DNA of 64,000 bases from NCBI RefSeq assembly GCF_007995155.1, contig NZ_CP042593.1, forward strand, positions 972,001 through 1,036,000. Reading direction: 5' to 3'. Source of the stretch: Cytobacillus dafuensis (GTDB lineage Bacteria > Bacillota > Bacilli > Bacillales > Cytobacillaceae). The notes under the pieces were generated by a model, which was not told the origin of the DNA, searched no databases, and saw nothing but the letters and a program-made list of their open reading frames with translations. Position 1 is the stretch's first letter, and each line of letters starts with the position of its first letter. Shown here one piece after another: positions 1 through 64,000 of this stretch. Made by a program: the position numbers and the translations under genes.

Positions 1-1309
1 TGACGGCTCCCCCGATGGTTAGAGTCGCTTTCACAATCATCGGAGCAAGCGAGTTTGGAACAACATGTTGAAAAATAATTGATAGATTACTAGAACCAAG
101 TGCACGTGCGGAGTCAACATATTCATAATTTGATACCATCATTACATTTGCCCGCATCGTTCTTGCATAAGTAGGTATGGATCCTACGCTTAAGGCAAGA
201 ACAAGTGTCATTGTGTTAGAGCCAAAAGCAGCGATAATGACAATAGCCAATAGAATACCTGGAATTGCGTAAAGAATATCAAGTAATCGCATGATAATAT
301 TGTCTGTCCGCTGTCCATAGTAGCCGGAAATGGCTCCAAGAAAACCGCCTATAATAAATGGAATAGCGGTCGATAAAAATCCAACGATAAGTGAGATTCT
401 TGCTCCAAACACTATTCGTGAAAATAAATCTCTTCCAAAATTGTCTGTTCCAAGTGGATAAGCTAAGCTTGGTGCTTGAAGGATTGCGCTGTAATTATTC
501 TCAACCGCCATCCCGTAGTCAAATGTTAAGTAGCTGCAAATGGAAATGGAAAATACAAAGACGATAAAGAATAAACCAAGCATTGCTGTCATATTAGATG
601 CGATTTTCTCCCAAACCTTACGCCATTTCCCAACACTTGGACTATTCATGAATCGTTCATGCATAAGCATATTCCAGCCTAATACGAGCGCAAAGAGATT
701 GCCCGTTACTGCTGTGAGCAAAAGAGGGAATGCAAAGAATACTTTCCACCGAGCCCTTTGTTTACCTTTTCCATCCTTCGCAATAAGAAAAAATGATACA
801 AGTTGAAAAATGGCCATAACTAGCAATGCACCCATCGCTGGTAGAAACGTATCCGCAACATAAGGCTTAAATAAATTTAATGCTGATATAGCAATGATAC
901 AGATTTGAGTTAGCAGCATATATCCAGCAAAGGTATACTCAGGTGACTTTTCCGCTTTGACTAATTGAATGGCAAAGGTAAAGATAAAAATATTACCTGT
1001 CAAAATGCTCAACAGCTGAATAAGCCCAAGTTTCCTTGTTGAATTACGTATATAGCCTATGCCTTGAAGATCCTTTTTGATCATAAAGGTGATAAGTATC
1101 TGAATACATGTAAACAGGGCATAGGCAACAAATACACTAAATACAAAAGGCTTTATTGCTTTTCCTGAAAAATCTATGCTGCTTACCAGAAAAATAATTG
1201 TAAGTGCAAGCGATGTAATCCATGTGAAGCTTGCCTGTGTATACTCTGATGATAATTTCAGCGCGTGCTTCTTTATATAACTTTCCTTTTCCTTTAAGAT
1301 AGTTGCCAT
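1..1309 (-). CDS. OppC/DppC-type peptide ABC transporter permease, partial (3' end beyond window)
   Basis: The minus-strand frame is open from an ATG at 1309 (upstream AGGTGTAGGA) to the window edge, with no stop. The last ~200 residues read as the conserved OppC inner-membrane domain: a GTDNFGRDLFSRI motif, then the permease core with its EAA-type loop (SARALGSSNLSIIFQHVVPNS). It should form the import channel for peptides or similar solutes with the upstream OppB-like gene, which ends 14 bases earlier. Oddly, about 230 residues with several extra hydrophobic segments precede the usual domain, whereas most OppC proteins are about 300 residues in all. The substrate-binding protein is not in the window and may lie to the left. 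Confidence 0.88.
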   Translation of the reverse strand, partial: MATILKEKESYIKKHALKLSSEYTQASFTWITSLALTIIFLVSSIDFSGKAIKPFVFSVFVAYALFTCIQILITFMIKKDLQGIGYIRNSTRKLGLIQLLSILTGNIFIFTFAIQLVKAEKSPEYTFAGYMLLTQICIIAISALNLFKPYVADTFLPAMGALLVMAIFQLVSFFLIAKDGKGKQRARWKVFFAFPLLLTAVTGNLFALVLGWNMLMHERFMNSPSVGKWRKVWEKIASNMTAMLGLFFIVFVFSISICSYLTFDYGMAVENNYSAILQAPSLAYPLGTDNFGRDLFSRIVFGARISLIVGFLSTAIPFIIGGFLGAISGYYGQRTDNIIMRLLDILYAIPGILLAIVIIAAFGSNTMTLVLALSVGSIPTYARTMRANVMMVSNYEYVDSARALGSSNLSIIFQHVVPNSLAPMIVKATLTIGGAV

Positions 1310-1322
1310 TCCTACACCTGCT

Positions 1323-2783
1323 TTAATATTGTTTCATTTTTGAACGGATTCGTGGGTCAAAGAATGCATACAAAATGTCGATGAACAAATTGATTAATGA
1401 AATTGTAATAGCGATATAGACAACCCCGCCCATAATGCTAGGTATATCAGGAATAAACTGCTTATCCACGATATAACTCCCAATTCCGCTAATATTAAAT
1501 ACTTTTTCGGTAACTGCTGCACCGCCAAGCATTCCTCCAAACATCAAGCCAATTACGGTGATGACTGGAATCATGGCATTCCCGACAGCATGTTTCCATA
1601 GAACTTGCCGCTGAGTAAGCCCCTTTGCTTTTGCAGTAATAATATAATCTTCATTTATGACCTCAAGCGTCGATGACCTTGTCATACGAGCAATCGATGC
1701 AGTAAGTCCAGTTCCTAGTACGACGGCAGGCATAATAATAGAAAGCCAATTTTGAGGATTAAAGGTTGCCGGCAGCCATTGTAATTTAATAGAAAAATTT
1801 AAGATAAAGATAAGCCCCTGCCAAAAGTTCGGAATGGATAATCCTATCAGCGCAATAAACATAAAGGTATAATCAAAAAAAGAATTAGGCTTTGTCGCTG
1901 AAATAATTCCTATTGGTATGGCAATGATGATCGCCATTATTAGAGATATGACTGTTAATAAAAGTGTGATCGGGAATTTTCTTGCGATACTTGAGGCAAC
2001 CTCTTCATTTCCTGAAAAGGATGATCCTAAATCAAATGTGAAAATTCCTTTCAGCGCATTCCATAATTGAGTTAAATACGGCTGATCAAGTCCATAAAGA
2101 TGATTGAATGCCGCTATTTGTTCTTTTGTTGCCGTTTCACCGAGGATGTTTGCAGCAGGATCAAATGGCGACAAATACAAAATGGTAAAAACAAAAAAAG
2201 CAACACCGAGAATAACAAATAGACTCATAATAAGTCGTTCAAAAATATATTTCAAATATGGATTGCTATATAGTAGAATGAATAGATACATAGGCAAACC
2301 AGGAATGAAAGTTAAGAGCAAAAAAAGAGGGTTTGAGATTAAAGATTGAAAGGTTGCTTCATATGTAATCCTTTTCTCGTCCTTTGCCTCAAGTAGAGAG
2401 GCTACCTTTTCTTGTACGGTTTTTTGAAATTGTTCTTCTGCCCATTTCTCGGCTTGCAGCTCTATTTCCTTTTGATTTACCTTTTGGCCAAAGAAATTTT
2501 GCTTCCTTACCAATTGCACTTTAAGTTCAAGGATTAATTCATCCTTAAATCCAGTTGCTAGAAGTGCTTTCTTTGTTTCTTCTACTATTGTAGAATATGT
2601 ATCTTTTTTTCTTTGCTTCAGATAAAAAAGAAACACAACTAGGTGAACCGGGAAGCCAAGTATAAAGACTAACCATCTGTAAGAAGGGTGTGGCTGCATC
2701 TTGGTGTATGTACGTCTTATGATTTCGGAAAATTTAGACTTTTGATTCATTTTACTTGTTTTTATTACTTTTTCTACCTCCAA
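1323..2783 (-). CDS. OppB/DppB-type peptide ABC transporter permease with long N-terminal extension
   Basis: The C-terminal ~310 residues are a typical OppB/DppB permease: the amino-terminal segment with FDLGSSF, the binding-protein-dependent transport core, and an EAA loop around YIITAKAKGLTQRQVLWKHA. The preceding ~170 residues are unusual. They have a basic cytoplasmic start, a hydrophobic stretch near 35-55, a charged probably helical stretch (about 65-145) and another hydrophobic stretch. Start choice: a TTG at 2783 sits 8 bases after GGGAGG; the ATG just upstream leads straight to a stop. It is the first gene of the minus-strand permease pair and divergent from the ATPase gene, so the transporter subunits are made from two transcripts. 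The substrate is probably oligopeptides but is not defined by sequence. Confidence 0.9.
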   Translation of the reverse strand: MEVEKVIKTSKMNQKSKFSEIIRRTYTKMQPHPSYRWLVFILGFPVHLVVFLFYLKQRKKDTYSTIVEETKKALLATGFKDELILELKVQLVRKQNFFGQKVNQKEIELQAEKWAEEQFQKTVQEKVASLLEAKDEKRITYEATFQSLISNPLFLLLTFIPGLPMYLFILLYSNPYLKYIFERLIMSLFVILGVAFFVFTILYLSPFDPAANILGETATKEQIAAFNHLYGLDQPYLTQLWNALKGIFTFDLGSSFSGNEEVASSIARKFPITLLLTVISLIMAIIIAIPIGIISATKPNSFFDYTFMFIALIGLSIPNFWQGLIFILNFSIKLQWLPATFNPQNWLSIIMPAVVLGTGLTASIARMTRSSTLEVINEDYIITAKAKGLTQRQVLWKHAVGNAMIPVITVIGLMFGGMLGGAAVTEKVFNISGIGSYIVDKQFIPDIPSIMGGVVYIAITISLINLFIDILYAFFDPRIRSKMKQY

Positions 2784-2835
2784 ATCATTGGACCTCCCTT
2801 CAAATAAAATTGCATTATTCCGATCTGTATAGTAT

Positions 2836-2863
2836 ATTTTAATTCATATTATGAAAAAGTCAA
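2836..2863 (-). promoter_or_regulatory. Candidate sigma-A promoter for the permease operon
   Basis: On the minus strand TTGACT (2858-2863) is followed after 16 bases by TAAAAT (2836-2841), about 50 bases before the TTG start at 2783. The match is reasonable but the region is very AT-rich, so chance is possible. Confidence 0.35.
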
Positions 2864-2907
2864 TAAATAGTTGTTGAAAGATTTAGAATATATTCGATTA
2901 CTGGTAG

Positions 2908-4668
2908 GTGGGAGTTTTGGAACCGATTTTGAGAGTGAAAAATTTACGGGTATCATTTCTGTCTCGAGATGATGAATTTGAGGCTGTTCGCGGTGTTAGT
3001 TTTGAAGTGAAGAAGGGGGAAACTTTAGGGATCGTTGGAGAATCTGGAAGCGGCAAAAGTGTAACGGCCAGGTCCATTATGCGACTGCTCCCGTCTCCAC
3101 CCTCTTTTATGAAGGAAGGAGAAATTACCTTTTTAGGTGAAAACCTCAGCACGAAAACTGAGAAGGAGATGGAAAGCATTCGTGGTCGGGATATCGGAAT
3201 GATTTTCCAAGACCCAATGACATCATTGAATCCGACAATCAAAATAGGAAAGCAAATCGCGGAAAGCCTGATTAAGCATCAGAAATTATCGCAGAAAGAG
3301 GGCAAAGAAAAAGCAATTGACTTGCTTAAACTTGTTGGTATTCGTAACAGTGAAACGCGATACAATCAATACCCTCATGAGTTTTCAGGCGGAATGAGGC
3401 AAAGGGTTATGATCGCAATTGCTCTTGCTTGCCGGCCAACACTTTTAATTGCAGACGAACCGACAACAGCACTTGATGTGACGATACAGGCACAAATATT
3501 GAATTTGATGAAGGATATGCAGGAACGGTTCGGTACCTCGATCATCTTAATTACACATGACCTCGGTGTGGTAGCTGGTATGTGTGATAGAGTTGTCGTG
3601 ATGAAGGATGGAGAAATTGTAGAAACCGGAACAACTGAAGAGATTTTTGAAAATCCAAAGCATCCATATACATTGAAACTTTTAAATGCGCTGCCTCGTC
3701 TCGATGAGAACAAGAAGCCAAAGCCTGCACCGCTGATTCTGCCGGGTACGGATTATGACAAACCATTGCTTAAAGTTCGAGGACTGAAGCAATATTTTGA
3801 TATGGGGAAGGGGAATGTTTTAAAAGCGGTAGATAATATCAGCTTCCATATTCGACCGGGTGAAACTCTTGGACTTGTCGGGGAGTCAGGTTCTGGAAAG
3901 TCCACAACTGGGCGAGCGATTTTACGTCTACATGAACCGACAGGTGGAGATGTTTTATACCAAGGGATGGCAGTTAATCGGTTATCTCAAAGTGAAATGA
4001 AGATTATGCGCCGTCATATGCAAATGATTTTTCAAGACCCTTATGCGTCTCTAAATCCTAGGTTTAAAGTTCTTGATATTATTGGGCAAGCCTTAGATGT
4101 ACATAAATTAAGCGGGAGTAAGGCTGAACGGAAAAGGAGAGTGGAAGAGCTCCTTGAAATGGTAGGACTAGAGCCATCTCATGCACTGCGCTACCCACAT
4201 GAATTCTCTGGTGGACAGCGGCAACGCATCGGGATTGCACGCGCTCTTGCAGTGGAACCTAAATTCATCGTCTGTGACGAACCGCTGTCTGCTCTTGATG
4301 TATCCATTCAATCACAGGTCGTTAAGCTATTGGAGGATCTGCAGCATCGTCTCGGTCTAACTTATTTATTCATTGCCCATGACCTATCCATGGTGAAGCA
4401 TATTAGTGATCGGGTTGCAGTTATGTATGCAGGGAAGATTGTTGAGCTTGCTGAAAGTGAAGAGCTCTACTCGAATCCGCAGCATGAGTATACGAAAAAA
4501 TTACTCTCTGCCATTCCTATCCCTGATCCAAAGATAGAATCAATGAAGAAAAGAGTATTAATGGAGGAGCAAACAGATGAAGACAAGTATCACTTAAGTC
4601 AATCTGAGCTTGTTGAAGTATCTAAGGGGCATTGGGTCGCCATGCCGAAAGTCGCTGTCCATGTATAA
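2908..4668 (+). CDS. Fused OppD-OppF-type ABC transporter ATP-binding protein
   Basis: One 586-residue chain carries two complete ABC ATPase domains. Domain 1 (about 5-260) has Walker A GESGSGKS, signature FSGGMRQR and Walker B LLIADEP. Domain 2 (about 285-545) has Walker A GESGSGKS, signature FSGGQRQR and Walker B FIVCDEP. Each domain ends in the oligopeptide-transporter C-terminal extension (P-HPYT and P-HEYT motifs), which identifies the OppD/OppF class. It should power the divergent permease pair at 1-2783. The start is uncertain: GTG at 2908 or TTG at 2917, the latter better placed behind AGGTGGGA. A terminator hairpin follows 15 bases after the stop, so it is monocistronic. Confidence 0.93.
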
Positions 4669-4680
4669 TGAATAAGATGA

Positions 4681-4716
4681 TGAACCGTTTCCGCTTTATG
4701 GAGGCGGTTTTTTATA
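4681..4716 (+). terminator. Rho-independent terminator after the ATPase gene
   Basis: A ten-pair stem (AACCGTTTCC with GGAGGCGGTT, two G-U pairs) with a seven-base loop is followed by a T run. Confidence 0.85.
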
Positions 4717-4762
4717 GGGTTTAATGCAAACGTTGGATGTTTAATTTCCTATTTTTAACTTA

Positions 4763-4884
4763 TTTGTGAACTTGGACAATAAAGTTGTGAACTCGGACAA
4801 TAAAACTGGAATTTGGACAATATATTTTTGGAACGGACAACATATCTCCAAAACGGACAATATATTTGATGTTTGGACAATAAG
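4763..4884. repeat. Six-unit GGACAATA tandem array, copy 1
   Basis: Six units of 20-21 bases follow each other without gaps (4763, 4784, 4805, 4825, 4845, 4865), each ending in a core close to GGACAATAWA. The variable 5' parts differ between units, but the same six-unit series recurs in the same order and orientation at 6001-6122. The 20-21 base period equals two helical turns, which would put every core on one face of the DNA. The pair of arrays brackets the NERD gene. Confidence 0.9.
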
Positions 4885-4972
4885 TGAAAAATTCAAATAA
4901 AGATTATTGAATTTTGAGAGGAAATAAACGAGGAATGAAGAATATTTTACTAAAATAAAAGGAGTGATGAAT

Positions 4973-5926
4973 TTGATTGTAAAAAAACGAGAAATTCCTA
5001 TAAAAATATTAGTACTTGAGGCTATACTTCGAAGACTGCACGAACATCATCCAAAGAGAACGATCATTGAGGAAGACTTGTCCAAATATAAGGCAGGATA
5101 TCAGGGTGAAAAAGCTCTTAATTATTATCTAAGCTTTCTTGATGAACAAAAATATTCTATTTTCCACGATCTTCGTCTTTGCAACGGAGAATACTATTTT
5201 CAAATCGATTCACTTATCCTCTCTACCGACTTTGCTCTGATTGTAGAAGTGAAAAATATAACAGGCACTTTGCTATTTGAACCAAATTTTAATCAATTAA
5301 TTAGAAGTATTGATGAGAAGGAAGAGGGATTTCCTAATCCACTATTACAAATCCAACGACAGCAGCTTCAACTGAGAAAATGGTTAGATAAGAAACGTCT
5401 AATTCATTTACCTATTGAAATTCTAATCATAAATAGCAATTCTTCAGCAATACTAAAGGGTAATCAGTATGTATCCAAATATGTTTGTAAAATTGACCGA
5501 TTATTAGAGAAAATCGCTACTCTTGAGAAGAAATATATTGTGGAAATATTAAATCCACAAGAAATGCGAAAATTGAGTAAGAGTATTTTAAAATATCATT
5601 CTCCTTTTGAAACGCAATCTTTCCTCCAAAAATATTCAATTCCCTCATCAGATATTATTACAGGTGTGCAGTGTCCTCAATGTAAAACTTTTCCGATGAA
5701 GTATTATAGAAGAAAGTGGTATTGTCCAAGGTGTCAAACGATTTCTAAAGTTGAACATATTAAAGCTACACAGGATTACTTCTATTTAATCAAAAATACT
5801 ATGTCAAATGCAGATTTCCGTCATTTTCTGCATATCCACTCGATTAGCTCCGCTTCAAAACTTCTTGAATCTATGGATTTGAAGAAAACGGGTGAAAAGA
5901 AGGGCAGGCTTTATCAAGCAAGGTAG
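4973..5926 (+). CDS. NERD-domain protein with C-terminal zinc ribbon
   Basis: The middle (about residues 45-165) matches the NERD (nuclease-related) domain: a conserved E-ALNYYLS segment, then DSLILSTDFALIVEVKN, the likely PD-(D/E)XK-like active-site strand with E followed by K. Near the C-terminus two CXXC pairs (CPQC and CPRC) 13 residues apart form a zinc ribbon. A DNA-related role is usual for the family, but no substrate is known. Start choice: TTG at 4973 lies 8 bases after AAGGAG; the ATG at 4967 is too close to that site. The gene stands alone between two GGACAATA arrays, which suggests gene and arrays form one unit. Base composition is more AT-rich than its neighbours. Confidence 0.85.
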   Translation: MIVKKREIPIKILVLEAILRRLHEHHPKRTIIEEDLSKYKAGYQGEKALNYYLSFLDEQKYSIFHDLRLCNGEYYFQIDSLILSTDFALIVEVKNITGTLLFEPNFNQLIRSIDEKEEGFPNPLLQIQRQQLQLRKWLDKKRLIHLPIEILIINSNSSAILKGNQYVSKYVCKIDRLLEKIATLEKKYIVEILNPQEMRKLSKSILKYHSPFETQSFLQKYSIPSSDIITGVQCPQCKTFPMKYYRRKWYCPRCQTISKVEHIKATQDYFYLIKNTMSNADFRHFLHIHSISSASKLLESMDLKKTGEKKGRLYQAR

Positions 5927-6000
5927 TATTTGATTTATATATAAGATCTATTCACTCACTTTCCTATGCTTGTCTACATTCCTCTTAAATTTAAGGGTAA

Positions 6001-6122
6001 TTTGTAAACTTAGACAATAAAGTTGTGAACTCGGACAATAAAACTGAAATTTGGACAATATATTTCTGGATCGGACAATAAATCTCCAAAACGGACAATA
6101 TATTTGATATTTGGACAATAAA
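6001..6122. repeat. Six-unit GGACAATA tandem array, copy 2
   Basis: This is a near-identical direct copy of the array at 4763-4884: units start at 6001, 6022, 6043, 6063, 6083 and 6103, with only a handful of substitutions over about 122 bases. Identity ends abruptly at both edges, so the array, not its flanks, is what is duplicated. A minus-strand reading frame crosses it (6010-6267) but is just a translation of the repeat and AT-rich sequence. Confidence 0.9.
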
Positions 6123-6190
6123 TATAGTTCAACACATTATATGGAAGGAAAAAGTTTAAATAAAAGTATATGATTATATTATAATAATAG

Positions 6191-6219
6191 AAGTCGGCCA
6201 AATGAATGCTGGCTTTTTT
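6191..6219 (+). terminator. Short hairpin with T run ahead of the permease gene
   Basis: AAGTCGGC (6191-6198) pairs with GCTGGCTT (6208-6215, two G-U pairs) and is followed by a T run. It may end transcription from the NERD gene or act as an attenuator for the permease 80 bases downstream. I saw no purine-riboswitch core here. Confidence 0.5.
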
Positions 6220-6300
6220 CTTTGTGAAAGGGGTTAGCGGTTCGAGGGAGTTATTTAATTTAAACATCGAGTGAAGGCTTAAAAGAAAGTGGTGATATAC

Positions 6301-7611
6301 ATGAACAAATGGTTTTCATCTATGACGATGTTATCTTCTGTTCAATGGTTATTTTTTATATTTGCAAATACCGTTATGGTTCCAATATCTGTAGCGAATG
6401 CATTTCATCTGCCTCCAGATACGATGGCGATGATGCTTAAAACTTCGCTGATATTTACTGGTCTAGCCTGTATTTTTCAAGGATGGAAAGGACATAGATA
6501 TCCTTTATTGGAAGGTCATTCCGGACTAATGTGGGGATTAATCTTAAATTTAGGGCTATCTGCGTCATCGCTCGGAATGAGCTACTCGGCGATTGGCGGG
6601 GGAATTGCGACAGGCATTTTATTGGCATGCTTCGTAACGATTATTCTTGCTGCTTTTAATGGCATCTCGTTATTACAATCTATCTTTAATCCAATGGTGA
6701 TGTCCGTTTATTTATTTCTATTAACCTTTCAGCTCGTATTGATTTTTTTCAAAGGGATGCTGAAAATTACAGAGCAGGGCACACTGGATATTCCAGTCAG
6801 CTTATTTTCAATTGGGATAGTCATATTTGTCAGCTTGCTTAAGTTAAAGGGAAGTACAACGATAAGCAACTTTTCCATATTAATAGGATTGATTGTCGGA
6901 TGGCTGTTCTATGATTTATTATTTGTGGATCAGCTTGAACAAACGGCTCAAGCGACGGGAATTACTTTTACATTATTTCCTTTAGGGAAACCTAATTTAG
7001 AATTCGGAATTATTACTGTTGCATTTTTTGCGGGGATTATGAATTTAAGCAATACGATCGCTTCGATTAGTGCAAGTGAAAAGCTTTTTCAAAAGGAAAC
7101 ATCACAGAAGCGATACCGACAATCCATTTTTATTACAAGTATTTTTTCTGTGATTGGGACAGGTTTCGGGCTTGTACCGTTTACACCGTATACATCTACA
7201 ATTGGATTTTTGCAAAGTACGAGAATTCTAGATAAGAAGCCCTTTTTTATTGGAGGAGCGCTTATCACATTGATCGGGCTTATTCCGGCACTAGGGTCAT
7301 TTTTGGCTTCCATGCCGATGACGGTTGGGAATGCAGTATTGTTTGTAGCCTACTTGCAGCTTTTCGGAACAGCTTTTAACAGTTTAAATGGAAAGGTATT
7401 TAATTCGAATACGATTTTTCGATTGGCTGCCCCTGTTTTGGTTGGAATAAGCCTAATGAATATTAATCCTTCTCTTTTCAAAGATTTACCAGTTCTGATA
7501 CAGCCATTTATTTCAAATGGATTGATCATGGGTGTGTTCATTTCGATTCTATTAGAGAAAATGGTTAATTGGTCGGCGTTTGAACAGCAGTTTGAGTTGA
7601 AGAATGGTTAA
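6301..7611 (+). CDS. Purine/pyrimidine permease (xanthine/uracil permease family, YwdJ-like)
   Basis: This is a ~437-residue polytopic membrane protein with roughly twelve hydrophobic segments. Residues such as PLLEGHSGLMWGL in the N-terminal third and the FGLVPFTPYTSTIGFL segment match the NCS2 nucleobase:cation symporter family, and the overall form resembles Bacillus YwdJ. It should import a purine or pyrimidine base with protons; the exact base cannot be read from sequence. Start choice: ATG at 6301 follows AAGTGGTGA; an in-frame GTG at 6289 lacks a site of its own. It is monocistronic, with a strong terminator directly after the stop. Confidence 0.87.
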   Translation: MNKWFSSMTMLSSVQWLFFIFANTVMVPISVANAFHLPPDTMAMMLKTSLIFTGLACIFQGWKGHRYPLLEGHSGLMWGLILNLGLSASSLGMSYSAIGGGIATGILLACFVTIILAAFNGISLLQSIFNPMVMSVYLFLLTFQLVLIFFKGMLKITEQGTLDIPVSLFSIGIVIFVSLLKLKGSTTISNFSILIGLIVGWLFYDLLFVDQLEQTAQATGITFTLFPLGKPNLEFGIITVAFFAGIMNLSNTIASISASEKLFQKETSQKRYRQSIFITSIFSVIGTGFGLVPFTPYTSTIGFLQSTRILDKKPFFIGGALITLIGLIPALGSFLASMPMTVGNAVLFVAYLQLFGTAFNSLNGKVFNSNTIFRLAAPVLVGISLMNINPSLFKDLPVLIQPFISNGLIMGVFISILLEKMVNWSAFEQQFELKNG

Positions 7612-7622
7612 AAAGGTAAAAG

Positions 7623-7653
7623 CCCTCTGCTTGGATAAGCAGGGGGTTTTTTT
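7623..7653 (+). terminator. Rho-independent terminator of the permease gene
   Basis: CCCTCTGCTT and AAGCAGGGGG form a ten-pair stem around GGAT (one G-U pair), followed by seven T residues. Confidence 0.92.
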
Positions 7654-7858
7654 GCTCGGATTTTAGCATTCGATGAATCCCTTTTTTATACCAATTTTTT
7701 TTAAAAAAATAGTTAACCTATTACTCCAAAATGATTAAAAAAAAATTCTATGTCAATACTTGTAGCTACTCAATTTATTGAGGTGAATTCCTTATTTTCA
7801 AAATGCATTTTCGTATTAAATCTACGTTAGATGTAGGTATAAAAAAGGAGGTCATTAC

Positions 7859-8608
7859 ATGTCAGAGAAAGAAAAAAACATTTCTAGACGTGACTTTTTG
7901 AAAACGTCTGGGATTGCAACTGGGACTTTAATTGGTGGTGGCCTGATTGGTGGCATCATTGGTTATGGGATGCCTAAAACAACAAAAGTTCCAGACAAAA
8001 AAACAGAGAAAACGAATCATAACTTAACAAGCCCGAAAGGAAGAATGTTTTTTACAAAAGATCGTGATTTTAATATTCTATCCCAAGCGACCGAACGAAT
8101 TTTTCCAAAAGATGACACAGGCCCAGGAGCTATCGAGCTTGGTGTTCCATATTTTATCGATAATCAGCTTGCAGGAAATTATGGAAGTAATGCTAGGGAA
8201 TACATGCAAGGACCATTCTTCGTAGGAGCACCAACACAAGGCTATCAAAGCTCTCAAACTCGTGCAGATGCATATACGCAAGGGGTTTCGATGCTCGAAA
8301 AGGAGGCACAATCGAGATATAAAAAGAGTTTTGTCGATCTCGAAGGTGAGCAAATGGATGCAATCCTTACTTCATTTGAAAAAGGTGAAGTAAAAATGAA
8401 CGGGCTTACGTCTGATTTTTTCTTTCGCATGCTAAGAGCTGCTACACTGCAAGGCGCATATGCTGATCCGATTTATAGTGGAAATAATAATATGGATGGA
8501 TGGAGAATGAAAAACTTCCCAGGAAATCAAATGTCCTATCTTAATGTAATAGATAGTAAAGAATTTCAGAAAATAGATCCTCAATCTTTAGCTAATATGA
8601 AGCATTAA
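7859..8608 (+). CDS. Gluconate 2-dehydrogenase subunit 3-like protein (small subunit of a GMC dehydrogenase), Tat signal
   Basis: Residues 9-15 are SRRDFLK, a textbook twin-arginine motif, followed by a glycine-rich hydrophobic stretch (about 18-35), so the protein is sent through Tat. The rest matches the gluconate 2-dehydrogenase subunit 3 family, which binds the flavoprotein subunit and carries it across the membrane. The 249-residue length is typical. The ATG at 7859 has an excellent AAAGGAGG seven bases ahead. It is the first gene of a run ending in tatC: the flavoprotein starts 11 bases after its stop. A membrane anchor by an uncleaved signal is possible. Confidence 0.9.
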   Translation: MSEKEKNISRRDFLKTSGIATGTLIGGGLIGGIIGYGMPKTTKVPDKKTEKTNHNLTSPKGRMFFTKDRDFNILSQATERIFPKDDTGPGAIELGVPYFIDNQLAGNYGSNAREYMQGPFFVGAPTQGYQSSQTRADAYTQGVSMLEKEAQSRYKKSFVDLEGEQMDAILTSFEKGEVKMNGLTSDFFFRMLRAATLQGAYADPIYSGNNNMDGWRMKNFPGNQMSYLNVIDSKEFQKIDPQSLANMKH

Positions 8609-8619
8609 AGGAGTACATT

Positions 8620-10332
8620 ATGGCGAGAACATTGGAAAAAGTTGATGTTGTTACAGTTGGTGTAGGCTGGACAGGCGGCATAGTCGCTGCGGAATGTACA
8701 AAAGCAGGCCTTAAGGTTGTTGGTCTAGAACGTGGGCAGGAAAGAGGAACTGCTGATTTTTTACATGTTCATGATGAGTACCGCTATGCCATTCGTTATG
8801 AATTAATGCAAAATGTTGCAAAGGAAACCGTTACTTTTCAAAATACCCGCAAAATGAAAGCACTTCCAATGAGGCAGATGGGTTCTTTCCTTTTAGGTGA
8901 AGGACTTGGAGGAGCAGGAACTCATTGGAATGGCTGGACATACCGATTTTTACCATATGATTTCGAGATAAAAACCCTTACTGAAAAAAAATACGGGAAA
9001 AATAAAGTCCCAAAAGATTATCTTTTACAGGATTGGGGATTAACGTATGACGATTTAGAGCCTTATTATGACAAGTTTGAAAAAACAGCAGGGATTTCTG
9101 GGGAAAATAAAAACCCGTATGGAGGTAAGCGTTCAAGTGAATATCCAACTCCGCCGATGGTAAAGACTCCAATTCTTGAACGGTTTGAAAAAGCAACTCA
9201 AAAAATGGGAATGAAACCATATATGCTGCCAGCAGCAACAATTTCAACAACATATACGAATCCGGATGGCTCCAAAATCAATGGATGTCAATATTGCGGA
9301 TATTGCGAAAGATTTGGTTGTGAGTATGGGGCCAAGGCAAGCCCTGAGGTTACGGTGGTGCCTACTGCTTTAAAAACAGGAAATTATGATCTTCGCTTCA
9401 ATGCAAATGTAGTTGAAATATTAAAACAAGGAAATAAGGTAACAGGTGTTAAATACATTGATACATTATCATTAGAGGAAATCATCCAGCCAGCAGACGT
9501 AGTCGTCTTAACAAGCTATGTTTTAAACAATGCAAAGCTGCTTATGGTTTCAAAAATTGGGGAACAATACGATCCTGATACAGGAAGGGGAACCTTAGGG
9601 AAAAACTACTGTTATCAGTTAAACGCTGGTTCAACTGGCTTTTTCGACGAGCAAATGAATGTGTTTATGGGAGCTGGGGCATTAGGAATGACATTAGATG
9701 ATTGGAATGGCGATAACTTTGACCATAGTGATGTGAATTTTATTCATGGCTCCGGAATTTGGATTACCCAATCTGGGAACAGACCAATTGCCAAGAATCC
9801 TGTCACACCTGACGTTCCATCATGGGGACCTGAATTTAAAAAAGCCTCCATCTATAATTTCACAAGAACTCTCTATGTAGGCGGCCAAGGTGCAACGATG
9901 CCTCATAAAGAAAACTATATGTCGTTAGATGACACATACAAAGATGCTTACGGCTTGCCGCTTTTGCGGCTTACATATAATTTTACAGAACAAGACCGAA
10001 ATCTCTTTAAATTTTCAAATGACAAAACGGAAGAGATTATGAAAGAAATGGGAGCTAAGACTGTAGTACCTGAAAATGTTATAGAAGAGTATGATATTGT
10101 TCCATATCAGTCTACACATAATACTGGCGGAACCATCATGGGAGTAGATCGTGATACGAGTGTAGTGAACACTTATTTACAGCATTGGGATGCCGATAAT
10201 CTGTTTGTAGTGGGAGCTGGAAACTTTAATCACAACAGTGGGTATAATCCTACTGGAACAGTTGGAGCTCTAGCATACCGCTGTGCAGACGGGATTATTA
10301 AATATAGCAAAAGTGGGGGAAGTCTTGTTTAA
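8620..10332 (+). CDS. GMC-family flavoprotein dehydrogenase, large subunit
   Basis: The N-terminus has the FAD dinucleotide fold (VGVGWTGG near 13-20, acidic strand end LERG near 35). The C-terminus has the GMC signature NHNSGYNPTGTVGALAYR, with the His-Asn region that abstracts a hydride from an alcohol or sugar acid. It lacks a signal peptide and presumably leaves the cell folded, bound to the Tat-bearing subunit upstream. Cys223, Cys226, Cys229 and Cys234 form a tight cluster in the insert region, similar in spirit to the iron-sulfur motif of membrane-bound FAD glucose and fructose dehydrogenases. The third subunit of those enzymes, a multiheme cytochrome c, is absent here. The substrate (gluconate, another polyol or sugar acid) is not certain. 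Confidence 0.9.
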   Translation: MARTLEKVDVVTVGVGWTGGIVAAECTKAGLKVVGLERGQERGTADFLHVHDEYRYAIRYELMQNVAKETVTFQNTRKMKALPMRQMGSFLLGEGLGGAGTHWNGWTYRFLPYDFEIKTLTEKKYGKNKVPKDYLLQDWGLTYDDLEPYYDKFEKTAGISGENKNPYGGKRSSEYPTPPMVKTPILERFEKATQKMGMKPYMLPAATISTTYTNPDGSKINGCQYCGYCERFGCEYGAKASPEVTVVPTALKTGNYDLRFNANVVEILKQGNKVTGVKYIDTLSLEEIIQPADVVVLTSYVLNNAKLLMVSKIGEQYDPDTGRGTLGKNYCYQLNAGSTGFFDEQMNVFMGAGALGMTLDDWNGDNFDHSDVNFIHGSGIWITQSGNRPIAKNPVTPDVPSWGPEFKKASIYNFTRTLYVGGQGATMPHKENYMSLDDTYKDAYGLPLLRLTYNFTEQDRNLFKFSNDKTEEIMKEMGAKTVVPENVIEEYDIVPYQSTHNTGGTIMGVDRDTSVVNTYLQHWDADNLFVVGAGNFNHNSGYNPTGTVGALAYRCADGIIKYSKSGGSLV

Positions 10333-10350
10333 AATTAGGAGGCTCATAAT

Positions 10351-10542
10351 ATGGGATTATCATCAATAGGAATTCCGGGTCTAATCATTATCCTTGTAAT
10401 TGTATTAATCATATTCGGACCAAAAAAACTGCCTGAAATCGGTGGAGCATTTGGTAAGACATTATCAGAATTTAAAAGATCGACAAAGGGCGTGTTGGAT
10501 GATGAGGATACAACTTCAATGCCTGAAAAAAAGTCTGAGTAG
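10351..10542 (+). CDS. tatA: Sec-independent translocase subunit TatA
   Basis: The 63-residue protein has one N-terminal membrane helix (about 5-20), the invariant FGPKKLPE hinge (20-27) and an amphipathic helix with [17 protein letters not shown]. It forms the pore part of the Tat pathway, which exports folded, cofactor-loaded proteins. It has AGGAGG 8 bases before the ATG. It lies between the GMC flavoprotein and tatC, so the operon carries its own translocase, as Bacillus subtilis phoD does with tatAd-tatCd. Confidence 0.96.
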
Positions 10543-10559
10543 TGCGATAAGGTGATTGT

Positions 10560-11345
10560 ATGGATCCATACCAAGAGCATAAAGCGAATGCAGTTGCTGA
10601 ATTATCTCAAAAAAAGATAAAAGAAGGAGCAATAAAAGAAGGATCACTCACAGATCATTTGGCTGATTTACGAAAGCAACTCATAAAAAGTGCTAGTGTG
10701 TTCATCTTCTTTTTGGTCATTGTATTTTCGACTATTAATTGGTGGCTCCCCTATGTAACGAGGGGAAATGATCTCGTAGTGCTTGGACCATTCCAAGTGA
10801 TAAAGCTTTATACATCAATTTGTGTCACTTTATCACTTGGTCTTTCCTTGCCTTTCTTCATTCATTTCATTTGGACTTTTGTAAAACCAGGTTTGAATTC
10901 GAAAGAGGTTAGGTTTTTAGGCATTTATGCACCAGCCATGTTTACTTTATTTATATTAGGTTTAACCTTCGGATATTATGTCGTCAATCCATTAAGCTAT
11001 CAGTTTCTTGTTAATTTTGGAGCTATGAATTTTGATATTATGGTGTCTGCTTCTGAATACGTACATTTTCTTATCATGACAACAGTTCCTTTAGGTTTTT
11101 TATTCGAGCTTCCAATTATTGTATTGTTTTTGAACTCAATAGATGTACTGTCAGCAGCTGCATTAATTAAAGTTCGGAAATGGTCATACTTAGTTATCGC
11201 TGTTGTTTCGGCGCTGATTACGCCGCCCGATTTCATCAGCCAATTGATTGTACTTGTGCCAATGGCTCTGTTATATGAAATGAGTATCTATCTTGTTCGC
11301 AGAATAGAAATTCGGAGAGAAAAACAATCGAATGAAAATAGTTAG
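10560..11345 (+). CDS. tatC: Sec-independent translocase subunit TatC
   Basis: This 261-residue polytopic protein carries the TatC signature in order: LTDHLADLRKQL near the N-terminus (the twin-arginine docking region), a conserved FVKPGLNSKE loop and VITPPDFISQ-type motif late. It recognises the RR signal and with TatA makes a minimal Gram-positive Tat system. It starts 17 bases after tatA with AAGGTGATTGT ahead. A clear terminator follows, ending the four-gene operon. Confidence 0.96.
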   Translation: MDPYQEHKANAVAELSQKKIKEGAIKEGSLTDHLADLRKQLIKSASVFIFFLVIVFSTINWWLPYVTRGNDLVVLGPFQVIKLYTSICVTLSLGLSLPFFIHFIWTFVKPGLNSKEVRFLGIYAPAMFTLFILGLTFGYYVVNPLSYQFLVNFGAMNFDIMVSASEYVHFLIMTTVPLGFLFELPIIVLFLNSIDVLSAAALIKVRKWSYLVIAVVSALITPPDFISQLIVLVPMALLYEMSIYLVRRIEIRREKQSNENS

Positions 11346-11364
11346 TATGGACCAATCTATGCTT

Positions 11365-11399
11365 ACAGTCGGTGCGATATATGCACTGACTGTTTTTTT
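11365..11399 (+). terminator. Terminator of the GMC-Tat operon
   Basis: ACAGTCGGTGC pairs with GCACTGACTGT (one G-U pair), followed by seven T residues. Confidence 0.9.
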
Positions 11400-11502
11400 A
11401 CACATTATGAAAGTATAAATTGCCAGCGCAGAAGATGATTCGACGCAGTTCCTAATTTTAGGAATTGAGTGAATGAGCAGATGCTCATGATAGCTGTGTG
11501 TA

Positions 11503-11880
11503 TTATTTTACAACATCAAAAGGCCATTCATTCATGCCTGTTTTTAAGTTGTATATATTGGTAAAACCATTGTCTATTAATATTTGTGCAGCTTGGCCAG
11601 AGCGGTTACCACTACGACATACTAATAGATACGATTTTTCTTTGTTAAGTTCGGAAATGCGTGTCTCAAGCTCTTGAAGTGGTAAAAGTGAAGATTCGGG
11701 GATATGTCCCTCCGCATACTCCTCAAGTGTTCGAACATCAATGACTTCTACTTTATTATCTTCAATTAATTTTTTTGCTGCTTCGTTATCAATATTCTCA
11801 TATGAAGCCTTGCTTGAACATGCAGTAAGTGCAAGTAATAAAGATAATGCCAGTAATAGAAAAAGCTTCTTTTTCATCAT
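11503..11880 (-). CDS. Rhodanese-domain lipoprotein
   Basis: An N-terminal signal ends in a lipobox (LTAC, Cys near residue 20), so the mature protein is tethered to the outer face of the membrane. The remainder is a single rhodanese domain (VEVIDVRTLEEYAEGHIPES) with active-site loop CRSGNRS, which carries the sulfur-accepting cysteine. Such exported rhodaneses are thought to handle sulfur or redox chemistry outside the cell, but the substrate is unknown. ATG at 11880 (or 11877) follows AAGGG; a GTG at 11886 is in frame. It is convergent with tatC and next to the second tatA on its own strand. Confidence 0.9.
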   Translation of the reverse strand: MMKKKLFLLLALSLLLALTACSSKASYENIDNEAAKKLIEDNKVEVIDVRTLEEYAEGHIPESSLLPLQELETRISELNKEKSYLLVCRSGNRSGQAAQILIDNGFTNIYNLKTGMNEWPFDVVK

Positions 11881-12057
11881 TTTCACCCTTGTTGTTTATT
11901 AATTTGGTCAAATAAACATGCCTCTTCCCAAAATCAATTATAATGAAATGCCTAAGTTTGCAAAATTTAATCTCTTCATTTAAAAAAATGGCATCCAAAA
12001 GTTACGGGGAACTTCTGAACACCATATTAGAATAAGCTATGTTACATTATCGTTCTA

Positions 12058-12267
12058 TTAAATTGTTTTCATGCTTTCAGTCGTAGTCTTACTAATTTCC
12101 TTAACAACCTCTGCTTCCTCATCCATTAAGCCTTTAGTTGATTTCTTAAATTCTCTTAATGTTTGTCCTACTGCACGTCCTAATTCTGGAAGTTTTTTAG
12201 GTCCAAAAATAATTAGTGCTAGAACGAGAATAATAATTAAACCGGGAATCCCAATGTTAGATAGCAT
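12058..12267 (-). CDS. tatA: Second TatA-family subunit
   Basis: The 69-residue protein shares the [26 protein letters not shown] core with the tatA at 10351; the two helices are nearly identical and the tails differ. AAGGAG lies 9 bases before the ATG. It stands apart from tatC, 0.7 kb away on the opposite strand, so it can be made independently. Bacilli often have more than one TatA; this one may serve the nearby Tat substrates under other conditions. Confidence 0.95.
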
Positions 12268-12424
12268 AATTGTCTCTCCTTTTTATCGTTTGAATAGACT
12301 GTTTGCCTATTTTATCAAACAATTATTGTATTACTAATATAATAAACCTCTATGGATGATAAGGATATGCTAATAGTCACATGTTTTGATTAAATTTTTC
12401 GCAGATTAATTGAGTTTCTATTTA

Positions 12425-12856
12425 TCAATCAAACGATTGATTTTTTTCAATATAATCTAACACCATCTTCACATTGCTTGCTTGACCAACAAGGGTTGAG
12501 TATTTATATGGAGACTTTTCGTAGTCTTCTCTACATATTGTTGGTAAGTTCGTGAGTTGCTGATAATTAGCGCGTACATTTTTTTCGGCATCGGTAGAAA
12601 TTTTTATTTTGCTAATATCTCTTTCGAATTTGTCATAAATTTGATGAATCTCTTCACTTGCTGGTTTTTCCGGGAGAGAATGCAGATTTTTATATAAATT
12701 TTGATAAGGTTCTTGAATTGCTTGTAAATATTCTTCATAGGTCACAACACCTTCTGAATCGTTCCCTAAAAAAACAGTGACGAAGCCAATAATGGATAAT
12801 CCGAGTCCCGCTATGATTATCTTGCTGTGTTTATTCAGATTAAGAATGTATTTCAT
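12425..12856 (-). CDS. Hypothetical small membrane-anchored protein
   Basis: I do not recognise the family. The 143-residue product has one hydrophobic N-terminal segment (about 13-32) and then a soluble, mostly helical, charged part probably outside the membrane. There is a single cysteine near residue 109 and no lipobox. A purine-rich GAGGATGAGAG precedes the ATG. It is divergent from the sensor kinase at 13120 and shares with it a 260-base region that contains an inverted repeat, so both may answer to the same regulator. Confidence 0.7.
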   Translation of the reverse strand: MKYILNLNKHSKIIIAGLGLSIIGFVTVFLGNDSEGVVTYEEYLQAIQEPYQNLYKNLHSLPEKPASEEIHQIYDKFERDISKIKISTDAEKNVRANYQQLTNLPTICREDYEKSPYKYSTLVGQASNVKMVLDYIEKNQSFD

Positions 12857-12963
12857 TCGTCTCTCATCCTCATCAAATAGTAGATTCCTTTCGCAGTGTA
12901 TATCGTTTCAAGTTGTTGAATACATAATTTAAGGAAATTATATAATGTAAAAATAGATTATTA

Positions 12964-13031
12964 TTATGAAGCTTCCAACGAATTTATGAAACTTTTAACC
13001 TTATACAACGAATTTGACCAAAGTTTCATAA
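12964..13031. promoter_or_regulatory. Inverted and direct repeat, candidate response-regulator operator
   Basis: TTATGAAACTTT (12984-12995) has a perfect inverted copy AAAGTTTCATAA (13020-13031), 24 bases apart. A further similar half-site, TTATGAAGCTT, begins at 12964, exactly 20 bases before the first. Two in-phase direct sites plus an inverted one in the divergent region ahead of a kinase-regulator pair fit an OmpR-family operator. Confidence 0.5.
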
Positions 13032-13119
13032 TGTGTTCAATGATATTTGAGTACATATGCATTTTTTTATTTATACTATCTTTAGTAATGCTAAATGACT
13101 ATGAAAAAGGATAATGGAC

Positions 13120-14997
13120 ATGAACAATATGACAATAAAAAAACAGCTAACAATTATTTTCATTATCGTGACTATTCTCCCGATTAGTATCCTTGGAATT
13201 TTTCATAGTATTGAAATGACCGATTTTATTACTCAATCCTCAAAAAACCAAAAGTATGCGACTCAACGCCTTGCTGAATCCGTTGAAACGTATGTGAATT
13301 TTCATGTGAACTATATTGAATCAATTAGTTATAATCTCTCACAATCGCAAAATTGGAGTATCGACTATATGACGATGCTTTTAAAAGGTGGAAAAATAAA
13401 ACTCCCTGGTTTTATCGAATTATATGTTGGAAATAGCGACGGGAAGATTATTGCTTCATATCCACGGAATAGCCAAGAGGGAGAGTTTTTGTTAGGTGAA
13501 GATATTAGCAATCGAGATCATTTTAAAGAAATAAAAGCGACAGAACGTACAGTTGTTACTCCCATTCTTTTAGGGAGGCATTCGAAAAAGCCGCTTATTA
13601 TGATAGAAGCGCCTATTTTACAAGAAAGTCAATTTCAGGGTTATGTTCTTGGGACGTTGGATTTAACAGCATTAAAAAAAATCATTATTGACTATGATTA
13701 TGGAATAGGGGCTTATCCAGTTGTGGAAGACCAAGATCATAAAGTCATTTATCATCCCGTTCTGCCGCTAATTAGTAAAAACTATGAATTGAAAAATCTC
13801 ATGCAGCAATATCATTTTGAAGATCGATTGCTCGGAGATGGGGAGTTCTATTCAACTGTCAATCATCGCTATGAATATTTAAGCTTTGAAAAGATTCCGT
13901 CACTGAATTGGGTTGTTTATGTTTCGCAGCCGACTTCATTTAAAACAGAAAGTATTCGTAATGCGATGATCCTCTTAGGGATTGTGCTAGTTGCAACCCT
14001 TATTTTTACACAAAACTTAGCAAAATTATTAGCTCAAAGAATGCTAGATCCAATTAATGTTCTAATTGAATACTCGGCAGCCATTGAACGTAAATCATTT
14101 TCTCTAGAGAATTTTGATAAAATCCAAATGACGAACGCGGCAAAAGAATTTAATTTACTTTTGAACCGCTTTTATGAAATGGGAAAGAATGTTTTTCGCA
14201 ACCGAGAGGAGCTAATTAAGCTAAACCTTGATTTAGAAAGACGAATTGCGGAACGAACGGAAGGCTTAGTAAAGGATATAACGAAGGAAAAGGAAATTGA
14301 TCGTTTAAAAAACCAACTAATTTCATTTACCTCTCATGAGTTTAAGACTCCAATAACAACATTAAGTGGGAGCATAGAAACGTTACTTAGGAAAGATATC
14401 GAGTGGGAAGAGGATTTTATTGATGAAATTCTGCTTGGAATGAAAGACGATATTCAAAGATTAGAGCAGCTAACGAGTGATTGGATTGATATTGTCAAAA
14501 TAGATTCTAACGCTCTAGTGCTTATTAATGAACAGATGAGGATTGGCTCCTTTATTGAAGGTGTCATTCAAGGTTTAAAAAAACCTCCGTACACCGAAGC
14601 GAAGATTGTTTTTAAACGATGTGAAGCATCGGAGCATATAGTGGCCTTTGATATAAAAAGGGTTGAACAAGTTATTAGGAATATTATTACGAACGCAATC
14701 CGCTATAGCAAAGGGAACCCGACTATTTTTATTAGGGTATATGAGGATAAAGAGTCCATTTATATTGATTTCAAGGATAATGGAATCGGAATAGCAGAAG
14801 AACATATTCCGAAAATATTCGATAGGTTTTTCCATGTAGATGCTTCACGCACAAGAAAAACAGGCGGTACTGGTCTAGGCTTAGCTATTTGCAAAGGGAT
14901 TATAGAAGCCCACGGATGGGAAATCAAAGTAGTAAGTCAATTAAATAAGGGCAGTACCTTTACGATTGTAATACCTAAAAATGAGCAGGTGAAGTAA
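13120..14997 (+). CDS. Sensor histidine kinase with extracytoplasmic PDC/Cache sensor domain
   Basis: Two membrane segments (about 10-30 and 285-305) flank a ~250-residue outside domain of the double-PDC/Cache type (LGEDISNRDHFKEI and MIEAPILQ segments), which usually binds small organic acids or amino acids. Inside, a linker leads to the dimerisation helix with phospho-acceptor His in FTSHEFKTPITTL, then the ATPase domain (N box NIITNAIRYS, DNGIGIAEEHIPKIF, GGTGLGLAICKG). ATG at 13120 is better spaced from AAAAAGG than the in-frame ATG at 13114. Its regulator follows 3 bases after the stop. Placed between the Tat/GMC genes and the flavoprotein-cytochrome operon, it may sense the electron donor or acceptor of either. 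Confidence 0.92.
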   Translation: MNNMTIKKQLTIIFIIVTILPISILGIFHSIEMTDFITQSSKNQKYATQRLAESVETYVNFHVNYIESISYNLSQSQNWSIDYMTMLLKGGKIKLPGFIELYVGNSDGKIIASYPRNSQEGEFLLGEDISNRDHFKEIKATERTVVTPILLGRHSKKPLIMIEAPILQESQFQGYVLGTLDLTALKKIIIDYDYGIGAYPVVEDQDHKVIYHPVLPLISKNYELKNLMQQYHFEDRLLGDGEFYSTVNHRYEYLSFEKIPSLNWVVYVSQPTSFKTESIRNAMILLGIVLVATLIFTQNLAKLLAQRMLDPINVLIEYSAAIERKSFSLENFDKIQMTNAAKEFNLLLNRFYEMGKNVFRNREELIKLNLDLERRIAERTEGLVKDITKEKEIDRLKNQLISFTSHEFKTPITTLSGSIETLLRKDIEWEEDFIDEILLGMKDDIQRLEQLTSDWIDIVKIDSNALVLINEQMRIGSFIEGVIQGLKKPPYTEAKIVFKRCEASEHIVAFDIKRVEQVIRNIITNAIRYSKGNPTIFIRVYEDKESIYIDFKDNGIGIAEEHIPKIFDRFFHVDASRTRKTGGTGLGLAICKGIIEAHGWEIKVVSQLNKGSTFTIVIPKNEQVK

Positions 14998-15000
14998 ATC

Positions 15001-15693
15001 ATGAAGCAAAAAATAATGATTGTGGATGATGAGCCAAAAATTTTAAGACTTGTGTCTGCGAATTTGAGGTCGCAAAATTACGATGTTCTCACCTATACAA
15101 ACGGATATGAAATGTTAGAAGATTATGATTGCATCATGCCAGATTTAGTCCTCCTTGATATTTTAATGCCGGAAATTGACGGATTTGAAGTACTTGAAGC
15201 TTTACGTTCTTTTACGAATGTTCCAATTATTATGCTATCAGCTTGCCATGATGCTGCTGATAAAGTCACTGCATTGGATTTAGGATCTGACGATTATATG
15301 ACGAAGCCATTTACATTGGATGAGCTTTATGCTCGTATTCGTGCTGTGCTAAGGAGAACAGGAAACCAGTCTCAACCGACTGTGATTAACACCTCAAAAA
15401 AAATAAAAAACTTAGAAATCGATTTTCAAAAAAGGCGAATCTTTGTTGATGGAAATGAGACAGATGTTTCTAATACAGAATACAAGCTATTCGCCTATCT
15501 ATCTAGTAATCAAGGAAAAGTTATAACTCATGAAGAATTGTTAACCCAAATATGGGGACCAGAATATCGAAACGATATTGACTATTTACGGGTTACGATT
15601 GCAAGGCTAAGGCAAAAATTAAGAAAGTCGAACGGGGAAAATAAAATAGAATATATTGTGACGTATCCAGGTGTTGGATATATGATTGATTAG
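15001..15693 (+). CDS. OmpR/PhoB-family response regulator
   Basis: The receiver domain (1-120) has the acidic pocket (VDDE near 8-11), phospho-acceptor Asp in LLDILMPEIDG and the Lys of MTKPF. A winged-helix DNA-binding domain follows (about 135-230) with the TEYKLFAYL and PGVGYMID signatures. It is the partner of the kinase whose stop lies 3 bases upstream. Its likely targets are the operator upstream of the kinase and perhaps the flavoprotein operon downstream, which starts 350 bases beyond its stop. Confidence 0.94.
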   Translation: MKQKIMIVDDEPKILRLVSANLRSQNYDVLTYTNGYEMLEDYDCIMPDLVLLDILMPEIDGFEVLEALRSFTNVPIIMLSACHDAADKVTALDLGSDDYMTKPFTLDELYARIRAVLRRTGNQSQPTVINTSKKIKNLEIDFQKRRIFVDGNETDVSNTEYKLFAYLSSNQGKVITHEELLTQIWGPEYRNDIDYLRVTIARLRQKLRKSNGENKIEYIVTYPGVGYMID

Positions 15694-15727
15694 AAAATAA
15701 TTAGTCGTTCACTCGACATTTGTAAGG

Positions 15728-15758
15728 GCATCTCCACAAGGAGGTGCTTTTTTTTTTC
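15728..15758 (+). terminator. Terminator of the kinase-regulator operon
   Basis: GCATCTCC and GGAGGTGC (one G-U pair) form a stem around ACAA, followed by a long T run. Confidence 0.93.
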
Positions 15759-15777
15759 GTATCTTTGAAGTTGGAGA

Positions 15778-15912
15778 ACTGTCTAGCTTCAGCGCCTAGA
15801 GCCTAGTCATACGATAAGTCAACATTGACTCGTTATCACTCGTCGTGTTTCCTACATCTCAGTCGAGGTCAGTCCAGATCATACGTCGATGACCAAGGGG
15901 CTTCCGTTTTTC
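15778..15912. repeat. Interspersed intergenic repeat resembling a common Bacillus element
   Basis: The segment starts with CTGTCTAGCTTCAGCGCCTAG and ends with GACCAAGGGGCTTCCG. Both ends match, from memory, an intergenic repeat found in many copies in Bacillus genomes. It is noncoding, more GC-rich than its surroundings and sits directly after a terminator. Mobility is inferred only. Confidence 0.6.
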
Positions 15913-16016
15913 TGTTTGTGACAGCTTATTGACTGTAATGTTTTTGTAATTTCTTTGACAGGAGTTGTTATGAGGATGTAAGGAGCAATTTATTATGATA
16001 TTTACATATAGTAAAT

Positions 16017-16032
16017 TGTGAAAAAATTCACA
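16017..16032. promoter_or_regulatory. CRP/FNR-type palindrome upstream of the flavoprotein-cytochrome operon
   Basis: TGTGA-AAAAAT-TCACA is a perfect CRP/FNR-family box, and the dyad extends one base further on each side (TTGTGAA...TTCACAA). It ends 16 bases before the ATG at 16049, abutting the ribosome binding site. Bacillus Fnr uses this consensus to control anaerobic respiration. The position is too close to the start codon for ordinary activation near -41, so a repressor or roadblock role is also possible. Confidence 0.6.
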
Positions 16033-16048
16033 AAGAGGAGTGTCGAGA

Positions 16049-17596
16049 ATGATGGAAGAAAAAACGACTCGTCTTGAATTATTAAAGCAGGGAGCAGTTG
16101 TTTGTGTCGCACTGGCTGCTGGAGGACTAGTACCTATAAATGTATTAGGGAAGGATACAAAAAAAACGGCAAAATCCTCACCAACTAGCTTTAAGTATGA
16201 CGAACTATTCGACGTCATCGTTGTAGGAAGTGGGTTGTCTGGTACAGTTGCCGCCATTACTGCCGCGGAAAAAGGGAATAAGGTATTAATGGTCGAGAAA
16301 ATGGATTTCCTAGGGGGAAGTTCAATCAATCAAAATTTCAATCTTGCTTGTCCAGAAAGTAAGGAACAAAAACAAAAAGGCATAAAAGACAGTCATGAAA
16401 CTATGGATAAGGATATCCAAAAAATTGCCGAGAACTATGGAAATCCTGAATTAGTAATGAAGATGATCAAAAATAGTATTGATTTTTATACCTTGTTGGA
16501 AAAGGTCGGTATTAAATTTGAACTGCTAAAGGATGTTAGAGGGCATTCTGTACCTCGGACGTTATGGCTAAGTAACGGAGGCAAACAAGTAATTGAAAAA
16601 TTGCATTCATATTTAAATGGTAAATGCAGCATTCGCAAACAGATTAAGGTTAATGAGGTTTTAATTGATGATAATGGGCGCGCTGTTGGTGTAAAGGTTC
16701 GAGAACATTATGTTTGTTCAAATGAGCATGATGATGATCTATTAAATAAAACAGGGGTAGAAAAAGTTTACGGAGCTAGAAAAGGCGTTATTTTGGCAAA
16801 TGGTGGCTTTGCTTTTGATAAGACATTTATTTCAGGAGAAGCAAAATATTTCGGTGGGTTATCAGAAATGTCTATTTCCGCCCATCGTGGAGCGACAGCT
16901 GGTTTGTTGAAATCAATGATTTTAAAAGGAGCTCATCCTGTTAATACATCGTTATACCATTTCGCCTATCCTTTGTATGAGCGTGATTTTTATTATGGAT
17001 TAATGGTTGATGCAGCAGGTGAAAGATTAGCGGACGAGGGCAATCCAAGTAAATTTGGACGCATTGCTTATAAATCAAAAAATAAAAATGAAGGAAAAGC
17101 ACCAGTATGTCTATTTGATCAAACAGGATTTGATTTAATATCTGACAAGCAAAAAAGAGACGCAGCGACACAGACTGGAACCATTAAAAAGTTTGATTCA
17201 ATTGAGCAGCTGAGCAATGAATTTAAGCTCCCGTTAGCTACAGTGCAGAAAACAATTTCTGAATATCATAGCACAATTGATGCTAAAAAAGATGAGAAGT
17301 TTATGAAAATGCTTGACCAATTAAACGGTGCAGCCATAAAGAAAGCCCCATTTTATGCAATAAAAGTCGAACCTGAGCTTAATTATACGACGGGTGGTCT
17401 CAGAATTGATAAAAAAGCTCGTGTGCTTAGAATCGCTGACGAAACGCCATTTAAAGGCCTATTTGCTGCAGGGGAAGTAACAGGTGGAATCCATGGTGCG
17501 CAAATATTAGAGGGACTTAACACGCTTGATTGTGGTGTGTATGGCATAATCGCAGGCGAACAGGCTTCTAAAATGGAAGCAATCGATCTTGGTTAA
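16049..17596 (+). CDS. Fumarate-reductase-like FAD flavoprotein (flavocytochrome c flavin domain), substrate unknown
   Basis: The FAD_binding_2 fold is clear: VIVVGSGLSGTVAAITAAEKGNK (about 50-72), a central capping domain, and C-terminal GLFAAGEVTGGIHGA. The N-terminus has a hydrophobic stretch after TTRLELLKQ, which resembles a Tat signal with TR in place of RR. Against Shewanella flavocytochrome c, compared from memory, key residues differ: the acid-catalyst Arg position reads GNPS (Pro333), the substrate His region reads NYTTGG, and the C-terminal Arg is lost (GAQILEG). It is therefore unlikely to reduce fumarate. ATG 16049 lies 8 bases after AGAGGAG. The tetraheme cytochrome gene follows after 16 bases, giving an obvious electron donor. 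Confidence 0.88.
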   Translation: MMEEKTTRLELLKQGAVVCVALAAGGLVPINVLGKDTKKTAKSSPTSFKYDELFDVIVVGSGLSGTVAAITAAEKGNKVLMVEKMDFLGGSSINQNFNLACPESKEQKQKGIKDSHETMDKDIQKIAENYGNPELVMKMIKNSIDFYTLLEKVGIKFELLKDVRGHSVPRTLWLSNGGKQVIEKLHSYLNGKCSIRKQIKVNEVLIDDNGRAVGVKVREHYVCSNEHDDDLLNKTGVEKVYGARKGVILANGGFAFDKTFISGEAKYFGGLSEMSISAHRGATAGLLKSMILKGAHPVNTSLYHFAYPLYERDFYYGLMVDAAGERLADEGNPSKFGRIAYKSKNKNEGKAPVCLFDQTGFDLISDKQKRDAATQTGTIKKFDSIEQLSNEFKLPLATVQKTISEYHSTIDAKKDEKFMKMLDQLNGAAIKKAPFYAIKVEPELNYTTGGLRIDKKARVLRIADETPFKGLFAAGEVTGGIHGAQILEGLNTLDCGVYGIIAGEQASKMEAIDLG

Positions 17597-17612
17597 GTAG
17601 GGAGGGACAAAC

Positions 17613-18071
17613 ATGAAAAAATTATTAATTGCACTAGGCGTCGTAATGATTGCCGGTATTGCCTTTTTAATAGAGGGTATGAATACAGATGAAAGTAGCA
17701 AAAAAACTGATGTTAAAATGCCTGAAACAATTTTATCAGCAGCTGAACTTATGGATCTTAAAGCAGATTATCCTTCAAATAATGAGCAACATGAAAAATT
17801 AGGGTTTGATTGTGTCACTTGCCATGGTGATTTTAAAGATCCGAATGAAGTTCCCCCTATGGAAAATGAACAGTGTTTTACTTGCCATGGTGATTCTAAA
17901 AAAGTGGCAGAACGCACATCGTTTTTGGATGAAAATGAAGTGAATCCACATGATGGATTTCACCACAAGGAAGATTTAGATTGCGCTACTTGCCATCGCG
18001 AACATAAACCATCGACAAACTATTGTGCAAACTGCCATGATACAAAAGTTTGGATGAAAGATACTCCGTAA
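17613..18071 (+). CDS. Membrane-anchored tetraheme cytochrome c (cytochrome c3-like)
   Basis: Four heme-binding CXXCH motifs occur in 152 residues (CVTCH, CFTCH, CATCH, CANCH) with extra His residues for bis-His ligation. A single N-terminal hydrophobic helix (about 3-20) anchors it outside the membrane. This is the arrangement of the N-terminal domain of Shewanella-type flavocytochrome c, here as a separate protein. It should shuttle electrons from the NapC-like quinol dehydrogenase downstream to one or both flavoproteins. GGGAGGG precedes the ATG. Multiheme c-type cytochromes of this class are uncommon in Bacillaceae. Confidence 0.93.
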   Translation: MKKLLIALGVVMIAGIAFLIEGMNTDESSKKTDVKMPETILSAAELMDLKADYPSNNEQHEKLGFDCVTCHGDFKDPNEVPPMENEQCFTCHGDSKKVAERTSFLDENEVNPHDGFHHKEDLDCATCHREHKPSTNYCANCHDTKVWMKDTP

Positions 18072-18090
18072 GGAAAGGTGGTCAAAGAAA

Positions 18091-18690
18091 ATGAATGAGA
18101 AAAAAGGATTAAACATAAAGCGTTTTTTTAAAGGAAAAGCGGGTCTCTATACAACGATGCTCGTTACCTCATTTGCAACCATTTTATTTGCTTTCCTGTT
18201 TACTGAGGTCATTCATGCAACAGGAGATGTGAAATTTTGCAGCAGCTGTCATGAAATGGGAAAGTTTGTTGAAACATATGAACGTGATACGCATGGTGGA
18301 GCTAACGCAGTTGGTGTGAAGGCAGATTGTACTACATGCCACTTACCACAGGATTCATCAGTTGATTATGTGGCAGCAAAAGTTGTTTCAGGTACAAAAG
18401 AGGTTGTTAAGCACCTCACTGGAAATTACTCTGAAAAAGAATACTATGAAAATCGTAAAAATAGAGAAGAATTTGTCTATTCTAGTGGCTGTATCTCCTG
18501 CCACCAAGAAATAGAAAGCGGTAATTTAAAAACAGATAATGAGAAGGCAAAGAAAATGCACACTTATTATTTAAGCAAAAAAGGAACGGATACAAAGATA
18601 GAGTGCGTATCCTGCCATACAGATGTAGGTCATAACGGGGAATTACGCCATGAATTAATTGATATGGACACCTACCCAAATGAGGAATAG
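18091..18690 (+). CDS. NapC/NirT-family tetraheme cytochrome c, quinol dehydrogenase
   Basis: One N-terminal membrane helix (about 18-40) is followed by four CXXCH motifs (CSSCH, CTTCH, CISCH, CVSCH). The first reads CSSCHEM, the Met placement typical of the NapC/NirT/CymA/NrfH family. Members take electrons from menaquinol at the outer membrane face and pass them to a terminal reductase. At 199 residues it is family-sized. It lies between the small tetraheme cytochrome and the second flavoprotein, 19 and 14 bases apart, so the four genes form one electron chain: quinol, NapC-like, tetraheme, flavoprotein. Confidence 0.94.
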   Translation: MNEKKGLNIKRFFKGKAGLYTTMLVTSFATILFAFLFTEVIHATGDVKFCSSCHEMGKFVETYERDTHGGANAVGVKADCTTCHLPQDSSVDYVAAKVVSGTKEVVKHLTGNYSEKEYYENRKNREEFVYSSGCISCHQEIESGNLKTDNEKAKKMHTYYLSKKGTDTKIECVSCHTDVGHNGELRHELIDMDTYPNEE

Positions 18691-18704
18691 AAGGAGGAAT
18701 AACG

Positions 18705-20234
18705 ATGGATCGTCGTACCTTTTTAAAAGCTAGTGCTATGTCTGCAACAGCCACTGCTCTCTCAGTTTCTAGTTTTGCACCTTTAGTCGATGCTGAGGAA
18801 AACACAGATGTGAAGTTTGATGAAGTATTTGATGTAATAGTTGTCGGAAGTGGTATCGCTGGAACGACTTCAGCGATCACTGCTGCTGAACATGGAAATA
18901 AAGTGCTTGTTGTTGATAAGATGAACATTTTTGGTGGAACTTCACTTGTTAGCGGGTTGAATTTTTCTTGTGTCGGAAGTGATGAACAAAAGGCACAAGG
19001 TATAAAAGATAGTCCAGAGCTGATGGCTGAAGATATGAGAAAAGTATCAGATGATTATGGTGATCCAGAATTGGCTCTTACGGTTGCAAGAACGACGGAA
19101 CGATTCTATCATTTTTTAAAGGACAGAGGGATTGTGTTCAAGCAGTTCAAACAGCTTGGCGGACATTCCGTTGCTAGGGCTGTTTGGGCAGGGGGCGGAG
19201 CATATGTCATTAGACCTTTGCATGATTATATTCAAAAAAATCTTTCAGACAGGCTTACGATGCGTAAACGCTGCAAGGTAGACGACATTGTATTTAAAGA
19301 TGGACGTGCGATTGGGCTTAAAGTACGGGAAAATTACTATTTCAACTTTGATGATCCTGAGCATGATGATGAGACGAATAAAACGGGTAAGGTGAAATAT
19401 ATTGGTGCCCGGAAAGGAATTGTCTTCGCAAGTGGAGGCTATTGTCGCGACAAAAAGCTATTAGGAGCTGAGTCAGATATTCTTGCAGGGACGAATAGTG
19501 ATGCGAATCCTGGTGCTCGTTCTGGAACATTAAAAATGCTAATGAAGCATGGTGCACAAGCCGTGAACTTATCTTTATTCCGATTAGCGTACCCAATCCC
19601 AACAGAGGATTTAATGTGGGGAATGCTTATCAATCCAGAAGGCAAACGCTTCGTTAATGAGTTTGGAAATCGTAATACGATTGGGATGACGATTCTAAAA
19701 GAAAAGAAAAAATTTGATGGAAAAGCACCATTATTAATATATGACCAAACAGGTGCAGATAATTTCCATGATAAACAGAGATTCACACTGAGTATGGAAG
19801 CGAAAAATGGATATGAAGGAACGATGTATAAATTAGATACGCTTGAAGAAGTAGCGAAATTCTTTGAATACGAACCGAAAATATTGAAGAAGGCAGTCGA
19901 TGATTATAATGCTGCGATTGATAGCGGGGTAGACAAAGAGTTTGGAAAGGACTTTACGCAAATGAATGGAGCAGCATTGAAGAAAGCTCCTTTCTATGCA
20001 ATGCGCTTGACACCAAAATGTACGTATACACCTGGTGGAGTAAGAATTACGAAAGAAGCACAAATGATTAATAGTCAAACTGGCGAGTTGTTTGAAGGAT
20101 TGTTTGCTGCGGGAGAAGTAACTGGTGGAGTTCATGGAGCGATGCGGTTAACAGCATGCTCAATGCCGGACTGCGGTTCGTTTGGTCTCATTTCTGGAGA
20201 TAATGTTTCAGCGATGAAGCCAATAGATCTATAG
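18705..20234 (+). CDS. Tat-exported fumarate-reductase-like FAD flavoprotein, substrate unknown
   Basis: The N-terminus MDRRTFLK is a twin-arginine motif, with a hydrophobic stretch and likely cleavage after VDA near residue 30. The FAD_binding_2 fold follows (VIVVGSGIAGTTSAITAAEHG) and ends with GLFAAGEVTGGVHGAMR. Compared from memory with flavocytochrome c fumarate reductase, the acid-catalyst Arg (R323, in NEFGNRN) and the C-terminal carboxylate-binding Arg (R481) are kept. The substrate His is replaced by Thr-Tyr (T440-Y441). This suggests reduction of another unsaturated carboxylate. It is a clear paralogue of the product at 16049. AAGGAGGAA lies just ahead of the ATG, and a terminator follows. 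Confidence 0.91.
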   Translation: MDRRTFLKASAMSATATALSVSSFAPLVDAEENTDVKFDEVFDVIVVGSGIAGTTSAITAAEHGNKVLVVDKMNIFGGTSLVSGLNFSCVGSDEQKAQGIKDSPELMAEDMRKVSDDYGDPELALTVARTTERFYHFLKDRGIVFKQFKQLGGHSVARAVWAGGGAYVIRPLHDYIQKNLSDRLTMRKRCKVDDIVFKDGRAIGLKVRENYYFNFDDPEHDDETNKTGKVKYIGARKGIVFASGGYCRDKKLLGAESDILAGTNSDANPGARSGTLKMLMKHGAQAVNLSLFRLAYPIPTEDLMWGMLINPEGKRFVNEFGNRNTIGMTILKEKKKFDGKAPLLIYDQTGADNFHDKQRFTLSMEAKNGYEGTMYKLDTLEEVAKFFEYEPKILKKAVDDYNAAIDSGVDKEFGKDFTQMNGAALKKAPFYAMRLTPKCTYTPGGVRITKEAQMINSQTGELFEGLFAAGEVTGGVHGAMRLTACSMPDCGSFGLISGDNVSAMKPIDL

Positions 20235-20248
20235 ATGAATAGAAAAGA

Positions 20249-20281
20249 AGCTGTCCGGCGAGTGGACAGCTCCTTTCTTTT
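20249..20281 (+). terminator. Terminator of the flavoprotein-cytochrome operon
   Basis: AGCTGTCC (20249-20256) pairs with GGACAGCT (20264-20271), followed by a T-rich tail. Confidence 0.88.
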
Positions 20282-20282
20282 T

Positions 20283-20404
20283 AATAACTTTCAATATATG
20301 TTTGGACTAATTGCACCTGTACTGGCTGCAGGAAACACAATTGTTTATAAGCCATCTGAAGTGACTCTCCTTACCCCTACAAAGCTCTTTGAAATTTTAA
20401 AGGA
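20283..20404 (+). pseudogene. Aldehyde dehydrogenase fragment
   Basis: In the frame starting at 20283 the translation contains LAAGNTIVYKPSEVT and LFEILKE, the conserved cofactor-binding stretch of aldehyde dehydrogenases (Lys of KPSE). Only about 40 codons survive, with no start, no catalytic Cys region and no ribosome binding site. It is a relic, not a functional gene. Confidence 0.75.
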
Positions 20405-20572
20405 AACATTACCTTCTTTACCTTCTATATTATCTGGTTGGCTTCGCGTTTTAATAGCATAAGCTTTTCAACATTAGGGATGGTTTGCTACATCATAGTA
20501 CTCGCTTTAATTGCTATCATCATTCAAATAGGCGGCGAAAAAATTGCAGTTTATGATAAAAGAAAATCATAA
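20391..20572 (+). pseudogene. C-terminal fragment of a membrane transporter
   Basis: In the +2 shifted frame an open stretch runs to TAA at 20570-20572. It reads as a membrane-protein tail: an aromatic hydrophobic run, WLASRFNSISFSTLG, a second hydrophobic run and a basic end (GGEKIAVYDKRKS). There is no start codon with a binding site. It adjoins the aldehyde dehydrogenase fragment in another frame, as though a deletion had fused two genes. I cannot name the transporter family. Confidence 0.55.
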
Positions 20573-20692
20573 GTTAGTATTATGACAATATTGTAAGATT
20601 TTCCTCTACCCTTGTAATCTAATTCACTTTCTCGAAATGTCAAACTTCATTAAGATTTGATACAGAAATGCGAGTTTAGGAGAGTGATTAGA

Positions 20693-21901
20693 TTGAACAC
20701 ATTGCAGCCGGTGGAACAGAATAAACGCATTCAGATTGTGGATGTGCTGAGGGGGATTGCCATTTTAGGAATATTGTTAGTGAATATGGCACACTTTAGT
20801 TATCCTGATGTATATTTATCGATGGTTGGAAAGGAAAACTTTTTTACCGAACAATGGAATACTGCTGATCATATTGTTCGTGTGCTTTTGGATATTTTTA
20901 TCCAAATGAAATTTATATTGCTGTTTTCTTTATTATTTGGCTTCGGCATGGTTGTGATGATGGAACGGGCCATAGAAAAAAACAGAAGATTCGTACCCGT
21001 CTATATTCGTAGATTGCTGGCCTTGCTTCTATTCGGAGCGATACATGCCTTTCTTATTTGGGATGGCGATATTTTAATGGATTATGCCTTACTTGGCTTT
21101 GTTCTGCTGCTTTTTAGGAAGGCTAAGGCAAGGACATTAGTGATTTGGGCTATTCTTTTTTACACACTGTTTGCTTTACCTTTTGTATTATCAAGTTTCG
21201 GTTCAGCTGCACAGCCTGGGATGGAAGAGTGGCAACAATCAATGGAGGGGGAGGCAAAGCAAGCATTAGAGGTGTATGGGAATGGAAGCTTCATGGACAT
21301 TGCTGAGCAGCGTATACATGATCGCATGATGTATATGTCAATGAATGGCATGCTTTCAGGTCCACTTTTATATTTTTATTCTTCGCTGCCATACTTTAGT
21401 ATGTTCTTAGTCGGAGCGGCCATGGCGAAAGCAAGAATTCTACATAAGCCTGAAGAGAAACGTAAAGTTTTAAAGCAAATATGGATATTAGGATTCATGA
21501 TCGGTGTGCCTGCAAATCTTTTATTTGGTTTAAAAGGTCAGGAAATCTGTATTTTAATTGGTGCTCCATTCATGATGCTTTTTTATATAACATCGATTAC
21601 CTATTTGTTTAATAAAACTCGGATGAAAAAACTATTGCTCCCATTTTCAGCTGTTGGAAAAACAGCCTTTACGAATTATCTTATGCAATCAATAATTGGA
21701 ACCTTGATTTTTTATAACTATGGTTTTGGTTTATATGGAAAGGTGAATCCATTTAACGGGTTTCTGCTAACAATCGGAATTTTTGCCATTCAGATGGTAA
21801 TCAGCCATTTTTGGGTTAAATGCTTTGCATTCGGACCATTTGAATGGATTTGGCGTATGATAACCTATTTAAAACCACAACCTTTTCTAAAAAAATTATA
21901 G
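20693..21901 (+). CDS. DUF418 family membrane protein
   Basis: The ~402-residue polytopic protein begins with RIQIVDVLRGIAILGILLVNM, the hallmark of the YeiB/YxaH group. It has about nine hydrophobic segments and ends in the DUF418 domain (AVGKTAFTNYLMQSIIGTLIFYNYGFGLYG, then FGPFEWIWRMITY). The function of the family is unknown; a distant relation to membrane acyltransferases has been proposed. Start choice: TTG at 20693 lies 9 bases after AGGAG; the in-frame upstream ATG at 20657 has no site. It is monocistronic. Confidence 0.88.
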   Translation: MNTLQPVEQNKRIQIVDVLRGIAILGILLVNMAHFSYPDVYLSMVGKENFFTEQWNTADHIVRVLLDIFIQMKFILLFSLLFGFGMVVMMERAIEKNRRFVPVYIRRLLALLLFGAIHAFLIWDGDILMDYALLGFVLLLFRKAKARTLVIWAILFYTLFALPFVLSSFGSAAQPGMEEWQQSMEGEAKQALEVYGNGSFMDIAEQRIHDRMMYMSMNGMLSGPLLYFYSSLPYFSMFLVGAAMAKARILHKPEEKRKVLKQIWILGFMIGVPANLLFGLKGQEICILIGAPFMMLFYITSITYLFNKTRMKKLLLPFSAVGKTAFTNYLMQSIIGTLIFYNYGFGLYGKVNPFNGFLLTIGIFAIQMVISHFWVKCFAFGPFEWIWRMITYLKPQPFLKKL

Positions 21902-21912
21902 TCTTGGAGTAT

Positions 21913-21938
21913 AGCTCGCCAATTTGGCGAGTTTTTTC
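21913..21938 (+). terminator. Terminator of the DUF418 gene
   Basis: CTCGCC and GGCGAG form a stem around AATTT (extendable by G-U and A-T pairs), followed by TTTTTT. Confidence 0.88.
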
Positions 21939-22000
21939 AGCTTCTATATCTTTTGTATTGTAAAATAATAATAGTCAGGCTGAAAGGAGTATCAAAAAGT

Positions 22001-22699
22001 ATGTATAAAATTTATGTTGTGGAAGATGATCGCAAAATGGCTTCGATTATTTGTCAATATTTTAAGAAGTATGGCTATGATGCACATTATGCTGAGGATT
22101 TTGATTGTGTTAAGCAAGAGTTTATTCAATATCGGCCTGATCTTGTTATATTAGATATCAATCTGCCTTCCTTTGATGGCTTTTATTGGTGCAGACAAAT
22201 CCGTGGATTATCGAATATACCTATCATCTTTTTATCAGCTCGCTCAGGAGAGATGGATCAAGTATTTGCCATTGAAAACGGTGGAGATGACTATATCACG
22301 AAACCATTTCATCTTGAGGTTCTTCTCGCGAAAGTGAAGGGTGTCATCCGCAGAACTTATGGAGATTATGCGATTCCATCAGATCATAATGTCTTTGAAA
22401 TGGATGGACTATTCTTATATCGAGATAAAAATATCATTGAATATAATGGAGAAAAAACGGAGTGCAGCCCAAAGGAGTTTCGCCTGCTTGATTGTTTAGC
22501 GAAGAAAGCTGATAAAATTGTTTCAAGAGATAAGCTTTTGGAAGCTATTTGGGATGAAATCGATCTTGTGGATGACAATACGTTAAATGTAAATATTAGA
22601 AGAGCTCGTAAAAGGCTTGATGAAATAGGGATTCACGATGCGATTCAAACGATGCGCGGACAAGGATATATGTTGAAAAAAAGCTGGAGGCGGCCATAA
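22001..22699 (+). CDS. Bce-type OmpR-family response regulator
   Basis: The receiver domain has VVEDD, phospho-acceptor Asp in VILDINLPSFDG and the TKPF lysine. The winged-helix domain (about 130-230) ends in IQTMRGQGYMLK. Length and neighbours place it in the BceR/YxdJ/PsdR group, which switches on peptide-antibiotic ABC transporters. ATG 22001 lies 11 bases after AAAGGAG; upstream in-frame codons have no site. Its stop overlaps the kinase start by one base. The likely target is the TGACA-N4-TGTCA site at 23939, ahead of the ABC genes. Confidence 0.92.
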   Translation: MYKIYVVEDDRKMASIICQYFKKYGYDAHYAEDFDCVKQEFIQYRPDLVILDINLPSFDGFYWCRQIRGLSNIPIIFLSARSGEMDQVFAIENGGDDYITKPFHLEVLLAKVKGVIRRTYGDYAIPSDHNVFEMDGLFLYRDKNIIEYNGEKTECSPKEFRLLDCLAKKADKIVSRDKLLEAIWDEIDLVDDNTLNVNIRRARKRLDEIGIHDAIQTMRGQGYMLKKSWRRP

Positions 22700-23766
22700 T
22701 GAGCTTTTTTCAATTTTTATTCGATAGGTTCGCCTATGTGATTGTTTACTTTATTACTATCATTCTCGTTCTGCTAGTCGTCAAGCTAGGATTGTTCGAA
22801 AGTGGAGTATCTATTTCTACTAGTAATCTTTTTTATATCGGCCTTTTATCTATTGTCTTGCTTTTGATTTATTTGTTTATAGATTACTTAAGACAGAGAC
22901 CTTTTTATGTTGGACTAAACAATGCTTCAAAAGAAGCCGACCTTCAATCATTTTTAAAAATGACAGCAGTAACGCGAGAACAGCAAGTGTTTAAACAGCT
23001 TTGTGAAGAGGCTTATCAAGATTATGCTGAGAAGTTGTATGTGTATGAGGAACAGCAAAAGCAAAACTATTATTTTACGAATCGGTGGACACATCAAATG
23101 AAGACACCTTTGTCAGTTATTCGTCTCATGCTTGAGGAAGAAGAGGAATGGACAAAGGAAGAGCTATTAGAGCAAATTGATGAAGAAACATTGAAGCTGC
23201 AAGATGGATTACAAATGATGCTTTCAACTATTCGCATGCAAAAATTCGAGCTTGATTTTTCTGTTGAAAAAATTGAACTGCTATCGTTTATTCGCTCTAT
23301 TTTGCATGATAAACGTAAAACCTTTATACGCTATCGTATTTTTCCAAAGCTTGAAACAGATTATGAGGAAATGATGATTGAGTCTGATAAAAAATGGCTG
23401 ACCTTTGTATTGGAACAATTATTACATAATGCATTAAAGTATTCACATGGGAATAAGAGCGAAGACTCTAAGTATATAAAAATAGCAATAGAGTTAACTG
23501 AAAATAAAATTAAGCTGACAATCACAGACAAAGGCATCGGAATCAAACGGGAGGACCTCCCTAGAGTATTTGATCCTTTTTTTACAGGGGAAAATGGCCG
23601 AAGGCTGCAGGAGTCAACGGGAATGGGGCTTTATTTAGCGAAACGGATTTGTGATCAATTACATCATCCGATTATGCTTCATTCAGTTGAAAATGAAGGG
23701 ACAGTGGTTGAGCTTCATTTTCAACAATCATTTGATTATTATGAGTTTGCACGTGATGAAAGGTGA
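22699..23766 (+). CDS. Bce-type intramembrane-sensing histidine kinase
   Basis: Two membrane helices close together at the N-terminus (about 10-30 and 40-62) leave almost no outside loop, the intramembrane-sensing layout of BceS. Phospho-acceptor His lies in WTHQMKTPLSVI; the ATPase domain shows LLHNALKYS, DKGIGIKREDLPRVFDPF and STGMGLYLAKRI. Kinases of this group do not sense the drug themselves; they read the activity of the partner ABC transporter. The 355-residue length is normal. It is translationally coupled to the regulator. Confidence 0.92.
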   Translation: MSFFQFLFDRFAYVIVYFITIILVLLVVKLGLFESGVSISTSNLFYIGLLSIVLLLIYLFIDYLRQRPFYVGLNNASKEADLQSFLKMTAVTREQQVFKQLCEEAYQDYAEKLYVYEEQQKQNYYFTNRWTHQMKTPLSVIRLMLEEEEEWTKEELLEQIDEETLKLQDGLQMMLSTIRMQKFELDFSVEKIELLSFIRSILHDKRKTFIRYRIFPKLETDYEEMMIESDKKWLTFVLEQLLHNALKYSHGNKSEDSKYIKIAIELTENKIKLTITDKGIGIKREDLPRVFDPFFTGENGRRLQESTGMGLYLAKRICDQLHHPIMLHSVENEGTVVELHFQQSFDYYEFARDER

Positions 23767-23810
23767 CAAGATTATCATCTCAGAGGGTAAACAAAGTATA
23801 TTACCTTTTC

Positions 23811-23934
23811 AGGCTGATTGAAAACGCTTGTCTTTCAAGGCACGAAGCCTTACGAGGAGCGGAGTTACCGTGGATGGGTAATGAGCACCGCAGGAAGGTG
23901 AGTAACGAAGAAAGCGAGCGTTTGACAACAGCCT
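23811..23934. repeat. Intergenic element with inverted ends (MITE-like)
   Basis: The left end AGGCTGATTGAAAACGCT is mirrored imperfectly by the right end AGCGTTTGACAACAGCCT. Between them is a GC-richer segment (GGAGTTACCGTGGATGGGTAA) that I recall as a frequent Bacillus intergenic repeat. It sits between the kinase stop and the Bce operator. No open frame of note. Confidence 0.65.
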
Positions 23935-23938
23935 AAGA

Positions 23939-23952
23939 TGACAAGATTGTCA
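23939..23952. promoter_or_regulatory. Bce-type response-regulator operator
   Basis: TGACA-AGAT-TGTCA fits the TNACA-N4-TGTNA dyad known for BceR-like regulators; the symmetry extends to GATGACA...TGTCATC. It lies about 90 bases before the ABC ATPase start. A degenerate copy, TGACAAGATTATCA, lies at 23764-23777 on the other side of the repeat element. Confidence 0.75.
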
Positions 23953-24043
23953 TCTTTCTCTCTTTCTTTGTCATGTTTATCGATAGTGACAAGACTATTT
24001 TTTGTTTAAATTAGACTTAATGATATGACAAGGGGGATGGAAC

Positions 24044-24823
24044 ATGCTATTACGAGCAACCAATATTACGAAAGTTTATACATCCAAAAAAGGGAGCTAT
24101 TCTCACCACGCTCTTGACCAATTCAATCTTCAAGTTGAAAAAGGTGAGTTCATCGGGATAATGGGTCCGTCTGGAAGCGGTAAATCAACACTATTAAATA
24201 TATTAGCTATGATAGACAAGCCTTCAGCAGGAACGGTAGAAATCGATGGTGTGAATACAAGGCAGCTGAATGATAAAGAACTGGCACTTTTTCGTAGGAA
24301 AAGGCTTGGATTTGTATTTCAGGATTTTAATTTACTAGATACTTTGTCGGTAAAGGAAAATATTCTGCTGCCTCTCGTGCTCGAAAGTATGCCAAAAAAA
24401 GAAATGGAGAAAAGGCTTGCTGACATTACAGAAGTTCTTGGAATTGGTGAAATATTACTTAAAAGGACTTATGAAATTTCAGGTGGCCAGCAACAGAGAA
24501 CAGCGGCAGCAAGAGCTCTTATTCATAATCCTGAGCTGATTCTTGCAGATGAACCGACAGGAAACCTGGATTCAAAGGCTGCCCAGTCTTTAATGGAGGC
24601 ATTGGAGAAGTTAAATAAGGAGCAAGGACGGTCCATTTTAATGGTAACTCATGACCCGTTTGCAGCAAGCTATTGCAATCGAATTGTATTTATTCGAGAT
24701 GGGAAACCGTATACGGAAATTTATAGAGGAGAAAAGAGACAAGCCTTTTTCCAAAAAATCCTTGATGTTCTTTCGATGCTGGGAGGTTCCTTTGATGACA
24801 TTTCGTCAGCTCATTCTAAGTAA
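24044..24823 (+). CDS. BceA-type ABC transporter ATP-binding protein
   Basis: This 259-residue MacB/LolD-class ATPase has Walker A GPSGSGKST, Q loop VFQDFNLLD, signature EISGGQQQRTAAARAL and Walker B LILADEPTGNLD. With the permease it makes a BceAB-type machine that frees the membrane from cell-wall antibiotics such as bacitracin and also signals to the kinase. AAGGGGGATGG precedes the ATG. Its end overlaps the permease start by 29 bases. Confidence 0.94.
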   Translation: MLLRATNITKVYTSKKGSYSHHALDQFNLQVEKGEFIGIMGPSGSGKSTLLNILAMIDKPSAGTVEIDGVNTRQLNDKELALFRRKRLGFVFQDFNLLDTLSVKENILLPLVLESMPKKEMEKRLADITEVLGIGEILLKRTYEISGGQQQRTAAARALIHNPELILADEPTGNLDSKAAQSLMEALEKLNKEQGRSILMVTHDPFAASYCNRIVFIRDGKPYTEIYRGEKRQAFFQKILDVLSMLGGSFDDISSAHSK

Positions 24824-26723
24824 TATTAAAGGAAACTTCCAAAAATATAGCTCGTATTTTTTAAGCAGCACATTCACGGTTTTTATTTTCTATTTATTTT
24901 CTGCTTTTATCTTTCATCCAAGTGTGGAAGGGCAGAATATTCACGAAATCATTACGATACTAATAATTTCGTGTGAGATTGTTATTGTCTTTTTTACTGT
25001 TTTCTTTGTCCTTTATTCCAATTCTGCCTTCATGAAGTCTAGGAAGAAGGAATTTGGACTTTTGAAGCTAATAGGGCTTGAGAATAAACAGATAGCGAAG
25101 CTTGTATTTTTTGAGTTTACGATCATTTCAATTGGTGCGATTACGGTTGGCATTTTGTTTGGAGTATTATTTTCGAAGCTGTTTTTTATGGGGATTAATG
25201 CGATTTTACAGCCAGAAATACCACTTGCTTTTATTGTTCCACTAAAAGCGATCATGACAACGATTATCGTGTTTTTTGCCTTATTTGAATTCATTACCCT
25301 TATTGGACTGAAGGAAATTAGAAATAGTGAAATTATTGAACTCATTAAGGCTTCTAAAAAACCGAAGCAGCCACCAAAATATTCACTTGTGCTTGTTATA
25401 CTAGGCGTTCTACTATTAATAGGAGGGTATGCACTAGCGGCAGTATCAAACTTAGTCATTCTTTTCTTCTCGATGATTCCCATTTTAGTGCTAGTCATTC
25501 TAGGTACGTATCTATTATTTGGGCAATTATCGACAGCTGTATTGTATAGATTGAGGGATTCCTCCTCACTTTATTGGAAAAAAACGAATATGACAACAAT
25601 CAGCATGCTTGTTTTTAAAATCAAGGATAATGCGAGAATTTTAAGCATAGCAACCATTTTAAGTGCAGTCGTAACTTCAAGTATGGGGCTTCTTATTTGG
25701 TTTAATCATTTTTCTGGAGTTGCCATCCGCGGTCCACAGGATTTGATTATTTTGCAAAAAGGGTTGGATGAGAAAGAAAATGATTCGTATGATGAAGTGT
25801 CTACTCTTGCAAAGGAGCATGAGGTAGAAATAAAGCACTATGATAAAACGGTTGTTTTGCCATCAACGGTTACACTTCGAGATGAAAAAGTCTCCCCGAT
25901 GTGGATCATGTCAGAAAGTGATTATAATAAACGAGCTAAACAGATGAAACATGTTGAGCCGCTAAATATCAATGATGGAAAAGCTGTGTCTATCTCTCCG
26001 TTTGATCCATCGGAAGGAAAAAACTATCATCCGCCTAAGTATGAAGAAAAGGAAATGAAGATTGCAATTGCTGGAGGAATGGATACAATCGAGATCCAGT
26101 CATCCATATACGAAGTAACATTCATTCGGGGTCAGGATGGTGGAAATGCATTTCTTCTTGTCGCCGATGATAAAATCTTTGAGAAATGGGCGGGTGTCTT
26201 TCCGCGTCAGGAGCAGCTTGTCCTGCATGATTATTATTTCGGCGATTTAACAAATGCAAGCAATTTATTAACTGACTTAATGAATCAAAAGAAAGACGCA
26301 ACAATTTCTATTTATGATGGTTTTACAAACTATCTTGATATTAAAATGGGAAATAATCTTCTCTTATTTATCGGACTTTTTATCTCGATGCTGTTTTTCC
26401 TTGCGTCTGGAAGCTTAATCTTCTTCAAGCTGATGACAGAAATTGATGAGGACCGGCAAGCATTTGCGATCATGAGGAAATTGGGCATGACAGATGGAGA
26501 GGTTAGGCGTTCGGTGTCGGTGCAAATGGGGATCCTATTTTTCTTACCAGTAGTCGTTGGGACAGTACACACCTTTTTTGCCTTTAATAGCGCACGTGTA
26601 GCACTAGGCGCACCAACTGTCTTTAATACGGGGATAATTGCAATTGGTTTTTATTTGGTATTCCAGTTTGTATACTTTTTTATTACGAGAGCCATTTATA
26701 TGAGAAAAATTCTTCAGAAATAG
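24795..26723 (+). CDS. BceB-type ABC transporter permease
   Basis: The 642-residue protein has FtsX-like segments, ten hydrophobic helices in all, and a large hydrophilic domain between helices 7 and 8 (about residues 310-510), the drug-sensing outside domain typical of BceB. The C-terminal part has EIDEDRQAFAIMRKLGMTDGEVRRSV, the coupling region. ATG 24795 follows GGGAGG and overlaps the ATPase gene; the longer in-frame start at 24651 lies deep inside that gene and is not credible. The exact drug cannot be predicted, because the outside domain varies between paralogues. Confidence 0.92.
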   Translation: MTFRQLILSNIKGNFQKYSSYFLSSTFTVFIFYLFSAFIFHPSVEGQNIHEIITILIISCEIVIVFFTVFFVLYSNSAFMKSRKKEFGLLKLIGLENKQIAKLVFFEFTIISIGAITVGILFGVLFSKLFFMGINAILQPEIPLAFIVPLKAIMTTIIVFFALFEFITLIGLKEIRNSEIIELIKASKKPKQPPKYSLVLVILGVLLLIGGYALAAVSNLVILFFSMIPILVLVILGTYLLFGQLSTAVLYRLRDSSSLYWKKTNMTTISMLVFKIKDNARILSIATILSAVVTSSMGLLIWFNHFSGVAIRGPQDLIILQKGLDEKENDSYDEVSTLAKEHEVEIKHYDKTVVLPSTVTLRDEKVSPMWIMSESDYNKRAKQMKHVEPLNINDGKAVSISPFDPSEGKNYHPPKYEEKEMKIAIAGGMDTIEIQSSIYEVTFIRGQDGGNAFLLVADDKIFEKWAGVFPRQEQLVLHDYYFGDLTNASNLLTDLMNQKKDATISIYDGFTNYLDIKMGNNLLLFIGLFISMLFFLASGSLIFFKLMTEIDEDRQAFAIMRKLGMTDGEVRRSVSVQMGILFFLPVVVGTVHTFFAFNSARVALGAPTVFNTGIIAIGFYLVFQFVYFFITRAIYMRKILQK

Positions 26724-26740
26724 AGCTGATATTTCAAAAA

Positions 26741-26769
26741 AAATCCTCCTTTTGAAAAAAGGAGGATTT
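26741..26769. terminator. Bidirectional terminator
   Basis: AAATCCTCCTTTT and AAAAGGAGGATTT pair around GAA. It separates the convergent BceB and proline symporter genes and can end both transcripts. Confidence 0.9.
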
Positions 26770-26774
26770 ATCTA

Positions 26775-28256
26775 TTAAGATTCGCTTTTCAACAAGCGTA
26801 CACTTTCATCAAATTCTTTTTCAATTTCTTCATTATGACGATACGTAATCAAGCTGACAACGTATGAAAGGATTAAGTTGATCGCAAAGCCTGGAACGAT
26901 TTCATATAATGTGTCCCCAAGGCCAACATTCTTCCAAATGATAACCGTTAAAGCTCCAGCAATCATACCAACAATGGCACCCCAATTGGTCATCTTTTTC
27001 CAGAATAAGCTTAGAAGGATAACCGGGCCAAATGCCGCACCAAAGCCTGCCCATGCATAAGCAACTAGGCCAAGAATTGTATCATTTTGTTCAAAGGCGA
27101 GTACTGCTGCTATTAGTGAAATCGTTAATACAGCCATACGGCCAAAGAAAACATACTCTTTATCGGTTCCATTTTTTCTAAACAAAATTTTATACAAATC
27201 TTCAGTTAATGCACTTGACGTAACAATCAATTGTGAAGAAATCGTACTCATAATTGCTGCCATAACGGCTGCTAATAAGAATCCAGCAAATAAAGGATGG
27301 AAGAGAATCTGTCCTAATGTTAAAAAGACAGCTTCTGGATTGTCTAATGTATATTGGGTGTTCTGATGGAAAAAGGCTAGTCCAATTAAAGCTGTGAAAA
27401 TTGTTCCAATTAATGAGAAAATCATCCAGCCCATTCCAATTCTTCGAGCACTTTTTGTTTCTTTAACAGAACTAATAGCCATAAAGCGGACAATAATATG
27501 AGGCTGTCCAAAATAGCCTAAGCCCCATGCCAATGCAGAAATAATACCTAAAGTTGTTGTACCTTTGAAGAAATCAAGCATAGTCGGATCAATTTCACGA
27601 ATCGTATCAAATGTCCCACTAAAACCACCTGTTTGAGATAACGCTAATATTGGAACAAGAAGTAAGGCAACTAACATCATTATCCCTTGAATAAAATCTG
27701 TATAGCTTACCGCTAGGAAGCCGCCAAATAACGTATAGGCAACAGTAACACCGCCAACAATTAAGAGTCCAGTGTGGTAGGTTGAACCAAAGGAACTTTG
27801 GAAAAATACTGCTCCTGCAACCATTCCGGATGAAATATAGAAAGTAAAGAAAACAAGAATAACAAGTCCAGAAACAATTCTTAATAGTTTTGTTGAGTCC
27901 TTAAAACGATTTTCAAGATATCCTGGGATAGTAATGGAATCATTTGCAACCTGAGTGTAGGTACGTAATCTAGGTGCAACAAGAAGCCAGTTTAAATAGG
28001 CTCCAACAGTTAAACCTACAGCAATCCAAGCATCTGCTAAACCGCTTACATATATGCCTCCAGGTAAACCCATCAACAACCAGCCGCTCATATCTGCTGC
28101 TCCTGCACTTAAGGCTGTTACTGCAGGCCCGAGTGAACGGCCCCCAAGCATGTAATCTGTAAGGTTGCTCGTTTTTCGATATGCGTACCAGCCGATAAAA
28201 AGCATCATCGCCATATAAACGCAAATCGAAATGAGCTGAAGACCTGTATCTGACAT
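26775..28256 (-). CDS. putP: Sodium/proline symporter (PutP/OpuE)
   Basis: The 493-residue SSS-family protein has ~13 hydrophobic segments and the PutP hallmarks DYMLGGRSLGPAVTALSAGAADMSGW near the start, GYFGQPHIIVRFMAI in the middle and SSQLIVTSSALTEDLY. It imports proline with sodium, either as a nutrient (PutP) or an osmoprotectant (OpuE); sequence alone does not decide. ATG 28256 follows GGAGGGATG. No proline catabolic gene is near, which slightly favours an osmotic or standalone role. Confidence 0.92.
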   Translation of the reverse strand: MSDTGLQLISICVYMAMMLFIGWYAYRKTSNLTDYMLGGRSLGPAVTALSAGAADMSGWLLMGLPGGIYVSGLADAWIAVGLTVGAYLNWLLVAPRLRTYTQVANDSITIPGYLENRFKDSTKLLRIVSGLVILVFFTFYISSGMVAGAVFFQSSFGSTYHTGLLIVGGVTVAYTLFGGFLAVSYTDFIQGIMMLVALLLVPILALSQTGGFSGTFDTIREIDPTMLDFFKGTTTLGIISALAWGLGYFGQPHIIVRFMAISSVKETKSARRIGMGWMIFSLIGTIFTALIGLAFFHQNTQYTLDNPEAVFLTLGQILFHPLFAGFLLAAVMAAIMSTISSQLIVTSSALTEDLYKILFRKNGTDKEYVFFGRMAVLTISLIAAVLAFEQNDTILGLVAYAWAGFGAAFGPVILLSLFWKKMTNWGAIVGMIAGALTVIIWKNVGLGDTLYEIVPGFAINLILSYVVSLITYRHNEEIEKEFDESVRLLKSES

Positions 28257-28376
28257 TTACATCCCTCCATTTTTTGAAATTTGAATTTATAAAAATAGGA
28301 TTAAAACTATAAATATTCTAACATTAAATAATAAAAAAAACGATGTAAAATTTTTCTAAAATAATATATACAACAT

Positions 28377-28416
28377 AAAAATAGTGGATTCCATTAAAGA
28401 ATCGCACTATTTTTAT
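28377..28416 (-). terminator. Terminator after the DUF4083-like gene
   Basis: AAAATAGTGGATTC pairs with GAATCGCACTATTTT (one bulged base) around a seven-base loop; runs of A and T flank it, so it can act on the minus strand. Confidence 0.8.
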
Positions 28417-28423
28417 TATACAC

Positions 28424-28660
28424 TCACTCAACTTCTTTAAGCATATTTTCAATATTAGTTAAGCGGTTATTTAGTTCTTTAATTGCCTGCATTTGTTCTT
28501 GCTGATATACAGCGTTCTCTTTGTCTAACTTTAGTCTTTCATCAGCTCTTGATTCCATCCTTCGTACAATCCGAATAACAAAAATGATGATTAGAATAGT
28601 AATGAGCAAAGGGATGAGTAATGATCCAAATGCAAATAATTGAAAAAGTATATCCCCCAT
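28424..28660 (-). CDS. Small membrane protein (DUF4083-like)
   Basis: The 78-residue product has one long N-terminal membrane helix (about 8-30), then a basic RIVRRMESRADERLKLDKE stretch and a coiled-coil tail (EQMQAIKELNNRLTNIENMLKE). I think it belongs to DUF4083, of unknown role. ATG 28660 follows GGAGG by five bases; the in-frame ATG at 28672 overlaps that site and is less likely. It is downstream of and probably co-transcribed with the ArsR-type regulator, 42 bases away. Confidence 0.75.
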   Translation of the reverse strand: MGDILFQLFAFGSLLIPLLITILIIIFVIRIVRRMESRADERLKLDKENAVYQQEQMQAIKELNNRLTNIENMLKEVE

Positions 28661-28702
28661 AAGAACCTCCATAATTAAATAATCTTCTTTACCTTAAATA
28701 AT

Positions 28703-29026
28703 TTAATCCTTTCGATTTTTTATTGTGATACTTTCTGCAGCTTTAGCGATTAATTCCTCATTTAACGGAATGTTAAAAGAAATTAGTTCGTAATATTTCA
28801 TTGCCTTCCCGGAATCAGAAATTTCATGCTGACCTTTAATTAGCCCTGCATCCTCTAGCTTTTGTAGATGTAAATAAAGCAAGGGTCTGCTAATGCTTAA
28901 CATCCGAGCTAATTGACTAACATATTGCCTTTCTTGTTGGAGAATGCCGATAATTTTGATCCGATATGGATTAGACAATGCTTCAAGTGTCTTTAACAAC
29001 TCGTCGCCAAATAGTATATCTTTCAT
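28703..29026 (-). CDS. ArsR-family winged-helix regulator
   Basis: The 107-residue protein has a winged helix at about 8-85: LKTLEALSNPYRIKIIGIL, then recognition helix SISRPLLYLHLQKLEDAGLI. No metal-binding cysteines are present, so it probably senses something else. The ATG has no Shine-Dalgarno sequence; instead a perfect palindrome (29028-29045) abuts it. It is likely autoregulated and controls the small membrane protein after it. It is divergent from the rRNA methyltransferase gene. Confidence 0.87.
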   Translation of the reverse strand: MKDILFGDELLKTLEALSNPYRIKIIGILQQERQYVSQLARMLSISRPLLYLHLQKLEDAGLIKGQHEISDSGKAMKYYELISFNIPLNEELIAKAAESITIKNRKD

Positions 29027-29027
29027 A

Positions 29028-29045
29028 TGTAATAATTTTATTACA
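29028..29045. promoter_or_regulatory. Palindrome abutting the ArsR start codon
   Basis: TGTAATAA-TT-TTATTACA is a perfect dyad with eight-base arms, one base upstream of the ATG of the minus-strand regulator. It occupies the place where a ribosome binding site would be, so regulator binding would block the transcript start or the leader. Confidence 0.7.
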
Positions 29046-29176
29046 TGTATAAATAAATTGCAACAGGATAATAAAATTTTCTAGTATTTTTGTAAAACAG
29101 AATATATTTGGTGGAATTCCTCTCAAGTGTTAAGATCATTAATGAAAGATAGTATAAGAAATGATTGGGTGAACAA

Positions 29177-30373
29177 ATGAAAAAAGAAGAGTGCTTAAAA
29201 GTGAAATCAACATTTGTTAAAGGTTTACAATCTGGCAATCCTCTCATCACAGAGGATTGCATTGCCAATATTCCAAATGGTCTTGCTGAAGGGCAAATCA
29301 TTAGCTTTTTTGATGAGAAGAATCGATTTATAGCCAAAGGCTATTATGGTAAGCAGAATAAGGGGATAGGGTGGATCTTAAGCAGAGATCAGCAGGAGCA
29401 AATTGACCAGGTTTTTTTTGAGAGAAGAATAAAACAAGCAATGGATTGCAGAAAAATATTTTTTGATGATCCAGACACTTCGGCCTTTCGTATCTTTAAT
29501 GGGGAAGGCGACGGGATTGGCGGGCTGACCATTGATTTCTTTGCAGGGTTTTATTTAGTTACATGGTACAGCGAGGGAATTTATCATTTTAAAAATGAAG
29601 TGATAGAAGCGCTGCTTAATGTGGCAGAAGTAAAAGGGATCTATGAAAAAAAACGTTTTGCAATGAAGGGTACCTATTTGGAAGATGATGATTTCGTCAC
29701 TGGAGAACGTGCAGCTTTCCCTTTAATAGTAAAAGAAAATGGGATCAACTTTGCTGTATATCTGAATGACGGAGCAATGGTGGGAGTATTCCTAGATCAA
29801 AGGAATGTTCGAAAGGCAATTCGGGACAAATACGCAAAAGGAAAAACAGTATTAAATACCTTCTCTTATACAGGTGCCTTTTCAGTAGCTGCGGCATTGG
29901 GTGGTGCAGTAAAGACAACTAGTGTAGATCTTGCAAACCGCAGCAAAAGTAAGACGATTCAGCAATTTAGTCTAAATGGCATTGACTATGAAGCGCATGA
30001 CATCATTGTCGAAGATGTGTTCAATTATTTTAAATATGCAGTTCGGAAGCAACTGAAATTTGAAATGGTCATTCTCGATCCTCCGAGCTTTGCACGCTCA
30101 AAGAAACATACATTTAGTGCTGGAAAGGATTATACAGGTCTTCTTGAGGAAGCAATTCAAATAACAGAGAAAAATGGAATTATTGTTGCTTCTACAAATT
30201 GCAGTACTTTTAACATGGGTAAATTTAAAGGCTTCATTGAGAAGGCATTTAATAAAAGAGGAATAAAATACAAAATTCTTGAGGAATTTAGTCTCCCAGA
30301 GGATTTTAAGACGAAAAAGGAATTTCAAGAAGGCAATTACTTAAAAGTGGCGATTATTAAGAAGTTGACATGA
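29177..30373 (+). CDS. Class I rRNA (cytosine/guanine) methyltransferase, RlmI/RlmK type
   Basis: The N-terminal ~70 residues form a PUA-like RNA-binding domain (NPLITEDCIANIPNGLAEG). The middle and C-terminus form a Rossmann methyltransferase with VFLDQRNVRKAI, NTFSYTGAFSVAAALGGA (S-adenosylmethionine site), and motif IV DPPSFARSK. The 398-residue length fits the RlmI group, known in Bacillus as YwbD-like. Start is taken at ATG 29177; TTG 29165 is in frame upstream. Single gene; a bidirectional terminator follows. Confidence 0.9.
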   Translation: MKKEECLKVKSTFVKGLQSGNPLITEDCIANIPNGLAEGQIISFFDEKNRFIAKGYYGKQNKGIGWILSRDQQEQIDQVFFERRIKQAMDCRKIFFDDPDTSAFRIFNGEGDGIGGLTIDFFAGFYLVTWYSEGIYHFKNEVIEALLNVAEVKGIYEKKRFAMKGTYLEDDDFVTGERAAFPLIVKENGINFAVYLNDGAMVGVFLDQRNVRKAIRDKYAKGKTVLNTFSYTGAFSVAAALGGAVKTTSVDLANRSKSKTIQQFSLNGIDYEAHDIIVEDVFNYFKYAVRKQLKFEMVILDPPSFARSKKHTFSAGKDYTGLLEEAIQITEKNGIIVASTNCSTFNMGKFKGFIEKAFNKRGIKYKILEEFSLPEDFKTKKEFQEGNYLKVAIIKKLT

Positions 30374-30377
30374 AATG

Positions 30378-30427
30378 AATTAGGATGCAGCCCGTATGTT
30401 AAATAGAATACGGTCTACATCCTAATT
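30378..30427. terminator. Bidirectional terminator between methyltransferase and gdhA
   Basis: AATTAGGATG pairs with CATCCTAATT, with an inner CCGTAT/ATACGG stem; the genes on both sides converge on it. Confidence 0.85.
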
Positions 30428-30444
30428 TGTATTTTGAACAAATA

Positions 30445-31827
30445 TTAAACGACACCCTGTACAATCATGGCATCGGCTACACGAATAAAGCCGGCAATAT
30501 TCGAGCCCACAACGAGATTCCCTGGATAGCCATATTCATCAGCAGCTTTGACACTTTGACGATAAATATTCGTCATGATCATGTGAAGTTTCTCATCCAC
30601 TTCATCAAATGTCCATGCAATTCTTGCGCTGTTTTGGGCCATTTCTAAGGCAGAAACCGATACTCCCCCAGCGTTAGCTGCTTTGGCAGGTGCAAAAAGA
30701 ATATCATTTTTCAGAAATACATCGATCGCAGCTAATGTGGATGGCATATTGGCTCCTTCCCCAAGTGCCTTGACTCCATTCGCAACCAGTATTTTAGCAG
30801 AGCATTCATCTATTTCATTTTGAGTCGCACACGGAAGAGCGATGTCACAAGGAATGGACCAAATACCAGAACAGCCTTCCACATATTGAGCATGAGGATG
30901 TTCATTCACGTATTCATATATTCGTTTACCTTCAACCTCCTTCAAGCGCTTGACTGTTTCCAGATTAAGTCCGTTTTTGTCATAAACATATCCATTCGAG
31001 TCACTGCAAGCAACAACCTTAGCACCTAATTGCATCGCTTTTTCAATAGCGTATATAGAAACATTTCCCGAGCCAGACACGACAACAGTGCTGTCGCTAA
31101 AGCTAAGTCCTTTGTCAACTAGCATTTCTTCGACAAAGTAAACAAGACCGTAGCCTGTTGCTTCCGTACGTGCTAAGCTTCCTCCATATCCAAGCCCTTT
31201 TCCAGTTAGAACTCCTGCTTCATAGGCGCCGCGCAGTCTTTTGTACTGTCCATACATATAGCCGACTTCTCTTGCCCCGACACCGATATCTCCAGCTGGA
31301 ACATCGGTATCAGGGCCAATATGCCTGAATAATTCAGTCATAAAGCTTTGTGTGAAACGCATGATTTCACCATCTGATTTTTCCTTTGGATCGAAATCTG
31401 AGCCGCCTTTTGCTCCACCGATTGGCTGTCCTGTTAGGGAGTTTTTGAAAATTTGTTCAAAGCCGAGGAATTTAACGATGCTAGCATTGACTGTAGGGTG
31501 GAAACGGATGCCACCTTTATAGGGACCAAGCGTACTGCTGTACTGGACTCGGAATCCTCTATTTACCTGTACTTTTCCCTTATCATCTGTCCAAGGAACT
31601 CGGAAAGAGATGACTCTCTCAGGTTCAACGATTCTTTCAAGGATATTTTGATTCATATATTTTGGATGCTTTGAAAAAACAGGCACGAGTGAATCAAAAA
31701 TTTCTTCAACAGCTTGATGAAACTCAGTTTCAAAAGGATTTCTAATCTTCACCTTTTCAAATATTTCATTTACATAATCAATCGCAGCTCTGGACTCGTT
31801 CTGTTTCACTTCCTCTAAAGTTTGCAT
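30445..31827 (-). CDS. gdhA: NADP-type glutamate dehydrogenase
   Basis: The ~460-residue protein closely matches E. coli-type GdhA: FRVQYSSTLGPYKGGIRFHP, the catalytic-lysine loop GGAKGGSDFDP, DVPAGDIGVG and Rossmann start VVVSGSGNVSIYAIEKA. It makes glutamate from 2-oxoglutarate and ammonium with NADPH. This differs from the catabolic RocG/GudB enzymes of Bacillus subtilis. ATG 31827 is preferred over the TTG at 31836, which overlaps the GAGGGG site. It is divergent from gltC, which suggests that GltC regulates it here. Confidence 0.95.
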   Translation of the reverse strand: MQTLEEVKQNESRAAIDYVNEIFEKVKIRNPFETEFHQAVEEIFDSLVPVFSKHPKYMNQNILERIVEPERVISFRVPWTDDKGKVQVNRGFRVQYSSTLGPYKGGIRFHPTVNASIVKFLGFEQIFKNSLTGQPIGGAKGGSDFDPKEKSDGEIMRFTQSFMTELFRHIGPDTDVPAGDIGVGAREVGYMYGQYKRLRGAYEAGVLTGKGLGYGGSLARTEATGYGLVYFVEEMLVDKGLSFSDSTVVVSGSGNVSIYAIEKAMQLGAKVVACSDSNGYVYDKNGLNLETVKRLKEVEGKRIYEYVNEHPHAQYVEGCSGIWSIPCDIALPCATQNEIDECSAKILVANGVKALGEGANMPSTLAAIDVFLKNDILFAPAKAANAGGVSVSALEMAQNSARIAWTFDEVDEKLHMIMTNIYRQSVKAADEYGYPGNLVVGSNIAGFIRVADAMIVQGVV

Positions 31828-31943
31828 ATTTATCAAATCCCCTCTATATAAAATGTGTAAATAGCAAAGTGAAATAATATTAATAATGAATAATTATTAA
31901 AATAAATGGATTTTCTCATAAGGAAATTTTATAATGAAAAAAT

Positions 31944-31969
31944 AATCTAAACAATATGAATATTAGATA
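31944..31969. promoter_or_regulatory. Candidate LysR-type (GltC) binding dyad
   Basis: ATCTAA (31945-31950) and TTAGAT (31963-31968) form an inverted repeat separated by 12 bases in the divergent gdhA-gltC region. The size suits a LysR-family box, but the region is AT-rich. Confidence 0.45.
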
Positions 31970-32010
31970 AGAATCATGCCGTCATGAGATTAATGGGCGA
32001 GGTGAGTCAT

Positions 32011-32913
32011 TTGGAATTAAGGCAGATCCAATACTTTATGGAGGTTGCGAAGAGAGAACATGTAACAGAGGCTGCCGTTGCATTGCATGTTGCACAATCA
32101 GCGGTTAGCAGGCAGATTTTTAATTTAGAAGCTGAGCTGGGGGTGGATTTATTTATCCGTGAGGGCAGAAATGTTCGGTTGACTCCGATAGGAAAAATAT
32201 TTCTTGGACACATGGAGGAAGCGATGAATGTGATTGAAAATGCGAAACGGGAGGTGGATGAGTATCTAGATCCAGAAAAGGGGACGATTCGCATTGGTTT
32301 CCCAAGCAGTCTTGCTGCCTATACACTGCCAACTGCCATTTCTGCATTTAGCAGAAAGCATCCAGAAGTGAAATATCAATTACGTCAGGGCTCCTATCAA
32401 AGTTTAATAGATGGGGTAATAAAAGGTGAAATCGATATGGCGCTTCTTGGTCCTGTGCCAAAAGATGAGAAAAAAGTGTTGGGAAACATTTTATTTACCG
32501 AAAAAATAGTTGCTCTATTGCCAGTAAGACATCCTTTAGCTGATAGGAAATCGGTAAAGCTAAGCCAATTGCGGGATGATTCATTTGTATTGTTTCCGAA
32601 AGGATATATTCTACGTGAAATTACAATGAATGCCTGCCACCAGCAAGGATTTCAACCGTATGTGACATTTGAAGGAGAGGATATTGACGCGATAAAAGGC
32701 TTAGTCTCAGCAGGTCTTGGTGTAACGCTAATTCCAGAAATAACGTTAATTGACAGCTTGCCGCGCCATACAGTAAAAATCTCAGTTGAACCACAAGTTA
32801 CAAGGACGGTAGGGGTCATCATTCCAAACGATCGTGAAATGCTCCCAACCGCGAAGCTATTCCACGAGTTCCTGAATGAATTTTTCAACATGCTAGGTGA
32901 TTTCCAAAAATGA
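32011..32913 (+). CDS. gltC: LysR-family transcriptional regulator GltC
   Basis: The start LELRQIQYFMEVAKREHVTEAA, the helix-turn-helix LHVAQSAVSRQI, and later GEDIDAIKGLVSAGLGVTLIPE match Bacillus GltC along its whole length (~300 residues). GltC senses 2-oxoglutarate/glutamate balance and in Bacillus subtilis activates gltAB, the glutamate synthase genes. TTG 32011 follows GAGGTGA by five bases; an ATG at 31984 is in frame but has no site. Here it faces gdhA instead of gltAB. Confidence 0.92.
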   Translation: MELRQIQYFMEVAKREHVTEAAVALHVAQSAVSRQIFNLEAELGVDLFIREGRNVRLTPIGKIFLGHMEEAMNVIENAKREVDEYLDPEKGTIRIGFPSSLAAYTLPTAISAFSRKHPEVKYQLRQGSYQSLIDGVIKGEIDMALLGPVPKDEKKVLGNILFTEKIVALLPVRHPLADRKSVKLSQLRDDSFVLFPKGYILREITMNACHQQGFQPYVTFEGEDIDAIKGLVSAGLGVTLIPEITLIDSLPRHTVKISVEPQVTRTVGVIIPNDREMLPTAKLFHEFLNEFFNMLGDFQK

Positions 32914-32944
32914 GAAGAAAATGATTAAGCGAATAAAATATTAA

Positions 32945-32990
32945 GAGCCTGTTTTGAACAATCATTTATTCAAAACAGGCTCTATTATTT
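32945..32990 (+). terminator. Terminator of gltC
   Basis: GAGCCTGTTTTGAA pairs perfectly over 14 bases with TTCAAAACAGGCTC, followed by T-rich sequence. Confidence 0.9.
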
Positions 32991-33000
32991 TTGCCAATCT

Positions 33001-33131
33001 ATCACAGATTAACGGGCTGAAAAACCCTAACTGATTAAAATTTCACTTTATCGCAGATTAACGGGCAGTAAGACCCCCACTTCAAGGATTCGCGTATGCA
33101 AAGAAGAGTAAGTGGGGGATCAACTGCCCGT
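33001..33131. repeat. CAGATTAACGGGC repeat units, one with a long hairpin
   Basis: Two units begin with CAGATTAACGGGC (33004 and 33054). The second carries a long interrupted hairpin: ACGGGCAGT-CCCCCACTT pairs with AAGTGGGGG-ACTGCCCGT (33061-33131). A third related unit lies at 49866-49914. I recall this as a dispersed Bacillus intergenic family. Confidence 0.7.
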
Positions 33132-33154
33132 AAAGGCCCGATTGGTTCAACTAA

Positions 33155-33191
33155 CCATCAGTGGGGGATGAACAAAAACCCCCACTGATGG
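33155..33191. terminator. Strong hairpin downstream of the glutamate symporter gene
   Basis: CCATCAGTGGGGG and CCCCCACTGATGG pair over 13 bases around an 11-base loop. It lies 11 bases beyond the symporter stop on the minus strand. It lacks a clear T run, so it may stabilise the mRNA end or belong to the adjacent repeat family. Confidence 0.55.
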
Positions 33192-33201
33192 AAGTTTCAC
33201 T

Positions 33202-34473
33202 TTATGCTGATTTCTGAATAGTAGTGAGATATTCATTTCCTTTTTTGGAATCGAATCGGCCTTCCCACTTGGACATGACAACGGCAGCTAATGAGTTACC
33301 GATTACATTTACCACAGTTCGAGCCATATCTAGAATTCGGTCGATCCCAGCAATAAAGGCAAGACCTTCAACAGGGATACCTACAGTTCCTAAAGTCGCT
33401 AAAAGAACAACAAAGGAAACTCCTGGTACTCCGGCAATTCCTTTTGAAGTTACCATTAAAACTAACATTAATGTAATTTGTTCAGTAATGCTTAAGTCGA
33501 TCCCATACATTTGGGCAATAAAAATGGCCGCAATTGCTTGATAGAGAGTAGAACCATCTAGGTTGAAGGAATAGCCTGTTGGAATGACAAAGGAAACGAC
33601 GTCTTTCGGGCAGCCGTATTTCTCCATTTTCTCCATTATTTTTGGCAAAACGGTTTCTGAACTTGATGTTGAATAAGCTAAAATGAGCTCGTCTTTTAAG
33701 ATCTTAATAAGATGGAAAACGCTTGTCCCACACATCTTCGCAATGCTGCCAAGAATGACAAGAACAAATAGGGCCATTGTGACATAAACTAATACGATTA
33801 ATTTTCCAAGCGGAATTAATGATTCGACACCAAATTTTGAAACAGTGACTCCAATTAAAGCAAAAACACCAAATGGTGCGAATTTCATAATTTGGTTTGT
33901 TACCCAGAACATAGCATCTGCCGTCCCTTGGAAGAAAGCAAGGACTGGTTTTCCTCTTTCACCAATGGCAGCAATTCCTAATCCAAACATAACCGCGAAG
34001 AAAATAATGGCAAGCATATCTCCTTCTGCTAATGCTTTAACGATGTTTTGTGGAACAATATTAACAATAGTATCGGCAAAGCTATGACTTGTTACTTCTT
34101 CTGTCGTATTAACATATTGTTCAATGTCGCCTTTTGCAAGCTTGGACATATCGACGCCTTCACCTGGCTTAACAATGTTAGCAGCAAGCAATCCAACGAT
34201 GATGGCTATTGTCGTTACAATTTCAAAGTATAAAAGTGTTTTTCCCCCAAGCTTTCCTAATTTTTTAATATCTCCGGTTCCAGCAACACCAAGAATTAAT
34301 GTAGAAAGAACAATAGGAACAACAATCATTTTAATCATGCGAATGAAAATGTCACCAATTGGTTTTAAATAAGTTTCAACTTCTGGATTGCCATAAAAAA
34401 TAGCTCCGACCGTAATCCCTAAGATTAGTCCAATAAGAATCTGATAAGCTAAACTAAGTTTAAACTTTTTCAT
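33202..34473 (-). CDS. Glutamate/aspartate (dicarboxylate):cation symporter, GltT/GltP type
   Basis: The 423-residue protein has about eight membrane segments and the family core: hairpin motif TSSSETVLPKIMEKM, PTGYSFNLDGSTLYQ (the NMDGT-like ion site) and second hairpin AGVPGVSFVVLL. It imports glutamate, aspartate or C4 dicarboxylates with protons or sodium. AAGGAGAGGTGA precedes the ATG, and a perfect cre site lies 25 bases before the ATG, so it is probably repressed by CcpA on good carbon sources. The GlnK-GlnL pair upstream on the same strand is a likely regulator, although a terminator lies between. Confidence 0.92.
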   Translation of the reverse strand: MKKFKLSLAYQILIGLILGITVGAIFYGNPEVETYLKPIGDIFIRMIKMIVVPIVLSTLILGVAGTGDIKKLGKLGGKTLLYFEIVTTIAIIVGLLAANIVKPGEGVDMSKLAKGDIEQYVNTTEEVTSHSFADTIVNIVPQNIVKALAEGDMLAIIFFAVMFGLGIAAIGERGKPVLAFFQGTADAMFWVTNQIMKFAPFGVFALIGVTVSKFGVESLIPLGKLIVLVYVTMALFVLVILGSIAKMCGTSVFHLIKILKDELILAYSTSSSETVLPKIMEKMEKYGCPKDVVSFVIPTGYSFNLDGSTLYQAIAAIFIAQMYGIDLSITEQITLMLVLMVTSKGIAGVPGVSFVVLLATLGTVGIPVEGLAFIAGIDRILDMARTVVNVIGNSLAAVVMSKWEGRFDSKKGNEYLTTIQKSA

Positions 34474-34497
34474 CAGGTCACCTCTCCTTATAAAATG

Positions 34498-34511
34498 TGA
34501 AAACGCTTACA
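34498..34511. promoter_or_regulatory. CcpA cre site
   Basis: TGAAAACGCTTACA matches the cre consensus TGWAANCGNTNWCA at every defined position. It lies just upstream of the ribosome binding site of the glutamate symporter gene. Confidence 0.8.
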
Positions 34512-34616
34512 GTACCTAAAAATAAAGAATAAAATGATTATATGGCGAAATTATGAAATCCTACAAAATCCGACAAATTTTTTTAAAATTTTTTAAAAAT
34601 TTTTATAGAATAAAAA

Positions 34617-34654
34617 GAGCCCGCCTCCAAAATTTTTTAGAGGTGGGCTTTTTT
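34617..34654 (-). terminator. Terminator of glnL
   Basis: GAGCCCGCCTC and GAGGTGGGCT form a stem (one G-U pair); on the minus strand it is preceded and followed by A and T runs respectively and lies 16 bases past the glnL stop. Confidence 0.85.
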
Positions 34655-34669
34655 AGTAAGGGCTTCTCT

Positions 34670-35569
34670 TTATGACTGCTGTCGAAATTTCTCTACTGTT
34701 TCAACATACAATACTTGGAGAAACTTTTTTATATTAATTTTCGCTTTCATTGTTTCGGTACTGTCGGATTCAATTTTTTTCATTTGTACCCTAATTTCTT
34801 GTAAATCAAAATAACGAGGTGCATAATATTCAAATTTTGGATTCGTGTAATCGATGGTGCCTAATGAAGCTAAGCTATTTAGAGCTGCTATAATGGCCCT
34901 TCGAATTCGCTGTTCAATCGATTTACTTTCTTTTTTGATATTATCTCCGTCAGCTCCTTTCGAAATGGCTACTGCTTCGTATAATTCTTTTAAAGGCGGT
35001 AATACAGTACTGGAATTATTTCGATTCATTAAGATTTCCAACATTAAAACCATATCTTTGCTTCCGACTTCACCGATAATCCCCATATCATTCAATATAG
35101 ATAAAGCGATTTCTCTCACGCTTCGCAGTCTTTGAGAAAAATTGGGTGATTCAATGTGAGCTAATGATTCCCGAATCGTTAATAGGGAATGCTTGAGATG
35201 AAATTGTTCCGCTGTCCTTTTAAGGATGCTATGTACTTCAATCCGATTAATTGGTTTATGGATAAAGAATTCGACCCCTTTTTCGTATGCTTCTCCTACC
35301 ATTTCTTTATTTACTATTTGAGAAATCATAATAAACTTGCCTTTAAAGCCTTGCATTCTCAACTGTTCTATCGTTTCTATTCCATCCATTTCTGGCATAA
35401 GAAAGTCAATCAAGACAAAATCAGGACGAGTTGAAAGGATAGACTGAATGGCTTTCTGTCCGTTTTCTGCCACACCAATAACATGGCCGATTTCTTCTTC
35501 AACAATAATTTTTTCTAGCATTTTGCGGCTTGCCATATCATCATCAATGATAAAATAACGCAATTTCAT
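34670..35569 (-). CDS. glnL: Response regulator GlnL (YcbB family)
   Basis: The receiver domain (1-120) has IIDDD, phospho-acceptor Asp in VLIDFLMPEMDG and Lys of IHKPI. The C-terminal ~170 residues match the YcbB DNA-binding domain (IEQRIRRAIIAALNSLASLGTIDYTNPKFEYYAPRYFDL). In Bacillus subtilis GlnL activates glsA-glnT for glutamine use. Here the next gene on the strand is a glutamate symporter, so the target set has probably shifted. The kinase gene lies 39 bases upstream. Confidence 0.9.
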   Translation of the reverse strand: MKLRYFIIDDDMASRKMLEKIIVEEEIGHVIGVAENGQKAIQSILSTRPDFVLIDFLMPEMDGIETIEQLRMQGFKGKFIMISQIVNKEMVGEAYEKGVEFFIHKPINRIEVHSILKRTAEQFHLKHSLLTIRESLAHIESPNFSQRLRSVREIALSILNDMGIIGEVGSKDMVLMLEILMNRNNSSTVLPPLKELYEAVAISKGADGDNIKKESKSIEQRIRRAIIAALNSLASLGTIDYTNPKFEYYAPRYFDLQEIRVQMKKIESDSTETMKAKINIKKFLQVLYVETVEKFRQQS

Positions 35570-35608
35570 TCAACTCGCTTTCTATAAAGTAAATGAAATT
35601 TTATAAAG

Positions 35609-36874
35609 TTAAATAAATGTACATTTTAAGTTATTAGCTGGTATTTGTAATCTGAAAGTTGTTCCTTTAGCAGAGGATTCTATTTTTATTTGTCCCTTTA
35701 GAGAATGTACTATGTCTTGTACGTGGGACAAACCAATCCCAGTTGCTGCCACACCGTGATCATTATATTTAGTCGTATAACCTGGTTCAAAAATAAAGGA
35801 TAAATCCTCTTCTGAAATTCCTTTTCCGGTATCTTTTACAATGAATGCTGTGTAATCTGACTCATCAAAGATTTCAATATGAATAGTCCCAGTTTCCTCA
35901 ATGGCTTCGATAGCATTTGCAGTAAGATTATTTAATATAGCAAGGAGAGGGATTTGCTGATCTGTTTCAAAATCTGTTGATAACTCAAAATGAAAGGTGA
36001 TTTTTTTCCCTAGCAGCTCGCTATATTTTTCATTAGCTGTAACTACGATTCCGAGGACATCAGATAGTAAAACGACACCAATTTTCTTATGGGTCGAAAT
36101 TTTAGAAAGTCCAGAAAGAATCCGCTGTGAATCTTTTTTCACTTCATGTATTTCTTGTGTGATGAGCAATGCTTGCTTGCTTAAATCTGAAAGATTTTTC
36201 TTTTTTAATTTACGATATAAATCATGGCTTGAAACTGTAATTTGCTCAATATTATCCAATGATTTCTGTAAATATAGGGTTTCCACGTATAATTCAGATC
36301 CAACTCCAAGCATTTCTTGCATCTGTTTCTTTTGTTCGGAAACAGTGATGGAGCTGTATAATCCAACAACAAAATAGCTTCTTAGTAAGGCTACGCCACC
36401 GAGTAATACCCATTCTTGTAGGCCTAAGTTCGCGTGATTTAATAGCCAATAGCGCATAAGATGTTCAGCGGTGTTTCCGATAAATTCGAAAATGGCTGCG
36501 AAAGCTCCAAGAAGAAGAGGATACGTTTTAAAATTCTCTATTTTAATGACACTAAATCCTAGAGCAAATAGAAAATAATAAAGAAAAACAGGCAAATGAC
36601 TCTTAAAACTTATCCAAAAAGGAACATGATTAAAAAGTATATCACCAAAGATTCGAAAACAGATGACAGTAATTCCAGTGCTGATGCCTGTACGAATTAA
36701 AGAAACGGGTGGAAGAATAAGTATAAGCAGAAAAAAAGCAATGCTTCCTAATCCGAAACGAAAATCCTCCCCGCTGAAGGGGATCACTTTAATCTCACTA
36801 GCAATGGCGGTAAAAGCGGCAGTTAGAAACAATGAAGTCCATTCAGTTTTGTAAAAGCTTTTTCTAAAAAACAT
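35609..36874 (-). CDS. glnK: Sensor histidine kinase GlnK (YcbA family)
   Basis: The N-terminal ~190 residues form six or seven membrane helices. A helical linker contains the probable phospho-acceptor His (VSSHDLYRKLKK, about 215). The C-terminal ATPase domain has NNLTANAIEAIEE, VKDTGKGISEEDLSFIFEPG and GIGLSHVQDIV, the class found in GlnK, CitA and DcuS. It likely senses glutamine or glutamate. AGGAG lies 7 bases before the ATG and a good sigma-A promoter is upstream. Confidence 0.88.
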   Translation of the reverse strand: MFFRKSFYKTEWTSLFLTAAFTAIASEIKVIPFSGEDFRFGLGSIAFFLLILILPPVSLIRTGISTGITVICFRIFGDILFNHVPFWISFKSHLPVFLYYFLFALGFSVIKIENFKTYPLLLGAFAAIFEFIGNTAEHLMRYWLLNHANLGLQEWVLLGGVALLRSYFVVGLYSSITVSEQKKQMQEMLGVGSELYVETLYLQKSLDNIEQITVSSHDLYRKLKKKNLSDLSKQALLITQEIHEVKKDSQRILSGLSKISTHKKIGVVLLSDVLGIVVTANEKYSELLGKKITFHFELSTDFETDQQIPLLAILNNLTANAIEAIEETGTIHIEIFDESDYTAFIVKDTGKGISEEDLSFIFEPGYTTKYNDHGVAATGIGLSHVQDIVHSLKGQIKIESSAKGTTFRLQIPANNLKCTFI

Positions 36875-36929
36875 TTATTTCTCCTATAGTAGGTATAAAA
36901 TAGATCAACTAAAATAAAAAACATATTTA

Positions 36930-36958
36930 ATTATAATCTAATGAATATTATTCTTCAA
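36930..36958 (-). promoter_or_regulatory. Sigma-A promoter of glnK-glnL
   Basis: On the minus strand TTGAAG (36953-36958) and TATAAT (36930-36935) are 17 bases apart, about 55 bases before the glnK start. Confidence 0.75.
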
Positions 36959-37025
36959 AGTCTAAGTATATCTCATTCATGCTAATATCTTGTAATATAT
37001 TAGGCAAAAGACTAAATTTTATTAA

Positions 37026-37314
37026 ATGGTATATATGATAAAGCGACCAGAAGCAAGTGAGTATCCGGCTTATTATTTATCATATGTGGACTTAGTTCCT
37101 AAAGGGGATATTGTTTCTATATTAAATCAACAGAAGAATGAAATGATTGAATCGCTAAAAGACTTAACTAACCTGCAAGGCCTTTTTCAATATGCTTCTG
37201 ATAAATGGACAGTAAAAGCAGTAGAATCAGTTGCAATTATATCTTTCAGAACTGATTGCCTATCGAGAAAAATACGGCGGCCAATATGATGTTGGTGCTG
37301 GATACTGGTACTAA
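37026..37314 (+). pseudogene. DinB/YfiT-family 5' fragment fused to an unrelated 3' remnant
   Basis: The first ~60 codons (IKRPEASEYPAYYLSYVDLVPKGD, then FQYASDKWTVK) match the start of DinB-superfamily proteins, which normally run to ~170 residues with three metal-binding His. Here the similarity stops at 37216 before the conserved His. In another frame an unrelated tail (LYLSELIAYREKYGGQYDVG) runs to TAA at 37312. No ribosome binding site precedes the ATG. It is a decayed or deletion-fused relic. Confidence 0.7.
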
Positions 37315-37368
37315 AACAACTTATATCTAACATATTATTATTTGACAAAAAAAGAAGGGATGTAGCCT

Positions 37369-37764
37369 ATGAATAATTACCATCCATATTATCAAAATTA
37401 TATCAATCCATATTATCAAAACGGTACCAGTGGACAACGGGACCTTTCAGCAATTGAGCTTGTGAATCCTGATATTATCCAAACTCGCGAAGGGCGTATT
37501 GTCGACTATACCCATTTTACTATCACAGATGCTAAAGGGTACGAGAAGAAGTTAAATATGAAGGGTGCAAATCCTAGAGTTATGCCCTGGACTAGGGTAT
37601 TTGTATCGATTGCAGAATTAGATGGAAACAATAATCCATTCATAGGTCTAGCTAGCATGGAAGTCCATAATGTAGTTCCATATGAGGACTATATAATTGT
37701 ACGAGGGTATATTGGCTGGGAGAAGAACCTTAAAGCGCGACTTTCAATCCATTGGATGAATTAG
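37369..37764 (+). CDS. Hypothetical protein with tyrosine/asparagine-rich N-terminus
   Basis: I do not recognise the family. The 131-residue product begins with a Tyr/Asn/Pro-rich stretch (NNYHPYYQNYINPYYQNG) reminiscent of spore coat proteins. It continues with a compact, probably beta-rich domain (residues 30-131; GRIVDYTHFTITDAKG, FVSIAELDGN). It has no signal peptide and no cysteine. GAAGGGATG precedes the ATG. A role in the spore surface is a guess from composition only. Confidence 0.75.
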   Translation: MNNYHPYYQNYINPYYQNGTSGQRDLSAIELVNPDIIQTREGRIVDYTHFTITDAKGYEKKLNMKGANPRVMPWTRVFVSIAELDGNNNPFIGLASMEVHNVVPYEDYIIVRGYIGWEKNLKARLSIHWMN

Positions 37765-37870
37765 CTCGATCATCATCCTAATACCTTCTCTGAACATGGA
37801 TATACTTCTTTTAGCCCTTTTTTATCATCAGTTGTAGAAAAATGACTTTTTAAGAATGGAACAATATATA

Positions 37871-37898
37871 AAAGCGACTTTCGATAGAAAGTCGCTTT
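37871..37898. terminator. Terminator between convergent genes
   Basis: AAAGCGACTTTC and GAAAGTCGCTTT pair perfectly around GATA; on the minus strand a TTTTAT tail follows. Confidence 0.88.
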
Positions 37899-37903
37899 CA
37901 AGT

Positions 37904-39586
37904 TTAATCTAAACCATCAATAACAATTTCCTTAGCAGGCATAAAGACTTCACCTGTATTTAAGTAGTTAACCTTTACTTTATCGCCTTCTTTCAAGTAA
38001 ATAGCAAGAGGACTGTTTTCTGAAGAAATCACATAGCTTTGTTTATTGTCTAATAGGAAGGTTACAACCGTGAAATCTCCAGATTTTTCTTTATAGACGC
38101 GGACAACTGTTCCGCTTACCTGTTTTTCCTCTGCCTTGGAGCTTCCATCTACTGTACCACCGCCTCTTTGCAAGGCAGTTTTATACAGCTTTAAAGCTTC
38201 ATTTGGTGTATTGCCATACACAGAAATTTCTGGGTTGGCAGCTGATACGATAAAGTAATTTTGCAAAAAGCCGTTTGAATCAAGAACAGGTGTTAGCCAG
38301 CTTGCTTCCCCGTAAAAGTTATAAAGAACTGGCATTTCACCTTCCCATTTCTTTTCAATAAATTTCTTTTCGATGATTTGTAATGCACCTTGGGAATCCA
38401 TGTATGATTCTTCAAGATTTCCTGTATAGTACGTTGCTTCGCCGGTTCTTGAATTGGTTAGAGAGTATCCAAGCATCGAATCGACGCCCTCTTTTGGACT
38501 TGTGAAATCAGTGAAATAATACATATCCCCATTTTCATCAAATATCGGACTAACATTCGCCTCTGTGCCTTCATCAGAAGGAAGCTTTACATCCTTTTTG
38601 CCAAATTTGCTATTCCAAAATCCGTGCACATAATTACCGAAGTAGCTATTTTGTAAGCTGACAACCTCGGGTGAAACTGCCCCGTCAATAAAGTCTGGAA
38701 CATTCGCTAAACTATATTCCTTTGTGTCTCCATTTTTGGGATCTACCATCACAATCCCTTTTACATCAAAGCCATTTCGACCAGATACGAATTCACCAAA
38801 TGAACGGATATAATAAGGCTTACCGTCATTATCAACCTCTAATTGCACATCGCCATAGAAAATATGTTTTGGATATTGCATCCGAATATGGCGTTCAAGG
38901 TTTTTATTAAAATATGAGGAAGGGGTATAGTTCATTTCAGCTCGAACAAATTTCGGATTTGCAGTTGAATCGGTTGCACTTATCGTGAAATATCCTGGTG
39001 TTTGATCACCATTCAACCACTTGAAAAATCCAGAAAATTCAACTGGGGCAATGTATACATAATGACCGTCTACCTTTTGAATTTGTAAATTTCCAAGTTC
39101 ATAATAGCTTGTATTTGGAACCTGCCCGAATGCCTTTTTCATTTTATTACGTGCAAACTGAGGAGGAACACTTGCAGGCGTTTCTTTCTCATCAAACGTC
39201 TCAATTTCTGTTTTTTCTTTCATTTTAGCAATATCAAACTTTTCATCGGCATTAAAAAGGAATGAAGTTAGAAATATTCCCCCAACAATGAGAGTGCCTA
39301 GGAACAAAACCCCTTTGAACATTCTTTCCTTACCGGTAGCGAATAAAGTTCCACCAAGGGTTACGATATTAGCAAAGATCCATAAAGAGGTTAGGTTCCG
39401 ATCTAGATTTGTAATATAATAGAAGGAAAAGACTCCTATAATTAATAAAACAATAACGGTGATAAGTACTCCCACATTTGACTGCTTTCCTTCTTTTTCC
39501 TTTGTTTTATTACTCTTTGAGAAAGGTATTAGCACAAGCGCAGATGCTAATCCCACAATGAGTGAAAATAGAAAAATGTTGCCCAT
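37904..39586 (-). CDS. Large membrane-anchored protein of unknown function
   Basis: The 560-residue product has four hydrophobic helices in the first ~115 residues. A ~440-residue domain probably outside the cell follows, rich in aromatic and beta-like segments. Recurrent short motifs such as YYELGNLQIQ, PYYIRSFGE and DMYYFTDFT suggest repeated beta units. The last ~70 residues (VSGTVVRVYKEKSGDFTVVTFLLDN) look like a small OB-fold-like barrel. I cannot assign a family function. AAGGAGAG precedes the ATG. It stands alone. Confidence 0.8.
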   Translation of the reverse strand: MGNIFLFSLIVGLASALVLIPFSKSNKTKEKEGKQSNVGVLITVIVLLIIGVFSFYYITNLDRNLTSLWIFANIVTLGGTLFATGKERMFKGVLFLGTLIVGGIFLTSFLFNADEKFDIAKMKEKTEIETFDEKETPASVPPQFARNKMKKAFGQVPNTSYYELGNLQIQKVDGHYVYIAPVEFSGFFKWLNGDQTPGYFTISATDSTANPKFVRAEMNYTPSSYFNKNLERHIRMQYPKHIFYGDVQLEVDNDGKPYYIRSFGEFVSGRNGFDVKGIVMVDPKNGDTKEYSLANVPDFIDGAVSPEVVSLQNSYFGNYVHGFWNSKFGKKDVKLPSDEGTEANVSPIFDENGDMYYFTDFTSPKEGVDSMLGYSLTNSRTGEATYYTGNLEESYMDSQGALQIIEKKFIEKKWEGEMPVLYNFYGEASWLTPVLDSNGFLQNYFIVSAANPEISVYGNTPNEALKLYKTALQRGGGTVDGSSKAEEKQVSGTVVRVYKEKSGDFTVVTFLLDNKQSYVISSENSPLAIYLKEGDKVKVNYLNTGEVFMPAKEIVIDGLD

Positions 39587-39740
39587 AAAATCTCTCCTTT
39601 GAATAGCTTACATTTTATTACGGATTTTTACTTGAAAAAGTTTCAAGGGCGTTTTTCGGATTTTGATTCTATTTCTTGATCATTTTCTATGCCTTCTATA
39701 TTTAATACTTATTTGTTATAAGAGCAGGAGAATATATAGT

Positions 39741-39774
39741 GACTCTAGAATAATGAAGAAATATTCATTAGAGT
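39741..39774. repeat. Inverted repeat in the region before the acetyltransferase
   Basis: GACTCTAGAATA pairs with TATTC-AT-TAGAGTC with a two-base bulge. There is no T run. It may be an operator or a chance hairpin; nothing else is evident between 39587 and 39852. Confidence 0.4.
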
Positions 39775-39852
39775 CCTTGAAACGAATGATAAAACATATT
39801 TGGTGTATTAGTGCCACGCTAAATGATACCCTGATAAATTTTAGGAGGAGCT

Positions 39853-40317
39853 ATGCAAGAATTCCAAGTACAACAATTAAATAATCTGCTATGTAACAAT
39901 TTAATCAATTTAGTAAAGGAAAGTAAGGAAGAGGGCTTCAATTTTCTTGAAAGATTAATGAATGAGTACAAGAGCGGTACAAATACATTTAATAAGAACG
40001 GGGAATCTTTGTATGGTGTTTTTAGTAAAGCGGGAGTTTTGGTTGCTGTTGGCGGACTAAATATAGATCCATTTTCAAAGCGTAAAAACATTGGCCGTTT
40101 GCGAAGATTTTATGTTGCGAAAAAATATCGGAGAAAAGGATTAGGGAAACTCTTGTTGAATAGAATTATTTACGATGCAGAAAAACATTTTCAAGTAATC
40201 GTGCTCCGTACAAATACAGAACAAGCAGATAAGTTCTATACTTCACTTGGATTTACTAAAAAAGAAAAGTTTTCAGGATCCACCCATTTTTTAAATTTAG
40301 GCTGTGTTAAAGCTTAG
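39853..40317 (+). CDS. GNAT-family N-acetyltransferase
   Basis: The 154-residue single-domain protein has GNAT motif A, LRRFYVAKKYRRKGLGKLLLNRII (acetyl-CoA pyrophosphate loop RRKGLG), and motif B FYTSLGFTKKEKFSGSTHF. The acceptor is unknown. AGGAGGAGCT directly precedes the ATG. It is monocistronic by spacing. Confidence 0.9.
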   Translation: MQEFQVQQLNNLLCNNLINLVKESKEEGFNFLERLMNEYKSGTNTFNKNGESLYGVFSKAGVLVAVGGLNIDPFSKRKNIGRLRRFYVAKKYRRKGLGKLLLNRIIYDAEKHFQVIVLRTNTEQADKFYTSLGFTKKEKFSGSTHFLNLGCVKA

Positions 40318-40339
40318 TGTTGATAATGCTAATTTGTTG

Positions 40340-40381
40340 TTGATTGAAGCGGAAGGCGAGTGCCTGCAGCGGAAATCATCA
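40340..40381. repeat. Deleted remnant of a common Bacillus intergenic repeat
   Basis: TTGATTGAAGCGGAAGGCGAG joined to TGCCTGCAGCGGAAATCATCA matches the two ends of a longer repeat I recall from many Bacillus genomes, with its middle missing. The ends are complementary (TGAAGCGGAA... type against CGGAAATCA) only weakly. Confidence 0.5.
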
Positions 40382-40532
40382 GAAGAATTATAACATAGCA
40401 TAAATTAAAATTAATCGTGCAAATATAGATTGGGATATACGTGAAAAGAATGTGAAATTATACCTCTTTAATAAATGATCAATCTGAGGAATCCTATGAG
40501 AGATAAATAAATTCAAATAGGAGAGATACATC

Positions 40533-40973
40533 ATGAGGAGATTTCTTTTCACAATATTTTTGACTTTTTCATTGATTTTCCCTTGGCATTCTCACAGTAT
40601 AGCTTCAAATGCAAACATCCAACAAGATTCCAAAGAGTTAATGATTCAGGACATTCTTATGCTTTTTCTCGGCGAACCAATTGAAAAAGCCGTAAACGAA
40701 TATTATTCGAAATTGTTAACTATAAATCCTCTTGTTTACCCGTATCAAATCGATGTGATAAAGGTTGAAAGATTAGGTGGATTTCGTACATTCCATTTTA
40801 TGATTACACTAGAAGTAACACCGGTTGTGGGTGCACACAATTCTGTAGGAAAAGACCGGATCACATTCGAAATAGCTCCAACTATTCCTAGTCAGGTTAA
40901 ACTAATGAAGTATGAACATATAGAAACACATGAATTACCGCCGAATTGCAGTACATCATTAGATAAGCAGTGA
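40533..40973 (+). CDS. Secreted DUF3888 family protein
   Basis: A signal peptide (about 1-25, SIASNA cleavage) leads a ~120-residue mature protein with the DUF3888 pattern: DSKELMIQDILMLFLGEPIEKAVNEYY and a C-terminal half with VIKVERLGGFRTFHFMITLEVTPVVGAHNSVGKDRITFE. Function is unknown. AGGAGAGATAC precedes the ATG; a terminator follows at 41064. Confidence 0.87.
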   Translation: MRRFLFTIFLTFSLIFPWHSHSIASNANIQQDSKELMIQDILMLFLGEPIEKAVNEYYSKLLTINPLVYPYQIDVIKVERLGGFRTFHFMITLEVTPVVGAHNSVGKDRITFEIAPTIPSQVKLMKYEHIETHELPPNCSTSLDKQ

Positions 40974-41063
40974 AATCTAATATGATAACAATGCTGTGAG
41001 GGTTTCGTTCATGATACATTCATTAGCGCGTAAACAGCTTTTGAACGATTTGAAAACCGTTCG

Positions 41064-41098
41064 AATACACCACTCATATGGAGTGGTGTATTTTTTGT
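41064..41098 (+). terminator. Terminator after the DUF3888 gene
   Basis: AATACACCACTC and GGAGTGGTGTATT form a 12-pair stem with a four-base loop, then six T residues. Confidence 0.9.
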
Positions 41099-41176
41099 TT
41101 GAAAATATATCAATTTATTAAGATTTTTGCCTCGTTGAAAAATTTTGTGACTTAAGCATGAAAAATTAAATATAAA

Positions 41177-41205
41177 TTGACAGTTGTCCTCTTTTTTATT
41201 AAATT
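41177..41205 (+). promoter_or_regulatory. Candidate sigma-A promoter of the DUF485-symporter operon
   Basis: A perfect TTGACA (41177-41182) is followed after 17 bases by TAAATT (41200-41205), 50 bases before the ATG. Confidence 0.6.
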
Positions 41206-41254
41206 TTATTTATATTCAAAATTATTTGAATATACAAACAAGGGGGATGGAGAT

Positions 41255-41605
41255 ATGGCAAAGAAGGTGTACAAAAGTGATCTTAAAAAAAGGGGAGAGG
41301 ATTTTGAAAAGATTGAACAGAGCAGTCAATTTCAGGAGTTGATGGCTGCCAAAAGGAAATTTTTGGTACCTTCAATTATTCTATTTTTTGGGCTTTATTT
41401 ATTGTTTCCTATCTTGATTTCTTACACAAACTTAATGGATGCACCAGCAATAGGGGAAATATCATGGGCTTGGATCTACGCTTTATTATTATTTATTATG
41501 ACTTGGGTAATGGCTACTATTTATATGAAAAAAGCAGCAGCATTTGATCATATGGCTGAGAAAATTTGGAAGGAAGATGATTTAGATAGGAGGGAAGCTC
41601 AATGA
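41255..41605 (+). CDS. DUF485 membrane protein (YjcH-like symporter partner)
   Basis: The 116-residue protein has two membrane helices (about 38-58 and 75-95) and the DUF485 pattern QFQELMAAKRKFLVPSIILFFGLYLLFPIL. Genes of this family nearly always precede an ActP-type acetate/solute symporter, as here, and probably assist it. ATG 41255 follows GGGGGATGG; a longer frame upstream covers the promoter and is rejected. Its stop overlaps the symporter start by four bases. Confidence 0.9.
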   Translation: MAKKVYKSDLKKRGEDFEKIEQSSQFQELMAAKRKFLVPSIILFFGLYLLFPILISYTNLMDAPAIGEISWAWIYALLLFIMTWVMATIYMKKAAAFDHMAEKIWKEDDLDRREAQ

Positions 41606-43137
41606 ATGCTACTGTAATTATCCTGTTTTTAATCATTGTTGGGATGACCCTTGCCATTACTTATTATGCTGCCAAAAGAACGAATACAGCATCTGAATTT
41701 TACACGGCAGGCGGAGGGCTGACAGGATGGCAAAATGGCCTTGCTATCGCTGGTGATTATTTATCCGCTGCTTCCTTCTTAGGGATTGCTGGTGCGATTG
41801 CTTTAAATGGTTTTGACGGGTTCTTATTTAGTATTGGCTACTTAGTTGCTTATTTAGTTGTGTTATTTATTGTTGCCGAGCCGCTTCGTAATCTTGGGAG
41901 ATATACGTTGGCGGATATGATTAATGCACGTTTTGACGCTAAAAAAATTCGCGCAACCGCAGCGCTAAATACAATTACAATTGTTATTTTTTATATGATT
42001 GCCCAATTAGTTGGGGCAGGTGCGTTAATACAATTACTATTTGGCATTCCTTATTGGGTTGCTGTAGTAATCGTTGGTATCATGATGACGATCTATGTTT
42101 TGTTTGGCGGTATGACGGCAACAAGCTGGGTACAAATCATTAAAGCTGTGTTGCTTATGGTTGGAACAATCATTATCTCGTTCATGGTTCTTGCGAAATT
42201 TAACTTCAATATTTTCGAAATGTTTACCACGATGAAAACAGCGACTCCACTTGGAGAAGCCTATTTAAATCCAGGTGTTAAGTACACTGTACCTTTAGAT
42301 ACAATTTCACTTATGATTGCGCTTGTTCTTGGAACTGCAGGACTGCCACATATTTTAATGAGATTTTTCACAGTTAAAAATGCCAAAACAGCACGCAGTT
42401 CAGTCATATGGGCGACATGGATTGTAGGAATTTTCTATGTTATGACTATTTTCCTTGGCTTTGGAGCTGCAGCGTTTGTTGGAGCGGATGTCATTAAGAG
42501 CAGTAATGCTGCTGGTAATATGGCGGCCCCTTTACTTGCTCAAGTTCTAGGTGGAGATATTTTAATGTCCTTTGTTTCAGCTGTAGCATTTGCAACGATA
42601 TTAGCGGTTGTGGCAGGTCTTGTTTTATCAGGAGCTTCAGCATTTGCTCATGATATTTACGGTCAAATTATTAAAAAGGGAAAAGCAACAGAAAAGCAGC
42701 AAATGCTCGCTGCAAAATATGCTTCACTTAGCGTTTCCGTATTTTCTATTTTACTAGCATTATTTGCACAAAACCTGAACGTAGCTTTCCTCGTTTCCTT
42801 AGCGTTTTGTGTAGCCGCAAGCGCCAATCTGCCTGTTATTGTTTATACGATTTATTGGAAGAGATTCAATACGACAGGTGCAATGACAGGAATGATAGCA
42901 GGACTAGTGTCAGCATTGGTTCTTGTAGCCATTAGTCCTAGCGTTATGTCACCAGTAGCAGGTGCAGCATTAATTACCGGAGATCCAATTTTTCCACTAA
43001 CAAATCCTGCCCTTCTTTCTGTTCCGATTGGATTCATTGGCGGAGTTATAGGAACATTGCTTTCGAATAAGCAAGATGCGAAGCGATTTGCAGAGGTAAA
43101 GGTAAAAGCGAATACTGGTTATAAAACGCAAGTATAA
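41602..43137 (+). CDS. SSS-family cation/acetate-type symporter (ActP/YwcA-like)
   Basis: The 511-residue protein has about 13 hydrophobic segments. Its signatures FYTAGGGLTGWQNGLAIAGDYLSAASFLGIAG and LGTAGLPHILMRFFTVKNAKTARSS are those of ActP/YwcA symporters. It should import acetate or another short carboxylate with sodium. The ATGA overlap with the DUF485 gene gives translational coupling and confirms the pairing. A strong terminator follows. Confidence 0.93.
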   Translation: MNATVIILFLIIVGMTLAITYYAAKRTNTASEFYTAGGGLTGWQNGLAIAGDYLSAASFLGIAGAIALNGFDGFLFSIGYLVAYLVVLFIVAEPLRNLGRYTLADMINARFDAKKIRATAALNTITIVIFYMIAQLVGAGALIQLLFGIPYWVAVVIVGIMMTIYVLFGGMTATSWVQIIKAVLLMVGTIIISFMVLAKFNFNIFEMFTTMKTATPLGEAYLNPGVKYTVPLDTISLMIALVLGTAGLPHILMRFFTVKNAKTARSSVIWATWIVGIFYVMTIFLGFGAAAFVGADVIKSSNAAGNMAAPLLAQVLGGDILMSFVSAVAFATILAVVAGLVLSGASAFAHDIYGQIIKKGKATEKQQMLAAKYASLSVSVFSILLALFAQNLNVAFLVSLAFCVAASANLPVIVYTIYWKRFNTTGAMTGMIAGLVSALVLVAISPSVMSPVAGAALITGDPIFPLTNPALLSVPIGFIGGVIGTLLSNKQDAKRFAEVKVKANTGYKTQV

Positions 43138-43146
43138 ATATAATTT

Positions 43147-43184
43147 AAGCTTAGTTCGCAATTTGAGGGCTAAGCTTTTTTTGT
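43147..43184 (+). terminator. Terminator of the symporter operon
   Basis: AAGCTTAG and CTAAGCTT pair over eight bases around a 15-base loop and are followed by T runs. Confidence 0.85.
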
Positions 43185-43255
43185 TTTTTAAACTTCGGCT
43201 TACACTATGTAGGCTCTTTTTTTGTGCTTATTGGGGAATCGTCTTGAAAATGCGA

Positions 43256-43284
43256 TTTACAACGCTGTTATAACCGTGTAAAAT
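43256..43284 (+). promoter_or_regulatory. Candidate sigma-A promoter of the DUF3934 gene
   Basis: TTTACA (43256-43261) and TAAAAT (43279-43284) are 17 bases apart, 54 bases before the ATG. Confidence 0.6.
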
Positions 43285-43338
43285 GACTAAAACTAACCAG
43301 ATAGGTAACTCAACCTAGAATAATAATGGGGTGATTTT

Positions 43339-43500
43339 ATGAGTAAAGCTAAAGGAAAAGGTGGAACAGGGAGAGGAACAGGCAAGAAGGGTTGGAATCG
43401 TTGGCAAGCTAGTGCAAACAAAAAAAAGAGTTCAAAACCTTATATAAGTAAAGGTACAAAAAAAACGGATGTTGAAAATGCCCCTAGGAGCAATAGTTAA
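43339..43500 (+). CDS. DUF3934-like small basic protein
   Basis: A 53-codon frame starts at ATG 43339 behind GGGGTGATTTT and ends at TAA 43500. The product is Lys/Gly-rich and very basic: SKAKGKGGTGRGTGKKGWNRWQ near the start and KPYISKGTKKTD later. I believe this is the DUF3934 family of small Bacillus proteins, whose function is unknown; the composition suggests nucleic acid contact. It has its own promoter and terminator, which supports a real gene despite its size. Confidence 0.82.
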   Translation: MSKAKGKGGTGRGTGKKGWNRWQASANKKKSSKPYISKGTKKTDVENAPRSNS

Positions 43501-43560
43501 AGTCACTTATCCTAAATATAGCGAATGCTGAATAAATTCTATTATTTAATGACAAAGTGT

Positions 43561-43592
43561 GCGAGCTCCTTTAAAGGAGTTCGCTTTTTTCT
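43561..43592 (+). terminator. Terminator of the DUF3934 gene
   Basis: GCGAGCTCCTT and AAGGAGTTCGC form an 11-pair stem (one G-U pair) followed by six T residues. Confidence 0.9.
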
Positions 43593-43674
43593 TTTTCAGC
43601 TAACAGGGCTGGATAGTTTAATTTTTGACACAATTTATTTTTCTAGGTTTTTCTTAAGAATGAACGGTTCTTTT

Positions 43675-44115
43675 TTAATGTGAAATTGCTCTTTTAAAAA
43701 GCCCCTTAAATTTCTCCCTATCTTCTGATGTAAATGGTTTTGGCCCCTTTGTACGCTTTCCGCTTTTTCGAGCCATAGCACTCAAATAACGTGTTTGTAA
43801 TAATTGGTCAATGTTTTCATTTGTATAGCTAGACCCATTATGGTGAAGTACCGCACACCCTTTTGCTAAACCTAGCGAAGCAAGACCATAATCTTGAGTA
43901 ACGATTATATCTCCTTTTTGTGCTAACTTCATAATCCGATAATCCGCAGCATCTGCTCCAGAATCAACATAAATGGTTTCCACTCCTGATGGTTGTTCCA
44001 CATTAGAAAAATGAGAAAAGCTAGTAACAAGAATAACAGGAATATCAGCATTCGTACCTTCAGAGATAATGATATCTTTTACCGGACAAGCATCTGCATC
44101 AACATAAATTTTCAT
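43675..44115 (-). CDS. YaiI/YqxD family protein (DUF188, NYN/PIN-like)
   Basis: The 146-residue protein begins with [16 protein letters not shown], then [33 protein letters not shown], the defining acidic motifs of the family, which is related to PIN-type nucleases. A catalytic role is suspected but unproven. ATG 44115 follows GGGGAGAGGTAAAG; a frame extension of 15 codons upstream lacks a site. Single gene. Confidence 0.92.
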
Positions 44116-44372
44116 CTTTACCTCTCCCCGTAAATAAGTTTGAGTTGATGATAATGGCAAATTTAGCCTTTGTCAAACGACAAGATGGTTTACCTAAAAT
44201 CATTAAAAAACAGTTGTTCTATTAAAGGGAGCTTTTCTCTAATAAGAAGGCTTCTTTTCTTAATAGACCAGATTCTTGAACCATCACATTTAAGGGAATG
44301 GATTATGTTAAAGTGTATAAAAGATTGTGAAGGCTACTACTTAAACAATAGGGGGCGTTTGCTGAAAAAGAA

Positions 44373-44490
44373 GGGGCTGTCCCATAAGGTCTCTGGCATC
44401 CACATAATACACTATATCTAGAATACCACTCACTTATTAATACTAGATATTGTTCGTGGTGCCTGACACCTTTGCTTTTGGGACAGCCTC
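44373..44490. repeat. Long structured inverted-repeat element
   Basis: The ends GGGGCTGTCCCA (44373-44384) and TGGGACAGCCTC (44479-44490) are inverted copies. Inside, GGTCTCTGGCATCCAC pairs imperfectly with GTGGTGCCTGACACC, and ATATCTAG with CTAGATAT. The GTGCCTGACACC block recurs, from memory, in Bacillus genomes. It could be a terminator-like RNA hairpin or a mobile remnant. In the rest of the 44116-44589 gap I see no gene; weak frames there lack binding sites. Confidence 0.65.
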
Positions 44491-44589
44491 TATTATCGTT
44501 CATGCCTGAGTATCAAAAACAGGAAATTGGAGTTAAATTGGTAAAAGTGTAACATATCATTTTAAAAAACCTAATTTCCTGCCAACTTT

Positions 44590-44994
44590 TTAATCATTAC
44601 TTGAAACTTGGTCTTTATCGAACCATAGCGGTTCCTTATCATCAACATCTCCATTGTAGTTGATAAGGATCTCTTCCCCTGCTTTTATATCTGTGTAGGC
44701 ATAGAAGTCAAAGGTATGGTTCTGAAAGTTAATCTCATAAATGGCATTAGGCTCATACGAATGATTAAAAAGCATACCGTATCCGAGCAAGATTGCGGTA
44801 TGATTTTTGCCATACTCGAACACATAATCTGCAAGCAAAGTTTTTTCAATGAAAACATGTTCCTTATTAGGATATGGAAGGACTGGAGCTTCATGGATCA
44901 GCTCACCTTTCACTATATCAACGGTTGCAAATACTCCTCGATTAAATTCTCCATCACTTAACGGAGATGTCTTAATTTCTAATATGTTAATCAC
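44590..44994 (-). CDS. SET-domain protein (putative lysine methyltransferase)
   Basis: The ~134-residue protein is essentially a bare SET domain: RGVFATVDIVKGELIHEAPVLP at the start, GYGMLFNHSYEPNAIYE (the NHS motif of the methyl-donor site) and AGEEILINYNGDVDD (the closing Tyr motif) at the end. Such proteins methylate lysines in eukaryotes; the bacterial targets are mostly unknown. No pre- or post-SET cysteines are present. GTG 44994 lies 7 bases after AAAGGA; the TTG at 45000 is too close to it. Confidence 0.85.
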   Translation of the reverse strand: MINILEIKTSPLSDGEFNRGVFATVDIVKGELIHEAPVLPYPNKEHVFIEKTLLADYVFEYGKNHTAILLGYGMLFNHSYEPNAIYEINFQNHTFDFYAYTDIKAGEEILINYNGDVDDKEPLWFDKDQVSSND

Positions 44995-45233
44995 CTGCAA
45001 TTCCTTTGATGTTCATTATCTTTATTATCTTAACAGTTTTTTTTATAAAAGTTAATAAAAAGGAAATTTAAAATTGTTGCGAGAATCTCAACACTTTGGG
45101 TTGGAAAATGTAACTGTTTCCAATGAGAAACGCAACACAAACTTTCACAAAAATTGTGGTTTTGTACCTGGTTCAGGAGGAGTATGGCAATCAAATCAAC
45201 TTTTGGGTACTTTTGTAAAAATATTTGAGTTCC
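44995..45233. other. Intergenic region with no convincing gene
   Basis: Two overlapping open frames on opposite strands (around 45030-45322) have no ribosome binding site and no family resemblance. A short dyad GTTTC-CAAT-GAGAAAC lies near 45116. The cold-shock promoter begins at 45234. Confidence 0.6.
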
Positions 45234-45262
45234 TTGCAAACAATTTCAAAAAATGCTATTCT
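45234..45262 (+). promoter_or_regulatory. Promoter of the cold-shock gene
   Basis: TTGCAA (45234-45239), a 17-base spacer ending in an extended TGC, and TATTCT (45257-45262). The start codon is ~120 bases further on, giving the long leader typical of cold-shock mRNAs. Confidence 0.7.
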
Positions 45263-45384
45263 AAATATGAATTATTTTTGTTCGGTGTAAAGGATAGTAT
45301 TAGTAAGAACTTTTCGTCTTGATGATCACTGAGAGCAAGGATAGTAATACATTGTGTGTACTAACACACTAGGAGGCAACAAAC

Positions 45385-45585
45385 ATGGAAAAAGGTAAAG
45401 TAAAATGGTTTAATGGAGAAAAAGGCTTCGGATTCATCGAACGTGAAGGTGGAGAAGACGTATTCGTTCATTTCTCAGCTATCCAAGGCGAAGGGTACAA
45501 AACATTAGAAGAAGGTCAAGAAGTGACTTTTGATGTTGAGCAAGGTCAACGTGGAGCACAAGCAGCTAACGTTCATAAGGCTTAA
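45385..45585 (+). CDS. Cold-shock protein (CspA/CspB family)
   Basis: The 66-residue OB-fold protein has RNP1 GEKGFGFIE and RNP2 DVFVHFSAI. It binds single-stranded RNA and DNA and melts mRNA structure, mainly on cold shock or on entry into stationary phase. AGGAGGCAACAAAC precedes the ATG. The ~120-base leader probably controls its translation with temperature. Codon use is that of a highly expressed gene. A terminator follows. Confidence 0.97.
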
Positions 45586-45603
45586 TTATAATGCCAAACA
45601 TGG

Positions 45604-45633
45604 ACAGACTCTTTTTTAGAGTCTGTTTTTTAT
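45604..45633 (+). terminator. Terminator of the cold-shock gene
   Basis: ACAGACTC and GAGTCTGT pair around TTTTTTA, followed by six T residues. Confidence 0.9.
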
Positions 45634-45761
45634 TTTTCTTAAAAAACAAAAAACCCCACTCACAAATGAGTAGGGAACATGAAAACAGTAAATCAAATGG
45701 TAAACACATTGTAACATATAATTTGTAGGATTCCTAATCGAGCGCTTTAATGAAGTAACGG

Positions 45762-45808
45762 AAAAGCCCATTTTCTCTATTTTAATTCGCAGAGAAGTTG
45801 GGCTTTTT
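45762..45808 (+). terminator. Terminator-like hairpin with no obvious upstream gene
   Basis: AAAAGCCCA-TT-TTCTCT pairs with AGAGAA-GT-TGGGCTTTTT. It lies 130 bases after the cold-shock terminator and before the next promoter, so it has no assigned transcript. Confidence 0.65.
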
Positions 45809-45878
45809 AATTTGGAATTTCCTCAACGTTGTAAATCCGAATTTTCCTGACGGTACCCCTTATTATCAAAGTTATCTG

Positions 45879-45907
45879 TTGCGTTCTAAATAATTAGAAC
45901 ATATAAT
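45879..45907 (+). promoter_or_regulatory. Promoter with operator for the ArsR/MFS pair
   Basis: TTGCGT (45879-45884) and a perfect TATAAT (45902-45907) are 17 bases apart. The palindrome GTTCTAA-ATAA-TTAGAAC (45883-45900) fills the spacer, so a bound repressor would exclude polymerase. Autorepression by the first gene is the simplest reading. Confidence 0.78.
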
Positions 45908-45947
45908 AAAATTAAAATGATATAAATTTTCAGAAAGGTTGGTTGAT

Positions 45948-46424
45948 ATGCAATTTGAACAAAAAACAATGGACATTAATTTAGAACAACAAAAGTTAAT
46001 ATCAAGTCCGCTTAGAGTAAAGATTATTTACTTATTAGACGAACGTCCGATGACAGCAAAGCAGGTAGCAGATGAATTAGGTAAAACGGCTGGGAGTATT
46101 CATTATCATATTCAGCAGCTCTATAATGGAGGAATTTTAGAAATCGAAGAGACGCGAGAGAACAGAGGGATTATTGAGAAATATTACCGTGCTCGTGCGA
46201 CTCACTTTCATTTAGTGGATGCAAATAAACCAGTACATGAAAAAAAACGCAGCTCCAGAGGTATGAGCTTAACCCTTTCAGCCAAGGAATTAAAGGAATT
46301 TGAAGCAGATTTTGATGAATTATTAGAGAAATATTTAAAGAAAACGCTTAAAGAAGATATTGAACGCACCCCATATACTGTATTCTGTCAGTTTGAAAAG
46401 CTATTAGATGAGGAGGACAATTAA
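45948..46424 (+). CDS. ArsR-like winged-helix transcriptional regulator
   Basis: The ~158-residue protein has an N-terminal winged helix (about 12-85): ISSPLRVKIIYLLDERPMTAKQVADELGKTAGSIHYHIQQLYNGGILE. A C-terminal ~70-residue helical part follows, probably for ligand or dimer contacts. ATG 45948 follows AAAGGTTGG. The transporter start follows its stop codon without a gap (TAA-ATG), so it most likely represses a drug or metabolite exporter and itself through the operator at 45883. Confidence 0.89.
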   Translation: MQFEQKTMDINLEQQKLISSPLRVKIIYLLDERPMTAKQVADELGKTAGSIHYHIQQLYNGGILEIEETRENRGIIEKYYRARATHFHLVDANKPVHEKKRSSRGMSLTLSAKELKEFEADFDELLEKYLKKTLKEDIERTPYTVFCQFEKLLDEEDN

Positions 46425-47699
46425 ATGGCAGGAGCAATACAGAAGAATCTCATATTATTTCTTCTAGGAAAAATGACAGCGGTTCTTGGTTCGTCTATTT
46501 ATGGTTTTGCTATTGGCTTGTATATTTTAGCCAAAACAGGATCAAGCCTCAACTTTGCCATTACGTTACTTTTAAGTGCTTTGCCAAGGATATTGCTTTC
46601 TCCAATTGCGGGCACGATTAGTGATCGTTGGAATAGGAAGATCATCATTATTACTTCTGATTTTGCTTGTGCGATTTGGCTAATGATTGTGTTTTTTATT
46701 TTTACCTTTTTGTATCCGGAAATTTGGGTTTTATATTTGGCAACGGCTGTCCTCAGCATCCTCAATACATTTTACTCCAACGCGGTCACATCAGCGATTT
46801 ACAACATGGTTGGCCCAGATCATCTACAGAAAGCGATGTCTTTGAATCAGGCAGCAGCTTCATTGTCCACTATTTTAGGTCCAGTTCTCGGAGGAGTTTT
46901 CTTCGGACTATTTAATATAACCACCTTCATGATCATTAACATAATCACCTTTACAATTTCGGGGCTGGCAAGTGTTTTCATCCAATATGATTTATTTGCA
47001 GAAAAAAAGGAAAAAACGAGCGGCAATTCCGTTTTTACAGACTTGAAATTAGGTTTGTCTTATGTGAAGGAACAGGCCTTCATTAAAAATCTCATTATGA
47101 TAAGTATCTTCCTTAATTTTTGGTTTGCCGTATTTCCAGTTGCATTGCCTTATCTAGTATTATCTGTTCGAAAGATGGAATCGTACCAGCTTGGTATTAT
47201 CGAAGGATCATTTTCTGTTGGGATGTTAATCATGTCGATTTTTCTTTCAACAAGACCGGAGATCAAAAGAAAAGAATTAAGTATACTTGGAGGCTTAATT
47301 GCTATGTCCTGTGTTCTAATTTTCATTGGACTTCCAAGCTTCCCAGGAATGATGAATGTTACGAACGGTATATTCTTTCCGTATTTAATCTTTATGGTCT
47401 TGCTTCTATCAATCTTTATTATGATAATAAATATGCCAATTATGGTGCTGCTCCAAAAAAGCACGCCGGATCATTATCGAGGTAGAGTGATGTCCTTGCT
47501 TGAAACTGGAGCAAGTGCCATGGCACCGATAGGCTATATCCTATTTGGTTTTCTTCTTGAGAAAATGCCAGTTTGGATTTTACTCGCTATCTGCGGACTT
47601 AGCATCATCTCGCTTATTCTCTACCATATTAAAAGGAAGACATTTGTCGAACATTTAAGAAACGCCGATAAACCGAAAGAAATGGCTTTGGAGGCATAA
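46425..47699 (+). CDS. MFS transporter, probable exporter
   Basis: The 424-residue protein has 12 hydrophobic segments and the MFS loop 2-3 motif AGTISDRWNRKIIII. It resembles the MFS_3/enterobactin-exporter-like group (NAVTSAIYNMVGPDHLQKAMSLNQAAASLSTILGPVLGG). Such pairs of ArsR-type regulator and MFS protein usually export toxic compounds; the compound is unknown. GAGGAGG lies 6 bases before the ATG. A terminator follows. Confidence 0.91.
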   Translation: MAGAIQKNLILFLLGKMTAVLGSSIYGFAIGLYILAKTGSSLNFAITLLLSALPRILLSPIAGTISDRWNRKIIIITSDFACAIWLMIVFFIFTFLYPEIWVLYLATAVLSILNTFYSNAVTSAIYNMVGPDHLQKAMSLNQAAASLSTILGPVLGGVFFGLFNITTFMIINIITFTISGLASVFIQYDLFAEKKEKTSGNSVFTDLKLGLSYVKEQAFIKNLIMISIFLNFWFAVFPVALPYLVLSVRKMESYQLGIIEGSFSVGMLIMSIFLSTRPEIKRKELSILGGLIAMSCVLIFIGLPSFPGMMNVTNGIFFPYLIFMVLLLSIFIMIINMPIMVLLQKSTPDHYRGRVMSLLETGASAMAPIGYILFGFLLEKMPVWILLAICGLSIISLILYHIKRKTFVEHLRNADKPKEMALEA

Positions 47700-47713
47700 G
47701 CTTAGTAAACTGG

Positions 47714-47748
47714 AAAAAGACGTTGGTCGCAGCATCAACGTCTTTTTT
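47714..47748 (+). terminator. Terminator of the MFS operon
   Basis: AAAAAGACGTTG and CAACGTCTTTTTT form a 12-pair stem around a ten-base loop. Confidence 0.93.
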
Positions 47749-47762
47749 GCAATGAAATTTAT

Positions 47763-47950
47763 TTATTTCCTTGCCTTAACATGAGGGTAAATAGGATGTT
47801 CCCAGCTGAAAATAAAGCTTCCGTCTTTTTTTAAATAGAAATAAATATACTTTAAAGTTGTTGGTAGGTCAGTGGTCCAGCCGAATGCGTATATGGAATA
47901 AACAATATCAAAATAGTCTTCTTTCTTCTTAAAGATTTTAATAATTCTTA
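47763..47950 (-). pseudogene. C-terminal fragment of a class I methyltransferase
   Basis: A minus-strand frame ending at TAA (47763-47765) translates to DYFDIVYSIYAFGWTTDLP, YFYLKKDGSFIFSWEHPIY and a short basic end. This is the motif IV to C-terminal region of SAM-dependent methyltransferases (FDVVYS... LKPGGSFIFS). Upstream stops remove the N-terminal ~180 residues including the cofactor site, and there is no start. It is a relic. Confidence 0.7.
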
Positions 47951-48027
47951 AAACAAATTAGTAGATGAAGAAACCGAGTGTTATAATGGAGAAAAAATTC
48001 CCAGAGATTTACTGGAGGGGGATGCTT

Positions 48028-49056
48028 ATGAACAAAGAGCTTTTATCTAAACGGTTTTATCAGTTTGCTTTACGGGAATGCCATGACTCCAGTCCATTGT
48101 ATGAGTGGTTGTCTTTGAAAATTTCAGAAGATGAAGAAATGCTGGAACTTAGCTCCCATTCAAGAGAAGGGCAGCCTGTTCCGAACCTATTTTTAGGGGC
48201 GATTCATTATCTTTTAATAAAAGGAGCAGACCATTCTTTAAAGGATTTTTATCCAAGTATTGTTGAGAATGCTAGGTTCATTGAAGATACTTTTCCTCAT
48301 TTCAAGGATTTTTGCCAGGATAATAGGGAAGATATCATTTTCATTCTTAAAAATAAGCTAGTCCAGACTAATGAAGTGCGCCGGTGCGGTTATCTTTATC
48401 CAACTTTTTCTTATATCTATAACAATACGAAAAAACCGTTAGCATTAATAGAAATTGGGACAAGTGCAGGTTTTCAGCTTCTATGGGATAAATACGCCTA
48501 TTCTTATAATGGGAAAGATTTCTACGGAAATAATGACTCAAACCTGCTGATCGAGACAGAAATTAAAGGTGATGGCATACCAGATTTCCTTCTGAAAAGC
48601 CCTCCTGTTACCCATAGAGTTGGCTTAGATTTACATATCAATGATGTAACAGATAATGAGGATGCTCTATGGTTGAATGCGCTTATTTGGCCGGAACACA
48701 AGGAAAGAAGAGTTCTATTTGAAAAGGCAACCAGCTGTATAAAGCAATATAAAAGCGAAATGAATCTTATTGAAGGAGATGGGGTAGAACTGCTTCAGCA
48801 ATTTGCTTCTAAGGTTCCACCCGAATCGACCCTATGTGTATTCCATACTCATGTTGCGAATCAAATGCCTAATGAAATGAAGGAAAAGCTGCTTGACCAG
48901 ATAAAAGAAATCGGAGGGAAAAGGGATATTTTCCATCTTTATAATAATATTTGGGATGGAAAATTACATCTTGATTCCTTTTGTGATGGGAAAGAGGAGC
49001 TCAGAGTCATTGGAGAAACAGATGGGCATGGAAGATGGTTTACGTGGGAGCTTTAA
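48028..49056 (+). CDS. DUF2332 family protein
   Basis: The ~342-residue soluble protein matches DUF2332: an N-terminal EGQPVPNLFLGAIHYLLIKG, then NEVRRCGYLYPTFSYI, a cofactor-site-like ALIEIGTSAGFQLLWDKYAY, and WPEHKERRVLFEKA. The glycine-rich EIGTSAG suggests a methyltransferase-like Rossmann fold, but no activity is established. ATG 48028 follows GGAGGGGGATG; the frame continues upstream to 47965 without a better site. Confidence 0.85.
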   Translation: MNKELLSKRFYQFALRECHDSSPLYEWLSLKISEDEEMLELSSHSREGQPVPNLFLGAIHYLLIKGADHSLKDFYPSIVENARFIEDTFPHFKDFCQDNREDIIFILKNKLVQTNEVRRCGYLYPTFSYIYNNTKKPLALIEIGTSAGFQLLWDKYAYSYNGKDFYGNNDSNLLIETEIKGDGIPDFLLKSPPVTHRVGLDLHINDVTDNEDALWLNALIWPEHKERRVLFEKATSCIKQYKSEMNLIEGDGVELLQQFASKVPPESTLCVFHTHVANQMPNEMKEKLLDQIKEIGGKRDIFHLYNNIWDGKLHLDSFCDGKEELRVIGETDGHGRWFTWEL

Positions 49057-49067
49057 CAGGATATATA

Positions 49068-49104
49068 AAAGAAAGCAGATCCTCAAAAGGGAACTGCTTT
49101 CTTA
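49068..49104. terminator. Terminator between convergent genes
   Basis: AAGAAAGCAG and CTGCTTTCTT pair, with an inner CCT/GGG-type mismatch region; it separates the DUF2332 and DsbA-like genes. Confidence 0.75.
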
Positions 49105-49112
49105 GATTATAT

Positions 49113-49841
49113 TTACTCCTTGTTCGGCATTGCACAGTTTCCATCTACACAGCTTGCATCTTCTGCACTTTCTGTGGATAGGTCTTGAAAGGTTGGTGTT
49201 GCAGCTTCTTCTTCCCAAACCTTCTGAAGAGCATTTGCGAATGTTTCCGTAGGCTGCGCACCTGATATCGCATATTTTTGATTAATGATAAAATATGGTA
49301 CTCCTGTTACGCGATATTGCTGAGCAATGGCTTCGTCAATCCGTACATCATTGGCAAAAGCATTTTTATCTTGCAGTGTATTGATTGTTTCGTTCCGATC
49401 AAGACCAACCGCTTCTGCAATTTTTAATAATGTTTCATGGTTACCTACATCCTTGGAATCAGTAAAATATGCATGAAGTAGTTTTTCTGAGATTTCTGCT
49501 TCTTTTCCATGCTCTTTGGCAAATTTGGCCAATCGATGTGCATCAAAGGTATTACCAGTCTTCATTCCATCAAAATTGAAATTCAATCCTACTGAAGCTG
49601 CTTGCTTCCCAACACCCTCGCATGATTGCTTGGCTTGCTCAATACTCATTCCATATTTTCCTGCAAGAATTTCGTAAATGCTCTTACCATTATAATCGGG
49701 AGCATTTGGATCAAGCTCGAAGCTTTTAAACTCAACCTCAACTTGATCTTTATGGGGAAATTGGTTTAGAGCATGCTCTAATCTGCTTTTTCCAATATAA
49801 CAAAACGGACAAACAAAATCTGACCATACTTCAATTTTCAT
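49113..49841 (-). CDS. DsbA-family oxidoreductase (FrnE-like)
   Basis: The 242-residue thioredoxin-fold protein begins with IEVWSDFVCPFCYIGKSRLEHAL, with the CPFC redox pair near residue 12. It has a helical insert and ends with the cis-Pro loop VTGVPYFIINQKYAISGAQ. FrnE-type members act in the cytosol on thiols or polyketides. A further CVDGNC pair at the C-terminus may form a resolving disulfide. No signal peptide. GAGGTGATC precedes the ATG. Confidence 0.92.
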   Translation of the reverse strand: MKIEVWSDFVCPFCYIGKSRLEHALNQFPHKDQVEVEFKSFELDPNAPDYNGKSIYEILAGKYGMSIEQAKQSCEGVGKQAASVGLNFNFDGMKTGNTFDAHRLAKFAKEHGKEAEISEKLLHAYFTDSKDVGNHETLLKIAEAVGLDRNETINTLQDKNAFANDVRIDEAIAQQYRVTGVPYFIINQKYAISGAQPTETFANALQKVWEEEAATPTFQDLSTESAEDASCVDGNCAMPNKE

Positions 49842-49865
49842 AAATGATCACCTCTATTTCATGTT

Positions 49866-49914
49866 TTCTCAGATTAACGGGCTGTAAGCCTTTCACTGAT
49901 TTAAGATTACTTTA
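49866..49914. repeat. CAGATTAACGGGC repeat unit (third copy)
   Basis: TCTCAGATTAACGGGCTGTAAG and the following ACTGATTTAAGATTACTTTAT align with the unit at 33001-33051 over almost the whole length. It is a dispersed intergenic repeat without a reading frame. Confidence 0.7.
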
Positions 49915-50094
49915 TCCTATAGTAGCATACTCATTTACGAAAACCTCCAAAGATGCTCATAGTTCAAGAAACGCTGTGTTTAACTTGAAATGATTGTGGA
50001 AAAACTTAGAAAAAGGGAAACTTGGTTCCATTGCATCAATATACTAAATATATACTTCGTTCACTTATTCAAAACAATAATGTGGTGATAAAAG

Positions 50095-50631
50095 GTGAAG
50101 TCTGATCATGATGGAAATTACATGTTTCAAAATTTACAGGAACGAAATTTGACGTTTGATATGGTTTTCTTTAGAATTCTTAAGTTCATTAGCAGAAGCC
50201 CGTGTGGAAACTATCGTTTAATGGTCGGTACTGATTCACAGGTACATTGCGATCGCACTGTTTTTATTACAGGGATCGTCATTCAAAATGAAGGAAAAGG
50301 GGCATGGGCCTGTATTAGAAAACATATTATTCCGAGGAAAATGCTTCATTTGCATGAGCGAATTTCATATGAAACCTCATTAACAGAACAGGTTGTTTCA
50401 CTATTTACGATTGAAAGGAAAAACGAAATCATTGATCTAATCCTTCCATATATTTACCATGGAGCAACATTTACGATGGAGGGTCATCTTGATATTGGTA
50501 TTGGAAAAAGAAATAAAACACGCGAATTTGTTAAAGAGATGGTTTCTAGAATGGAATCAATGGGAGTAGAGCCAAAAATAAAGCCTGATGCATTTGTTGC
50601 TTCAAGTTACGCAAATCGATATACAAAGTGA
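50095..50631 (+). CDS. ykuK: RNase H-like YkuK family protein
   Basis: The 178-residue protein has YRLMVGTDSQVH near the start and DIGIGKRNKTREFVKEMV and KPDAFVASSYANRYTK at the end, matching YkuK of Bacillus. The family is predicted to have an RNase H-like fold with Asp of GTDSQ as part of the site; its biological role is unknown. GTG 50095 follows GTGGTGAT by five bases. Monocistronic. Confidence 0.9.
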   Translation: MKSDHDGNYMFQNLQERNLTFDMVFFRILKFISRSPCGNYRLMVGTDSQVHCDRTVFITGIVIQNEGKGAWACIRKHIIPRKMLHLHERISYETSLTEQVVSLFTIERKNEIIDLILPYIYHGATFTMEGHLDIGIGKRNKTREFVKEMVSRMESMGVEPKIKPDAFVASSYANRYTK

Positions 50632-50666
50632 GTCCATTAGAATAAGGTGAAAAATAATTTGTACAG

Positions 50667-50699
50667 AAAACTCCAGAGATGGAGTTTTTTATTTTTTTG
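50667..50699 (+). terminator. Terminator of ykuK
   Basis: AAAACTCC and GGAGTTTT pair around AGAGAT, followed by a long T run. Confidence 0.9.
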
Positions 50700-50744
50700 T
50701 TCTATACAAACTATAACAATTCTGTTATATTATAAATAGAACAA
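50697..50744. promoter_or_regulatory. Nested palindromes before the GntR gene, candidate operator
   Basis: An outer dyad TTGTTCTAT...ATAGAACAA (50697-50705 with 50736-50744) encloses a perfect inner one, TATAACA-ATTC-TGTTATA (50712-50729). A TATTATAAAT -10-like stretch overlaps. This is a typical place for autoregulation by the YhcF-type regulator that follows. Confidence 0.7.
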
Positions 50745-50760
50745 AAAGGAGGGTATAAGG

Positions 50761-51138
50761 TTGATCATTCAAATTGAGCCCCAGTCTGATGTTCCTATCT
50801 ACACTCAGTTAACCAATCAAATTATTGAAGGAATAGCTAGGGGATATATGCATTCAGGAGATTCACTTCCATCTGTACGAGCATTTGCGGCAGATCTAGG
50901 AGTGAACATGCATACAGTTAATAAAAGCTACCATGAATTAGAGAAAAAGGGCATTATTCGCATTATCCCTAAATCCGGGGCAGTGATTAATTCTCCTGCA
51001 GAAATGAGTAATAATTCAGAACGGCTCTTGGAAGAATTTAAGCCGATGATTGCAGAAGCATTAGTATTAGGTTTGGATCAAGAGCAAATTCAGGAACTCG
51101 TAACATCTCTAATTCAAGATTTAAAGGGAAAGCCTTAA
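50761..51138 (+). CDS. GntR-family regulator (YhcF/YtrA type)
   Basis: The 125-residue protein is almost only a winged helix: SDVPIYTQLTNQIIEGIARGYMHSGDSLPSVRAFAADLGVNMHTVNKSYHELEKKGIIRIIPKSGAVI. The short C-terminal helix is the YtrA-subfamily form, which usually controls a neighbouring membrane or ABC operon. TTG 50761 follows AGGAGGGTATAAGG. The membrane protein gene starts 36 bases after its stop. Confidence 0.93.
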   Translation: MIIQIEPQSDVPIYTQLTNQIIEGIARGYMHSGDSLPSVRAFAADLGVNMHTVNKSYHELEKKGIIRIIPKSGAVINSPAEMSNNSERLLEEFKPMIAEALVLGLDQEQIQELVTSLIQDLKGKP

Positions 51139-51174
51139 TTCTTTTAATGAAAGTGGAAAAGGAGGGGAAACGGT

Positions 51175-52269
51175 ATGGATTACATGCTTTTTCTAATAAT
51201 CATTGTATTTTTAGTAGCAATCGAAATGGCGATTCCATTTCTCGCAAAAAGAACTACCGTATTTGGGGTGTTCATCCCAGATGAATTTGTCCGTGATTCA
51301 AAGCTATTATCCTTTAAAAAAATGTATGCACTGTTGATATTCATACTGGGTTTGATCGCGGTAAGCATATACCTATTTTGGATGTTAAAAGGAAATTCGA
51401 CAGAAGCGTTTCAGGTGTTATTGGGACCGGCTATTCAATTTGGCATCATTTTTATTAGTACAGCTCTTTATTTTTATTTTTATGCAAAAACTTTACAACG
51501 TAAAAAAGCAATGAGGTGGGGAGATAACTTAAAGCAAGTGAAAATGACAGATTTGACAGTACGTTCACAGGATGCCATGCTCCCTTGGTATATATACTTG
51601 TTGCCAATCGCCGTTACGTTTGGGGTAATAGGCTATACGCTTTTGAAATATAACATGTTTCCTGAGCAAATCCCAACCCATTGGGGACCAGACGGAAAGC
51701 CAGATGCTTTTACAGTAAAAAATCCATTTACTGTGATCGCGTTGCCCCTTATTATGTTTACAATGCAATTGATGTTTCTAGGTATTAATGAAATGACTAG
51801 ACGTTCTGGAATAAAATTAAGCGCCACTAGGCCTGTTGCATCTCGAGTTCGCCAGCTGACATTAAGAAAATATTCGAGCTGGTTTATGTTTTTGATAAGT
51901 GTTTTGATAACAATGCTTTTTTCCTTTTTACAATTACAAATGATTTATCCCGATTTATCTGATGGGGTTGTGGGTATGGCTCTGCCGATTATATTTTTAC
52001 TCATCGTCATGATTGGTTCTGTTATTTTTGCCGTCAAAGTTGGAAACGCAGGTGAAAAGGAAGGTTTTCAACCAGAAAGCGGGGTATCAGATCTTGATGA
52101 AGATCAATATTGGAAGGGTGGACTATTTTATTACAATAATAACGATCCTTCGATTTTTGTTGAAAAACGGTTCGGTGTTGGATGGACCATGAATTTTGCC
52201 AATCCGATCGGCTATTTTATTATATTTGGACCGATTGTTATTATTTTGCTTATTAGTGTGTTTGGTTAA
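51175..52269 (+). CDS. DUF1648/DUF5808 membrane protein
   Basis: The 364-residue protein has about eight membrane helices. The central MFPEQIPTHWGPDGKPDAF is the DUF1648 signature (as in SdpI-like proteins). The DLDEDQYWKGGLFYYNNNDPSIFVEKRFGVGWTMNFANP segment near the end is the DUF5808 motif. Relatives include immunity proteins to membrane-active peptides, but no role can be claimed here. GGAGGGGAAACG precedes the ATG. It is the second gene of the GntR operon. Confidence 0.87.
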   Translation: MDYMLFLIIIVFLVAIEMAIPFLAKRTTVFGVFIPDEFVRDSKLLSFKKMYALLIFILGLIAVSIYLFWMLKGNSTEAFQVLLGPAIQFGIIFISTALYFYFYAKTLQRKKAMRWGDNLKQVKMTDLTVRSQDAMLPWYIYLLPIAVTFGVIGYTLLKYNMFPEQIPTHWGPDGKPDAFTVKNPFTVIALPLIMFTMQLMFLGINEMTRRSGIKLSATRPVASRVRQLTLRKYSSWFMFLISVLITMLFSFLQLQMIYPDLSDGVVGMALPIIFLLIVMIGSVIFAVKVGNAGEKEGFQPESGVSDLDEDQYWKGGLFYYNNNDPSIFVEKRFGVGWTMNFANPIGYFIIFGPIVIILLISVFG

Positions 52270-52291
52270 GTATAAACTCGGAGGGGAAACT

Positions 52292-53608
52292 GTGAAGAAA
52301 TTATCATATTTCCTTTTAACAGTATTAAGTATTGGATTATTATTAACTGGCTGCAATAAGGAGAATAATAAAAAGGAAGAATCATATGAAAAGGGAGGGA
52401 GTTCATTGAAAAGCATTGAGGGGAAATGGGAAGGATCTATACAAATACCGAATCAGCCGCTGCCAATTATTGTTCAATTATCAAGCAAGGGCGGAACGAT
52501 TAGCATTCCAGTGCAAGGGGTGTATCAATATCCATTGTCAAATGTGAAGTTAACTGATTCAAGCTTGTCATTTGCTATGGATATCCAAGGGCAGCACATT
52601 TCGTTTAATGGAAAGGTTGAAGGTGAAAAGATTAAAGGTACATTTAAGCAGCAGGGTCAATCCTTTCCTTTTGAGTTGACGAAAGCTTCTGCTGATAAAA
52701 CTGAAGAAGTTGGAGAAGCAGTACAGATAGATTTAAAGGACGGGACGATGCAGGGAGTATTAACAACCCCTCAAGGTAACGGTCCTTTCCCGATTATGAT
52801 CATTATTGCTGGCTCAGGTCCAACTGATAAGGATGGAAATTCAGCTGTAGTGCCAGGAAAGAATGATAGTTTGAAAATGTTAGCTAAAGATCTAGCAGCT
52901 CATGGAGCTGCAAGTATCCGTTATGATAAAAGAGGAATTGGTCAGAACGTAAACTTAGGTGGAAAAGAAGAGGATATGCGCTTTGATCACTTTATTAAAG
53001 ATGCTTCGTCATGGGTAGAGTTTGCAAAAGGGGATAAGCGCTTTTCAAAGGTTGGAATTATTGGTCATAGTGAAGGCTCCTTAATCGGAATGACTGCAGC
53101 TAGTGAAACAAATGCGGATGCGTTTATTTCTATTGCCGGAGTAGGCAGACCGATTGATCAAGTGCTGCTTGAACAGCTGGAAGGACAGATGCCAGAAAAT
53201 CTTCTTCAGGAATCTAAGGACATTTTGGATAATTTAAAGCAAGGTGAAGAGGTTAAATCAGTTAGCACCGAATTGCAAAGCTTATTCCGCCCATCTGTGC
53301 AACCATATATGATTTCTTGGTTACAATACAACCCTCAGGAACAATTGCAAAAATTGAATATCCCTGTTTTAATTTTGAATGGAGATCGGGACATTCAAGT
53401 ACCTGTAACGGATGCAGAGGTTTTGCATAAGGCAAAAAAAGGTTCTGAGCTATTCATTGTCGAAGGAATGAACCATGTGTTGAAGGAAGCACCTGAGGAT
53501 CGGGAAGGAAATATCACAACATATTCAAACCCTGGATTGCCTTTAGCTAAAGGTCTCATGGATAATATCATTAGCTTTCTAGAGAAAAACGAGGTATTAC
53601 AAAAATAA
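52292..53608 (+). CDS. Lipoprotein alpha/beta hydrolase
   Basis: The signal (about 1-20) ends in lipobox LLTGC, so the enzyme is tethered outside. After a small beta domain (residues ~45-135, KSIEGKWEGSI...) comes an alpha/beta hydrolase: oxyanion region IIAGSGPTDKDGNS, nucleophile Ser in GHSEGS, Asp in NGDRDIQVP and His in GMNHVLK. The substrate is unknown; peptidase S9-like or esterase activity is plausible. GTG 52292 follows GGAGGGGAAAC; an upstream extension overlaps the previous gene. It may be the third gene of the GntR operon. A terminator follows. Confidence 0.9.
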   Translation: MKKLSYFLLTVLSIGLLLTGCNKENNKKEESYEKGGSSLKSIEGKWEGSIQIPNQPLPIIVQLSSKGGTISIPVQGVYQYPLSNVKLTDSSLSFAMDIQGQHISFNGKVEGEKIKGTFKQQGQSFPFELTKASADKTEEVGEAVQIDLKDGTMQGVLTTPQGNGPFPIMIIIAGSGPTDKDGNSAVVPGKNDSLKMLAKDLAAHGAASIRYDKRGIGQNVNLGGKEEDMRFDHFIKDASSWVEFAKGDKRFSKVGIIGHSEGSLIGMTAASETNADAFISIAGVGRPIDQVLLEQLEGQMPENLLQESKDILDNLKQGEEVKSVSTELQSLFRPSVQPYMISWLQYNPQEQLQKLNIPVLILNGDRDIQVPVTDAEVLHKAKKGSELFIVEGMNHVLKEAPEDREGNITTYSNPGLPLAKGLMDNIISFLEKNEVLQK

Positions 53609-53609
53609 A

Positions 53610-53650
53610 GACAAGAGCATTTCTCCTTGTGAGAATGCTCTTGTTTTTTA
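53610..53650 (+). terminator. Terminator of the hydrolase gene
   Basis: ACAAGAGCATT and AATGCTCTTGT form an 11-pair stem and are followed by TTTTTT. Confidence 0.93.
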
Positions 53651-53711
53651 TTAGAACTTTGCTGTTCAAAGATTGTATAAGTAAGCTCGCTTTCCAATTT
53701 GGATATGCTTA

Positions 53712-54176
53712 TTATCGTATGTTCGTATGATTGAGAGTATGTTCTTCAATTTTGGCAGCAACAGCTTTCGTTAGTTCTGCAGTTGTTTCAGGAAGGGAGG
53801 TAGTTAGAATAGAATTAGCGACCTTTGCCATCATCCCTTCCGCTGTTATATTGAGGTATCCAGTCATCAAGCAGTAGCTGCTGCCGCGCTCTTTAGCAAA
53901 GAAATAGCCGTGTCCGGTGAATTTCTCGTTTATCCCCTTTAATTGAAATGTTACTCTAGTTGGCTCTTCCCATTTAATAATATCGACTTTCAATTCAATT
54001 TTTTTCTTCATGAATCCAATATCGCTTTTAAAGCACCAAGTGGATTCCTTTTCGTTTAAAATCTGGTGTTCAATATATCCAGGTACGAGTGGAGCCCAAT
54101 GATCAATATTACTTACAAATTCCCATACAGTTTGAATGGGTGCGTTAACTTCGATTTGATGAGTATAACTCGGCAT
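53712..54176 (-). CDS. SRPBCC-family (CoxG-like) protein
   Basis: The ~154-residue START/Bet v1-like protein shows HQIEVNAPIQTVWEFVSNIDHWAPLVPGYIEHQIL at the start and a C-terminal long helix (LPETTAELTKAVAAKIEEH). This is the CoxG (carbon monoxide dehydrogenase subunit G) pattern. The fold holds a hydrophobic ligand, and no CO dehydrogenase is nearby. ATG 54176 follows AAAGGGGCGG; the frame runs on upstream without another site. Confidence 0.87.
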   Translation of the reverse strand: MPSYTHQIEVNAPIQTVWEFVSNIDHWAPLVPGYIEHQILNEKESTWCFKSDIGFMKKKIELKVDIIKWEEPTRVTFQLKGINEKFTGHGYFFAKERGSSYCLMTGYLNITAEGMMAKVANSILTTSLPETTAELTKAVAAKIEEHTLNHTNIR

Positions 54177-54483
54177 ACTTTTACCGCCCCTTTGAAAGTT
54201 ATTCAATGATGCTCTACATGAAAATCTATTCAAGAAGCGGGTAAGGTATACCATTGAATGTTTTTACTTCTTTTAGGAAAATTTTGGTTGAGGAAAATGA
54301 ATACAGGATAAAAATACTAGTAAAATTATCCTTAAAATAGGGATAAAGGTTCAAGGGAAAACGACAATATACGCTGAATATTAACAATGTTATACATATT
54401 CTGAAAAAAAGCGCAGGCAACGGAGGTGAAGACAGAATAGCGCAAGAGACAAAAGAAATAAATAAGAGGAGATGTAACAATTT
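54177..54483. other. Divergent intergenic region before the Vpr-like gene
   Basis: AT-rich, with no convincing gene on either strand. It must hold the promoters of the CoxG-like and protease genes. TATACAT at about 54393 is a possible -10, but I see no good -35. Confidence 0.5.
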
Positions 54484-56925
54484 ATGGCTAAAAGGCATTT
54501 TAAATCTTTTTTAATCACACTAGTATTTCTTTTAACATTCTCTTCCTTAGGTACAGGAGCAGGGGCTGCTGGTAAAAAAGATAGTCAAACGGCTTCTCCG
54601 CTTGCAAAATTGGTTGGAGAGTTTAATCTCACTTCTTCCAATCGAACGAGTATCATTGTTGAGTTAACAGAGCCATCTCTTGTCGAAGCAAAGCATAAAG
54701 GGAAAAGTCAATCTAAGGCTAATCTATCAAACATTCGTAATCAAGTTAAATCAGAAGTTATGAAGGCTGCAAAAAGCTCAAATGTTGGTCGTGAATATGA
54801 CTATGTATTTTCAGGTTTCGCAGTTGAACTAGCTGAAAATGAAATTCCATCACTTTTAGCTGTACCAGGGGTAAAAGCAGTATATCCAGATGTTGAATAT
54901 CAAACTACTAGTCTTGGTGAGGGAGAAGTAATCTCTCAAGAGGAATACAGTCCAAATATGCTAAATAGCGCACCTTATATTGGAGCAAAAGAGGCCTGGG
55001 AAACAGGCTATACTGGGAAGGGCGTTAAGGTAGCCGTTATTGATACGGGAGTCGATTATACACACCCAGATTTAAAGAATGCATTTGGAAGCTATAAAGG
55101 CTGGGATTTCGTGGATAATGACAATGATCCACAAGAAACACCAATAGGAGACCCTAGAGGTGACGCAACCACTCATGGCTCACATGTTGCAGGGACAGTT
55201 GCGGCTAATGGCCTTATCAAAGGTGTGGCACCTGATGCGACATTACTTGGTTACCGTGTATTAGGTCCTGGAGGTCGTGGAACTTCTGAAAACGTCATTG
55301 CTGGAATCGAAAAAGCTGTTCAAGATGGTGCTGATGTTATGAATCTATCATTAGGAAATTCGATAAATGATCCAGATTATGCAACAAGCATCGCATTAGA
55401 TTGGGCAATGGCTGAAGGTGTTGTCGCAGTTACATCAAACGGCAACAGCGGTCCGAAAAACTGGACAGTAGGATCACCTGGAACAGCTCGTGATGCCATT
55501 TCCGTTGGTGCTACTCAGCTGCCTTATAATGTATACAATGCTGCCATTGCTACTTCAGGCGGGGTTAGCTACCCTTCTTCGAAAGTAATGGGCTTCGCTA
55601 GCGATGCAGATATTTTAGCATTGAACGGGAAAGAGCTCGAGTTTGTTAATGTAGGATTAGGAACTCCAGGGGAATTTGCAGGGAAAGATCTTACAGGTAA
55701 AATTGCATTAATGAAGCGTGGAGATATTGCATTCGTTGACAAGGCAATAAATGCAAAAAATGCAGGAGCTGTGGGCGCTATCATTTTTAATCATAGTGCT
55801 GGTGAGCAGCCTGACGTAGCTGGAATGGCCGTACCTTCTATTAAAGTATCATTAGAGGATGGCGAAAAGCTGCTTAAAGAATTAGAAAACGGTAATAATA
55901 AAGTTTCTTTCCAAATTGATTTTGCACACCGTGTTGGTGAAATAGTTGCGGATTTCTCTTCACGAGGTCCAGTTATTTATACATGGATGGTGAAGCCGGA
56001 TGTATCTGCTCCTGGTGTGAATATTATAAGCACAGTTCCAACTGGTGATCCAGCGAATCCTCATGGATATGGGGCGAAGCAGGGAACAAGTATGGCATCT
56101 CCGCATGTAGCTGGAGCAGCAGCGCTTATTTTACAAGCGAACCCTCATTGGGGTGTTGAAGAAGTAAAGGCTGCATTAATGAATACTGCAGAAAACATAT
56201 CAGATCCTTCTACAGGAAAAGCATATCCGCATAATGCTCAAGGTGCTGGAAGCATCAGGGTAGTGGATGCGATTAAGGCAAAAACACTTGTTACACCAGG
56301 AAGCCATTCTTTTGGAACATTCTATAAAGATAACGGCAAGCAGGTTGAAAAACAGAAATTTACTATTAAAAATCTATCTTCAGAATGCCAGACTTATAGT
56401 TTCGAAGTAAACATGGGCGAACATTCTGATGCAATTAAAGTCATGACAAGCAATAATTTAAAAGTGAATCCAGGTCAATCACAAGATGTGAATTTCAATG
56501 TACAGGTTGATGCTGGAAAGCTTTCACCAGGTTATTATGAAGGTACGATTACGGTGAGTAATGGTACAGAAACACTTGATGTACCAACGATTCTTTTTGT
56601 AAAGGAACCTGATTATCCTCGTGTTGAATATTTAGGGGTCAACCAACTCGGTGATGGACAATTTGAGATTGAGGGCTTTTTCCCAGGAGGCGCGGAGGAA
56701 GTTGAGCTATTTGTCTATCTATCTAATAAAGATGCACAACCTATAGGATACTTAGGTGATATTACTGTCTACAGAGATGTAAAAGCAGGTTACACAACTT
56801 TCAAATGGGATGGAAAGCTTGCTGATGGAACAAAGCTCCCAGCAGGGTATTATTACAATATTTATGCATATGCAACATACTTAGGTCAAAAGGATTTAGC
56901 GGGAGCTAATATTCTTATTAAGTAA
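54484..56925 (+). CDS. vpr: Secreted subtilisin-like serine protease (Vpr-like)
   Basis: The 813-residue precursor has a signal peptide (about 1-29) and an I9 propeptide (about 45-140, ending VPGVKAVYPDVEY). The S8 catalytic domain has Asp in VIDTGVDYTHPDL, His in HGSHVAGT and Ser in GTSMASPHVAG; a PA domain is inserted between His and Ser (about 370-460). A C-terminal beta region ends in FlgD-like PAGYYYNIYAYA. It aligns throughout with Bacillus subtilis Vpr. It degrades extracellular proteins, and Vpr also processes subtilosin and CSF-type peptides. GAGGAGATG precedes the ATG. Terminator at 56936. Confidence 0.95.
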   Translation: MAKRHFKSFLITLVFLLTFSSLGTGAGAAGKKDSQTASPLAKLVGEFNLTSSNRTSIIVELTEPSLVEAKHKGKSQSKANLSNIRNQVKSEVMKAAKSSNVGREYDYVFSGFAVELAENEIPSLLAVPGVKAVYPDVEYQTTSLGEGEVISQEEYSPNMLNSAPYIGAKEAWETGYTGKGVKVAVIDTGVDYTHPDLKNAFGSYKGWDFVDNDNDPQETPIGDPRGDATTHGSHVAGTVAANGLIKGVAPDATLLGYRVLGPGGRGTSENVIAGIEKAVQDGADVMNLSLGNSINDPDYATSIALDWAMAEGVVAVTSNGNSGPKNWTVGSPGTARDAISVGATQLPYNVYNAAIATSGGVSYPSSKVMGFASDADILALNGKELEFVNVGLGTPGEFAGKDLTGKIALMKRGDIAFVDKAINAKNAGAVGAIIFNHSAGEQPDVAGMAVPSIKVSLEDGEKLLKELENGNNKVSFQIDFAHRVGEIVADFSSRGPVIYTWMVKPDVSAPGVNIISTVPTGDPANPHGYGAKQGTSMASPHVAGAAALILQANPHWGVEEVKAALMNTAENISDPSTGKAYPHNAQGAGSIRVVDAIKAKTLVTPGSHSFGTFYKDNGKQVEKQKFTIKNLSSECQTYSFEVNMGEHSDAIKVMTSNNLKVNPGQSQDVNFNVQVDAGKLSPGYYEGTITVSNGTETLDVPTILFVKEPDYPRVEYLGVNQLGDGQFEIEGFFPGGAEEVELFVYLSNKDAQPIGYLGDITVYRDVKAGYTTFKWDGKLADGTKLPAGYYYNIYAYATYLGQKDLAGANILIK

Positions 56926-56935
56926 TGATAGGCGA

Positions 56936-56971
56936 GAAGGTCATCGTAAATAAAAACGATGGCCTTCTTTC
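56936..56971 (+). terminator. Terminator of the Vpr-like gene
   Basis: GAAGGTCATCGT and ACGATGGCCTTC form a 12-pair stem (one G-U pair), followed by T residues; the next gene is convergent. Confidence 0.88.
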
Positions 56972-56977
56972 CAATCT

Positions 56978-57709
56978 CTACTTTGTATTTTCAGCCTTCT
57001 CCTTTAGTTGCTGAAACCATTCCCTAGTTTTATTGGAATTCTTGTCATTGATAAAAATCTTCCTATCTTCCAGTTCAATATAAATATAAGGGGAAGCCTC
57101 TTTCTGGATAAAGAGAAGACTGCTTCCATAATCCTTTACCTTGAAATGACCTTTTGAAAGCGTTGGCAGGCCAACGCCGTTTGTTTTTGCTTTAACTTGA
57201 GGCATTGTTTCCATTAATTCAACCTTTTTAATATCTTTAATCCTCCATTCATCACCATACATTCCTGTGATTTCAAATTGCTCTTCCTTAACAATTAATT
57301 GATAGCCTTGATAACTGTAAAGGGTAAGGGCAGTTATTGAACCAACGACAGCTATAAATAGAGAAATGCTAATCATATAGCTCCGCTTTCTTTTCCTTGG
57401 AACTTCATATTTAGATAGATAAATCACCCCACCCATCAAGAAGACCAGCATTCCTCCGAATTGAAATTCTATTGCATATTTAAAGGGTGTGCAAAGGAGC
57501 GGCAGTAAGAGTAGCATCACAGCAGCGGTTAGGAGTAATAATCCTCCAGTCTTCTGCGGTAATCCATTCTCTATTAATTCTTGCTTTTCTTCTTCTGATC
57601 GAGACTCAAAACCAGAGATAAGAAAATATGCTTTCTTGTACCGAATAGCCCAACCTAGTAAACCAAAAATTAGAATCATAATGATAATAGTTGCAATAAG
57701 TCCTATCAA
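56978..57709 (-). CDS. DUF3784 / bacterial PH-domain membrane protein
   Basis: The 243-residue protein starts with a DUF3784-like unit (GWAIRYKKAYFLISGFESRSEEEKQEL, then two membrane helices). Two further helices follow, and a C-terminal ~100-residue part looks like a bacterial PH domain (YQLIVKEEQFEITGMYGDEWRIKDIKKVELME). Function is unknown. TTG 57709 lies 8 bases after GGAGG, which favours that start. It is divergent from the M6 protease gene. Confidence 0.82.
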   Translation of the reverse strand: MIGLIATIIIMILIFGLLGWAIRYKKAYFLISGFESRSEEEKQELIENGLPQKTGGLLLLTAAVMLLLLPLLCTPFKYAIEFQFGGMLVFLMGGVIYLSKYEVPRKRKRSYMISISLFIAVVGSITALTLYSYQGYQLIVKEEQFEITGMYGDEWRIKDIKKVELMETMPQVKAKTNGVGLPTLSKGHFKVKDYGSSLLFIQKEASPYIYIELEDRKIFINDKNSNKTREWFQQLKEKAENTK

Positions 57710-57916
57710 AATTTTGGCCTCCTTTTTTAGTGTATAAACATTCGAAATGATAGGGTTAGAATAACCTTAATACGAATAGTAGTGTTTAATAGTTCCATCA
57801 TAAGTCTTTTGGCATGTAAATTTTATAAAAAAGAGTACTTATTACTTATTCAGAAAATAAAGAATATTTAGTATTATTTATTTTGAAACAAAAATAGTTC
57901 TGAAGGAGTGGTGCAT

Positions 57917-59752
57917 TTGTTAAAGGTTCTATCAAGTTCAGCCTTAGCTATAGCATTAGCTGGAAGTACGATTTTTACAGGGGGAAGCAATGCGGATATA
58001 ACCGCGAAAGAGAAGAGTACATATAGTATGAACTTAGCTCATCATGTGGGCATTGCTCCAGAGCTTTCAGAACAAGCAAAAAGATTAGGACTTGATTTGT
58101 CTAAAGTCGATCCTGCTGAAAAAGCGGCTAAGCAAGGGAAGAAATTTCAGCAAGCAGGAAATAATCATGTTGCCTATAGAAAGGCAGAAGGAGATATTCC
58201 TGTTCTTGTCATTCTAGCAAAATATAAAGATGGTGATCAGCCAGTAGGGGATATGGAGGGACAGGTTCCTGCTCACTATTATGAGGATTTAATATTTGGA
58301 TCGGAATATAATCCATATGAGCTTGACCAGTTTAAACAGTATGCAGAGTTTAATGGGGAGAAAGTCTCTACGAATCGTACAATGCAAAATGTTTATAAGG
58401 AATCTAGTAACGGAAAGGTAAATCTCGTTCGCAAAGAAAACACAGATTTCGCATGGGTTGAAATGCCTCATGGTGCATCATACTATTTAGATCAAGAGGG
58501 CAAATATGCAGAAAGTGGCAAATATGTCATTGGAAATGAAAATGGAGACGCTCACATGGGTGAATTCGTTCGTGATTTGTTGAAGGCGGTTGACGGGCAA
58601 ATTGACTTCTCACAATATGCTGAAGATGGAGAGGTTCCGAATATTTTTATCGTTCATGAAGGAACAGGTGCTGAGTTCAGTAGGGATCCAGCACAAATCT
58701 GGTCACATAAATGGAATATATTAAGTGCTATGTACTTTGGAAAGTATTATGAAACTGGGAAAACTGCAGATGTTCATGCCGGGATGAGCGAAGATGAGTG
58801 GGTAAATAAAACAGTTGCTGAAGATATGACCTATGATGGCGTTATCGTAAACAACTATAATATTCAGCCAGCAATTGGCGGAAATGTTTCCGGATTTGAT
58901 ACAGCTACAGGAGCATACAATGAAGCGAAAAAGACAGGCCCATATCCAGCCCAAACTGGGGTATATGCACATGAATTCGGTCATGCCTTAGGCTTGCCTG
59001 ATTTCTATGACACAGCTTATTCCTCTGAAGGAGTAGGTAACTATTCAATGATGGCAGGCGGATCGTGGATGCGCTATCCAGATAGTGCAGCCTATTCAGG
59101 CAATTCACCAACTCACTTCGATCCATTCTCGAAGATTTTCTTAGGATGGGCAAATCCAATCGAAGTAAAACCAGAAGATGGGGTTCAAGAAATTACTTTA
59201 CCTTCCATTAATAAAGCATCAGCTGATAACGGAATTGTGAAAATGGAAGTTCCAGGATCAAATGGAACAGAATACTTCTTATTTGAAAATGTTCAACAAG
59301 ACGGTTTTAATAAAGGATTAATTCGCCAAGGTGCAAATGCGCATGGATTAGTGGCATGGCATGTCGATGAAAATATTATTAATCTCTATCAAACTGCCGG
59401 CTTCCGTCCGAACAATGTGGAAAACTGGATGAACAAGAGGTTCCAGTACAATCAGTCCGAAACTGCTAGTGATGGAACAGTTGTTACGCACTATGGCTTA
59501 TCTGTTATTCAAGCAGATGGAAAATATGATCTTGAGAAAAATGCGAACCGTGGAGATGCGGGAGATTTCTTCAAAACTGGAAGCAAGTTAACACCAGTAT
59601 CCAGTAATGTTCATACAGGATCCTATTATTTCTGGAAGGGCCAAAACTCAAAACCTGCTGATTCTGGAATCCATGTAACAGATATTGTTGAAAATAACGA
59701 TGGTTCAATCACTGCTAAATTCTACTACAAGTCAAATCAAGGTAACAAATAA
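57917..59752 (+). CDS. Secreted M6-family metalloprotease (immune inhibitor A-like)
   Basis: The ~611-residue precursor has a signal peptide (about 1-26) and the M6 catalytic domain with zinc motif YAHEFGHALGLPDFYD (HEXXH) and downstream MMAGGSW. It resembles InhA of Bacillus cereus, which cleaves host antimicrobial peptides, but is about 180 residues shorter at the C-terminus. It may therefore act on other proteins. TTG 57917 lies 8 bases after GAAGGAG; the GTG at 57908 overlaps the site. It is near the Vpr-like gene, giving a small secreted-protease locus. Confidence 0.92.
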   Translation: MLKVLSSSALAIALAGSTIFTGGSNADITAKEKSTYSMNLAHHVGIAPELSEQAKRLGLDLSKVDPAEKAAKQGKKFQQAGNNHVAYRKAEGDIPVLVILAKYKDGDQPVGDMEGQVPAHYYEDLIFGSEYNPYELDQFKQYAEFNGEKVSTNRTMQNVYKESSNGKVNLVRKENTDFAWVEMPHGASYYLDQEGKYAESGKYVIGNENGDAHMGEFVRDLLKAVDGQIDFSQYAEDGEVPNIFIVHEGTGAEFSRDPAQIWSHKWNILSAMYFGKYYETGKTADVHAGMSEDEWVNKTVAEDMTYDGVIVNNYNIQPAIGGNVSGFDTATGAYNEAKKTGPYPAQTGVYAHEFGHALGLPDFYDTAYSSEGVGNYSMMAGGSWMRYPDSAAYSGNSPTHFDPFSKIFLGWANPIEVKPEDGVQEITLPSINKASADNGIVKMEVPGSNGTEYFLFENVQQDGFNKGLIRQGANAHGLVAWHVDENIINLYQTAGFRPNNVENWMNKRFQYNQSETASDGTVVTHYGLSVIQADGKYDLEKNANRGDAGDFFKTGSKLTPVSSNVHTGSYYFWKGQNSKPADSGIHVTDIVENNDGSITAKFYYKSNQGNK

Positions 59753-59896
59753 GTTTAGAAAAACTTGGCGTTCTCCAAGTCCTTTTTGGGGAATGCCTTA
59801 GTTTTTCTTATGCGATCTTTTTAGCGGACATTTAATTGAAAACACACTTTACTTTAGTACGTTAATAAACCTAAACGTTCCTGTTAGCTGAAAAAT

Positions 59897-59928
59897 AAAA
59901 CCTGATTCTATATTTAGAATCAGGTTTT
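59897..59928. terminator. Bidirectional terminator
   Basis: AAAACCTGATTCT and AGAATCAGGTTTT pair perfectly around ATATTT, between the convergent protease and yunB genes. Confidence 0.93.
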
Positions 59929-59956
59929 ACTATTGAACAAGATTTTTGAAAGTGAA

Positions 59957-60724
59957 TTATTGTGGAGGCGGCACTACAATAGGGTTTGAGTTTTCAGAAC
60001 CTGGACCGTTATAATATTGTGGAACTTTCCCAGGGTGGAATAGATCTCCAACTTTAACTTGGTTGGAAATTTCGATTGGCTCTTCCATTCGAGGGATAAT
60101 GACATTCATCTGAACATTCACCTTAATATATACTTCTAGATAAGTATTGTTAATACCTGATGGAACAACCTTTGTTTCAACATTGGATGTAACGTCCCCA
60201 AGTATTTGTAATCTTACAGGAATCTCTGGGCCTAAATTAGATAGTAATGTCATATTTGTTGCCATTCCTAAAGGAATATAATAAACAATCCCATTCGAAT
60301 CCTTAGTTTTTTCAGGGTCAATATGAATATCATTTTTAAAATTATCTAATTTATCTACTTCTCCAGCTTCAACTAAATCTAAATATTTTTGCACTCTTAT
60401 TGTTGTCTCTGAAATGACTTTATTGACCATTTTTTGATTAAAACTGTAGCTTGGTTCACCGGCATTTTCATGTTTTACAATTAGTTCATTAATATCAATA
60501 CTTTCGGTGATCTTTTTTTCGATAGCATCATTGATTGCTTGGGCAGCAAATTGCGTCGCTTTTGTTTTGGCAATATCCATCAAGTATGGCTCTAAGTTCC
60601 TGTTAATAATGATTAAACTGAAAATGGTTAATATTGAAAAGATCATTAATGTAATTAGAAATACATATTTGAATGGCAAAGGCCCCTTTTTGAATTTCCA
60701 TCTCCTTCTTCTCTTTTTTCGCAA
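59957..60724 (-). CDS. yunB: Sporulation protein YunB
   Basis: The 255-residue protein has a very basic N-terminus (RKKRRRRWKFKKG), one membrane helix (about 20-42) and the YunB family body (AKTKATQFAAQAINDAIEKKI, then IPLGMATNMTLLSNLGPEIPVRL). YunB is made in the mother cell under sigma-E and is needed for normal sporulation, which marks the organism as an endospore former. The tail is proline-rich. TTG 60724 lies 7 bases after GGGAGG. I did not find a clear sigma-E promoter. Confidence 0.93.
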   Translation of the reverse strand: MRKKRRRRWKFKKGPLPFKYVFLITLMIFSILTIFSLIIINRNLEPYLMDIAKTKATQFAAQAINDAIEKKITESIDINELIVKHENAGEPSYSFNQKMVNKVISETTIRVQKYLDLVEAGEVDKLDNFKNDIHIDPEKTKDSNGIVYYIPLGMATNMTLLSNLGPEIPVRLQILGDVTSNVETKVVPSGINNTYLEVYIKVNVQMNVIIPRMEEPIEISNQVKVGDLFHPGKVPQYYNGPGSENSNPIVVPPPQ

Positions 60725-60884
60725 ATAAAACCCTCCCGCTCTGAAAGTTCTCGTTGTTTCGAATCATTGACAAAGACATCATTTTGATAAATCGGGCTTT
60801 GTACAAATATATGTCCACAATGAGAAAATAAACATAAGCTTTTTGTCGTTTTGGGAAGGGTTTTGTTGAAAGAAGCTAATCATT

Positions 60885-60909
60885 AAAAAAGTGCACGATT
60901 CACGTGCAC
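60885..60909 (-). terminator. Terminator of the CstA operon
   Basis: GTGCACG and CGTGCAC pair around a five-base loop; on the minus strand TTTTTT follows immediately. Confidence 0.88.
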
Positions 60910-60913
60910 CATT

Positions 60914-61063
60914 CTAAATAAGGAATGCTATCAATAGACCTCCGATTATGATGACAGCACAAATCATTTTAGCGAGAAGGGGGATTGACTCTTTCCCTTT
61001 TTCATTCACCTTATCCTCGTCTTCATTAACAATTTTTCGGTAATTAGGACTACAGCAGCCCAT
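60914..61063 (-). CDS. Small membrane protein co-transcribed with the CstA-family gene
   Basis: A 49-codon frame starts at ATG 61063, overlapping the transporter stop as TAATG, and ends five bases before the terminator. The product starts with MGCCSPNYRKIV, has a charged middle (NEDEDKVNEKGKE) and ends in one membrane helix (AKMICAVIIIGGLLIAFLI). The Cys pair at positions 3-4 is notable. It is not the DUF466 protein that accompanies CstA in E. coli, but may play the same helper part. Coupling, membrane helix and terminator support a real gene. Confidence 0.8.
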   Translation of the reverse strand: MGCCSPNYRKIVNEDEDKVNEKGKESIPLLAKMICAVIIIGGLLIAFLI

Positions 61064-62514
61064 TACGCTACCTTTTTCCATCCAGAGACGTCATCTTCGA
61101 GAGTGAGATTATTCATTCTCGCCTTTTTAGCAGCGATATAGAATAGGAGGATAATGACTGCTGTGATGATGGTTGCTCCAATGTATGACGTGTTTAACGA
61201 TAAACCAAATCCTATTTTTGCATTTAAGATATAAGTCATTGTTGCCATTGTCATGAAAATACCAGGTATCATGGCAATCCAATAATTTTTCTTTGCGATG
61301 AAAAGATACATTGCACCGACCCATAATGCTATGACAGCCGTTGATTGGTTAGCCCAAGAGAAATATCTCCAAAGGATCGTGAAATCAACCTTCGTTAGAG
61401 CGATTGAAATAGCGAATAGTGGAAGAGCAATCCATAGACGGCTCGAGATTTTCTTTTGAGAAAAGTTCATATAATCAGCAATAATCATACGTGCACTTCT
61501 GAACGCAGTATCGCCGGACGTTATTGGCAGAATGATAACTCCAAGTACGGCTAATGTTCCGCCAATGGCGCCAAGCATCAACTTTGAAGCTTCACCAACA
61601 ATTCCTGCAGTTCCAATATTTGTAAGCATATCATTAAGCCCACTATAACCATTAAAAAGGCTCATAGCCGCAGCAGCCCAAATCATCGCAATAATTCCTT
61701 CAGCAATCATCATGCCGTAGAAAATTTTACGTCCTTGTTTTTCATTTTGCGTTGTTCGAGAGATGATCGGTGTTTGTGTAGCATGGAATCCTGACAGTGC
61801 TCCACAAGAAATAGTTAAGAATAATAATGGGAAAATGGGTGCGTTATCTGGATGGAAATTCTGTAATGAAAGTTCTGGAATTGGTGCTCCGGTAATCACT
61901 AAGCCACCACCGACACCAACAGCACTTATTAAAAGTAATGCACCGAAGAATGGATAGAATCTTCCGATAATTTTATCGATAGGAAGAAGTGTTGCTAAAA
62001 TGTAGTAAATAAAAATAGCAGCGATAATAAGTCCTAAACCAACCTTACCGTTCATTAAATTATAAAGTAAGTCAGCTGGCGCTGTTACGAATACTGTACC
62101 AACTAATAAAAGAAGAAGAATGGCAAAGGCATTGACGACATGCTTCATCACCTTTCCAAGAAACTTACCAGCTAGCTCAGGAAGATGAGCCCCACGGTTT
62201 CGAATAGAAATCATTCCTGTTAAGTAATCATGGACAGCCCCAGCGAAAATACAGCCAAGCACGATCCATAGGAACGCTACAGGTCCGTAAAGAGCTCCCA
62301 TAATCGGTCCGAAAATCGGTCCAACACCTGCGATATTTAAAAGCTGGATTAAGGAATTTTTCTTTGTATTCATAGGCAGGTAGTCTACACCATCTTCATG
62401 TGTGAAAGCAGGCGTTGGTCTTCCTTCATTAACCACGAATACTTTTTCAACAAACTTGCCGTAAGTAAAGTATCCGACAATTAAAAGGGCAATACAGGCT
62501 AAAAAAGTAATCAA
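61063..62514 (-). CDS. CstA-family transporter (carbon starvation/pyruvate importer type)
   Basis: The 483-residue polytopic protein has the CstA core: GPIFGPIMGALYGPVAFLWIVLGCIFAGAVHDYLTGM, GALSGFHATQTPIISRTTQNE and ITSGDTAFRSARMIIADY. Proteins of this family import pyruvate (BtsT) or peptides (CstA). The length is shorter than the ~700-residue E. coli members because the C-terminal 5TM part is reduced. A cre-like site lies upstream, and a LytT/LytS-type system is adjacent; both fit control by carbon supply. AAGGAGGG precedes the ATG. Confidence 0.92.
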   Translation of the reverse strand: MITFLACIALLIVGYFTYGKFVEKVFVVNEGRPTPAFTHEDGVDYLPMNTKKNSLIQLLNIAGVGPIFGPIMGALYGPVAFLWIVLGCIFAGAVHDYLTGMISIRNRGAHLPELAGKFLGKVMKHVVNAFAILLLLLVGTVFVTAPADLLYNLMNGKVGLGLIIAAIFIYYILATLLPIDKIIGRFYPFFGALLLISAVGVGGGLVITGAPIPELSLQNFHPDNAPIFPLLFLTISCGALSGFHATQTPIISRTTQNEKQGRKIFYGMMIAEGIIAMIWAAAAMSLFNGYSGLNDMLTNIGTAGIVGEASKLMLGAIGGTLAVLGVIILPITSGDTAFRSARMIIADYMNFSQKKISSRLWIALPLFAISIALTKVDFTILWRYFSWANQSTAVIALWVGAMYLFIAKKNYWIAMIPGIFMTMATMTYILNAKIGFGLSLNTSYIGATIITAVIILLFYIAAKKARMNNLTLEDDVSGWKKVA

Positions 62515-62539
62515 AAGATTCCCTCCTTATAATAAAAAA

Positions 62540-62553
62540 TGAATGCGTTTACA
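62540..62553. promoter_or_regulatory. cre-like CcpA site before the CstA-family gene
   Basis: On the minus strand TGTAAACGCATTCA matches the cre consensus with one mismatch, about 26 bases before the start. Confidence 0.65.
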
Positions 62554-62720
62554 AAAATTATAAAAGAATTTCAGTAATAAAGAACATTTTGTGATCAAGA
62601 TGTAGAAATAACAGGTTAACATGTAGCTAGAAAAGATTAAAACGCATTTAAGAATTAGATTAACTAGGAAATTATGTAACGATATAAAAAAAGCAGCGGA
62701 GGCCGACGCCTAAGATCATA

Positions 62721-63452
62721 TTAAATTTCTAGACGAACTCGTAAAGACTTAACATAATTCCTGCTGACGGATAGCAATTCATGTCTTCCTTCTATTTCAA
62801 GCTGATAGGCGCCATTAAACCAAGGGGTAAGTCGAGTAACATAGTCAAGGTTTACAAGGTAACTTTTATGGATTCGAAAAAAGGAATAAGGATTAAGTCG
62901 ATTCTCAAGGTCTTTTAAAGGAGTCTTTGCTTCGAATTCTCCAGATTTTGTAATTATTTTTGTAACTTTATCATCTCTATACATATATAAGATATATTTT
63001 GGTTCAATATAGAAGATTTCCCCATTCTCCTCCACAGCAAGCTTTCCCGTTGATTTAGTAATTTTAATATTTCTTTGAGAACGTAATTTTTTTTCAATGC
63101 GATGAATCGTTTTATGAAGCAGTTCCTCATCATATGGCTTGAGCAAGTAATCGATTGCTTCATAGCGAAAAGCCTCTGCAGCAAATTGTGGATAAGCAGT
63201 TGTGAAAATGATTAATGGATTTTTCTTTAATTCCATTAACGATTTTGCAGCTTCCATCCCATTCATTACTGGCATTTCGACATCAAGAAAAACAACATCA
63301 GGCTGTAATTGAATAGTCTTCATAATAGAGGCGTCACCAGATTCTGCCTCACCTACAATTTGAATAGAAGGAAAGCTTTTTAATAAATGCTTAAGTTCAT
63401 CTCGACTGTATCGTTCGTCATCAACAATTAAAGCTTTAATGATCTGTTCCAT
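62721..63452 (-). CDS. LytTR-family response regulator (LytT/BtsR-like)
   Basis: The receiver domain (about 5-125) has VDDERYSRDEL, phospho-acceptor Asp in VFLDVEMPVMNG and Lys of LLKPYDEE. The LytTR DNA-binding domain (about 140-243) shows NLDYVTRLTPWFNGAYQLEIEGRHELLSVSRNYVKSL. It is the partner of the kinase, whose stop directly precedes its ATG (TAA-ATG). It likely activates the CstA-family gene 207 bases downstream, as BtsR activates btsT in E. coli. Confidence 0.93.
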   Translation of the reverse strand: MEQIIKALIVDDERYSRDELKHLLKSFPSIQIVGEAESGDASIMKTIQLQPDVVFLDVEMPVMNGMEAAKSLMELKKNPLIIFTTAYPQFAAEAFRYEAIDYLLKPYDEELLHKTIHRIEKKLRSQRNIKITKSTGKLAVEENGEIFYIEPKYILYMYRDDKVTKIITKSGEFEAKTPLKDLENRLNPYSFFRIHKSYLVNLDYVTRLTPWFNGAYQLEIEGRHELLSVSRNYVKSLRVRLEI

Positions 63453-64000
63453 TTATTTTTCCTCCGAAAGCGGGATAGAAAATGAAACGGCGGTTCCTCT
63501 ATGAAGTTCACTCCTCGTCTGAATAGCTGCTTCACTTCCGAACATCATAGTTAGTCTTCGATTGACATTATAAAGGGCAAGACCGGTTCCGGATTCCGAA
63601 TGGATAATTTTTTTTCCAACCAAATTGGCTCTCTCCTTATGCATCCCCTTGCCGTTGTCTTCAACTGTGACAAGAGTGCAAGTGTCCTCTATCTTTATCA
63701 AGATTTTAATCATACAATCCCTATCCTTATCCTTTATTCCATGTTTGATGGCATTTTCAATAATCGGCTGCAAGGTTAGTGGCGGAACCTTGACTAACAA
63801 TGCTTCATCATCAATATCATAAATAACCTCAAGTTTATCGATAAATCGTGTTTCTTCAATTTCAAGATAGGCTTTCACATGCTTGAGCTCTTGTTCAAGC
63901 GTTGTCATGCTTAATGTTGTTCCCGCCAAATTTTGACGCAAAAAATGGGAGATGGAAACAAGCAGCTTTCTTGCTTTTCCTGGATCAATGCGTATTAAGG
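63453..64000 (-). CDS. LytS/BtsS-type sensor histidine kinase, partial (5' end beyond window)
   Basis: The frame is open to the window edge; a Met at 63941 is internal, not the start. The visible ~182 residues are the HisKA_5TMR end (DPGKARKLLVSISHFLRQNL) and the ATPase domain: PLTLQPIIENAIKHGI, VEDNGKGM and SGTGLALYNVNRRL. The membrane sensor part with the 5TM LYT domain should lie outside the window. In related systems the signal is extracellular pyruvate. Confidence 0.93.
   Translation of the reverse strand, partial: LIRIDPGKARKLLVSISHFLRQNLAGTTLSMTTLEQELKHVKAYLEIEETRFIDKLEVIYDIDDEALLVKVPPLTLQPIIENAIKHGIKDKDRDCMIKILIKIEDTCTLVTVEDNGKGMHKERANLVGKKIIHSESGTGLALYNVNRRLTMMFGSEAAIQTRSELHRGTAVSFSIPLSEEK

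What the first reader, a model, noticed from the sequence alone, without database searches (positions are those of the whole stretch)
16049..20234. Split flavocytochrome c respiratory module in a Bacillus-type genome
Four tightly spaced genes encode flavoprotein, tetraheme cytochrome c, NapC/NirT quinol dehydrogenase and a second flavoprotein (gaps 16, 19 and 14 bases). The parts of Shewanella-type flavocytochrome c plus CymA are all present, but on separate chains and doubled on the flavin side. Menaquinol oxidation outside the membrane coupled to reduction of an organic acceptor is the simplest reading. Multiheme cytochromes of this kind are rare in Bacillaceae. This is my best candidate for an undescribed system.
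Basis: partly seen in the sequence, partly recalled or inferred. Interest (0 to 1): 0.82.

Follow-up and report, generated by a model that had tools for sequence, protein, structure and literature searches.

The report
Respiratory reductase with arginine-less flavoprotein twin
A Bacillus-family bacterium carries a gene set that probably lets it pass electrons to an organic compound outside the membrane when oxygen runs out; such split systems are known, but this one includes a second flavoprotein that has specifically lost the two arginines its relatives use for catalysis.

Summary
In detail: four tightly packed genes encode flavoprotein FP1, a tetraheme cytochrome, a NapC/NirT quinol dehydrogenase and flavoprotein FP2, between two terminator-like hairpins and behind a dCache kinase/response-regulator pair. 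FP1 is what is unusual. In 14 of 14 family members the proton-donor arginine (FccA Arg402) is proline, the substrate-binding arginine (Arg544) is Ile/Leu, and the twin arginine is gone. The 206 other aligned homologues all keep Arg402, and 204 of 204 readable keep Arg544. FP1's nearest outside relative still has everything. The seven-gene block occurs in 4 of 193 family genomes, each with both flavoproteins, and is absent at the same site in a near relative. In 4 of 4 loci the control region shares half-sites, a -10-like box and a Rex-type operator. Best reading: an anaerobic menaquinol:organic-acceptor reductase in which FP2 is catalytic and FP1 a conserved non-catalytic partner. New variant of a known kind; substrate unknown; no structure could be predicted.

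The parts
12425..12856 (-). Small divergent ORF (143 aa, N-terminal hydrophobic segment by eye, no Pfam match), conserved partner of the block
   Evidence: 45-52% identical ORF, divergent from the kinase gene in L115, L116 and L117; no Pfam match
13114..14997 (+). Sensor histidine kinase with dCache domain
   Evidence: PF02743, PF00512, PF02518; dCache kinases at the same place in L115, L116, L117
15001..15693 (+). OmpR/PhoB-type response regulator
   Evidence: PF00072 + PF00486; 76-83% identical orthologues in three loci
15724..15751 (+). Terminator-like hairpin after the regulator genes
15934..15949 (+). Candidate response-regulator site, half-sites 11 bases apart (TGTAAT-N5-TGTAA)
   Evidence: aligned in 4 loci, exact to TGTNAT-N5-TGTAA in 2 of 4 and one mismatch in the other 2; pattern chosen after seeing it: 3 in window, 0.27 expected, 0 of 100 shuffles reach 3
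15966..15981 (+). Second candidate response-regulator site (TGTTAT-N5-TGTAA)
   Evidence: exact to TGTNAT-N5-TGTAA in 4 of 4 loci; as above
15994..15999 (+). -10-like box TATGAT, 11 bases after the last half-site
   Evidence: same 11-base spacing to TATCAT, TATGAT and TAGAAT in the other three loci, read by eye; start. The plain sigma-70 scan does not list it
16016..16033 (+). Rex-type operator TTGTGAAAAAATTCACAA between -10-like box and start codon
   Evidence: TTGTGA-N6-TCACAA in 4 of 4 loci; 9 such palindromes in the 4.9-Mb genome, 0 for the reversed control pattern; consensus quoted in PMC4162614; PF06971 protein in genome
16049..17596 (+). FP1: flavocytochrome-c-type flavoprotein without catalytic arginines and without a twin arginine
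   Evidence: Pro333 at FccA Arg402, Ile486 at Arg544; no RR in first 30 residues in 14 of 14
17613..18071 (+). Tetraheme cytochrome c, like the heme domain of Shewanella flavocytochrome c
   Evidence: 4 CXXCH; PF14537; 1d4d chain residues 12-90, E 7e-7
18091..18690 (+). NapC/NirT-type tetraheme protein, presumed membrane quinol dehydrogenase
   Evidence: PF03264 113.3 bits; CSSCHEM first heme site, 4 CXXCH; N-terminal hydrophobic segment by eye
18705..20234 (+). FP2: catalytic-type flavoprotein reductase with Tat signal (DRRTFLK)
   Evidence: TIGR01813 318.1 bits over cut-off 285.45; Arg323 and Arg481 kept; PF10518 TAT_signal 21.8 bits, just under its cut-off of 22.7; RR in 8 of 8 orthologue clusters
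20249..20271 (+). Terminator-like hairpin after FP2

Best explanation
The block encodes an inducible anaerobic respiratory reductase working on the outer face of the cytoplasmic membrane. The dCache kinase senses a small extracellular ligand, and its response regulator activates a promoter that a Rex-type repressor frees when the NADH/NAD+ ratio is high (both inferred from sites). The NapC/NirT protein oxidises menaquinol, the tetraheme cytochrome carries the electrons, and FP2 hands a hydride from FAD N5 to the C=C bond of an unsaturated organic acid, Arg323 giving the proton and Arg481 holding the carboxylate (by homology). FP1 arose by duplication of an FP2-type enzyme. It keeps most of the conserved framework, but has lost both catalytic arginines and its own Tat twin arginine. 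It most likely works as a non-catalytic, FAD-binding partner of FP2 (structural, electron-relaying or substrate-gating) and is perhaps exported bound to FP2. The FP1-FP2 contact, FAD in FP1 and FP1's exact task are inferred, not shown. The substrate is unknown and probably not fumarate.
For: Operon anatomy and bracketing hairpins. FP2 keeps both arginines; the equivalent contacts in UrdA (Arg411, Arg560) are called essential and were tested by single substitutions (PMC7921117, passages). Cytochrome matches the FccA heme domain; NapC/NirT. FP1: Pro at Arg402 in 14 of 14 and Ile/Leu at Arg544 in 14 of 14, against Arg in 206 of 206 and in 204 of 204 readable others. Of 31 near-invariant columns FP1 loses these two only, and no other of 24 clusters loses either. 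No twin arginine in 14 of 14, against 8 of 8 FP2 orthologue clusters with one. FP1 family plus P0015, which keeps RR and both arginines, forms one branch (100/100), joined to the FP2 clade at 99/97 (midpoint-rooted). Both flavoproteins in each of the 4 of 193 genomes with a match. dN/dS of FP1 0.085 and 0.145 in the 2 of 6 pairs not saturated. Rex-type operator and promoter layout in 4 of 4 loci. Genome has a PF06971 (Rex-type) and a ResB protein.
Against: FP1's loop after the GGxS motif differs (INQNF where FP2 has LVSGL), so FAD binding by FP1 is likely but not certain. Losing 2 of 31 columns is not unusual in number: FccA loses 3, UrdA 2, the P0214 cluster 2 (other columns). FP1 passes the flavocytochrome c model only just (285.8 against 285.45 bits). 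FP1 evolves 1.6-2.5 times faster than FP2 (dN 0.12-0.31 against 0.08-0.13 in 6 pairs), at a pace like that of the two cytochromes. FP1's missing RR raises the question whether it leaves the cell at all. The palindrome also fits FNR-type half-sites (recalled), and 21 of 100 shuffles of the window hold a match with up to one mismatch. NapC did not match any solved NrfH/NapC chain by phmmer at E up to 1.
Confidence: 0.58

Rival explanations
1. FP1 is an active reductase for a second, different acceptor (for instance one without a carboxylate), using other residues (Arg312, His304, Lys335) for protonation and binding; the operon then serves two acceptors through one cytochrome chain.
For: FP1-specific residues are invariant in 14 of 14: His304, Glu311-Arg312-Asp313, Lys335, Arg338; ERD at this place in 14 of 14 FP1 and 0 of 206 others. 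Most framework columns are intact. A Campylobacterales and a Syntrophaceae locus carry two flavoproteins that both keep the arginines, so doubling for two substrates is plausible.
Against: Both key arginines lost together while the 206 other aligned homologues keep Arg402. The Tat motif is missing in the same 14. FP1 is not found without FP2 in the 193 family genomes.
Confidence: 0.3
2. FP1 is a decaying duplicate with no function.
For: Faster evolution than FP2 in 6 of 6 compared pairs; catalytic and export residues lost.
Against: Full-length (510-518 aa) in the 14 clusters down to 63% identity. 29 of 31 near-invariant columns kept. dN/dS 0.085 and 0.145 in the 2 unsaturated pairs of 6. First gene of the operon in 4 of 4 loci.
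Confidence: 0.05
3. The module runs in the oxidative direction or serves electron export rather than organic-acceptor respiration.
For: NapC/NirT relatives can feed several partners (recalled for CymA); no substrate is known.
Against: FP2 active-site arginines are those of reductases. No further multiheme ORF within the block. The Rex-type site fits use under reducing conditions.
Confidence: 0.07

Closest known systems
Wolinella succinogenes flavocytochrome c (FccA flavin subunit, heme subunit; a NapC/NrfH-type third gene is recalled)
   Same: Separate Tat-exported flavoprotein (515 aa, RRDLIK) and small tetraheme cytochrome (146 aa, four hemes), as listed in PMC4427408 (passages). A protein named Wolinella flavocytochrome c, P0084, is 35% identical to FP2 and 34% to FP1.
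   Different: No arginine-less twin is known to me; P0084 has PHHTMGG where FP2 has TYTPGG.
Geobacter sulfurreducens AM-1 methacrylate reductase Mrd/Mcc
   Same: Flavoprotein and tetraheme cytochrome on separate chains in one transcription unit (PMC4427408, passages).
   Different: No second flavoprotein and no NapC gene named in the passages seen.
Eggerthella lenta Cgr1/Cgr2 and Gordonibacter/Rubneribacter FP2 relatives
   Same: Predicted Tat-exported flavoprotein with a NapC/NirT-like heme protein in a Gram-positive (PMC5953540, passages). Gordonibacter sp. An230 and Rubneribacter loci carry a tetraheme ORF before a 55-56% FP2 relative.
   Different: Single flavoprotein. Cgr2 contains [4Fe-4S] cluster(s). 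The tetraheme gene here scores only 26.2 bits against a Cgr1 cut-off of 340.
Shewanella flavocytochrome c fumarate reductase FccA plus CymA
   Same: Same parts: c3-type tetraheme domain, flavin domain, NapC/NirT donor (CymA recalled).
   Different: FccA fuses heme and flavin domains. FP2 lacks His365 and His504; FP1 lacks Arg402 and Arg544.
Enzyme/dead-paralogue pairs such as trypanosomatid AdoMetDC-prozyme
   Same: Active enzyme paired with a catalytically dead paralogue (PMC5201418, start of abstract in listing).
   Different: Unrelated protein and pathway; analogy of principle only.

Membership tests
Flavocytochrome c flavin subunit (TIGR01813) | Score over the curated cut-off (285.45 bits) | tested here: met
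   FP2 318.1, FP1 285.8 bits
Flavocytochrome c flavin subunit (TIGR01813), FP2 | Proton-donor and substrate-binding arginines (FccA Arg402, Arg544) | tested here: met
   FP2 Arg323 and Arg481
Flavocytochrome c flavin subunit (TIGR01813), FP1 | Proton-donor and substrate-binding arginines (FccA Arg402, Arg544) | tested here: not met
   FP1 Pro333 (Pro in 14 of 14) and Ile486 (Ile in 11, Leu in 3 of 14)
Fumarate reductase FccA | Histidines 365 and 504 | tested here: not met
   FP2: at 365 Tyr296 in the HMMER alignment or Ala in MAFFT, no His either way; at 504 Thr440. FP1 has Asn445 at 504
Fcc/Mrd-type split flavocytochrome module | Flavoprotein, tetraheme cytochrome and NapC/NirT on separate, adjacent chains | tested here: met
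   one transcript not shown
Fcc/Mrd-type split flavocytochrome module | Tat export motif on the flavoprotein, FP2 | tested here: met
   DRRTFLK; RR in 8 of 8 orthologue clusters
Fcc/Mrd-type split flavocytochrome module | Tat export motif on the flavoprotein, FP1 | tested here: not met
   TTRLELLK; no RR in 14 of 14
Fcc/Mrd-type split flavocytochrome module | Reduction of methacrylate, acrylate or another unsaturated acid | not testable with these tools
   needs enzyme assay
NapC/NirT (NrfH, CymA) quinol dehydrogenase | PF03264 match, four CXXCH, CXXCHXM first site, N-terminal membrane segment | tested here: met
   113.3 bits; CSSCHEM and four CXXCH; CXXCHXM as a mark is recalled, membrane segment by eye
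NrfH nitrite reductase small subunit (TIGR03153) | Score over cut-off 134.2 bits | tested here: not met
   70.8 bits
Cgr1 (NF051471) | Score over cut-off 340 bits | tested here: not met
   26.2 bits for the tetraheme gene
Rex operator | TTGTGAAnnnnTTCACAA near the promoter | tested here: met
   exact in window; the other three loci have TTGTGA-N6-TCACAA with one mismatch to the full consensus; binding not tested

The most novel reading that the evidence does not exclude
An extracytoplasmic respiratory reductase that needs a dedicated FAD-binding pseudo-flavoenzyme as its partner. FP1 takes electrons from the tetraheme cytochrome or gates the substrate for FP2, has given up catalysis, and is exported by riding on FP2's Tat signal. 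I found no such two-flavoprotein arrangement in the listings.
Probability: 0.33. Interest if true: 0.66.

Novelty: new variant of a known kind. Interest (0 to 1): 0.45.

Why it matters
Anaerobic respiration on organic acids through split flavocytochromes is known from Gram-negatives, and a related reductase pair from gut Actinobacteria. A compact, regulated, patchily distributed version in Bacillaceae-type genomes widens its range. The conserved loss of precisely the two chemistry-making arginines in one of two paired flavoproteins makes a clean test case for how dead paralogues are kept in respiratory systems. The relative P0015, which still has both arginines and a twin arginine, offers the 'before' state.

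Tried and rejected
Rejected: 'split flavocytochrome c is new'; 'multiheme cytochromes rare in the family', tested for NapC/NirT; fumarate as the likely substrate (no His at 365 or 504); plain doubling with two equal enzymes; membership in Cgr1 or NrfH models.

Passages of PMC2680327 and PMC11334425 added nothing. Work on gut-bacterial respiratory flavin reductases is recalled, was not found, and is not used as evidence. GC content does not set the block apart (0.369 in block and rest; operon 0.389). The promoter scan finds 28 sites against 28.6 expected, so it gives no signal. dS is saturated in most pairs, so selection was judged from few pairs.

Rows dropped or limited: FP1's duplicate (identical to P0001); 60 of 220 rows given to the tree; conservation counts rest on the 217 proteins listed (best 120 each of 7757 and 1058 hits) plus FP2, FccA and UrdA, not on all hits. 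In one search, 26 of the 27 flavoprotein ORFs found were printed; one (L056, Arthrobacter, 30% identity, no heme ORF nearby) has Tyr at both arginine columns, so relatives outside the flavocytochrome type can lack them too. FP1 and FP2 on one contig: shown for 4 genomes; inferred from equal contig lengths for P0007, P0008 and P0012 as well; not tested for P0002-P0006, P0011 and P0014.
Full report
Observation. Pfam and NCBIfam give FAD_binding_2/flavocytochrome c, Cytochrom_c3_2, Cytochrom_NNT and FAD_binding_2/flavocytochrome c. Each cytochrome has four CXXCH sites, which none of 20000 shuffles reached. The tetraheme gene matches the N-terminal heme domain of Shewanella flavocytochrome c (1d4d, E 7e-7), and both flavoproteins match its flavin domain. 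Hairpins with T-tracts sit after the response regulator (15724-15751) and after FP2 (20249-20271), so FP1-cytochrome-NapC-FP2 is probably one transcription unit. Co-transcription itself was not tested.

Surroundings. Upstream lie a dCache histidine kinase, an OmpR/PhoB-type response regulator and a divergent small ORF. In three other genomes the same seven genes stand in the same order with different flanks (L115, L116, L117). Of 193 genomes in the family, 4 (3 of 25 genera) have FP1 matches at E up to 1e-60, and each of the 4 has both FP1 and FP2. In a sample of the order only the window's own genome has a match, 1 of 397. In a sample of the phylum, FP2 at that threshold finds 2 of 398, the second a 38% relative. 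In the window's genus, 1 of 36 genomes (its own) has FP1; the best match in another genome is 28% identical.

Presence and absence. A near relative, G001, matches the flanks at 96.5% (window 7056-11333 and 20401-23780). For the stretch 11334-20400, BLASTN shows only one 140-base inverse match at 75% in the 16.5 kb read, and the G001 genome has no FP1 match at E up to 1e-60. In its place are a long ORF that looks like ThiC and transposase-like fragments (read by eye, no family search). The block was therefore gained or lost between close relatives. GC content does not mark it as foreign.

Control region. Alignment of the regions before FP1 from the four loci shows, in the same order: two pairs of half-sites 11 bases apart (the second exact to TGTNAT-N5-TGTAA in 4 of 4, the first in 2 of 4 with one mismatch in the others; the spacing is typical of OmpR/PhoB regulators, recalled), a -10-like box 11 bases after the last half-site in 4 of 4, and TTGTGA-N6-TCACAA in 4 of 4. 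The last is an exact Rex consensus in the window (consensus as quoted in PMC4162614, one passage). It lies between the -10-like box and the start codon, where a repressor would act. The window has one match with up to one mismatch against 0.22 expected (21 of 100 shuffles also have at least one). The whole genome has 9 such palindromes, and the reversed control pattern has none. Of the other eight, one precedes a Tat-signal molybdopterin-type oxidoreductase and one a di-heme peroxidase-like protein, by eye; the rest are less telling, and one lies inside an ETF-like gene. The genome has a PF06971 (Rex-type) protein and ResB for cytochrome c assembly. FNR uses similar half-sites (recalled), so the regulator is not settled.

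The split is not new. Wolinella FccA and its heme subunit, and Geobacter Mrd/Mcc, are separate chains (PMC4427408, passages), and Cgr1/Cgr2 is a Gram-positive example (PMC5953540, passages). In loci fetched here, FP2-type, tetraheme and NapC-type ORFs stand side by side in Photobacterium proteolyticum (L036), Aeromonas rivipollensis (L038) and a Campylobacterales genome (L053), and a tetraheme ORF precedes FP2 relatives in Gordonibacter and Rubneribacter (L035, L037). NapC/NirT proteins occur in 115 of 193 genomes of the family. NrfH in Bacillus is described in PMC3475470 (passages).

What is unusual: FP1. The 217 listed homologues were aligned with FP2, FccA and UrdA and weighted by 24 clusters. 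Among 31 columns at least 97% conserved outside the FP1 family, that family loses two: Arg402 and Arg544 of FccA numbering. Other clusters lose other columns (FccA 3, UrdA 2, P0214 cluster 2), so it is which columns, not how many, that stands out. Counted directly, Arg402 is Pro in 14 of 14 FP1 members and Arg in 206 of 206 others. Arg544 is Ile or Leu in 14 of 14 and Arg in 204 of 206 others, the remaining 2 being gapped there. In UrdA the equivalents Arg411 and Arg560 contact the substrate carboxylate, Arg411 is the proposed proton donor, and single substitutions of both were assayed (PMC7921117, passages). A third arginine of FP2 (Arg293; Arg in 109 and Gln in 94 of 206) is His in 14 of 14 FP1. 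FP1 also lacks a twin arginine (0 of 14), unlike FP2 orthologue clusters (8 of 8) and 175 of 190 other homologues over 480 residues. The closest outsider, P0015 (47% identical), keeps TRRRFL and both arginines. By equal contig length it probably shares a 4.9-kb contig with P0016, an FP2 orthologue. The tree puts P0015 beside the FP1 family (100/100) and that branch beside the FP2 clade (99/97), which includes P0134 of Arabiibacter massiliensis; the root is at the midpoint. The simplest history is duplication first, and loss of the twin arginine and the catalytic arginines later, on the branch to FP1. FP1 is open and appears constrained, but changes 1.6-2.5 times faster than FP2, at a pace like that of the two cytochromes. 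In two other loci with two flavoproteins (L053, L054) both copies keep the arginines.

Mechanism. Shown by sequence: domain content, heme sites, arginine pattern, conserved block, conserved upstream sites. Inferred from family knowledge: menaquinol to NapC/NirT to tetraheme to FP2 to an unsaturated acid. Inferred with less certainty: FP1 as a non-catalytic, FAD-binding partner of FP2, perhaps exported by hitch-hiking. The same window holds a possible parallel, a Tat-signalled small subunit next to a GMC oxidoreductase whose N-terminus shows no twin arginine. Counter-possibilities: FP1 kept charged residues of its own (His304, Glu311-Arg312-Asp313, Lys335, Arg338) and may act on another acceptor, and its loop after GGxS differs from FP2's, so FAD binding needs testing. 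The substrate of FP2 is open; the missing histidines 365 and 504 speak against fumarate.

Verdict. A good first-stage catch with the wrong headline. The architecture is a known kind; the arginine-less twin, the conserved regulatory block and its patchy presence make it a new variant. No structure prediction was possible.

Noticed in passing
window 7859-11345: Tat-linked oxidoreductase cluster: gluconate-2-dehydrogenase subunit-3-like protein with a Tat motif (SRRDFLK), GMC oxidoreductase whose N-terminus shows no twin arginine, a TatA-like ORF at about 10351-10540 (by eye), and TatC 10560-11345.
   Followed up: partly
window 20235-20462: Short aldehyde dehydrogenase fragment (matches PF00171 positions 144-182 only) overlapping the hairpin after FP2; looks like a remnant at the edge of the block.
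   Followed up: no
L143 8774-12235 (relative G001): At the site where the window has the block, a near relative has a ThiC-like ORF and transposase-like fragments (names by eye). Window 33047-33205 matches L143 11744-11960, in and beside those fragments, at 85-95%.
   Followed up: partly
G000:C1:3798859-3799245 (L034): Second NapC/NirT gene of the genome, next to an ORF with four CXXCH; looks like nrfHA (name by eye).
   Followed up: no
L119 (G000:C1:222091) and L122 (G000:C1:1557276): Rex-type palindromes also precede a Tat-signal molybdopterin-type oxidoreductase and a di-heme peroxidase-like protein (names by eye), hinting at a redox regulon of respiratory genes.
   Followed up: partly
L115 and L116 versus window 13114-14997: The orthologous kinases in L115 and L116 show a PAS match that the window's kinase lacks; the L117 kinase is longer (848 aa by mechanical start) but shows no PAS match.
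   Followed up: no
L054 (Syntrophaceae MAG): Two flavocytochrome-type flavoproteins in a row followed by an ORF with seven CXXCH motifs; both flavoproteins keep the arginines.
   Followed up: no
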